From positions 1-38,542 of IMG/VR virus record IMGVR_UViG_3300013130_000001: DNA of 38,542 nucleotides. One strand, given 5' to 3'. Under the pieces are notes generated by a model. The model did not search any database. It had not been told where the DNA came from and was given only the letters and a program-made list of their open reading frames with translations. Of this stretch, positions 1 through 38,542 are shown one piece after another. Every line of letters starts with the position of its first letter. The first letter of the stretch is position 1. Position numbers and translations under genes: made by a program. The stretch comes from a virus.

Positions 1-123
1 CAGATCAACCAGACCAGCCTGGCCATCTCACTGAAGCTCGGTCAATCCACCATCTCCAACTGGCTGCGTGGTGTTGCTCTGCCGGATCCTGAGAATTGCC
101 ACAAACTAGCCACATACTTTCAC
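1..123. repeat. Left copy of 123-bp terminal direct repeat
   Basis: Bases 1-123 are identical to 38420-38542. The repeat lies inside the repressor reading frame, which is continuous when the ends are joined. This fits assembly overlap of a circular or circularly permuted molecule better than a true phage terminus. Confidence 0.95.
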
Positions 124-366
124 GTTCCTACAGAAACCATCTTGACCTTGGCTGGACACCTTCAGCCTAATCCCACCATCGCAGAAGCGAAAGGAGCTTA
201 TAGGGCGGATCCACCCGCGCTTGGAGAGGCAGTCAATCTCTTCCGCAGCCTCAACGACGATGATCAAGAGAGAATCCTGATCTACATGCGCGCCCTTGTG
301 CACTCACAAAAATCCGAGCATCGTCGTGCTGAAGGTCCGGTTCAAGAGGCTCCTGCGTCTGGTTGA
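1..366 (+). CDS. XRE-family HTH repressor, 3' part (gene crosses the junction)
   Basis: Codons 18 to 138 of a 138-aa protein whose ATG is at 38369. Position 1 is the first base of codon 18. The N-terminal HTH lies at about residues 20-40, with a LAISLKLGQS helix followed by a TISNWLRG recognition helix, typical of Cro/CI-type XRE repressors. The remainder is acidic and helical and probably oligomerises. I see no LexA-type autocleavage domain, so induction would use another route. It is divergent from the leftward operon across the 38286-38368 switch region and is followed by a TM2 protein and a recombinase-like gene, a standard lysogeny module. The role as prophage repressor is inferred from position and fold. 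Confidence 0.88.
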   Translation, partial: QINQTSLAISLKLGQSTISNWLRGVALPDPENCHKLATYFHVPTETILTLAGHLQPNPTIAEAKGAYRADPPALGEAVNLFRSLNDDDQERILIYMRALVHSQKSEHRRAEGPVQEAPASG

Positions 367-424
367 GTTCATTGTCTTATGGCAACAACTAACAGATGAA
401 GGGCGGATAGCATGGTGGTACCTC

Positions 425-859
425 ATGAACGGAATTAAAGTAACGTACGACATTTCTACCCGCGAGCACGCACAAGAAACCCTCAATTTAGTAATGGCCG
501 AACTTTGTCAGCCTTACACCCCCGAGTACGCCGATGAACTCGTTGATATTCTGGATGAAATTGCGACGCGCTATGCGGGCCTCGGGCTTACTGCCCACCT
601 AACAACACAAGAAAGGGAACAGGTAATGAAACATCCCTGGCTCGCTGCCTTATTAAACGCTTGGCCCATTCCACTTGGCCTCGGCTACATCTACCTGGGC
701 AACTGGAAACGCTTCCTCGCAGTTCTTGGCCTACAAATCCTTCTTCCGCTTCTCCTCGCGTATCTGGGGCTCCGCTCCCTCAGCTCATATCTCTTGGCTG
801 CCTTGTGGCTCTACAGCATCATAGATGCACACAACCAGACCAAACATCATGAACCCTGA
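425..859 (+). CDS. TM2-domain membrane protein in lysogeny module
   Basis: A 144-aa protein if started at ATG 425; the frame is open back to an ATG at 296 that would overlap the repressor, and neither start has a strong RBS. The N-terminal 65 residues are soluble and acidic. The C-terminal half reads PWLAALLNAWPIPLGLGYIY then LGNWKRFL and two hydrophobic helices, the classic TM2 layout (helix, GxGxxYLG turn, helix). It ends in a TGA overlapping the downstream ATG by 11 bases, so it is translationally coupled to the recombinase-like gene. TM2 proteins have no single function. In a prophage repressor operon the likely role is lysogenic conversion or superinfection exclusion, which is inference. 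Confidence 0.75.
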   Translation: MNGIKVTYDISTREHAQETLNLVMAELCQPYTPEYADELVDILDEIATRYAGLGLTAHLTTQEREQVMKHPWLAALLNAWPIPLGLGYIYLGNWKRFLAVLGLQILLPLLLAYLGLRSLSSYLLAALWLYSIIDAHNQTKHHEP

Positions 860-2036
860 GCCTTCCCTTACACCCACACCCCGCACCCGCCCCCGCCGCC
901 GCAAAGCTGTCACAGCTCCCGCCCCCCACCAGGTCGGCCAGGCCTCCGTCGGCCAGCGCTACCTCTACGCCATCCAATCCGTGCGCGCCGCCGAGGACCA
1001 GACCCTGCGCACCCGCCGCACCATGGGCGGCCTGCGCGCCCGCGTCCGTCGCGGCCTGCCCGCCAACCACTGGCCCCTCGGCTACCGTCCCATCCCCGGC
1101 CCCACCGGCGCCGCCGCCACCGCCGAGCCCGACCCCGACCTGGCCCCCGCCGTCACCCTGGCCACCGACCTCTTCCTGAAGGGCGAGTCCTACTCTGCCA
1201 TCGTGCGCGCCCTCGACGCTTCCCCCTACCGCCCGCCCCGCGTCGCACGGTGGTCCTACTCCACCGTGCGCAAGATGCTGGCCAACGACTTCTACGCCGG
1301 CTTCCCCCACTGGAACCAGGTCAGCCCCGACTACCCCTCCCCCCACTACCCGCCCCTGTGGGATCCCGACACCCACGCCCTCATCCTGCGCGAGCGCGCC
1401 CGTCGCACCCGCGACCGCTACAACAAATCCCACGGCTCCCCCCTGGCCGGCGTCGTCTTCTGCCGCAGATGTGGCCACCAGATGGCACGCCACACCTGCC
1501 ACGGCAAAGACCACTGGCTGCGCTGCTCCAAGCACACCCACAAAGCGACCACGGGCGAGCCTTGCCATCCCAACCACGTCAAAGAGAGCGACGTCGTCGC
1601 CGCCCTCGCCGCCTTCCTGGAAACCCTGGCCACCCCCGCCGCGCTGGAGGCCGCCCTCGATCACACGGATGACGTCGCCCACCTGCGCCAACAGGTCGCC
1701 GGCCTGGACGGTCACCTGGCCGAGCTCGAGCTGCGCCGCCAGCGCCTGGCCCTGGCCCTGGCCGCCGGGCACATGGACCCCCACATCTACCGCGCCGCCG
1801 ACGATCTCCTCCTCGCCGACGTGGATGCCACCCGTGCCCGGCTCCTCGACCTGCACCGCCTCATCGCCGCCGCCCCCGATCCGGCCCAGCGTCGCGCCTC
1901 CATCGAAGCCCTGGCCGCCGCCTTCCCCGACCTCGTCGGCCAGGCTCCGCCCATCCAACTGCGCACCCTGCTGCAGAACGCCGGCCTGCGCGTCGAAGTC
2001 GAACAGGGCGAAGTCAAATCTATCGTCCTCACCTGA
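849..2036 (+). CDS. Serine recombinase-like protein lacking the catalytic resolvase domain
   Basis: A 395-aa protein from ATG 849; an in-frame ATG at 825 is preceded directly by TAG, so nothing is cut off upstream. The first 25 residues are basic and disordered. Residues 40-60 match the end of the long E helix of large serine recombinases. The Recombinase domain follows (about 75-160, with FLKGESYSAIVRALD and the ARWSYSTVRKML helix), then a zinc ribbon (CRRCGHQM ... CSKH ... C) and a coiled coil (about 255-340). The roughly 140-residue N-terminal resolvase domain with the nucleophilic serine is absent, and the upstream DNA encodes the TM2 protein. It may be a relic, a DNA-binding regulator, or the binding half of a split enzyme. 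Confidence 0.85.
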   Translation: MNPEPSLTPTPRTRPRRRKAVTAPAPHQVGQASVGQRYLYAIQSVRAAEDQTLRTRRTMGGLRARVRRGLPANHWPLGYRPIPGPTGAAATAEPDPDLAPAVTLATDLFLKGESYSAIVRALDASPYRPPRVARWSYSTVRKMLANDFYAGFPHWNQVSPDYPSPHYPPLWDPDTHALILRERARRTRDRYNKSHGSPLAGVVFCRRCGHQMARHTCHGKDHWLRCSKHTHKATTGEPCHPNHVKESDVVAALAAFLETLATPAALEAALDHTDDVAHLRQQVAGLDGHLAELELRRQRLALALAAGHMDPHIYRAADDLLLADVDATRARLLDLHRLIAAAPDPAQRRASIEALAAAFPDLVGQAPPIQLRTLLQNAGLRVEVEQGEVKSIVLT

Positions 2037-2038
2037 TC

Positions 2039-2049
2039 TGTGGTATAAT
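2039..2049 (+). promoter_or_regulatory. Extended -10 promoter for the 61-aa HTH gene
   Basis: TGTGGTATAAT carries a TGn-extended perfect -10 (TATAAT 2044-2049) and no recognisable -35. The same 11-mer precedes the repressor at 38351. The start point would be near 2056, leaving only about ten leader bases with GGAGG before GTG 2066. Confidence 0.65.
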
Positions 2050-2065
2050 GACCTCGGAGGCTTAC

Positions 2066-2251
2066 GTGGACAATCAAACACTCAAGGAACTCATCCTCGC
2101 CGAACTATCCCGCCGGCCGACCGGCACCTTCGAGCTTGCCTGTGAGCTTGACGCGGATCCCACCGACGTCGCTCGCGCCCTGCGCGAACTCCAGGCTGAA
2201 GATCGTGTCATCCAGCTCCCCCCTCAGCCAATCTACTCCCCGCTGGAGTAG
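2066..2251 (+). CDS. Small winged-helix DNA-binding protein
   Basis: A 61-aa protein starting at GTG 2066, placed 5 bases after GGAGG (2056-2060). An in-frame ATG at 2048 lies inside the -10 box and so cannot be the start. The sequence is a compact winged-helix fold: KELILAELSRRP helix, FELACELD helix, DPTDVARALRELQ recognition helix, then a DRVIQLPP wing. It is the last rightward gene and converges with the tail fibre gene. A small wHTH beside a recombinase can be an excisionase or directionality factor, or a second regulator. The function here is unassigned. Confidence 0.7.
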   Translation: MDNQTLKELILAELSRRPTGTFELACELDADPTDVARALRELQAEDRVIQLPPQPIYSPLE

Positions 2252-2291
2252 TCCCAATCACCACAGCACCGACCTGCCGTGACTGCCGAGA

Positions 2292-4550
2292 CTACACAAA
2301 CCCATTCTCAATCCAGTCTACCACGCCGTCAGATACGACAGCCGCCATTGAGTTGTCGAGTATGATGCCAGCGCGGCCCGCCACCGGCGCCCATGTCACC
2401 GCAGTGTAAAAGCCACTAATGTTGGTCGGGGTGCCATCTTCACCAATCAAGTAGCCGTAGGCAGCGTAGTTCGGTGCGCTATAGTACATTAGCAGACGCA
2501 TCACGTACAGCCCGTCCACTGGCACTAGGATTGGCGAGGTCACCGTTGTCACGCCGCCGCCGCCCGCCCTATACCGAAATATCAATGTCTGTGTGCCATC
2601 CGCTGCCGACCCATCCATGAGAATCTCGACGTAGTTGTTGTCAGTGCCGTCATCGAAACGAGCCCCTACACGGACATATATGCCCCCACGAGCGCGTACC
2701 CAGATGCTCTTGTTTTGCCAGTTTGCCGCCACGTTGGTTACAGCCCGACTCAGGAAGTAGCGGGTGCTTGCAGCGAACGTGATCTTCAGGTAGTCTCCCG
2801 AAAAGGCATACAACACTGATGGCGTCCCCCCAAACGGTGCCCCCTGCCAGACATACCCGGTCGGGATGCTGCCCGAACGGAAATGATCATCGTACGTCTG
2901 AATTCCCAGCCGGTTGACTACCCGCGCGAAAAGCCCCCGCCCGTCCGCGTCCGGATGCACGTCCCCGCTCCCCGCGATGTACGCCCGCTCTACGTAGTTC
3001 ACGTCCACATAATTCCACAGCGCCAGCTTGGTCGAAGTCAGTAGCAGGTAGGCGTTATCCGTCCCGGTAGCATACCACTTAATGTACGCCGGCGATCCTC
3101 CCGACTTACCACACGTGTACTCTCCCCGCGCATACGTGCCTCCCGCCGCCGCCTCTGGCCACAGGAACAGCCGGCTGCCATAACTCACCCCCGCCGAGGC
3201 TGGCACCACCAGGTACATAAACCGTGAGCCTGCGCTCAAGTGTGCGTAGATCTTGCCCGCGTAGATGTCCGGCGACGCGGCGTAATCGTCCCTCCACTTC
3301 ACCATATCCTCGACCGAATCACCGTCCATCAGCGTGATCCCACTCGTGTCGATCACGCATTCCCCGGCCGCCGCCACTAATTTCCCCGACAGGAACACGT
3401 TGTTCGAGTAGAGCCCGTAGCCGCTGGGATTCAGACTCGCGTCCGAGATCCCCGCCAGATTCCCCAGCCGGGCCTTCGTCGTCAGCGTCGTCCAGGGCGA
3501 GCCTGTGTGCGTGAAGATGTCGACGAATGGGCCGTTCGCCGTCATCGCATCCAGCAGCACTCCCCCCTCACCCGAGCTCCCATACCCCACCACCGCCGTT
3601 CCGCACCGAAACACCGTCCCCACCGCCGACCCGTAGGACCTGGTATAATTGTACGTTCCATTCCCGTTATCGGCCGTCACGGTCAACCACACGTCTGCCA
3701 CCCCGTCCTTCAGCCGCACGACGTCGTTGGCCGAAAAGCGCCCCGCCTCCCCCACGTCGAACGAACCAGAGGCCGCGATGGTCACGTCTACGTTCAGTTT
3801 GTCCGCATTCGGTGTCACTAACAGTTGCCCGGCCTGGGCATGCACCTCGCCATATTTGAACACCGCCGTACGGATCTCTCCCCGCGCCGTGATGTTCCCG
3901 AACTCGGCCTCACTCGGGGTGATCTGCCAGCCATAATCCCCGGAGGCGAAAGGAATACTCTGCAGATAGGCGGCTCCGCCTACCTGGATGATTCCCCCAC
4001 AATCCAGAATGATCGCATCGCCAATAGCTTTAAGTTCCGTGACTGCGATCGTCCAGCCACCGATAGTACCACTGGTGGCCGTGATGGAGCCGGTGATCGT
4101 GGCACTTGTCGCCACGAGCGCACCAGCAGGAGTGACACGGAAGGGAGCAGTGGCACGGTGGGCATACGTCGCCCCCGCGTAGAATGGATAGTCGTCGGGG
4201 GCCATCCCTGCGCTCGTCGCGTCCACACCTGTATCACGGGCCAGGTAGACAGCCTCGATAGTCCAGCCGCCGATCTCCCCGGCGTCCGCGTAGATCGTGC
4301 CCCGCGCCACGATGTTGTTGAACTCTGCCGATCCGTCCGGGTAGATGCACCAGCCGTCACTGCCCTTCACGAAGTTGGGGCTGCGCGTCTCTCCCATCGC
4401 CACCCGCACGATCGTATTCGTGTGCACGTGCGTCACGCCCTGGGGACGCGCGATCACCGGCTGCGCTTCCCACCCATCCCCCGCCCACGCCACCACGTCC
4501 CCGATCTGCGGCGGCCTCGACCCCGGCCTTAACCTGATCTCATCGCTCAT
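2292..4550 (-). CDS. Tail fibre / receptor-binding protein
   Basis: A 752-aa protein. The N-terminal region has repeated glycine-rich beta modules with a GGWTI signature (about residues 91 and 160) and AEFNNIVARGTIYADAG / AEFGNITARGEI repeats, typical of phage fibre shafts. The C-terminal 200 residues (from about 560) are beta-rich, with a YDDHFRSG start and a lectin-like jelly-roll pattern, the likely receptor-binding head. ATG 4550 overlaps the stop of the endonuclease VII-like gene as ATGA. It is the most distal gene of the late operon, the usual place for a host-range determinant. Recognised by pattern, not by close homology. Confidence 0.78.
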   Translation of the reverse strand: MSDEIRLRPGSRPPQIGDVVAWAGDGWEAQPVIARPQGVTHVHTNTIVRVAMGETRSPNFVKGSDGWCIYPDGSAEFNNIVARGTIYADAGEIGGWTIEAVYLARDTGVDATSAGMAPDDYPFYAGATYAHRATAPFRVTPAGALVATSATITGSITATSGTIGGWTIAVTELKAIGDAIILDCGGIIQVGGAAYLQSIPFASGDYGWQITPSEAEFGNITARGEIRTAVFKYGEVHAQAGQLLVTPNADKLNVDVTIAASGSFDVGEAGRFSANDVVRLKDGVADVWLTVTADNGNGTYNYTRSYGSAVGTVFRCGTAVVGYGSSGEGGVLLDAMTANGPFVDIFTHTGSPWTTLTTKARLGNLAGISDASLNPSGYGLYSNNVFLSGKLVAAAGECVIDTSGITLMDGDSVEDMVKWRDDYAASPDIYAGKIYAHLSAGSRFMYLVVPASAGVSYGSRLFLWPEAAAGGTYARGEYTCGKSGGSPAYIKWYATGTDNAYLLLTSTKLALWNYVDVNYVERAYIAGSGDVHPDADGRGLFARVVNRLGIQTYDDHFRSGSIPTGYVWQGAPFGGTPSVLYAFSGDYLKITFAASTRYFLSRAVTNVAANWQNKSIWVRARGGIYVRVGARFDDGTDNNYVEILMDGSAADGTQTLIFRYRAGGGGVTTVTSPILVPVDGLYVMRLLMYYSAPNYAAYGYLIGEDGTPTNISGFYTAVTWAPVAGRAGIILDNSMAAVVSDGVVDWIENGFV

Positions 4551-5059
4551 CTACTGAGCTCCTCGGCATCACGCAAATATTCTGCCGCACGTATCACTGT
4601 CTCGAGATCGTCTCCCAACAAGCCGAGTGCAGCGTTACACGTGCGACACAAGATACCCCTCACAAAGTTCTCCTCGTGATCATGGTCAATAACCGTCTCA
4701 ACACTAGCATCGCTGAAGGATGCACCGCAGATAGGACACCTTCCACCCTGTGCCTCGATCAACTGCAAGTACTCATCCAGCGAGAATACGATTCCGGATC
4801 TTCGCCGAAATGCACTTATCCTACACTGCCAATTCCGCCGACGCAGCCACTCGCCGTCCTCCTGCCTCCTGCGTATCCGGTATTCGACCTGGTAAGCCTT
4901 CCGTTTCTCCTTGTCCCTCCGGTACCTCGCGTTGTCCTTCTCCCGAACCACCTGAAGATTTCTCCGGCGGTATTCCTTTCCATAGCACTGCTGACACAGA
5001 CCCCGTGCAAAGTGCGGTCTGTCAGGATGACAAGTCGCGTTCCAGCGTGGCCTCGGCAT
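4547..5059 (-). CDS. Endonuclease VII-like HNH nuclease
   Basis: A 170-aa protein of the recombination endonuclease VII family (T4 gp49-like, Holliday-junction and branch cleavage before packaging). It has CPIC (C108, C111), the DHDH catalytic motif (125-128), and RGILCRTCNAALG (C138, C141, N142) followed by GD, the family signature. An extra N-terminal cysteine set (C10, C22, C25) and a very basic middle region (30-80) probably bind DNA. Start ATG 5059 follows GGGGATG. The same fold occurs in free-standing homing nucleases, so a packaging or repair role is likely but not certain. Confidence 0.85.
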   Translation of the reverse strand: MPRPRWNATCHPDRPHFARGLCQQCYGKEYRRRNLQVVREKDNARYRRDKEKRKAYQVEYRIRRRQEDGEWLRRRNWQCRISAFRRRSGIVFSLDEYLQLIEAQGGRCPICGASFSDASVETVIDHDHEENFVRGILCRTCNAALGLLGDDLETVIRAAEYLRDAEELSR

Positions 5060-5071
5060 TACATCCCCAAC

Positions 5072-5629
5072 CTATCCACGCAATCCAAGACCGGCTTCTG
5101 CGCGCTCGAACACCAGAGGCCACAACTGATAAATATCATTCTCCCACAGATCAATCACGTCGATCACCGGCACCCCCCCAATCTTCAATCCCCGCAGTCG
5201 CTGCACCTGCGTCGCGTCCTTCCGCTCCACCTCTGGCCCCTTATGCCAGTACTCGCCTTGCACCCGCCAGCAGTACAACCCGTCCGGCGTCAGCCCATAC
5301 ACCAGGAAATCCACCACCGCCCCGCCCGACGTCTGCCGCCCGCCCAACTGCGCCGACTGAAACTCGAACCCAATCCCCCGCCGGTCCAGCCACTCGTACG
5401 TGCACAGCTCCGGCAATGTCCCCACGATCCCCTTCAACGACAGCCGCCACACCTTCTCCGCCCGCTCCTTCCCGATCGTGCGCTCCCACACCCTGAGCTG
5501 CTCCGGCACCAGATTCATCTGCCGGATGCCCCCGCCCGTGATCCGCTCCCCGCTCAACACGTTGATGGGCCTCCGTGTCTTCGGTATCCCGATCCGCCCG
5601 ATCCGCGCCACCCGTGCGATCTTCCTCAT
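5072..5629 (-). CDS. PD-(D/E)XK nuclease-like protein in the tail module
   Basis: A 185-aa protein with a basic N-terminus. The core reads EFQSAQLGGR, GGAVVDFLVYG (D107) and WRVQGEYWH (Q124, E126), then a KD...Q...L helix and VPVIDVIDLWE. This D...(Q)xE layout with a GEYWH strand fits the PD-(D/E)XK / Vsr-like endonuclease fold. It lies between tail genes and directly before an endonuclease VII-like gene, so the two may process branched or concatemeric DNA together. An ATCCGTTT-family repeat fills the gap upstream of the start. Catalytic activity is inferred from the motif only. Confidence 0.6.
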   Translation of the reverse strand: MRKIARVARIGRIGIPKTRRPINVLSGERITGGGIRQMNLVPEQLRVWERTIGKERAEKVWRLSLKGIVGTLPELCTYEWLDRRGIGFEFQSAQLGGRQTSGGAVVDFLVYGLTPDGLYCWRVQGEYWHKGPEVERKDATQVQRLRGLKIGGVPVIDVIDLWENDIYQLWPLVFERAEAGLGLRG

Positions 5630-5634
5630 CTTCC

Positions 5635-5666
5635 CTATCCGTTTATCCGTTTCCCTATCCGTTGAC
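5635..5666. repeat. ATCCGTTT-family intergenic repeat, copy 1
   Basis: Plus strand reads CTATCCGTTTATCC, GTTTCCC, then TATCCGTTGAC. It fills the gap between the stop of the XhlA-like gene and the RBS of the PD-(D/E)XK-like gene. Confidence 0.85.
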
Positions 5667-5669
5667 GAC

Positions 5670-5876
5670 TCAGTGCCCCAGCCACAGATTCAGCGCCAGC
5701 ATAAGCGCCGCTGTCGTGAACGTGATCGAAGCCCCCACCATCGCCGTCGTCAACCGATCCAGCTTCCGCTCGATCACGTCCATGCGCTTCCTCATCTCCT
5801 CGTACTCCCCGGCCAGGTGCTTCCCAAATACGCATCCCTCGCGGTCCAGGACACGCGGATACCCGTTGCCATCCAC
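5670..5876 (-). CDS. XhlA-like small membrane protein (holin accessory candidate)
   Basis: A 68-aa protein from GTG 5876, overlapping the upstream stop as TAGTG, with GGAGG just before it. Residues 20-45 form an amphipathic coiled coil (GEYEEMRKRMDVIERKLDRL). One C-terminal membrane helix follows (about 46-68, MVGASITFTTAALMLALNL). A coiled coil followed by a C-terminal TM anchor is the XhlA/haemolysin accessory layout found in phage lysis and tail modules. A second candidate holin-like protein lies at 16809-17285, so lysis may use two membrane proteins. Confidence 0.6.
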   Translation of the reverse strand: MDGNGYPRVLDREGCVFGKHLAGEYEEMRKRMDVIERKLDRLTTAMVGASITFTTAALMLALNLWLGH

Positions 5877-8857
5877 TAGCCCACCTCCACGAGGTTCATC
5901 GAATACGTGCTCGCGTACCGTGCCGGCAGCGCCCCCTCCTCCTGCCGGTACCCGCCCTCGCCCACGCTCACCACCTTCACCAGGTGCTCCACCCCGTCCG
6001 GGTCCACCAACAGAAACTGGCACGCCCGCTTCGCCCACGCATCCAGCGCGACCCGCAGGTCAGCCGCCGTGTGCGGATACGGATTCCCCGCCAGGTCCAC
6101 CATTCCATCCTCTATCCGTACGTTGAGCTGGTACACAAATCGATCCAAGACGTTGCACTGGTAGCGCACGAACAGCGCCTTCAACTTCGGCGTCTTGGTC
6201 TTGTCTGTCGTCTCCAACAAAACCTTGAACCGGAATTCCCTGCCTGCCGAGCGGCTGGCGTACACCACGTCATCCGCCACCGGCGCCGCTGACAACGCCG
6301 TCTCCAGCACGAACGTGTCACTGTCCGTGATGCTCGCGATCTGGCGCACCTCCCCGTTGACTCTGATCCAATCCCCCGCCGCCATCCCCTCCGTCGTGTG
6401 CCCGCTCGCCAGCTCGATCGTCGCCGTCGTCGAGTCATCCCCAATCGTGCGTTTCCCGAACGTCGAGGCCTCGAACGCCAGCTCCTGGCGTGGCCCACCG
6501 GTCACTTCACCCAGATACGTCCACGCCCCGCTGCGATCCACCTCGTAATACACCTTCACCTTCTGCCCGCTGGACAGGTCCTCACCCCGCACCACCACCT
6601 CGTGCAGATCCTTGACCACCTCCAGCAGCTCTGACCCCACCCACGAGGTCTCCAGTTCCCCGTGCGTGTTGAACTCGTACCCCTCCCACTGGTACGGATT
6701 GTCGCTATAATCCGGCAGCATCAGGTAGCGCGACTCCTTCCCGATCCCGAACCATAGTCGAGACGGGCTACTGATCACCTCGAACCCCAAAGACTGGATT
6801 GCCTGGTTGACCTTCTCCACCCGCTGCAGCTCGTGCCATCCGCCCATCCCACTGTAGGCCAGGATCGACGAGGTGCCGGTCGCACCCGCGTTCACCGCCA
6901 CGTACAGCCAGTTGTTCGTCCCGCACATCGCGCTCACATATCCGGCTCGCGTCGCTGGCAGCCCCATCCCCTGCTCCGGCCCGATCGCCGTCATACTGTC
7001 CCCGTTCCAGCGGTACAGCCCGAACCGCAGCGGAATGTACAGGCAGCCTGTCCGTGACCACGCCACCATCGCTGCGCCGTTGTTGGCGTCCTCCTGCGCC
7101 GACCAATCCAGCAGAGGATAGGCCAAATCGGCCGCCACCCCCCATAACCTCGTCGCCGTCGCGCACACCAGCATGTCCCGGTACCAGGCCATACCCGTCA
7201 CGACATGGTCGCCGTTTCCAATGTCGATCGCGTCGCTCCACGTGGATCCATCCACCGTGTAGTACAGCTTGTACTCATTGCCCGCCGTCCCATCCGTCCG
7301 GTGCAGGTATCCCCCCCCCGCCCTCAACAACTTCGCGTACACCCCTATCACGTTCGCCCAGTTCGACCCGTTGAATTTACGCACGATATTGCTCGATCCC
7401 CGCGCTGCCCACAGGTACCCACCCCATACCTCGAGCGCCGTGACGTTCTTCGTGTGCACGTGATCCGATATTGCCCACAGCCCTACCCCGCTGTCCCATT
7501 CGTATATTGTATCTCCCGCCGCCGTGTACCACTTGTCCTTGTACCGCGCGAAGGCGATGGGATTCCCGTCCAACTCCTCTCGGTTGATGCGGAAGTACAT
7601 ATCCTCAGTCACCGCCGTCCAGCCGCCCGCATCCAACCGGCGCTTGGCCGCCCCGGTCGCGTACCCACCGGCTGAGTTGCCACCCCAGCGCCACATCTGA
7701 TTGTAATTCACCGGCTGGCTCCGCTCTGCCACCGGCTCCACCACGATGTGATACGTCGCTCCCTCCGTCAGAGATTGCGCCGAGGCGAACGTCGCCTCGT
7801 ACCAGCCGGAGACGGTCGGCGTCACCGTCACCGACCTCAGCAGCGTATTCGGATTGCCCCCACTGTCGTCGTACAGCCGCACGTAGAACGAGCCCAGGTC
7901 GCTAGTGACCTGACAGTAAAGCTGAACCACCCCGCACGACATGCCACCCGCCGGCGCCACGAAGCTCATTTCCCGCGCCACCTTCGACCAGTGCGCCTTG
8001 AACGTGCCGTTCCAGTCTGCGTAAATATTCCAGAGTCCCCTGTTCCGATCCCGGCGCAGCCAGCCAAACTGACCGTAAAGGTTACCAATACCCACGCTCC
8101 AGTTGTATCCATTCGTTTCACTCGTTGCCGTGCTCGATACGACAATCCAAAAACACCAGCCCTGTGTCGGTTGATCGCACAAGATGGGCGTATCGAACGT
8201 CGCAGTAACCCACCCCCACGCCGTGGTGACTGACGCGGCCGGGACATCTTTGTATCCTAGCAGTATGCCCGGCTTGTAGACTGCCGGGTTCGTAGTGTAG
8301 ATGGACACCCTCAGAGCGGCCGTCGTCCCCGCGTACTTCTTTACCCGCACCTCGACCGACTTTAGCCACGCACGGTAGAGACGCATCCGAAACACTTGCG
8401 CCGCCTTGTAGCCATCGTAGATGTCTAGCCCCCCGCTCTGATTCTCGGGAGGAGGCACGGTATCATCCCCTACCGTCTGCATCTCTGGCCCGGGCCAGCC
8501 ACACTCGTACCACGTGTTGTTGCCCGGCTCGTAGCGCGGATAGGTTCCGGTCGGATTCTGCGGCAGCGGCCCCAGCGTGACCTGCCCCTCGATGCGCGTC
8601 TCCACGTTCCACGCATCGTAGAACGCCGTCGCATCCTCCAGCTCCTCCTGCCCCCGCCCTCCCCGCCAGTCTCGCCACGATACTAATGACCACTCCGTCA
8701 GGTCGGCGTCCTTCGTCTGCCCCATCCCGGTCTTCGCCGCGTATGGATTGATCAGACGCCGTGTGAATCCCAACTGCGGCGTGGCCGTCAGCAGCAGCCC
8801 CAGTTCCTCCCCCGCCGCGTCATCCCGAAAGCGAATATGATATCGCGCGTCACTCAT
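5876..8857 (-). CDS. Large tail protein, probable nozzle/hub with beta-propeller
   Basis: A 993-aa virion protein. The N-terminal 430 residues are beta-rich with aromatic clusters. Residues about 440-720 contain repeated blades (KWYTAAGDTIYEWDSG, GGYLWAARGSSNIVRKF, YRDMLVCATATRLWGV, CLYIPLRFGLYRWNG) typical of a beta-propeller, as in T7 gp12-type nozzles. The C-terminal part resembles tail-attachment domains. It follows the adaptor-like gene, the same order as adaptor then nozzle in podoviruses. ATG 8857 follows AGAGGG. The nozzle assignment is inference from architecture and order; a receptor-binding role is the main alternative. Confidence 0.62.
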   Translation of the reverse strand: MSDARYHIRFRDDAAGEELGLLLTATPQLGFTRRLINPYAAKTGMGQTKDADLTEWSLVSWRDWRGGRGQEELEDATAFYDAWNVETRIEGQVTLGPLPQNPTGTYPRYEPGNNTWYECGWPGPEMQTVGDDTVPPPENQSGGLDIYDGYKAAQVFRMRLYRAWLKSVEVRVKKYAGTTAALRVSIYTTNPAVYKPGILLGYKDVPAASVTTAWGWVTATFDTPILCDQPTQGWCFWIVVSSTATSETNGYNWSVGIGNLYGQFGWLRRDRNRGLWNIYADWNGTFKAHWSKVAREMSFVAPAGGMSCGVVQLYCQVTSDLGSFYVRLYDDSGGNPNTLLRSVTVTPTVSGWYEATFASAQSLTEGATYHIVVEPVAERSQPVNYNQMWRWGGNSAGGYATGAAKRRLDAGGWTAVTEDMYFRINREELDGNPIAFARYKDKWYTAAGDTIYEWDSGVGLWAISDHVHTKNVTALEVWGGYLWAARGSSNIVRKFNGSNWANVIGVYAKLLRAGGGYLHRTDGTAGNEYKLYYTVDGSTWSDAIDIGNGDHVVTGMAWYRDMLVCATATRLWGVAADLAYPLLDWSAQEDANNGAAMVAWSRTGCLYIPLRFGLYRWNGDSMTAIGPEQGMGLPATRAGYVSAMCGTNNWLYVAVNAGATGTSSILAYSGMGGWHELQRVEKVNQAIQSLGFEVISSPSRLWFGIGKESRYLMLPDYSDNPYQWEGYEFNTHGELETSWVGSELLEVVKDLHEVVVRGEDLSSGQKVKVYYEVDRSGAWTYLGEVTGGPRQELAFEASTFGKRTIGDDSTTATIELASGHTTEGMAAGDWIRVNGEVRQIASITDSDTFVLETALSAAPVADDVVYASRSAGREFRFKVLLETTDKTKTPKLKALFVRYQCNVLDRFVYQLNVRIEDGMVDLAGNPYPHTAADLRVALDAWAKRACQFLLVDPDGVEHLVKVVSVGEGGYRQEEGALPARYASTYSMNLVEVG

Positions 8858-8868
8858 CCCAGGCCCTC

Positions 8869-8903
8869 TTCATTCTTCATTCTTCATTCTTCATTCTTCA
8901 TTC
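8869..8903. repeat. Tandem 7-bp repeat, five TTCATTC units
   Basis: Five perfect TTCATTC units (GAATGAA on the coding strand) sit between the adaptor stop and the nozzle-like gene start. A degenerate relative encodes the acidic C-terminal tail at 12427-12475. Confidence 0.9.
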
Positions 8904-8905
8904 TT

Positions 8906-9772
8906 CTATCCCCTGGCCCTCGCCCAGCGCGCCGTCCTCACCGTCCCTCGCCCGTGCCACCGGGCTGCCATCGCCCGGATGCGCTCCGCCCGTTCCTCCG
9001 CCATCTGCGCCAGCGTCAGGTGCTCCCGGAAATCCCCCGCCCGCGCGCTGGCCGCCGCCTTGTGCAGCCAGCCCACCGCCATCTCCGTCACGAACTCCGT
9101 CAGCTCCCGCTCCGCCGGCTCCCCGATCCCGAACGACGAGCTGTCCGCGGACAGCTCGCCCGGCCTGGCCAGGTAATCCAGCCGCACCAGGTCCCCCGCC
9201 TCCAGCCCCTCCAGCGTGTCGAAGTACAATACCTGCGCCCCGGGCGTGCCCCCCACCGACCACTGCCGCCCCTGCACGTAGCGCCAGGCCTCGTCCGTAT
9301 CCCCCCGCACCATCACCCCCAGCAGCCGCACCACCCCCACCGGCAGACCGTAATCGTAATCGTCGTCGGCGATCGTCACCGTCGTCGTGTCCACCGTCGG
9401 CGCCAGCCACGTCTCTCCTGCCTGTCGGATCGCCGCGTTGATCGCCGCCGCGATGTCCGCCCGCTTCAGCGCCAGCAGCTCGTACGTATCCCCGCTGGCC
9501 ACCGCCGCGCTGAACGCCGGATCCACCGTCAACGTCCCCGTGCTCTGATCGTAGTCGGTGACCGGCCGCTCCTGGCCCTCCGGCGCGGCATGCGCGCCGC
9601 CGGCGTCCGTCACGATGTAGGCATAATGCCCCACGTAGAAATCGTCCGGCTCGTACAGCCCTGTCGTATTGACGATCGTCGTCGTCGAACCCCCCGTCGC
9701 CGTGGACCGGTGATAATGCCCATACCTCCTGGCGATCTCCGCCACCAAGTCAGCCCTCGTCTTTGCCGTCAT
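8906..9772 (-). CDS. Head-tail adaptor/connector protein
   Basis: A 288-aa protein. It opens with an alpha-helix (KTRADLVAEIARRYG), followed by beta segments, a central helical piece (LKRADIAAAINAAIRQAGETWL) and an elongated beta region. A long C-terminal helix ends it (ERELTEFVTEMAVGWLHKA...LAQMAEERAERIRAMAARW). Helical bundle plus inserted beta domain plus C-terminal helix resembles ring-forming adaptors that sit under the portal. Its position directly before the large nozzle-like protein supports this. One copy of the 12-bp palindrome (9142-9153) is embedded in its coding sequence as LSAD. Confidence 0.62.
   Translation of the reverse strand: MTAKTRADLVAEIARRYGHYHRSTATGGSTTTIVNTTGLYEPDDFYVGHYAYIVTDAGGAHAAPEGQERPVTDYDQSTGTLTVDPAFSAAVASGDTYELLALKRADIAAAINAAIRQAGETWLAPTVDTTTVTIADDDYDYGLPVGVVRLLGVMVRGDTDEAWRYVQGRQWSVGGTPGAQVLYFDTLEGLEAGDLVRLDYLARPGELSADSSSFGIGEPAERELTEFVTEMAVGWLHKAAASARAGDFREHLTLAQMAEERAERIRAMAARWHGRGTVRTARWARARG
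9142..9153. promoter_or_regulatory. Palindrome TGTCCGCGGACA, copy 1
   Basis: Perfect 12-bp palindrome, here extended to 20 bp (GAGCTGTCCG plus its complement). One of four copies in the genome. It lies inside the adaptor gene. Confidence 0.75.
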
Positions 9773-9992
9773 AGAAGTACCCCTTCCCCAGCCAGCGCTT
9801 GAGGATCGTCAACACCTCCTGCGCGTGACTGCGTACCGCGATCTTGTGTGTCTCCGGAAGCTCCGTGTATGGCACCCACAGCACCTCCCAGCGCACCCTC
9901 ACACCGAGAGACACCTCACACGCAATCGCCTTCGACCACGCCATCCACCGCTCGTGCTCGAATGCCGCCAATTCCTCCAGCAAGTCCATCAT
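9750..9992 (-). CDS. Small conserved phage protein with EHERW...WVPY motif
   Basis: An 80-aa helical protein: LLEELAAFEHERWMAWSKAI, then RWEVLWVPYTELPETHK and RSHAQEVLTILKRWL. The EHERW / WVPYxELPE pattern recalls small RyR-domain-like phage proteins near tail genes; I recognise the pattern but no established function. Two adjacent ATGs (9992 and 9989) are possible starts. An ATCCGTTT repeat copy overlaps and precedes the start. The C-terminus overlaps the adaptor gene by 23 bases. Confidence 0.65.
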   Translation of the reverse strand: MMDLLEELAAFEHERWMAWSKAIACEVSLGVRVRWEVLWVPYTELPETHKIAVRSHAQEVLTILKRWLGKGYFYDGKDEG

Positions 9993-10020
9993 CCGTTTAT
10001 CCGTTTCTGCTCCGTTGACA
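9990..10020. repeat. ATCCGTTT-family repeat, copy 2
   Basis: CATCCGTTTATCC, GTTTCTG, CTCCGTTGACA. It ends next to the -35 region of the + strand promoter at 10024. Confidence 0.8.
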
Positions 10021-10023
10021 CCC

Positions 10024-10051
10024 TTGACAAATTGAACCCTATCTATATAAT
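10024..10051 (+). promoter_or_regulatory. Consensus sigma70-type promoter on the opposite strand of the late operon
   Basis: Perfect TTGACA (10024-10029), 16-bp spacer, perfect TATAAT (10046-10051). A second TTGACA sits at 10015-10020. It points rightward, against the surrounding minus-strand genes, and starts at about 10058 into a structured intergenic stretch. Confidence 0.8.
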
Positions 10052-10057
10052 ACCTGT

Positions 10058-10170
10058 ACCACGTGGAGCATGGTCCGCCCGAGTGGAGCTATGCCTGGCA
10101 CCTGGCAGCCTACCCGGTGAAGGCTGGTGACCACTCCCGGTCCCCAGGCTGAAGCTTCCGGACCGTGCTC
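10058..10170 (+). ncRNA. Candidate structured small RNA, about 113 nt, + strand
   Basis: The stretch between the 56-aa and 80-aa genes has no minus-strand gene and starts right after a consensus + strand promoter. Positions 10066-10077 pair with 10159-10170 in a 12-bp helix with a single G-U, closing the whole element. Inside, GAGTGG 10081-10086 pairs CCACTC 10131-10136, and CAGCC 10106-10110 pairs GGCTG 10122-10126. GCCTGG 10093-10098 pairs CCAGGC 10144-10149, extended by AGCT 10087-10090 with AGCT 10153-10156. The first and last internal helices cross, suggesting a pseudoknot or two alternative folds. No known RNA class recognised. The RNA could also act antisense on the genes to its right. 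Confidence 0.55.
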
Positions 10171-10339
10171 ACTCCTCCCCGGCCATCCTACCCAACACTA
10201 CCTGCATTTCCTCGGCCACCTCCTCCGCTTCCTGGATCAGCACCATGGCCACCTGGACGCGCTCCTGCGCGCTCGTCACCAGCGCGTGTGCCGATTGCGT
10301 AGTGGGTTCACTGGCCTGGTTCGCTCCAGGGCCACTCAT
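10169..10339 (-). CDS. Small helical phage protein (56 aa)
   Basis: A 56-aa protein starting at ATG 10339, which overlaps the upstream stop as ATGA and follows GGGAGG. A polar N-terminus (SGPGANQASEPTT) is followed by one long amphipathic helix (AHALVTSAQERVQVAMVLIQ ... EEMQVVLGRMAG). No family recognised. Its stop coincides with the 3' edge of the + strand RNA helix. Confidence 0.6.
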   Translation of the reverse strand: MSGPGANQASEPTTQSAHALVTSAQERVQVAMVLIQEAEEVAEEMQVVLGRMAGEE

Positions 10340-10488
10340 CGCTTCCTCCCTCTCAACCGTCGATTCACCGCCCGCTGCTGCGCCAGCGCCCCCTGGCGCG
10401 TCGGATGCGTGCCCAGCACCCGCCCGCCCTTCCCCCGGTGGCTCACCACCACCCAACCCTGCTTCGTCTTCACGATCACCGCCGGCAC
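10336..10488 (-). CDS. Small basic phage protein (50 aa)
   Basis: A 50-aa protein from GTG 10488, overlapping the sulfotransferase end by 13 bases, with GGGGGAGG upstream. Sequence pattern: VIVKTKQGWVVVSHRGKGGR, then HPTRQGALAQQRAVNRRLRG. The hairpin-like beta start followed by a basic HP(S/T)xxxAxAQQRA helix is common in small phage structural-region proteins of unknown function. Short, but supported by coupling on both sides. Confidence 0.65.
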   Translation of the reverse strand: MPAVIVKTKQGWVVVSHRGKGGRVLGTHPTRQGALAQQRAVNRRLRGRKR

Positions 10489-11246
10489 TGTGTGACCTCC
10501 CCCGTCTCCCCATCCACCACGTCCACCCATCCATCTCTCACGGCTATCTGCCTCGCTGCTGCCTCCACCGCGCCATCGTCGTAGGCCACCCCCACGTAGT
10601 CCGCCAGCAGTTCCACCACCGTGCGCGTCGTCTCCACCCGCACCAGGTCCTCGAACGCCACCGTCAGGCACGGCGCCTGTACGTCTCCCAGGAACTGCGC
10701 GATCCTCCGCTCGTACTCGTGGACCAGCGCGTCCCACCGGTTCTGCTCCCACGTGGCCAGTTCTGCCATCCCCGCGTCCTCCTCCCCCATCTCGCCCGCC
10801 AGCGCCGCCGCTTCCCGCGAGCGCCTGGCCAGCGATTCCACTACTGCCACGTGCTCCCGCACCACCCGCACCACCCGCACATCCTGGATCATCGCCTGCC
10901 CCAGCGCCTCCCACCACACACGAATCGTGAGCGCCATACGCGGATCCTTCCAGCCCCACGTCCTGCGCGCCCGCTCCTTCCATCTCACGAGCTGTATCAT
11001 CTCCGGCAACAGCCAGCGTCCCGCTTCCCGGATCGCCTCCTCCGCCGGTGGGTGCGCCCAGTCCCCCCCCGCCAGGTGCAGCATCTCCACGTTCAGCTCG
11101 AAGAAATCCACGTCCTCGTAATGCCCGTGCGGATTCCACCGGTTAGCCGGCAGCAGTCGATCCCCCATGCTCACCCCGAGGTGGTGGAGCACGTTAGCCA
11201 CCGCACTCGTCCCGCTTCGATGCATCCCCATCACCACGACGACCAT
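10476..11246 (-). CDS. PAPS-dependent sulfotransferase-like protein
   Basis: A 256-aa protein with the N-terminal P-loop GMHRSGTS (residues 7-14), the 5'-phosphosulfate binding loop of sulfotransferases. VVRVVREHVAVVESLARR (about 128-145) fits the 3'-phosphate-binding strand-helix, and WGWKDPRMAL is typical of the bacterial sulfotransferase family. It would transfer sulfate from PAPS to a sugar or tyrosine acceptor. Placed with a glycosyltransferase and a methyltransferase-like gene between capsid and tail genes, it probably helps decorate the virion or the host surface. ATG 11246 follows GGGGAGG. Confidence 0.85.
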   Translation of the reverse strand: MVVVVMGMHRSGTSAVANVLHHLGVSMGDRLLPANRWNPHGHYEDVDFFELNVEMLHLAGGDWAHPPAEEAIREAGRWLLPEMIQLVRWKERARRTWGWKDPRMALTIRVWWEALGQAMIQDVRVVRVVREHVAVVESLARRSREAAALAGEMGEEDAGMAELATWEQNRWDALVHEYERRIAQFLGDVQAPCLTVAFEDLVRVETTRTVVELLADYVGVAYDDGAVEAAARQIAVRDGWVDVVDGETGEVTQCRR

Positions 11247-11247
11247 C

Positions 11248-11532
11248 CTACCTCCCCTTTCGATGAGAGGGCTTAGCCCTGGCGAGCCGAGCCGGGGCTA
11301 TCCGTTTATCCGTTTCCCCATCCGTTGACACCGTCGACACCCACACCTCGATCTCCAGCACCCGCTGGGGCGGCACGATCAGCATGTGCCCCTCCGGCAG
11401 CTCGATCCGCACCCCCTTGGCCAGCACCATCTCCACGTATGCCTCCGCCCCCTCGCGCGTCTCGAACTGCTCCTGGATCTCCCGCACCCCCGTATTCAAC
11501 CCCTGGATGAACCGTACGCTGACATTGACCAT
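11248..11532 (-). CDS. Hypothetical structural-region protein with repeat-derived tail
   Basis: A 94-aa protein. Residues 1-65 form a compact alpha/beta domain (VSVRFIQGL, EAYVEMVLAKG, HMLIVPPQRVLEIEVWV). From about residue 66 the sequence (VSTVSTDGETDKR...) is encoded by a copy of the ATCCGTTT repeat, so the last 30 residues look acquired rather than conserved. Start ATG 11532 follows AGGAGGATGAG. No function recognised. Confidence 0.62.
   Translation of the reverse strand: MVNVSVRFIQGLNTGVREIQEQFETREGAEAYVEMVLAKGVRIELPEGHMLIVPPQRVLEIEVWVSTVSTDGETDKRIAPARLARAKPSHRKGR
11299..11330. repeat. ATCCGTTT-family repeat, copy 3
   Basis: TATCCGTTTATCC, GTTTCCCC, ATCCGTTGACA. Unlike most copies it lies inside a reading frame and encodes the tail of the 94-aa protein. 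Confidence 0.85.
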
Positions 11533-11541
11533 CTCATCCTC

Positions 11542-11574
11542 CTATCCGTTTATCCGTTTCCCCATCCGTTGACA
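11542..11574. repeat. ATCCGTTT-family repeat, copy 4
   Basis: CTATCCGTTTATCC, GTTTCCCC, ATCCGTTGACA. It fills the whole 43-bp gap between the 92-aa and 94-aa genes and ends at the RBS of the latter. Confidence 0.88.
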
Positions 11575-11575
11575 C

Positions 11576-11854
11576 TCATTCATACGCCACACTGACCGTC
11601 GCACCCTCCCCGGTCAGCGTCGCATAGATCCCCACGGCGAACGCGATCGGCGGATCGAACATCACACTATCGCCCCCGCCCGCCACCGCCGCCATCTTCC
11701 ACTTGTTCGTTCCACTCCCCGCCGTGCTATCGTCCAGGATCACCGTGCCCGCCGCCGCTGCCCCGCCGGCCAGGCTGATCGCATGCACGAACCCGGGCGC
11801 CGCCTTCACCGCTCCCGTCGCCGTCAAATACTTTGGAATTGCGCTTCTAGGCAT
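11576..11854 (-). CDS. Small beta-rich virion protein
   Basis: A 92-aa protein: KAAPGFVHAISLAGGAAAAG, TVILDDSTAGSGTNKW, PPIAFAVGIYATLTGEGATV. The GFVHAI...GGxAAxGTVIxDD...GIYATLxGxGAxVxVxYE pattern is a widespread small phage structural protein, perhaps decoration or tail. The start ATG 11854 has AGGAGGTGTGAG upstream. The exact virion location is unknown. Confidence 0.65.
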   Translation of the reverse strand: MPRSAIPKYLTATGAVKAAPGFVHAISLAGGAAAAGTVILDDSTAGSGTNKWKMAAVAGGGDSVMFDPPIAFAVGIYATLTGEGATVSVAYE

Positions 11855-11871
11855 CTCACACCTCCTCGTCT

Positions 11872-11916
11872 TCTATCCGTTTATCCGTTTCCCCATCCGT
11901 TGACACCGTTGACACC
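11872..11916. repeat. ATCCGTTT-family repeat, copy 5
   Basis: CTATCCGTTTATCC, GTTTCCCC, ATCCGTTGACA, then CCGTTGACACC again. On the minus strand it encodes the last residues (GVNGVNGWGNG) and stop codon of the methyltransferase-like gene. Confidence 0.88.
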
Positions 11917-12426
11917 CACCACGTACACCTGCCGGGCGATCACCTCGTGCTCCTTCCCCTCCGCGTCCATCCCCACGATCCCGTAGGGCCCCAGCCGCGC
12001 CGCCTTCACCTTCAGCCCCGCCGCCGCCAGCACCCCCCGCACCAGCCCCACCGTGAACCCGCTCCGGTGCTCCGCCCCCGTCTGGCCGTAGATCACCTCC
12101 AGCGTGTAGCGGTCCACCTCCCCGCCCTTCACCACCTGCTCGCACGCCCACATCAGGTCGGGCAGTACCAGGTGGAGTTCCCCCCCTTCCCGCAGCCAGC
12201 TCGCCCAGACGCGCACCATCCGCGTCACGTTCGCCCCGTCCACCGCCTGCAACACGTGACTGGCCAGGATCATGTCGTAATGCCCCACACCCCCTGGATC
12301 GTTCAGCCAGCCCAAATCGAGCACGGCCTGCACGATCTTCGCCTCCGGCCATATCTCCTGCGCGATCCCCTCCTGCCCTTCCCTCGTCAGGATCTCCAGC
12401 ACCCGCAGCTTCCCGTTACGATCCAT
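11881..12426 (-). CDS. Class I methyltransferase-like protein, degenerate SAM site
   Basis: A 181-aa protein started at ATG 12426, after GGAGAGGGG; further ATGs upstream lie in the low-complexity overlap with the glycosyltransferase. YDMILASHVLQAV, VRVWASWLREGGELHLVLPD and a following helix match the motif IV to V region of type 11 SAM methyltransferases. The expected glycine-rich motif I near the N-terminus is replaced by VLEILTREGQEG, so SAM binding is doubtful. The C-terminal tail VNGVNGWGNG comes from the ATCCGTTT repeat. It may modify a glycan with the adjacent glycosyltransferase, or be an inactive remnant. Confidence 0.65.
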   Translation of the reverse strand: MDRNGKLRVLEILTREGQEGIAQEIWPEAKIVQAVLDLGWLNDPGGVGHYDMILASHVLQAVDGANVTRMVRVWASWLREGGELHLVLPDLMWACEQVVKGGEVDRYTLEVIYGQTGAEHRSGFTVGLVRGVLAAAGLKVKAARLGPYGIVGMDAEGKEHEVIARQVYVVGVNGVNGWGNG

Positions 12427-13291
12427 CCCCTCTCCTCCATTCTTCATTCTCCATCCTCCATTCTTCATCCTCCCCCAACTCCCGCTTCAGCGCCGCGTAA
12501 CTCCCCAGCATATCCATCACCCGCCGGAAGTCATCGCGCTCCCGTGCCTCCGCCCCCACATGCTGGCACTCCAGCGCCGTGTCCACCGCGATCCTGAAGC
12601 CGCAGCGCACCGCCATCTCACAGAAATAGTGATCCTCCGTCCGCCCGTGCTCGAAGCCGAAAAACGGCCACTGCTCCGGCTCCACCGGCCCGGCGATCGG
12701 CTCCACCAGGTACCCACGCGTCAGATTCGATTCCATCACCACGCCTGCTTCTGCCGGCTCCCCTGGGCGCACGTCCTCCCGGTGCACCGGCGCCAGCGTC
12801 CCATTGGCCACCCGCCGGTACACCCGATACTGCTCCTGGATCGTCTCGAACACCCGCCGCTGAATCAACGTGCACCCCATCCCCACACTGTCCACGTACA
12901 CGATCTCCCCCTGCTCAAACCTGGACAGCGCCACGTACAGCCCGTTTGGCCTTCGTTGGTAGGCGATAGGATTGTACGGTGCGCTGCGCGAATAGTAGAT
13001 CCCCGCCGCCACCTCGCACGCCCCTACCTCGACCAGATCCACCAGCCACTCCACCGCTCGTGGAGGCGGGATCGTATCGTCATCCACGAACCACAGCGCC
13101 TCACTGTCCCCCGCCAGGAACTGCCGCACCACCTCGTTGCGGTTATAGTCCGTCAGCGCCGACCCGATCACGATGAAGCGCTCCACCTGCACCTTGCCCC
13201 GCCGCTGCAACACCAGCAGCTCCGGCGCCAACGTGGACCACCACTTCATCTCCTGGTTCTTGTTCGCCGCGATCCCGATGTCAACCCTCAT
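12416..13291 (-). CDS. GT2-like glycosyltransferase
   Basis: A 291-aa protein. RVDIGIAANKNQEMKWW opens a GT-A fold; LWFVDDDTIPPP (D70-D72) is the DxD metal and nucleotide-sugar site, and EHGRTEDHYFCEMA near residue 205-220 supplies the acceptor-side acid residues. This DDD plus EDHxFC pattern is frequent in phage-encoded glycosyltransferases. The C-terminus (EDEEWRMENEEWRRGDGS) is encoded by low-complexity GAATGGAG repeats. ATG 13291 overlaps the preceding gene by 11 bases. It probably glycosylates a virion protein or host surface; the target is not visible. Confidence 0.85.
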   Translation of the reverse strand: MRVDIGIAANKNQEMKWWSTLAPELLVLQRRGKVQVERFIVIGSALTDYNRNEVVRQFLAGDSEALWFVDDDTIPPPRAVEWLVDLVEVGACEVAAGIYYSRSAPYNPIAYQRRPNGLYVALSRFEQGEIVYVDSVGMGCTLIQRRVFETIQEQYRVYRRVANGTLAPVHREDVRPGEPAEAGVVMESNLTRGYLVEPIAGPVEPEQWPFFGFEHGRTEDHYFCEMAVRCGFRIAVDTALECQHVGAEARERDDFRRVMDMLGSYAALKRELGEDEEWRMENEEWRRGDGS

Positions 13292-13589
13292 GCTCGCCCT
13301 GCGCCTCCGGATCGAGCGTCATCGCCTTCCCCACCGGCTCCGCCGTCGGCGTCCTACCTTCCAGCAGCTCGTCGCACAACTGCAGCGCCCCACTCACCGC
13401 GTTCATATCCGCGATCACCTGGCCGCGCTCCTGCTGCAACCGCTGCCCCTGCCGGTCAATCTCCGTCAGTCGCCGCTCCAGCTCCTGCCCCCGCCGCTGC
13501 AGCACTACCTTCCTCTGCTCGATCGTGACCCCGCTGATCACCACCGTCCCATCTACCACCCTCTGCCTCTCTTTCTTTCCCCTGCTCAT
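13281..13589 (-). CDS. Coiled-coil virion or assembly protein
   Basis: A 102-aa protein. A short beta start (VVDGTVVISGVTIEQRKVVL) leads to a long coiled coil (QRRGQELERRLTEIDRQGQR ... MNAVSGALQLCDELL), then a charged tail. No family recognised. It is coupled to the downstream glycosyltransferase and follows small capsid-associated proteins, so a minor virion or assembly role is plausible. Confidence 0.65.
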   Translation of the reverse strand: MSRGKKERQRVVDGTVVISGVTIEQRKVVLQRRGQELERRLTEIDRQGQRLQQERGQVIADMNAVSGALQLCDELLEGRTPTAEPVGKAMTLDPEAQGEHEG

Positions 13590-13638
13590 CGCCCCCCCCT
13601 CGAAGGGAGCAGACGTCGCCGCCTGCCCCCTTCCGTCC

Positions 13639-13833
13639 TCATGCGTCTGTCTCGATCACACGCACACTCACCGTCACCGTCCACACCTTCCCCTCGGGCA
13701 CGACCACGTCCAGCATCTCCTCGCCCTTGGGTGACACTTCGATCTTCAGATGCTTCCCCGCCGGCACCTGGAACGTACCATCCCCGTCCTTCCTCACCTC
13801 GTACAGCGTCGAGTCCACCAGCGTGATCGCCAT
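13639..13833 (-). CDS. Small beta-sandwich virion protein
   Basis: A 64-aa protein: MAITLVDSTLYEV, GTFQVPAGKHLKIEVSPKGE, EMLDVVVPEGKVWTVTVSVR. Almost entirely beta, of the type found as small capsid decoration or tail accessory proteins downstream of capsid genes. ATG 13833 follows GGGGGTGA. Precise role unknown. Confidence 0.65.
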   Translation of the reverse strand: MAITLVDSTLYEVRKDGDGTFQVPAGKHLKIEVSPKGEEMLDVVVPEGKVWTVTVSVRVIETDA

Positions 13834-13848
13834 CGTTCACCCCCGCCC

Positions 13849-14649
13849 TTACTCGTTCGTCACCTTCGCCGCCGTGAAGATCGGGATATAGTATGCTGTG
13901 CCGCCCACGTCCAGCTTCAGCAGCCCGTCCGCGTTCACATCGTGCGATGACTCTCCTGCCACCGTCGAAGTGATCTTGATCCCGTCCTCGTAGTCCGTGC
14001 CGCTGCCGAACCCGATCACCACGTCGCAGCCATCCACGTACAGCGCCATCGGCCAGTTCGCCCGCGTCGGGTGCGATGCGTTGACGTGCGCCACGAACGC
14101 CGCGATCTTGCCATTATTCGTGAACCCGCTGGTCAGTATGCTGTCAGCAACGAACGCACCCATGATCCCCGTGTTCGTCACCGTATCCGCATCCGACATG
14201 ATCGTGCCCACCACCGCCCCCATATAGTTGCTCGTGCTCGCCGGCCCCGTGAACGTCCCCGAGATCTCGATGTGTCCCCACACCGCCCCGGCGTTACTAC
14301 CCAGCGCCGTCGTCCCGGTGAAGTACAACTCGTTCCAGTTGGCGAACACACTCACGTCCCCCGTCTGCGCCGCCGTGCACGCTAGTTGGTTGTAGGCCGC
14401 TGCATACGCACCGGTTGCCAGCGCCGCGTTGATCCGCCCCGCCACCTGAAACACCATATCCGGGTCCGTGCCACTGAGCAAGACGCCCGTCGCGCCCACG
14501 CCCCAGTCGTGCGTCCCCACCCGCACCTTGCTCTCCAGGTTGAGTTGCGCCACGTTCGAGCCCAGCCCTATCGCTCCCTCCCCGGCCAGGCGTGCCAGCA
14601 CGGGACAGTAGTCCGCGGCGTTGTAGATACTTCTCGTTCCGCTACCCAT
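13849..14649 (-). CDS. Capsid-associated beta-rich protein, decoration candidate
   Basis: A 266-aa protein directly downstream of the major capsid gene. It is rich in Gly, Ala, Thr and Asn with beta repeats (GVLLSGTDPDMVFQVAGRIN, GDVSVFANWNELYFTGTT, VWGHIEISGTF, GIMGAFVADSIL) and ends YYIPIFTAAKVTNE. This suggests a surface or fibre-like capsid protein rather than an enzyme. A hairpin (14670-14692) separates it from the capsid gene, which may let the two be expressed at different levels. Decoration is an inference from position. Confidence 0.6.
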   Translation of the reverse strand: MGSGTRSIYNAADYCPVLARLAGEGAIGLGSNVAQLNLESKVRVGTHDWGVGATGVLLSGTDPDMVFQVAGRINAALATGAYAAAYNQLACTAAQTGDVSVFANWNELYFTGTTALGSNAGAVWGHIEISGTFTGPASTSNYMGAVVGTIMSDADTVTNTGIMGAFVADSILTSGFTNNGKIAAFVAHVNASHPTRANWPMALYVDGCDVVIGFGSGTDYEDGIKITSTVAGESSHDVNADGLLKLDVGGTAYYIPIFTAAKVTNE

Positions 14650-14669
14650 TCTTCTCTATCCTCCTGGCA

Positions 14670-14692
14670 GGGGCGGCCACGTGCACCGCCCC
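14670..14692 (-). terminator. GC-rich hairpin between capsid and decoration genes
   Basis: GGGGCGG (14670-14676) and CCGCCCC (14686-14692) form a 7-bp stem with a 9-base loop. No T run follows, so it is more likely an mRNA-stability or partial attenuation element behind the highly expressed capsid gene than a full terminator. Confidence 0.5.
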
Positions 14693-14723
14693 CGCCTATC
14701 TGTTTGTCTGCTCGCCTGCCCGG

Positions 14724-15851
14724 TTATGAAGTCGTACTGATAGACTTCATATACCCGTGCGCCTTCCCGTTCTTGACCACCAGCGAGTACTCGCCCACGA
14801 CCTGACCCTTGATACTATCGCCGGTCTTGTCGAGCGGCTCCTGGAAGAACGGGTCGAACGCCACGAACCCGATGTACTGGCTCTCGACCACGTACAGCTT
14901 CGCGCTCGGGCACCACCGGCTCATCAACACCTTCAGCACCCCGAACTCGGTCTCGACCTCGCTGATCACCACTCCGCCGCGCTCCTCGTCCCGGGTCGTA
15001 CGCACACTGTCAGCGTAGAATGAACTGATCTTGCGCTTGACCCACGAGTTGCAGATGATCAGGTCCGGGTTGCCACCGTAGCTCCAGCAGCTCTGCACCA
15101 GGTCTTCGAGATCCTTCTGCACCAGTGCCGCGCCCGCCCCGCTCTTCGTGTTGACCGTGGCGAACGTCTCCAGCCCGCCGAACGCCCGTGGCGCCGTCGC
15201 GCTGCCGCTCTTGCGCTGGCCCCGGAAGAACGCCTTCTCGATCAGCCGGCTCATCTCCGGGATCTTCTTCGCGGCCTGGTAGTCGAACTCCTCCGCGATC
15301 CCGTACTGGCTGATCTTGTTCTGGCTGCGGCTGACCTTCACGTCGTCCTGGAAGATCTGCGTGTAGTTGTACGGCGCCACGACGTCGCTGAACGCCCGGT
15401 CGTAGTCCGCATCCGCACCCTCCAGCCGCGCCGCGTTGATCAGTGTGATCGTCGCGCTCTTCGCGTGCGAGGCCTGCGTCCCGCCATAGTTGCGCGTCAC
15501 GGTCACCTTATTGTCCGCCTGGCTGACGCCGCTGACCCACATCATCTCTGAGTCAATCTCGACGACGTCGCCTGGCTTGTGCAGGCTGCCATCGGTCACG
15601 CTCAGGCTCGTCGCCGCGCTCGCGCAGCTCGTCGCCAGCGTGTCCGTCAGCCCGGCCAGCGTATCTTCCAACCACTCGAGTTTGGTGCCGGGAAAATTCA
15701 TTAGCCGGAATTTCCCCGGATCACCATCCAGCCCGAAGTACGATACCACCGGCGTGTCCCGTGGATCTATGATGTCGATCAGATCCGCGATCACGCGCTT
15801 CTGTGGCGTCGTGTCCGAATACGTAGTCTTGGGTTGATCTGAGACTGCCAT
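14724..15851 (-). CDS. Major capsid protein, SU10/DUF5309-like, HK97 fold
   Basis: A 375-aa protein. The N-terminus (SDTTPQKRVIADLIDIIDPR ... PVVSYFGLDG), central DYDRAFSDVVAPYNYTQIFQ, then SRSQNKISQYGIAEEFDYQA and AKKIPEMSRLIEKAFFRG, and C-terminal GEYSLVVKNGKAHGYMKSI match the SU10-type capsid family. The full length of that family is present. The gene immediately upstream encodes a scaffold-like protein, the normal scaffold-capsid order. In SU10 this family forms podovirus heads, which supports a short-tailed virion here. Confidence 0.9.
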   Translation of the reverse strand: MAVSDQPKTTYSDTTPQKRVIADLIDIIDPRDTPVVSYFGLDGDPGKFRLMNFPGTKLEWLEDTLAGLTDTLATSCASAATSLSVTDGSLHKPGDVVEIDSEMMWVSGVSQADNKVTVTRNYGGTQASHAKSATITLINAARLEGADADYDRAFSDVVAPYNYTQIFQDDVKVSRSQNKISQYGIAEEFDYQAAKKIPEMSRLIEKAFFRGQRKSGSATAPRAFGGLETFATVNTKSGAGAALVQKDLEDLVQSCWSYGGNPDLIICNSWVKRKISSFYADSVRTTRDEERGGVVISEVETEFGVLKVLMSRWCPSAKLYVVESQYIGFVAFDPFFQEPLDKTGDSIKGQVVGEYSLVVKNGKAHGYMKSISTTS

Positions 15852-15891
15852 CTCCTCACCTCACGTAAATTGTGACGGCCGTCCCTCGAAA

Positions 15892-16647
15892 CTACACGTC
15901 CAGCCCCTGCTTGCGGTACTTCGACTTCAGCCGCGCGTACGCCCCCACGTCCCCACTATGCCGCAGCTTCGCCTTCTCCGCCTCGAACTCGGCCCGCAGG
16001 TCCCGAGGTGCAGCCGTGCCTGTCGCCGTGTTGACCTTCGTGACCCCGGCCTCCGTCAGTGCTTCCGTCCTGGCTGCCTGAGTCGCCTGGTCTACCACAG
16101 TCCGTTGCTCCTTCGTCAATGCCTCTGCCTGCAGCGTCTTGATCTTCGCCGCGCTCCTGGCCAGCCGCGCCAATCCATCCCAGCTCGGTTCCTCGCTCCA
16201 CTCCAGCCCTGGCGTGTCCGCGGACAACTGCAGGTCGGCCAGCAACTCCGTCGCCTGCTGCATGATCGCAGCCCGTTCCTGCGCCCGGATCGCTTCCTGT
16301 TCCTGCGCCGTCCGCATCTGCTCCATCTGCTGCTGGTAGTACTGCGCCACCTGTTCCGGCTCCGCGTCTGCCAGTCGCGCCGTCTCGATCTGTCGCTGCA
16401 TCTCCTGCATCTGACGCTGCGTCTCCGCCAGTTGGGCCTGCAACTGCGCCTCGCGCCTGTCGCGTGCCGCCTGCCACCTGCGGAACTCGTCCGACTGCGT
16501 CAGATCCACCGGCTTCTTCTGCTCGGCTATCGGCTGCTGAGCCTCGGCTGTCGGCTGGACCGGCTCACCTGCCGCACCACCAACTGCGCCCTCTGCGCCT
16601 GTCGGCTGTCCACCAACTCCTGCGCCCTTCGTCAACTCCTCGCTCAT
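15892..16647 (-). CDS. Capsid scaffolding protein
   Basis: A 251-aa protein from ATG 16647 (after GTGAGGCAG). The first 50 residues are a disordered Gly/Pro/Gln tail. Residues 55-125 form a long Q/E-rich coiled coil (QAQLAETQRQMQEMQRQIET, QQQMEQMRTAQEQEAIRAQE). The C-terminus is basic and helical (AKLRHSGDVGAYARLKSKYR), as expected for capsid binding. Size, composition and position just upstream of the capsid gene are typical of scaffolds. One copy of the palindrome (16215-16226) lies within the gene as LSAD. Confidence 0.82.
   Translation of the reverse strand: MSEELTKGAGVGGQPTGAEGAVGGAAGEPVQPTAEAQQPIAEQKKPVDLTQSDEFRRWQAARDRREAQLQAQLAETQRQMQEMQRQIETARLADAEPEQVAQYYQQQMEQMRTAQEQEAIRAQERAAIMQQATELLADLQLSADTPGLEWSEEPSWDGLARLARSAAKIKTLQAEALTKEQRTVVDQATQAARTEALTEAGVTKVNTATGTAAPRDLRAEFEAEKAKLRHSGDVGAYARLKSKYRKQGLDV
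16215..16226. promoter_or_regulatory. Palindrome TGTCCGCGGACA, copy 2
   Basis: Perfect 12-bp palindrome followed by AC, as in copies 3 and 4. It lies inside the scaffold gene, 507 bp from the intergenic copy. Confidence 0.75.
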
Positions 16648-16660
16648 CTGCCTCACACCC

Positions 16661-16695
16661 CTATCCGCTTATCCGTTCCTTCGATCCGTCGATAC
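16661..16695. repeat. ATCCGTTT-family repeat, copy 6 (degenerate)
   Basis: CTATCCGCTTATCC, GTTCCTTCG, ATCCGTCGATACG. A diverged copy on the scaffold side of the 16648-16808 gap. Confidence 0.65.
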
Positions 16696-16709
16696 GTGCT
16701 CCTGGAGAC

Positions 16710-16767
16710 GCGCTGGCAAAACGAGTTCCCGCTGTCCGCGGACAACCCGCACCCATTCTGCCAGCGC
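16710..16767. promoter_or_regulatory. 58-bp concentric inverted repeat around palindrome copy 3
   Basis: Arms GCGCTGGCA (16710-16718) and TGCCAGCGC (16759-16767) are perfect inverted repeats. Their centre, 16738.5, is exactly the centre of TGTCCGCGGACA (16733-16744). It lies in the 161-bp gap (16648-16808) between the holin-like and scaffold genes, flanked on both sides by ATCCGTTT repeats. No gene, promoter or T-run terminator was seen inside. Candidates: partition centromere, operator, or recombination/resolution site. Confidence 0.65.
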
Positions 16768-16778
16768 GCCTCCTAGAG

Positions 16779-16810
16779 CATCCGTTTATCCGTTCTCCCC
16801 ATCCGTTGTC
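16779..16810. repeat. ATCCGTTT-family repeat, copy 7
   Basis: CATCCGTTTATCC, GTTCTCCCC, ATCCGTTGTC. It abuts the 3' end of the holin-like gene. Confidence 0.8.
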
Positions 16811-17285
16811 ACTGTCGCCACGCCCTACGCACGGCCTGGCCCACCACCGCGAACGTCGCCTGCCCTGCAAAGTACGCCGCGAAGCCCACCTTCAACGCCT
16901 CGACGGCCCCCTGTTTGTCGCAGGTCGGCGCCACCACGCCCAGATCGAGCGCCACACACCCGGCCCCCAGGATCACCAGGGGCACCGCCAGGCAGCCCAC
17001 CAGCCACGCCAGCCGCTTGTATTCCGGGGCTACGCCGTCCCACATCTTGGCCAGCCCGGGTACCACCTCGAGCAACACCGAGATCGCTGCCGCGACGACG
17101 GCCGCCACTACCTCAGCACTGAGATCCACGCCTTCCGCCTGGACCCCTGCCACCACCGCCGGCCCGCCTCCGCCCGGCACTGCCAGGGGCGAGACCGTAG
17201 GCTCCGGCCCCTCGCACCCCATCAGCACCAGCACGATCAGGCTGACCAGCACCAACCCCAACTTCACGAACTTGAACGCTTTCAT
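16809..17285 (-). CDS. Holin-like membrane protein with lipoprotein signal
   Basis: A 158-aa protein from ATG 17285, after GAGGAG. Residues 1-23 are a signal sequence (KAFKFVKLGLVLVSLIVLVL) ending in a lipobox LMGC with C24. Three further hydrophobic segments follow: VVAAVVAAAISVLLEVVPGL (about 68-90), LAWLVGCLAVPLVILGAGCV and VGFAAYFAGQATFAVVG. The MWDGVAPEYKRLA ... C ... C ... GQATFAVV arrangement resembles small phage holin-type proteins that sit near capsid genes. A lipobox on such a protein is unusual. It may be a holin, a membrane anchor or a spanin-like part; the lysis role is inferred. Confidence 0.6.
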   Translation of the reverse strand: MKAFKFVKLGLVLVSLIVLVLMGCEGPEPTVSPLAVPGGGGPAVVAGVQAEGVDLSAEVVAAVVAAAISVLLEVVPGLAKMWDGVAPEYKRLAWLVGCLAVPLVILGAGCVALDLGVVAPTCDKQGAVEALKVGFAAYFAGQATFAVVGQAVRRAWRQ

Positions 17286-17323
17286 CTCTCTGACTCCTCT
17301 CTGGAAGTTTAAATGGACCAAAT

Positions 17324-17345
17324 GGAAGTATGTTCACATACTTCC
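17324..17345 (-). terminator. Perfect 9-bp hairpin after the giant gene
   Basis: GGAAGTATG (17324-17332) and CATACTTCC (17337-17345) with a 4-base loop, 12 bases past the stop of the 2625-aa gene. Only a weak T-rich stretch follows on the minus strand, so it is a weak terminator or a 3'-end stabiliser. Confidence 0.55.
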
Positions 17346-17357
17346 AACTCACCAACG

Positions 17358-20300
17358 TCACTTCTTCGCCCACCGCCCGACGATCCACGGCACCCCCCGC
17401 GCCCGGTACGGCTTCTCGTACGTCTTCTTCTCCGGGCCCCACGGCGATGGCGTCTTCAAGAAAACCTTCGGCACCCGCCGCGCCGTCTGCGCGAATACCC
17501 AATCTGGTACCGTCGTCGGTCGTCTGGCCTTCCCCTTCTTCTTGTAATAAGTGCGCGGCCGGTATGCCGCTCGCGCCTTCTTCCCGCCCCCCACGCCCGC
17601 CGCGTACCCTGCCCCCGCCGTCGTCTTGCCCTGGTAAAAGTACGCCCACATCCCGTGTCCGGCCTGCGCCCCCCAGGCATCCCGTGCATCAAAGTACTCC
17701 CCGATCTCCGGATGCTCCTTCTTGAACGCCGTCCGCTCCGCACCGGACAAATCATAGTACCGGCCCAGCGTATCCTGGATGCCCGGCCACTCCTTATCCG
17801 CAAGCGCCTGGAACTCGTCATTCTGCTCCCGCGCCGCTGCCCAATCCGCCGGCGTCAGCCACTCCGCGCCCTGATTCTGCGCCTTCCAACCCGTGAGCCA
17901 CTCCAGCGCCTTCTGGTACTGCTCCGCCGTCGCCGTCCCGCGTGTCTCTGCGTCCAGCACCAGTTGCACCAGCGTATTGTCGCGCGCTCCCTGTCCCATC
18001 TTCCCCGGCGGCAACTGCTCGTTCAGGAAATCCCAGAACGCGCTCGACGCCTGCGCCAGCACCCGCTCCTCCTCCGGCTTCCTCAGCGTCGTGGCCTCCC
18101 CCACGCCCGGGAACGTCGTGCCCTTCAGCGCTTCCCGCAGCTCCTCCTCCGTCCACCGCCCCGGATATTCCTGCTGGATGCGCGCGATCAGCGCCGTTGC
18201 CTGCACCTTCCCCGCTGCCTCGATGATCCCCTCGTACGCCTTCCCCTTCTCCATCCCGCCCTCGACCGCCCGGTTGTATGCCTCCCACGCCGGGCGATAC
18301 ACCGTATCCTCCCACACGCGCTGCGCCGCTTCCAATGGCCGGTCGTTCCTGCGCCAGTACGTGGTCACCTCTTCCTGGTCCACGTCCGCCAATAGCTCAG
18401 CCGGCTGCCGTCCCATCACCCCCGCCACCGCCGCCAGCCGCTCGTCTGTTCCCATCCGCTGCGGAAGCTCCTGGAAGAATTGCGCTACCGCCGCGTTGTA
18501 GGCCTCGTAATCCGGCTGCCCGTCCACCTGGAAATCCGCCACGTGCGGCATCGCCGAGGATACGATCCCCAGCACCTCCTCCCGCCGGATCTGCGCCGCT
18601 TCCTCCGGCGTCGCCCCGTACGTCGTGCGCGGTTGGTAGACCGCCGCCGCCCGCTCCTCCCCCTCCCCGATCCCCAGCTCCATACGCACCCGCTCCAACT
18701 CCGCCTGCCGCTGCTCCTCCATCTCCTTCACCTGCTCACGGTTCCACGGCTGCTGCCGCAGAATCGCGTCCACTGCCTCGTCATACGTCCGGTTGATCTC
18801 GTCCCGCCGCTGGTTGTACACGTTCGAGGTCACCGCCTCACCCGGCTTCCAGCCCGCGTACTCCGCCGCCCCCGGCAAGGCCGCCCGGGCCAGCCGTCGC
18901 GGGATCACCTCCGGGTGCGCCTGCCGCCACTGCAGCAGCTCCTCCCGTGTCCCCGTCCTGGTCAAGGGCGCGTACATCGCCCCCCGCTCCTCCCGCTCCA
19001 ACTCCACCTGCCGCCTCTCCCCCGCCGGGTACATCGACAGTGGCACACCGGCGAAGAACGACGTCCCGGCCCTCAGCCCCCGCTCCAGCCCCGCCCGCCT
19101 GGTCGCCTCTTGCAGCAAGCCCTGCGCCTCCTCCAGCTCTGCCTCGCTCCAGCCCTGATCCCTGGCCACCCGCAACACCGCGCTGCTGGCCACCGGCGCG
19201 CCCCGCGGACGCCCGCTCTCCCAGCCCATCGCCTCATTCTGCCTAAGCTCCCCCGCCTCCACCAGCCGCTGCAGCTCCTGTGCGCGCAGCGCCGCCTGGC
19301 TCAGCCCCGGTTCCTCCGCCGCCATGTTGCCCAGCATCCTGGCCACCCGATACGCCCCGAACGGCTCCTGCTCGGGCAACCCGGCCGCCCGCCGCGCCCA
19401 CGCCTCCACGTTCACCCCGCCCGGTGGTCCGACCCCCGCCGCCGCCGTCACCGCCTGGATCGCCCCCGTGTGTGGCAACACGAAGCCCATCTCTTCCTTC
19501 TTCCCAATCCAACCAAAGTATTGGAGAGGCCACTCGATGAATCCATAAGTCCGCAATCCGAGCCGCTGCCCTACCCGGTAGATCTGCTCCACCACGTTGC
19601 GCGGCTCCTCCTCTGCCATCTCCGTCCCCCCGATTTGCGCCCACGGGAACAGAATATTCGTCGGGTTGAAGAACACACTGCCGCCTGTCCACTTCGCCAT
19701 CCCAGGGATGGGAATCTCCATTGCCCCTGCGAAGCGTGGCCGGTACCCTCGCTCCTCGCTCGCCCGTTGCGTCGCCTTCTGATACCGCACGTAGGCCGCC
19801 ACCAGCCCCGGCCGTTCCATCCCCCGCAGCGCCCAGTTGCGCGCCGAGCGGGTCATCCAATAAGTATAAGGGCACACCATCCCGATCCACTGGTCGAACC
19901 TCTTCCGCCCGCCGGCATAATCCAGGTTCGAGAAATCCGCCGCCTGCCGCGCCACGTCCACCGCGACGGTCCGCGTCTGGCTCCATTGCCGGGCCAGCTC
20001 CCCCTTCACCCACTGCATGATCCGCTCCCTCGTCGCCGGCGGCACCGGCGCCATCTCCTCCGCCACCGCCAGGTCCGCCTTCGCCCACTGCCTGACCCTC
20101 TCCAGCGCCCGCGCCTCCGTCTCGTGCTGCACAGCCGTCATATCCGCCAGCGTCGGTGGCAGCGCGTACCCGCCCGCTGCCGCTGCCCGCCGGTCCGCCC
20201 GCATCACGTCCTCCGTCCCCCACGCACTCCACGCCGTGCCCACTGCCGCCGCCTGCCCCTGGGCCCCGGCCTCGATGATCCCGCGCGCCTCGTCCCGCGC

Positions 20301-23300
20301 TCGTCTCACGTCCGCCCAATTGTCGTACCAATAAGTCCTGACCACCCGGTTGTTCTCGTCCAACAAATTCAGCCCGTACATCCCGGCCGCCTTCTCCGTC
20401 GTCGCCCCCACCGCCCCCACCGGCACGTCCAGCGCCTCCCCGATCCGCCTCCCTTCCTCCGCCAGGCCTGCCCGCGCCCGCGCCATCTCCTGCAAATCTG
20501 CGTATCGGTCGGCTAGCGCCGCCTGCTGCTGCTCGAATCCCACCATCGCCCGTCCCCGTCCCAGCCGCTGCTCCTCCGGCACCATCTCGATTGCCCTCTC
20601 CACCACCGGCCGCTGCACCATCGGCCGCCGCACTTCCCGCGCCACCGGGAAACCCGCCGCGTCGTACGTTCCCGGCGCCGCCACCATCACCCGGCTGCCC
20701 CCCGCCCGCCGCCTGGCTTCCTCTGCCAACTCCTGCCAGCGATACCCCACCGCCGACTCCGGCTCCATTCCCACGCCGAACGCCGCTTCCCTCACCGGCT
20801 GCGAGAGCTGGCTGAGCACCGCCTGCCGTCGCTCCGGCTCTATCGCGTCAATCTTAGCCGGCCGTCCCGCTCCCGTCCTGAGCAAGTCACCCTGGCCGAT
20901 CTCCTCCGTGAGCCTCTGGCGCTGCGCGAACGTCAGCCCCTGCACCTCTTCGTCCGCGAATCCGCTCTCCCGCAGCACCCAGCTCATCGTCTGTTCCGCC
21001 GCGGTCCGCGCCTCCCCCGTCAGCTCCGCCACCCGTTCCTGCTCCTGCGCGAAACTGAGCCGCCCCCGCCGCACCATCGCCTCCTGGCCACCGACCTGTC
21101 CCCACTCCGGCAAGCGCTCTGCCTCCAGCGCTGCCACCGAGCGCCTCCCGAACTCGTCACCCAGCAGCCGCGCCTCCTGCGCCTGACCGTCCGCGTAACG
21201 TGCGACCTCGGCCCACTCCTCCATCGAAGCCGCTTGAGGGCGTACCCCCATCGATCGCGCCACGTCGTCCACGCTCTGTGGCCACGTCAACTGCATCCCC
21301 TGCTCCACCGTCCTCGGGGCGATGGCCGCCGCCTCTGCCGCTTCCTCCACCGCCGCCTGTCCCAGCCGACCCGCCGCGCTCGCCCGCGTCCCCGCCTGGT
21401 CGCCCAACGACCGCGCCTGCTCCGCCACCCTGCGCCAGTCCTCCGCTGACCAGTCCGCCGAGCGCGCCACATCCAATCCTGCCGCGCTCGCCACCTCCAT
21501 CAGCGTCCCCCGCAGCGCCTCTTCCAGCGGCACCGTCGGCGCGTTGAGCAGTGGATCCCACCTCACCCCCGCCCCCAGCACCGCCGCCACCTCCTGCGTC
21601 GCCAGCTTTGCCGCCTCCTCCGCCGGCCACCCCAACGCCTGTAGCGCCTTCTGCTGCGCCCCCGGCGATAATGGCAACTGCGCCAGCTCCCACCGCGCCA
21701 GGTCCCAGCCCTGGCTCGCGTCCCTGAAATAGTCCCGCCACACCTTGCTGGTCGTCTCCGCGTACTGCGCCTTGCTCATGCGCCCCTGCAGGAACATCGC
21801 TCGGGCCCGAGCTGCTTCGTCCGCCGCCGCCCGCGCCAGCCGGTCCACCCCATCCTGCGTGCTCAGCACCACGTCGAGGCCATCCCGTGTCGGGTTCATC
21901 CCCATCAGCCGCCACGCCTCCGCCTCCGCCGTGTCCACCGTCAGCCGTTGCGCGTCCAGCATCTCATCGAAGTTCACGAAATCTTCCAGCCCCATCCGCC
22001 GCAGCCGCTCCTGCCTGGCCGCCACGTCCCCCGCCAGCGCCCGCAACTGCGCCAGGCTCTCCTCCACCAACTGCTTCGCCGGCCGCCCCGTCAGCTCTTC
22101 CAGCGTCTCCCCCGCCCGCAGCCGCCCGACCTGCTCTACCCCATCCTGGAGCCGTGCCAGCACCGCCTGCTGGTTGTCCAGGTGCAACTGTTTCACCTGC
22201 GGGAAGTACGTGCCCCACACCGCCGCCGAGCTTTCCCCTTCCTTCACCCGCCGCCAGGCCTCCGCCCGCAGCGCGTCGGCTGCCGCCCGCGTCTCCGCGT
22301 TCATCCGCCCCGTCTCCGCCCGCACCTGCCGGATCAGATTGGCCGTGTCCTCGTCGAACTGCCCGCCCACCGCCTGGATCAGCGCCTCCTCCGTCTGCCG
22401 GATGCCCGCCTGTCCCGGCGCCAACGCGTCCGCCAGCGTATCCGTCGCCCGGACGACGTCGTCCTCGGCCACTCCCAACGACGCGCCCAGCGCCTCCATC
22501 CAGCCCTGCTCCTCCCGCAGGTCCTGCACCGCCTCAAAGTCCGACCACACCCGTCGGCCCGGAGGTGTAGGATCTGCCGCAAGCGCACGACCAAAGTTGT
22601 CCCGGCTCGCCGCCAATGCCGCGTCTACCGCCTCGTCCACCTCGTCTACGTTCGTTGCCTGGCCCAGCGCCTTTTCCAACTGCAACCGCAACCCCACACT
22701 CAGATCGTCCGGATGATCCAGATATGCTCCCACACTCATCAAGCGCCCCGTCCCCTCCCCCGTCACCCTGGCCACCACCTCCGCCATCTCGTCCGCGTTC
22801 AAACTGCCTGCCAGACCCGCGTTCAACGCCCGCACCGTGTCCGGGTCTAGCAGCTCCGCCAGCTCGTCCGACAGCGCCGGCGTCCACATCTCCCCCAACG
22901 TCTTCTTCAGCGCCGAGTAGAACGCCCGCGTGTACCGTCCCTCCTCCTGCTGGCCGATCACTGCACCCCAGCGTCCCGATAACTCTCCCAGCTTCCCCGG
23001 CAGTCGTGTGCCCGCAATCTCTGCCTGTGAGCCCGCCGCCGCTGACTCAGCCACCCGTCGCGTCGTCGGCCCGATCCTCTCCATGAAATCGTCGATCGCC
23101 CCCCGCCCGTCTAGCGAAGCCACGCCATCATACGCCATCGTCATCGTGTCGCCAATCGTGTTCCGGATCGCGTATCCCGGCGTCCGCAGGTAATACTCAC
23201 TCATCGTGGACCTGAATCCATCCACGAAACGCTGGTATCCGCTCTTCGTCTCGACCGCTGCCCCCGTCATCTCCAGCGCCCGTTCTGCCATCGCCGCGTC

Positions 23301-25235
23301 CAGGTCCGCCAGAAATCCCAACCGGTCGAACTCCCCCCCCCCCAGGCTGGGGAACTTCCTGGCGTCGCCCAGGTCATCCAGCACCTGCGCCAATAGCGGC
23401 CGTGCTTCTTCCGCCGCCTGGCTCAGCGGGATATTGCCCAATGCCCCCGTCAACGCCTGCGGATTCTCCACCATCGCCCGCACCATCGCCCGCGCCTCGT
23501 CCGCGTTCTCCACCTGCAATACCGCCGGCGTCACTACCTGGTAGGCCGTCCCCGCCATCGTCTCCGCCGTCGCCCGCGCCGTCGGTGCGAACGGATTGAT
23601 CCTCTCCCACAGCCGCCGCAACGCCCCCACCTGCTGCGCGTCGTCCGTCTTCCCCACTGCCACGGCCGCCTCGTCCACGTGCTCCAGTGCCCGCCCCACC
23701 CCCCGCGCCACGTCGTCCGCGTACTGCGCCACATCCTCCGCCGCCCCCGCCACCTTCGCTGCCTCAGGCGCCATCTCCGCCGCCTCCGCGAACCTGGCCG
23801 CCGCCCGCGCCTTGCGCGCCTCCATCCCCTTCTGCCACGCCCCGATGTCGAGCAAGTTCAGCGGATCCAGCCCCACCTGGAACAGCAGCTCGTTCCACGT
23901 GTCGCTCTGCCCCGGGATCATCCCCGTCTCCTTCACCTGCTGCGCCGCCGCCGCCGCCGCGTCCTCCCCCTGCCCCCGCCGGACCCCCTCGATGTACGCG
24001 TGGAACGCGGTCATATCCTCCGCCGTCGGGTTCATCACGTTCACCTGCCGCCCGTTGGCCACCACCTCCAGGTCCTCCCCCGCCATCAGCCGGTCCAGCC
24101 CGGCCGTTTGCGCCTCGTACGACGAATACCCCAATCCCGTCGCCAGCCGTCCCAGCGCCTCCTGCACCTGTGGTATCTCCCCGTACGTCTGCCTGGCGTA
24201 CTCCCGCAGTGAGGGCGTACCCTGCCTGCCCGCCGCCAGCACACCCTGCTGTGCCAACCACAACGGCATCCCCTTCTCCTGTGCCACCTGCGCCGCGACC
24301 GCCTTCTGCTCCTCCGTCATCTGCGTCGCCGGTGCCAGCGACCACAACCCATACTCGCCCCCCACCCGCTGCCCGATCCCCTTGCTGATCATCTCCTCCG
24401 TGGCCATGGCCGGCGCCTGCAGCACCTCCATCCCCGTCCCCGCCACCGCCCCCACCGTCCGCGCTGCCGGCCCCACCACCGGCAGTCCCTTCGTCTGCCG
24501 CCACGCTGCCCCCGCCATCTCCATCGCCCGCCCACCTGCTCCCCCCAGGATCTCCCCCACTGCTTCCGGTCGTGCCTCGCCGCCAGCAGGAGCTCCCCCC
24601 ATCGCCGGGGCAGCCCACATCTCCGCCACCCCCACCGGCTTCCCCGCTCGAGCCGGCCCCACACCCTGCGCTGCCACCTCCGCCACCGTCGGCCCCGCCT
24701 CCACCGGCTGTCGCAATCCCCGCCAGATCTCCCCGATCCTCCTGGAGATGCGCTCCGCCGTGTACGCCGGCCCGGACCGCTTCAGCCAGCGCGCGATCGC
24801 CGTCGCCCCTGGCAACTCCGGCGCTCCTTGCATCCACGCCGGCAACCCCGGCCTCTCCCTTCCGGCCGGCGCTGCCCCTGGTGCACCCGGCGCACCGGTG
24901 ACCTCCGGTGGCACACCCACCGATGGCACTGCCCGGGGCCCCGCCTGCGTCCTCAGCACCGTCGGCAGCATCAGCTGTCCAGCCAACGGCGAGGGGCGCG
25001 CCGTCACCACCGGCGTCGCGGCTGCAGCCGCCCACGGCGTCGGCGCCTGTGGCCCGATCCACGGCCGCCCGGGTACCGGCCCCGCTGTAGGCACGCCCGC
25101 CGCCGCTGGAGCAGCCGGAGCCGCCGGGCCTGCGGTCTCAGGCGTACGCCACCACTGCCGCCCCAGTCCCGCCTTGCGCTGCGCCTCCTCCTGCTTCTGC
25201 CGTACCCTCGGATCCTGTGATACCGGTCGTGCCAT
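17358..25235 (-). CDS. Giant 2625-aa virion-associated protein, probable ejection protein
   Basis: One open frame of 7.9 kb, a fifth of the genome. Residues 1-100 are Pro/Ala-rich and disordered. About 300-1600 is mostly helical, rich in Ala, Glu, Gln and Arg, with a YYLRTPGYAIRNTIGDTM motif near 680. Near 1780-1870 a conserved-looking block reads DYAGGRKRFDQWIGMVCPYT, YWMTRSARNWALRGMERPG, then GMAKWTGGSVFFNPTNILFP. The tail has EWPGIQDTLGRYYDLSGAER and a very basic C-terminus. No polymerase, protease or lysozyme motif was recognised. Placed between portal and scaffold, it resembles large polyvalent or internal virion proteins injected with DNA. This is inference. Confidence 0.6.
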   Translation of the reverse strand: MARPVSQDPRVRQKQEEAQRKAGLGRQWWRTPETAGPAAPAAPAAAGVPTAGPVPGRPWIGPQAPTPWAAAAATPVVTARPSPLAGQLMLPTVLRTQAGPRAVPSVGVPPEVTGAPGAPGAAPAGRERPGLPAWMQGAPELPGATAIARWLKRSGPAYTAERISRRIGEIWRGLRQPVEAGPTVAEVAAQGVGPARAGKPVGVAEMWAAPAMGGAPAGGEARPEAVGEILGGAGGRAMEMAGAAWRQTKGLPVVGPAARTVGAVAGTGMEVLQAPAMATEEMISKGIGQRVGGEYGLWSLAPATQMTEEQKAVAAQVAQEKGMPLWLAQQGVLAAGRQGTPSLREYARQTYGEIPQVQEALGRLATGLGYSSYEAQTAGLDRLMAGEDLEVVANGRQVNVMNPTAEDMTAFHAYIEGVRRGQGEDAAAAAAQQVKETGMIPGQSDTWNELLFQVGLDPLNLLDIGAWQKGMEARKARAAARFAEAAEMAPEAAKVAGAAEDVAQYADDVARGVGRALEHVDEAAVAVGKTDDAQQVGALRRLWERINPFAPTARATAETMAGTAYQVVTPAVLQVENADEARAMVRAMVENPQALTGALGNIPLSQAAEEARPLLAQVLDDLGDARKFPSLGGGEFDRLGFLADLDAAMAERALEMTGAAVETKSGYQRFVDGFRSTMSEYYLRTPGYAIRNTIGDTMTMAYDGVASLDGRGAIDDFMERIGPTTRRVAESAAAGSQAEIAGTRLPGKLGELSGRWGAVIGQQEEGRYTRAFYSALKKTLGEMWTPALSDELAELLDPDTVRALNAGLAGSLNADEMAEVVARVTGEGTGRLMSVGAYLDHPDDLSVGLRLQLEKALGQATNVDEVDEAVDAALAASRDNFGRALAADPTPPGRRVWSDFEAVQDLREEQGWMEALGASLGVAEDDVVRATDTLADALAPGQAGIRQTEEALIQAVGGQFDEDTANLIRQVRAETGRMNAETRAAADALRAEAWRRVKEGESSAAVWGTYFPQVKQLHLDNQQAVLARLQDGVEQVGRLRAGETLEELTGRPAKQLVEESLAQLRALAGDVAARQERLRRMGLEDFVNFDEMLDAQRLTVDTAEAEAWRLMGMNPTRDGLDVVLSTQDGVDRLARAAADEAARARAMFLQGRMSKAQYAETTSKVWRDYFRDASQGWDLARWELAQLPLSPGAQQKALQALGWPAEEAAKLATQEVAAVLGAGVRWDPLLNAPTVPLEEALRGTLMEVASAAGLDVARSADWSAEDWRRVAEQARSLGDQAGTRASAAGRLGQAAVEEAAEAAAIAPRTVEQGMQLTWPQSVDDVARSMGVRPQAASMEEWAEVARYADGQAQEARLLGDEFGRRSVAALEAERLPEWGQVGGQEAMVRRGRLSFAQEQERVAELTGEARTAAEQTMSWVLRESGFADEEVQGLTFAQRQRLTEEIGQGDLLRTGAGRPAKIDAIEPERRQAVLSQLSQPVREAAFGVGMEPESAVGYRWQELAEEARRRAGGSRVMVAAPGTYDAAGFPVAREVRRPMVQRPVVERAIEMVPEEQRLGRGRAMVGFEQQQAALADRYADLQEMARARAGLAEEGRRIGEALDVPVGAVGATTEKAAGMYGLNLLDENNRVVRTYWYDNWADVRRARDEARGIIEAGAQGQAAAVGTAWSAWGTEDVMRADRRAAAAGGYALPPTLADMTAVQHETEARALERVRQWAKADLAVAEEMAPVPPATRERIMQWVKGELARQWSQTRTVAVDVARQAADFSNLDYAGGRKRFDQWIGMVCPYTYWMTRSARNWALRGMERPGLVAAYVRYQKATQRASEERGYRPRFAGAMEIPIPGMAKWTGGSVFFNPTNILFPWAQIGGTEMAEEEPRNVVEQIYRVGQRLGLRTYGFIEWPLQYFGWIGKKEEMGFVLPHTGAIQAVTAAAGVGPPGGVNVEAWARRAAGLPEQEPFGAYRVARMLGNMAAEEPGLSQAALRAQELQRLVEAGELRQNEAMGWESGRPRGAPVASSAVLRVARDQGWSEAELEEAQGLLQEATRRAGLERGLRAGTSFFAGVPLSMYPAGERRQVELEREERGAMYAPLTRTGTREELLQWRQAHPEVIPRRLARAALPGAAEYAGWKPGEAVTSNVYNQRRDEINRTYDEAVDAILRQQPWNREQVKEMEEQRQAELERVRMELGIGEGEERAAAVYQPRTTYGATPEEAAQIRREEVLGIVSSAMPHVADFQVDGQPDYEAYNAAVAQFFQELPQRMGTDERLAAVAGVMGRQPAELLADVDQEEVTTYWRRNDRPLEAAQRVWEDTVYRPAWEAYNRAVEGGMEKGKAYEGIIEAAGKVQATALIARIQQEYPGRWTEEELREALKGTTFPGVGEATTLRKPEEERVLAQASSAFWDFLNEQLPPGKMGQGARDNTLVQLVLDAETRGTATAEQYQKALEWLTGWKAQNQGAEWLTPADWAAAREQNDEFQALADKEWPGIQDTLGRYYDLSGAERTAFKKEHPEIGEYFDARDAWGAQAGHGMWAYFYQGKTTAGAGYAAGVGGGKKARAAYRPRTYYKKKGKARRPTTVPDWVFAQTARRVPKVFLKTPSPWGPEKKTYEKPYRARGVPWIVGRWAKK

Positions 25236-25240
25236 CTACC

Positions 25241-32847: not shown

Positions 32848-33557
32848 CGCCGATACCCTCGCCGTCTCTCCGCCGACTGAGGGTCCTTCACCTTGGAGGT
32901 CACCGGCGCCTGTGCGCCTCTCCGCACCTGCTCCACCACCAGCCCCACGCCCACCTTGCCCTGCTGCGCCTCCAGCCAGCGCGCCCACGCCAGCAAGTAC
33001 TCAGGCGTCGCCCACTCCAACCCCGCCAGCTCCGATAGCACCGGCTCCAGCACACCCATCTTCCCCAGCACGTCCAGCCGCGCTGAGTCCGGTTTTCCGG
33101 ACTGCGCGTCCCCCCCCATACCCCCCCCTTGTTGTTGTTGCTTTGCTCTCATGTGAGTAACGTATCTTTTGATAGGAATCGAAATATGTTCCATCTCAGA
33201 GCTCCCAACAACAACATCAATCATGTCCACGTCAGTCCGGTTTTCCGGACTGAGTCTCGTGCCCGACTCTCCGGTCTGCTCAAAGTAGAATGTAAGTTTA
33301 CCATCGCCATCTACGTCGGTGTAACGAAGCACACCCCTATCCCGCAAATGGTCAATGTGTGCATACATCTGACTTCTACTCAGCCGGCAGAGCCTGCACA
33401 GGTCCTTAAATCCAATCGGGTCGGTCCGTCGGTAATGGTGGCGCCACCCCAAACCCCAGATCCGAATCCCGGTAAAGGCTATCGCCCTCGGCAAATCGCC
33501 ATACACTAACTCAATCGGCACACTCACGTACTCTGGAGGGAGTGCGTAGTCAATCAC
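32835..33557 (-). CDS. Replication organizer / initiator-like wHTH protein
   Basis: A 240-aa protein from GTG 33557 after GGAG. Residues 10-90 form a winged helix (PPEYVSVPIELVYGDLPRAI, FKDLCRLCRLSRSQMYAHID, GVLRYTDVDGDGKLTFYF) as in phage and plasmid replication initiator N-termini. A polar linker with QQQQGGGMGG separates it from a C-terminal helical domain (VLSELAGLEWATPEYLLAWA, RWLEAQQGKVGVGLVVEQVR). This two-domain layout is typical of lambda O/DnaD-type organizers. No helicase or polymerase is encoded, so host enzymes would be recruited. Next to ParB it forms a rep-par-like pair. Inferred function. Confidence 0.68.
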   Translation of the reverse strand: MIDYALPPEYVSVPIELVYGDLPRAIAFTGIRIWGLGWRHHYRRTDPIGFKDLCRLCRLSRSQMYAHIDHLRDRGVLRYTDVDGDGKLTFYFEQTGESGTRLSPENRTDVDMIDVVVGSSEMEHISIPIKRYVTHMRAKQQQQGGGMGGDAQSGKPDSARLDVLGKMGVLEPVLSELAGLEWATPEYLLAWARWLEAQQGKVGVGLVVEQVRRGAQAPVTSKVKDPQSAERRRGYRRWGS

Positions 33558-33963
33558 CCATGCGCTCCTTCCACTCCAGGACTTCTTCCTCCGTAAGCTG
33601 AAGCGGCAACTGCATCATCGTTGGGTGCTGCACCCGCATATCGATCAACAAGTCTACCAGCTCATAGATCAGCCGGTCCACGTGTTCGCTGTGGAACACC
33701 ACCACGAACTCCCGCCCATTCGACAGGTGACCAACCCTGCGCTCCTCCGGCTTCGCCAGCGCCAGGCCCAGCAAGCCCGCCCACCCCTTGTTCTCTAGCC
33801 AGATCTCCTGACCGCCGGGCACTGTACGCAGCCATACCTGCGCGCCCTCGATCTCCCGCAGGAACAGCAACTCGTCGCCCTGATGTGACAACGTTGTTCC
33901 TTCGTTTTTTTCGTTTGAGCCTGCTGCTGTGTCTGGCATTGCTGTTTTGTGGTCTAACCACAC
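33550..33963 (-). CDS. Hypothetical early protein upstream of the replication gene
   Basis: Up to 137 aa from GTG 33963, with an ATG at 33939. A TTG at 33891 has the best RBS (AAGGA six bases before) and would give 113 aa beginning SHQGDELLFLREIEG. The protein has alternating beta strands (AQVWLRTVPGGQEIWLENKG, NGREFVVVFHSEHVDRL) and two helices (IYELVDLLIDM, LTEEEVLEWKERMGD). No family recognised. It overlaps the replication gene start by 8 bases, so the two are coupled. Confidence 0.62.
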   Translation of the reverse strand: MWLDHKTAMPDTAAGSNEKNEGTTLSHQGDELLFLREIEGAQVWLRTVPGGQEIWLENKGWAGLLGLALAKPEERRVGHLSNGREFVVVFHSEHVDRLIYELVDLLIDMRVQHPTMMQLPLQLTEEEVLEWKERMGD

Positions 33964-33976
33964 TGACTATGCGAAC

Positions 33977-34210
33977 CTACTCGCCAACCTCGACCGTATT
34001 GTTTTCCCTTCTCTTGGCTTTCTCCGCTTCAATTTCGTCACACATCGCCATCAGATCCATCAGCGCTCCCAGGGCGCTCGTTCCAGCTCTGAAGTTGGGG
34101 CTCCCCGAGTGCGACCGACGCGGACGCACGTGCGCAAACCCTGCATGGATGTCGTTCATACGACTGAACAAACGAAGAAGATCGTTATAAAACTCTTCAT
34201 CTGTGGCCAT
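33977..34210 (-). CDS. Hypothetical small early protein
   Basis: A 77-aa protein with ATG 34210 after GAGGGGGC. Two helical segments (DEEFYNDLLRLFSRMNDIHA and GALMDLMAMCDEIEAEKAKR) are separated by a basic loop (HVRPRRSHSGSPNFRAG). No family recognised. It is the first gene after the roughly 1-kb RNA-like region. Confidence 0.62.
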   Translation of the reverse strand: MATDEEFYNDLLRLFSRMNDIHAGFAHVRPRRSHSGSPNFRAGTSALGALMDLMAMCDEIEAEKAKRRENNTVEVGE

Positions 34211-34623
34211 CGCATTGCCCCCTCTGCTTCTCCCGCCCGCAACTTCCGACTACACCTGTTATGACAATGCTCAATTCTTCTAGCGCCTGGCGCAATCCCC
34301 CCCTCCCCCGACCAGGCTGCCGGCCCACCGTATCCTCGCCATCCCCATCATTCCCCCGGTGATCCGGCCCGGCTGCTGATCAGACACCCGCCCGCATCCC
34401 CGCCACCCCTGCTCGCCCCGTCACCTTCGCCAGCCTTGCCCTCTCCCGCTGGCCTGCGCAGCCCCCTCACTCCCAGGGACACGCCCCTCGGCAGTTCCTC
34501 ACGCTGCGCGCCCTGCCCTTCCTTCGAGTTCGTCGGGAGGCCTACTCCGGGATCAGCCTCCCTTTCGACATCACCTCGCGCCACCACCAGGTGCAGCTTA
34601 TGACAGTGGCCCGGTCCTTCGAG

Positions 34624-34649
34624 GGGTAGTTCCCTGCACTCAACTACCC
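34624..34649 (-). other. 8-bp hairpin in the RNA-like region
   Basis: GGGTAGTT (34624-34631) and AACTACCC (34642-34649) with a 10-base loop. No T run on either strand, so not a terminator. Confidence 0.6.
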
Positions 34650-34780
34650 GTCACACCCTCTGGCCCCGGTGGCGCAATATGGGTATCGTTGTAAAGGCGA
34701 CGGCCGTTAAGCCTGGCCATCCCGTCCGTCGCCACCGCGTCAAGGGGCGTCCCCCTGTCTGGCAGCTCGCCTTTCGGCCT

Positions 34781-34984
34781 TCAAGTCACCGAACAGATGC
34801 GACCACCACCACCGCGCATGTGCCGGCGGGTATGCTTCCGGCCCAACCGCACACCAGCAGTACCGGCGCCAGACTCGCCACCGCCGGAGGTCAACACCAC
34901 CATCCGCCGGTGCTTCTTTACCCGTGCCCGCTCGTGTCGTCCTGGCCGTCGCGCCGAACGTCGTCTATCGCTCGGTCGTCCCAT
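34781..34984 (-). CDS. Doubtful small basic ORF inside the RNA-like region
   Basis: A 67-aa frame with GGAGG seven bases before ATG 34984. The product is extremely Arg/Gly-rich (RRRSARRPGRHERARVKKHR, then RRHMRGGGGRIC) with no periodicity or recognisable fold, and codon use is mixed. The RBS is the only positive sign. It may be an incidental frame over structured RNA. Confidence 0.22.
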   Translation of the reverse strand: MGRPSDRRRSARRPGRHERARVKKHRRMVVLTSGGGESGAGTAGVRLGRKHTRRHMRGGGGRICSVT

Positions 34985-35029
34985 GGTCGGTTCCTCCCGC
35001 GTGTACTCACGCACGCCTACTCCGCTATT

Positions 35030-35091
35030 CCCGCACGCCAGGACTCGAACCTGGCGAGGTTATCATCTCGCGCCACCCGGATCTCGTGCGG
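35030..35091 (-). ncRNA. 62-nt tRNA-like element, D-arm and variable loop missing
   Basis: Minus strand. The 5' CCGCACG (35091-35085) pairs perfectly with 3' CGTGCGG (35037-35031), a 7-bp acceptor stem. The T-arm is canonical (CCAGG, TTCGAGT, CCTGG). A hairpin CGAG ... CTCG carries the loop ATGATAAC, whose TGATAA part equals the anticodon loop of tRNA-Ile(GAT). Only 30 bases lie between acceptor and T stems against about 41 normally, with no D-stem or variable loop. CCA is not encoded. It is either a degenerate tRNA, an RNase P or tRNA-enzyme mimic, or a domain of a larger RNA. Confidence 0.6.
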
Positions 35092-35098
35092 ACGATCA

Positions 35099-35228
35099 GG
35101 CTCCGGACTTACACTACAAACCCAAACTGCCAGCTAGGTATATTCTGTTTTTGTCTTGGAAGTCTCCACTGTCACGATGCAGTCCGGAGCCCGCCGGTGC
35201 CCCCACTCTCCCGCCCGCCAAGACAAAA
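35099..35228 (-). ncRNA. Two crossing 11-bp inverted repeats (pseudoknot-like)
   Basis: GGCTCCGGACT (35099-35109) is complementary to AGTCCGGAGCC (35181-35191); TTTTGTCTTGG (35149-35159) is complementary to CCAAGACAAAA (35218-35228). The pairs interleave, so the transcript could fold as a pseudoknot or switch between two helices. It begins about 30 bases after the stop of the 38-aa membrane protein and ends 8 bases before the tRNA-like element. Confidence 0.6.
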
Positions 35229-35257
35229 GAGCAGGAATACCGGCCGGCCCCGCACCC

Positions 35258-35374
35258 TCATTGCACGTTCATCAGCGCCCCGATCAGCACGAACGCGATC
35301 AGCAACCCCACCCCCACGATCAGCAACAGAAACACCAGATTCAACACCTGCTGGCATCCACCCGGCTCATCCAT
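35258..35374 (-). CDS. 38-aa single-span membrane peptide
   Basis: ATG 35374 follows GGAGG by about 7 bases and overlaps the previous stop by 8 bases. The peptide is MDEPGGCQQV, then a membrane helix LNLVFLLLIVGVGLLIAFVL, then IGALMNVQ. Too short for family assignment. The clear RBS, coupling and uniform hydrophobic helix support a real gene. Small single-span early peptides can block superinfection or affect host membranes; no specific role is claimed. Confidence 0.72.
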   Translation of the reverse strand: MDEPGGCQQVLNLVFLLLIVGVGLLIAFVLIGALMNVQ

Positions 35375-35882
35375 GCTCTGCCTCCAACAGCGCCTTCCAC
35401 TCCCCACTCTCGTGCAGCTTCAACAAATCGTATCCGGCTTCCATTGCCCGGCAGCACAGGCATAATCCCGTCTCCCAGTCCACCGGGTTATCCGGCTCCT
35501 CCAGAAACGTGCACCTCGCGCACCGAGGTCTCCTCGGCCTGGCTGCCTTCCTCTTCTTGCCAAAGTATTTGCCCCGCTTGCCGCGCAGTTCCTCCGGCAA
35601 CACCCGGGCCGCGTACCGCGCCACGACAAACTTGCTGAGCCCCGTCTGCTGCGCGATCCAGTGGAACGATCTCCCCCTCTCACGCCATTCCACCAGCCGC
35701 TCGACCGGCAGCACCTCCTCGGGATGGTACTTCTTCCTCTGGCCCTGAAACTGCATCAGCTCTGTCGGCAGCACCTTCCGCCCGTACGTGATCGCCGCGC
35801 CGCGCTTCACCTTGTACAGCCGGTCAATCCTCGCGAACGACAGCCCCGCCTTGCGCAGCCTGATGAACTCCTCGACGCTCAG
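35367..35882 (-). CDS. Double-HTH and zinc-finger DNA-binding protein, probable CTG start
   Basis: About 171 aa if started at CTG 35882, which overlaps the upstream stop as CTGA; no ATG, GTG or TTG lies nearby in frame, and the next in-frame starts are about 150 bases upstream inside another gene. Two similar HTH units are seen: FIRLRKAGLSFARIDRLYKV with AAITYGRKVLP, and LVEWRERGRSFHWIAQQTGL with KFVVARYAARVLP. A basic linker (GKYFGKKRKAARPRRPR) is followed by a four-cysteine knuckle (CARC ... CLCC). It is a good candidate early regulator, perhaps of the late promoter, but the target is unknown. Confidence 0.7.
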   Translation of the reverse strand: MSVEEFIRLRKAGLSFARIDRLYKVKRGAAITYGRKVLPTELMQFQGQRKKYHPEEVLPVERLVEWRERGRSFHWIAQQTGLSKFVVARYAARVLPEELRGKRGKYFGKKRKAARPRRPRCARCTFLEEPDNPVDWETGLCLCCRAMEAGYDLLKLHESGEWKALLEAEHG

Positions 35883-36139
35883 TCGCCCGGCGAGCGCACG
35901 CCAACCAACACCACGTGCTCCTCCCGCACCTCCGAGTTGAGCACCACCCGCACCGGCAACTCCACCGCGCTCAGCAGCCCGACCAGCACCAGCACCGTGC
36001 GAATGTCCGGCGCCTCGATCCTTCCCACCTGGCATCCCCGTTCCTCCCCAAACCAGCGGCACTCCACCTTCAGTTCGACCCCGCAGCGTGGCCGCGTGAT
36101 CAGCTTCCGCTCTTCCCCATCACTCAGGACATCGTCCAT
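35879..36139 (-). CDS. Hypothetical early protein
   Basis: An 86-aa protein; ATG 36139 follows GGGGGTG within the upstream gene. Likely beta/alpha: KLITRPRCGVELKVECRWFG, DIRTVLVLVGLLSAVELPVR, VVLNSEVREEHVVLVGV. No family recognised. Its stop TGA overlaps the proposed CTG start of the next gene. Confidence 0.6.
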   Translation of the reverse strand: MDDVLSDGEERKLITRPRCGVELKVECRWFGEERGCQVGRIEAPDIRTVLVLVGLLSAVELPVRVVLNSEVREEHVVLVGVRSPGD

Positions 36140-36347
36140 AGCGCACCCCCTGCATCCACTTCCGCCCTGCGTTCAGCCCCAGCCACACCCGCCCCAGCGC
36201 CTCGCTCACCCGCTCCGCCTGCTCCTCGTCCAGCAGGCCCTTCTGCAGACTCAACAGCGCCAGCGCCTCCAGCACCTCCAGCGCCTCAGTCGCCAGCGCA
36301 ATCTTCGCCTGGTCCGCTTCTACGGCCGCAATCGTTGCCCGCCTCAT
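36120..36347 (-). CDS. Hypothetical helical early protein
   Basis: A 75-aa protein, nearly all helical (VEADQAKIALATEALEVLEA, LALLSLQKGLLDEEQAERVS, EALGRVWLGLNAGRKW). It overlaps the preceding membrane protein gene by 62 bases and the next gene by 20. The long overlap is unusual, but both frames look coding. No function recognised. Confidence 0.55.
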   Translation of the reverse strand: MRRATIAAVEADQAKIALATEALEVLEALALLSLQKGLLDEEQAERVSEALGRVWLGLNAGRKWMQGVRYGRCPE

Positions 36348-36699
36348 CGCTCATCCCCCCGCTCCCCACCACGCGCAGCGCCCCCGCCACGGCCGCCATC
36401 CCCGCCCTCTCCATCCGCTTGTCCTGCCGCCAGTGCAACACCTCGCTCCGGATCACCAGCGGCAGCCCGTGCATCGCCGACCACAACAGCCACAGCCCCG
36501 CCAGCGGCGCACTCACGAAGCCCATCGACACCGCCATCAGCAGGTGCCCCCCCACCACCGTCCAGTACATGCGCCGCTCGCACACCTCCAAGCCCCTCGG
36601 CGTGCTCAGCGCCAGCGCGTACAGCCCCGCCAGCACCATCCCCACCAGCCCGGCCAGCGCCAGCAGCCCCCAATGAATCTGTACCTGGATCTCGATCAT
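36286..36699 (-). CDS. Small membrane protein, two to three spans
   Basis: A 137-aa protein; ATG 36699 overlaps the previous stop as ATGA. Hydrophobic spans: LLALAGLVGMVLAGLYALAL (about 11-32) and MYWTVVGGHLLMAVSMGFVS with LAGLWLLWSAMHGLPLVI (about 43-80). The last 30 residues, overlapping the next gene, look less constrained. No family recognised. It forms a pair with the upstream two-span protein. Confidence 0.62.
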   Translation of the reverse strand: MIEIQVQIHWGLLALAGLVGMVLAGLYALALSTPRGLEVCERRMYWTVVGGHLLMAVSMGFVSAPLAGLWLLWSAMHGLPLVIRSEVLHWRQDKRMERAGMAAVAGALRVVGSGGMSDEAGNDCGRRSGPGEDCAGD

Positions 36700-37190
36700 C
36701 GCTCCCCCTGTAGCGCGGGCGTGGGACCTGGACACGCCGTCGGCACCGCAGCATCCACGGTCGCGAAGGAGGCGGGCCACACTACCCGGCACCGATAGTT
36801 CACGAAGATACCGCCGGCTTGCTCAAGGCCGGCAGCTTCCTTCCCACGCCCGCGCTGGAGCGCCTCAGCCGGTCGTCGGGAGGATGACGATAAGAGGATT
36901 GTGATTGTGGGCGGGTGGCTTCGGCGCTCCGTGCAGAGCTGGAGACGACCGGCCCGGAGGGCGGGGTTGGGGATCCGGACGGACCGCACCCCAGCCCTGC
37001 ACGCAACACCGAAACTTAGCCGTACACCCGCCGCGAACACCAACAATAGACCGAGCCAATAGAACGGCTCGCACAACTGCACCCGCAAGCCATCCAACGT
37101 CCCCGTCGCACAACTGATCAGAAACGCTGCCGCCCAGCAGCGCATCGCCCACACCAGCAACTTACCCGCTTGTTGCTCTTCCCGGCTCAT
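36696..37190 (-). CDS. Membrane protein with unusual C-terminal region
   Basis: A 164-aa protein from ATG 37190, after GGGGAG. The first 70 residues hold two membrane helices (LLVWAMRCWAAAFLISCATG and FYWLGLLLVFAAGVRL). The rest is Pro/Arg/Ser-rich with no clear fold, and strand composition flips at about 36850-36970: the plus strand becomes purine-rich, unlike neighbouring genes. The stop overlaps the next start as ATGA, which supports the frame being used. The C-terminal half may derive from inserted or inverted DNA. Function unknown. Confidence 0.55.
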   Translation of the reverse strand: MSREEQQAGKLLVWAMRCWAAAFLISCATGTLDGLRVQLCEPFYWLGLLLVFAAGVRLSFGVACRAGVRSVRIPNPALRAGRLQLCTERRSHPPTITILLSSSSRRPAEALQRGRGKEAAGLEQAGGIFVNYRCRVVWPASFATVDAAVPTACPGPTPALQGER

Positions 37191-37326
37191 CCTGCTCCCC
37201 TTGCGGCTTCGCCCACTTCTGCCGCTCCTCATCCCACCGCCAGCCCAGGCTGACCGCCAGCCAATACAACCCCGCCAACAACTGCCCTGCCCGCCCCGCC
37301 GGTGCCCGCTCCCCTTGTCCGTCCAT
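37162..37326 (-). CDS. 54-aa hypothetical early protein
   Basis: ATG 37326 lies 6 bases after the upstream stop, with GGGGGAG before it. The peptide is DGQGERAPAGRAGQLLAGLY, then WLAVSLGWRWDEERQKWAK and a polar tail: a short amphipathic helix with a Trp-rich end. It overlaps the next gene by 29 bases. No family recognised. Confidence 0.6.
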   Translation of the reverse strand: MDGQGERAPAGRAGQLLAGLYWLAVSLGWRWDEERQKWAKPQGEQDEPGRATSG

Positions 37327-37332
37327 CACTCG

Positions 37333-37473
37333 CTACTCCCCCTCGTTCCAGATCGGAACCTCGTCCCCGCTCGGCGTCTCCGCCACGTCCACTACCACCC
37401 ACCCGCCGACGTTCACGCCCAGGTCAACGTCAGTGTCCACGTCGCCGTCATCCGGTCCACCTTTCCACTCCAT
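37333..37473 (-). CDS. 46-aa acidic hypothetical early protein
   Basis: ATG 37473 is preceded by AGGAGGT with 7-base spacing. The peptide is strongly acidic (EWKGGPDDGDVDTDVDLGVN, then VGGWVVVDVAETPSGDEVP). Small acidic early phage proteins can mimic DNA or inhibit host enzymes, but nothing specific supports that here. It lies directly downstream of an ATCCGTTT repeat. Confidence 0.6.
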   Translation of the reverse strand: MEWKGGPDDGDVDTDVDLGVNVGGWVVVDVAETPSGDEVPIWNEGE

Positions 37474-37492
37474 CCGTCTCACCTCCTTTGTC

Positions 37493-37536
37493 GTCCGTTT
37501 ATCCGTTCTCTCTATCCGTTGACACCGTTGACACCC
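37493..37536. repeat. ATCCGTTT-family repeat, copy 9
   Basis: GTCCGTTTATCC, GTTCTCTC, TATCCGTTGACACC, then GTTGACACC. On the minus strand it encodes the tail VSTVSTDRENG and the stop codon of the zinc-finger protein gene. Confidence 0.85.
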
Positions 37537-37726
37537 GCTTCCCCTGCTGATTCTCCAGCATCTGTTCGAGCACTCCTTGCCTGTGAGTCTCCGCTACCAT
37601 CGCAGCCGCGTGCCTCGCACAAATGCTGTGCGACCCCGCCACCGAGCTGTACCTCACAACGGTGTGGATGCCCTCCGCCTCACACCACGGGCAGGTCACC
37701 TCATACTCGTCAGGCTCTACTCCCAT
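37499..37726 (-). CDS. Small zinc-finger-like early protein
   Basis: A 75-aa protein; ATG 37726 follows AGGGGGCAGGG. CPWCEAEG (C12, C15) and SHSICARHAAAM supply a CxxC plus H/C/H set for one zinc site, followed by a helix (AMVAETHRQGVLEQMLENQQ). The last ten residues are encoded by the ATCCGTTT repeat. It probably binds nucleic acid or protein. No family recognised. Confidence 0.65.
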   Translation of the reverse strand: MGVEPDEYEVTCPWCEAEGIHTVVRYSSVAGSHSICARHAAAMVAETHRQGVLEQMLENQQGKRVSTVSTDRENG

Positions 37727-37735
37727 CCCTGCCCC

Positions 37736-38002
37736 CTACACCGGCCGGAACAACTCCTCTGCCGGCATCCCGATGGCCGCCGCCGCCCGCGCCTGGCGCG
37801 CCGGCGTCCACACCAGACCCCCACGCATCAGCCCGTTCACCAGTGAGTGTGTGCATCCCATCTTCCTGGCCAGCTTCGACTGCGCCCCCCACCCCCACTG
37901 CTCCAGCACCTCCTCGATGCGCAGCTTGTCCTCGACCTCTTCGACCACCTCGTCCACGATCACCACCTGCCGTGGGATCTGCCTGGTCACCAACAACCTC
38001 AT
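37736..38002 (-). CDS. Cro-like HTH protein
   Basis: An 88-aa protein; ATG 38002 overlaps the upstream stop as ATGA. After a short beta start (LLVTRQIPRQVVIVDEVVEE) comes an HTH: RIEEVLEQWGWGAQSKLARK, MGCTHSLVNGLMRGG, then TPARQARAAAAIGMPAEELF. This matches a compact XRE/Cro fold ending in the usual A-IG-P--ELF helix. As second gene of the leftward operon, opposite a CI-like repressor, it is the natural Cro candidate that would act on the 38286-38361 switch region. Confidence 0.75.
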   Translation of the reverse strand: MRLLVTRQIPRQVVIVDEVVEEVEDKLRIEEVLEQWGWGAQSKLARKMGCTHSLVNGLMRGGLVWTPARQARAAAAIGMPAEELFRPV

Positions 38003-38250
38003 AGCCCCTCCCGCTTCCTGCCGATCTGCGCCATCGCCCGCCCCACGTCCGCGCTGCGCACCTCCGGCTGTGGACCCCGGGCCAGCATCTCGTCGATCCA
38101 CTCCACCACGTCCCGGTAATTCTCCGACGCCGTGAACGTCTCCAGCGTCGTCAACAGCTTCGCCGCCGTCACGCTCGTCTGCGCGCTGGCCGCCGAGCGC
38201 CGCTCGGCGGCGCACTCCTCACACCTCTGCCACGGCAAACACTCGCACAT
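37999..38250 (-). CDS. First gene of the lytic operon, Cys-rich N-terminus
   Basis: An 83-aa protein; ATG 38250 follows GGGAGGA and lies about 40 bases downstream of the predicted start from the 38297-38325 promoter. Residues 1-15 hold C2, C4, C10 and C13, a possible zinc knuckle. The rest is helical (AAKLLTTLETFTASENYRDV, VEWIDEMLARG). No family recognised. Its leading place in the early operon suggests an immediate-early host-takeover or regulatory role, which is inference. Confidence 0.68.
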   Translation of the reverse strand: MCECLPWQRCEECAAERRSAASAQTSVTAAKLLTTLETFTASENYRDVVEWIDEMLARGPQPEVRSADVGRAMAQIGRKREGL

Positions 38251-38285
38251 CTCGGTCCTCCCTTGCTACCCCGCCCCATCATCAC

Positions 38286-38328
38286 CACTTGATGGTATTA
38301 TAGCACAAATGAAAATCCCTGTCAAGTG
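38286..38328. promoter_or_regulatory. Inverted repeat bracketing the lytic promoter, operator candidate
   Basis: CACTTGA (38286-38292) and TCAAGTG (38322-38328) are a 7-bp inverted pair, one overlapping the start-site side and the other the -35 of the leftward promoter. Binding by the repressor or Cro-like protein here would block the lytic operon. Confidence 0.55.
38297..38325 (-). promoter_or_regulatory. Consensus promoter of the leftward lytic operon (PL-like)
   Basis: Minus strand TTGACA (38325-38320), 17-bp spacer, TATAAT (38302-38297): a perfect sigma70-type consensus. Predicted start about 38290, 40 bases before ATG 38250. Confidence 0.9.
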
Positions 38329-38350
38329 TTTCGTCCCCCCAAATTCAACC

Positions 38351-38361
38351 TGTGGTATAAT
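38351..38361 (+). promoter_or_regulatory. Extended -10 promoter of the repressor (PRM-like)
   Basis: TGTGGTATAAT with perfect TATAAT (38356-38361), a TGn extension and no clear -35. The predicted start (38367-38369) coincides with ATG 38369, so the mRNA would be leaderless or nearly so. Confidence 0.75.
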
Positions 38362-38368
38362 TTACGGA

Positions 38369-38542
38369 ATGAAGGAGACACTAGCGGAATGGTTGAGACA
38401 GAGATTTAGCGAAAACCCGCAGATCAACCAGACCAGCCTGGCCATCTCACTGAAGCTCGGTCAATCCACCATCTCCAACTGGCTGCGTGGTGTTGCTCTG
38501 CCGGATCCTGAGAATTGCCACAAACTAGCCACATACTTTCAC
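38369..38542 (+). CDS. XRE-family HTH repressor, 5' part (continues at position 1)
   Basis: Codons 1 to 58 of the 138-aa repressor: MKETLAEWLRQRFSENPQ, then the HTH INQTSLAISLKLGQSTISNW. From 38420 on the sequence repeats bases 1-123, and the frame continues to the stop at 366. There is no Shine-Dalgarno site between the -10 and the ATG, consistent with leaderless translation and weak self-limited expression typical of prophage repressors. It is divergent from the lytic promoter 44 bases away. Confidence 0.88.
   Translation, partial: MKETLAEWLRQRFSENPQINQTSLAISLKLGQSTISNWLRGVALPDPENCHKLATYFH
38420..38542. repeat. Right copy of 123-bp terminal direct repeat
   Basis: Identical to bases 1-123. 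Removing one copy gives a 38,419-bp circle. Confidence 0.95.

Follow-up and report, generated by a model that had tools for sequence, protein, structure and literature searches.

This locus raises the question of whether a gene-poor block of about 1 kb in the early region of an uncultured virus is one large structured RNA. The window, that is, the whole stretch of DNA that was analysed, is a record of 38,542 bases encoding an SU10-type major capsid protein, a terminase and a ParB-like protein; the terminase was 21–25% identical to those of named phages among the best matches listed. The early genes lie co-directionally on the minus strand and start from a promoter at 38325-38297 (minus strand; TTGACA-17-TATAAT with an extended -10, 12/12 matches), the sole sigma-70-type site found in 33500-38542. 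Judged from its sequence, this promoter would drive a minus-strand operon that includes the block (34211-35257, about 3.1 kb downstream), within which a promoter or terminator was searched for and none was found. The sequence-only reading had placed a gene-poor block of about 1 kb inside an early operon, and this was borne out. Elsewhere on the minus strand, 17358-25235 holds an ORF of 2625 aa, pieces of which were without any PHROG family match, and sulfotransferase-like, methyltransferase-like and glycosyltransferase-like genes are clustered within the structural region at 10476-13291.

Relatives of the window were retrieved via the terminase. One locus (L003) covered the whole block, and another (L004) was identical to L003 in the overlap. 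A further locus (L021), retrieved using a DNA pattern from the 3′ part of the block, covered the 3′ third only; its contig wraps round and ends before the remainder. Gene order around the block is kept between the window and L003: on one side stands a gene encoding a CxxC..CxxC motif (window 35936-35367), on the other a gene of 122/137 aa (window 33963-33550). No match was obtained with the block as a DNA query against phage records, with the exact T-arm pattern of the tRNA-like element in viral contigs, or with the terminase profile and the pattern of a conserved 25-nt 3′ block in genome contigs. The ParB-like and zinc-finger-type neighbour proteins retrieved no relatives when used as probes, while the downstream protein returned already known loci only.

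The block is a small early gene with untranslated surroundings, not a single giant RNA. It consists of four parts on the minus strand: a leader with inverted repeats, a tRNA-like fold, an Arg-rich gene and a non-coding 3′ stretch. Compared with shuffled sequences, 34211-35200 showed no extra folding stability (z of -0.31 for the minus strand and -0.41 for the plus strand), and local folding in 160-nt windows gave a mean z of -0.35 in the block vs -0.32 in the rest of the minus strand. Rfam scans of the block matched no family, GOLLD and ROOL among them, permissive thresholds included. In L003 the block is reduced to approximately 690-740 nt.

The tRNA-like element was located at 35091-35031 (minus strand) using an acceptor/T-loop motif search and comparison with L003. 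A 7-bp acceptor helix (35091-35085/35037-35031) stacks, with no gap between, on a T-stem of 5 bp (35054-35050/35042-35038) that carries a canonical T-loop, TTCGAGT (UUCGAGU; 35049-35043), and a 30-nt middle replaces the D and anticodon arms. The L003 counterpart (4141-4206) is built of a 7-bp helix and a 5-bp T-stem with one unpaired G between them, the loop UUCGAUU and a 34-nt middle, and likewise stands ahead of a homologous ORF at the syntenic place. Between the window and L003, base pairs differ on both sides at 10/12 positions while 12/12 still pair. Since L003 and L004 are identical there, this compensatory change amounts to one comparison between two independent sequences; the compensated tRNA-like fold is nevertheless the strongest result of the analysis. 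Spacing is identical in both loci, with 33 nt from the end of the element to a GGAGGAA sequence and 46 nt to an ATG, and GGAGTAGGC is conserved after the fold. A search for the motif, defined as a 7-bp acceptor helix and a 5-bp stem separated by a gap of 0-1, with the T-loop TTCRANNC, gave no further occurrence in the other related loci (152 kb) and none in 400 Markov-1 simulated windows, so that the tRNA-like element suspected from the sequence is present far above chance. The proposal of a large structured RNA survives in part: structured RNA is present, in the element and in downstream hairpins that hold their position among relatives, and a single RNA of about 1 kb of the GOLLD/ROOL kind is unsupported. 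Compensatory changes, which the sequence-only reading had proposed to look for among relatives, were seen in the tRNA-like fold; the length of the block is not conserved in L003, where the leader helices are absent.

Folding predictions differed between the two loci. For the window fragment alone, the tRNA-like fold had an energy of -22.6 vs a minimum of -23.8 kcal/mol (1.2 above), and with full flanks a competing structure was the minimum-energy fold. In L003 the T-arm fold was itself the minimum-energy structure, and the folding z of the region was -3.6 to -4.3. The two middles are unlike each other and, at 30 and 34 nt, too short to form both a D and an anticodon arm. ARAGORN found no tRNA in either the window or L003. 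A full cloverleaf with an anticodon arm was likewise lacking; the best tRNA model, tRNA-Sec, scored 13.6 (window) and 17.2 (L003) vs 47 bits. Among the tRNA-shaped models of Rfam, mascRNA (RF01684) came nearest in architecture; it aligned over its full length (1-56) to 35091-35031 and scored 14.6 bits vs a gathering threshold of 42.5. A CRISPR-repeat model on the opposite strand scored higher than mascRNA (18.9 vs a threshold of 39) through a match to the T-arm hairpin. The tRNA mimic looks both real and undescribed.

Upstream of the element, the inverted-repeat search identified two perfect 11-bp repeats on the minus strand, TTTTGTCTTGG/CCAAGACAAAA at 35228-35149 and GGCTCCGGACT/AGTCCGGAGCC at 35191-35099, the second ending 7 nt before the tRNA-like element. 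The two interleave and could form either a pseudoknot or two competing, alternative helices. Both fall within the first 160 nt of the block. The sequence-only reading had overstated the block as being packed with long inverted repeats: among windows of equal size, 7.7% contain at least as many stems of 10 bp or more. The 35228-35149 repeat was seen in the window only, and because a gene occupies the position of the leader helices in L003, the leader repeats are not comparable across relatives.

Downstream of the element lies an ORF of 67 codons (34984-34781, minus strand; protein MGRPSDRRRSARRPGRHERARVKKHRR...), preceded by the Shine-Dalgarno sequence GGAGGAA at 34997-34991. Its homologue in L003 (4253-4477) is 57% identical, and the claim that the block lacks a credible gene was accordingly set aside. 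Over codons 1-28, mismatches between the window and L003 numbered 7, 5 and 16 by codon position (16/28 in the third, p=0.0015), and 12 synonymous codon changes were counted vs 8 non-synonymous ones, a coding bias in which the synonymous changes include Arg swaps between AGR and CGN boxes. The stretches flanking the ORF showed no codon periodicity and had stops in all frames. GC by codon position within the ORF (0.69/0.69/0.62) was not gene-like, in large part because of the Arg and Gly content. K+R make up 29% of the protein, whose N-terminus is Arg-rich (PSDRRRSARRPGR), and from this Arg-rich composition it is probably RNA-binding. Pfam, PHROGs and NCBIfam yielded no family for it, and it gave no match among named phages or in the records of distant relatives and no meaningful match in the PDB.

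The remainder of the block (34780-34211, minus strand) is a non-coding, G-rich, fast-evolving stretch of about 480-570 nt, against some 315 nt in L003, with no codon periodicity and stops in all frames. Indels between L003 and L021 in this part were of 1, 2 and 12 bases, mostly not multiples of three. Downstream hairpins kept their position among relatives while their stem sequences changed. One at 34733-34696 (minus strand), with the apical core GGAYGGCCAGGCU, is also found in L003 and L021 on different stem sequences; it is suggestive only, because the fractions of flank shuffles were 0.17, 0.10 and 0.005 for the window, L003 and L021, respectively. Another, GCCAGC...GCTGGC at 34453-34429 (minus strand), is the same in L003, and in L021 its position is taken by an unrelated stem of 9 bp, GGGGGATGT/ACATCCCCC, directly before AGCAAAGG; when the L021 stretch was shuffled, 0.25% of the shuffles gave a stem of at least 9 bp. 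A conserved hairpin loop in this part, CTGATCA, shows sequence identity without covariation and was not counted. At the 3′ edge, a conserved 25-nt block, CATAACAGGTGTAGTCGGAAGTTGC (34263-34239, minus strand), has its counterpart in L003 and L021 in codons HNSYSRKL of a gene for a membrane protein, and in the window it is apparently a remnant. Conservation at this edge is no evidence for RNA, because it reflects a coding start in those two loci.

Other sites in these loci were recorded in passing. A G-rich stretch of about 50 nt with a G-quadruplex pattern (GGGTAGGGGCGGGCCTCGTTGGGG) is near-identical in L003 (4745-4800) and L021 (255-305), ahead of the start codon of the membrane protein, and does not occur in the window. 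The membrane-protein gene of L003 carries an insertion at 4848-4990 of two copies of a unit of about 59 bp ending in GAACAGAATCCCGACTCAGGGATTGAAATG, which is CRISPR-repeat-like; the gene is uninterrupted in L021. On the minus strand of the window, a perfect 15-bp inverted repeat, AGCGCGGGCGTGGGA, encloses 115 nt at 36712-36856, just before a gene starting near 36700; among perfect inverted repeats within 150 nt, none in the window is longer. It is adjoined by a 10-bp repeat, GCCGGTCGTC, at 36868-36953 (minus strand), and a 17-nt motif near 36712-36953, CGGAGCGCCGAAGCCAC, is identical in L003 and L028. A second structured element may lie at 36712-36953, one that, judged by stem length, is stronger than the block. 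A hairpin around CAGTCCGGTTTTCCGGACTG occurs in two copies (33089-33110 and 33232-33253) inside the HTH gene, and the 160-nt window at 33121 gave the lowest plus-strand folding z (-6.8). Around the major capsid gene, minus-strand folding z was -6.5 to -3.1 at 16641-16800, 15681-15840 and 14721-14880; these sites are probably terminators or late-gene hairpins.

What the mimic does was considered in light of its surroundings. Cis-acting control was favoured because the distance to the Shine-Dalgarno sequence is fixed in both phages, GGAGTAGGC is conserved and the next gene is Arg-rich. The reading adopted, at a probability of about 0.45, is that the tRNA mimic in the leader would act in cis to control the Arg-rich early phage gene. 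In an early polycistronic transcript, the leader would fold into a 12-bp stack of acceptor and T-stem capped by the T-loop, a proposed tRNA mimic from which proper D and anticodon arms are absent. The mimic might then be bound either by the Arg-rich protein itself or by a host protein that handles tRNAs, and the bound form would gate ribosome access to the Arg-rich gene, as tRNA-like operators do. The G-rich 3′ stretch would supply further hairpins and a spacer between the Arg-rich gene and the next cistron. Transcription as a single unit, the binding partner and the regulatory effect are what we infer from this arrangement.

The same element could instead be a processing signal, at which host RNase P (and/or tRNase Z) would cut on the 5′ side, near 35092/35091, and detach the Arg-rich gene from the genes upstream. 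In the window, the 12-bp stack carries a T-loop and is flanked by unpaired sequence, so that the single-stranded 5′ leader of an RNase P substrate is available there, and the nearest tRNA-shaped Rfam architecture is that of mascRNA (14.6 bits). mascRNA itself owes its release to RNase P and RNase Z. The RNase P RNA of Escherichia coli also processes minimal model substrates, cutting them at the canonical site (PMC11143913). In L003, however, the leader is paired: past a C-C mismatch, the acceptor helix runs into a long helix that would bury the cleavage site. No CCA or RCC follows the element in either locus. An RNase P signal is disfavoured as the general function because of this extended helix and the missing CCA, and is judged unlikely. 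The T-arm is canonical, and in the middle of the window element ATGATAAC, which resembles an anticodon loop, sits in a 4-bp stem; both features would also suit one or more decayed tRNA genes, or an imprint left by an attachment site within a tRNA. Decay would not, however, leave 12/12 pairs in two relatives that differ in sequence; ARAGORN reported no tRNA in either, and no integrase was present among the proteins scanned, which makes such an origin quite improbable.

On a larger scale, a new structured phage RNA, like GOLLD or ROOL in kind, might span the leader and the 3′ part with the ORF embedded in it or acting as its partner. The two interleaved 11-bp helices, the tRNA-like fold and the downstream hairpins kept in place speak for such an RNA. 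GOLLD and ROOL occur in phages, often near tRNA islands, and their function is still not known (PMC12286853), and phage ICP1 has an uncharacterised, unclassified RNA of about 800 nt (PMC7567579). The ordinary global folding energy, the protein gene in the middle, the lack of any Rfam match, the missing leader helices in L003 and the unconserved length all count against it, and it is considered improbable. The sequence-only reading had named a replication origin as its main alternative. The intergenic region is non-coding and early, and a DNA-binding-like HTH gene and the ParB-like gene lie downstream, but iterons, an AT-rich stretch and a GC-skew turn were all lacking in a region that is GC-rich throughout, and the compensatory changes indicate RNA. 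The supposed replication gene just downstream had sub-threshold HTH matches only. An origin at this site is accordingly very improbable.

A more novel reading may also be put forward, doubtful as it is: the half-tRNA (acceptor/T-arm), the Arg-rich protein encoded next to it and the structured 3′ RNA might together form an undescribed RNA-protein module for control of early expression in an uncultured phage lineage, a bacterial counterpart of tRNA mimics of the mascRNA type. tRNA mimics comprising only the acceptor/T half occur in eukaryotic lncRNAs, plant RNA viruses and artificial RNase P substrates. If true, a selected, natural half-tRNA in the operon of a DNA phage, beside a gene for an Arg-rich protein, would offer a new place for studying how phages use the host tRNA machinery or tRNA-shaped operators. 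Such elements are missed by ARAGORN and Rfam and are detected by a simple acceptor/T-loop search combined with syntenic comparison.

Among known systems, GOLLD and ROOL resemble the block in their phage setting, their size of about 1 kb and their low protein coding. One extended, unusually stable structure with no embedded genes would be expected of such an RNA; the block has an ordinary global fold (z of -0.3), a conserved ORF inside and no match to their sequences or models, and its tRNA-like fold is not a tRNA gene. The small protein recalls Arg-rich RNA-binding peptides of the lambda N type in being small, early and Arg-rich at its N-terminus (PSDRRRSARRPGR), whereas no sequence homology to them was detected and no nut/boxB-like site was identified. 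The minimal RNase P substrates AT1 and pMini (PMC11143913) likewise comprise only an acceptor stem, a T-stem and a T-loop; the phage element differs in being natural and without a 3′ CCA, and in L003 its helix extends past the acceptor. In mascRNA and menRNA (RF01684), tRNA-like small RNAs of MALAT1/MEN-beta, as in the window element, the acceptor stem directly adjoins a T-arm whose T-loop is canonical, and the other arms are reduced, although their context is a eukaryotic nuclear lncRNA and the window element scores 14.6 vs 42.5. The leader of E. coli thrS is a tRNA-like operator, a tRNA mimic in the 5′ leader near the RBS of the regulated gene, in which the anticodon arm is mimicked and bound by ThrRS. 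The phage element mimics only the acceptor/T half and neighbours a gene for a small Arg-rich protein, and it shares with thrS the placing of a tRNA mimic in the 5′ leader near the RBS of a gene.
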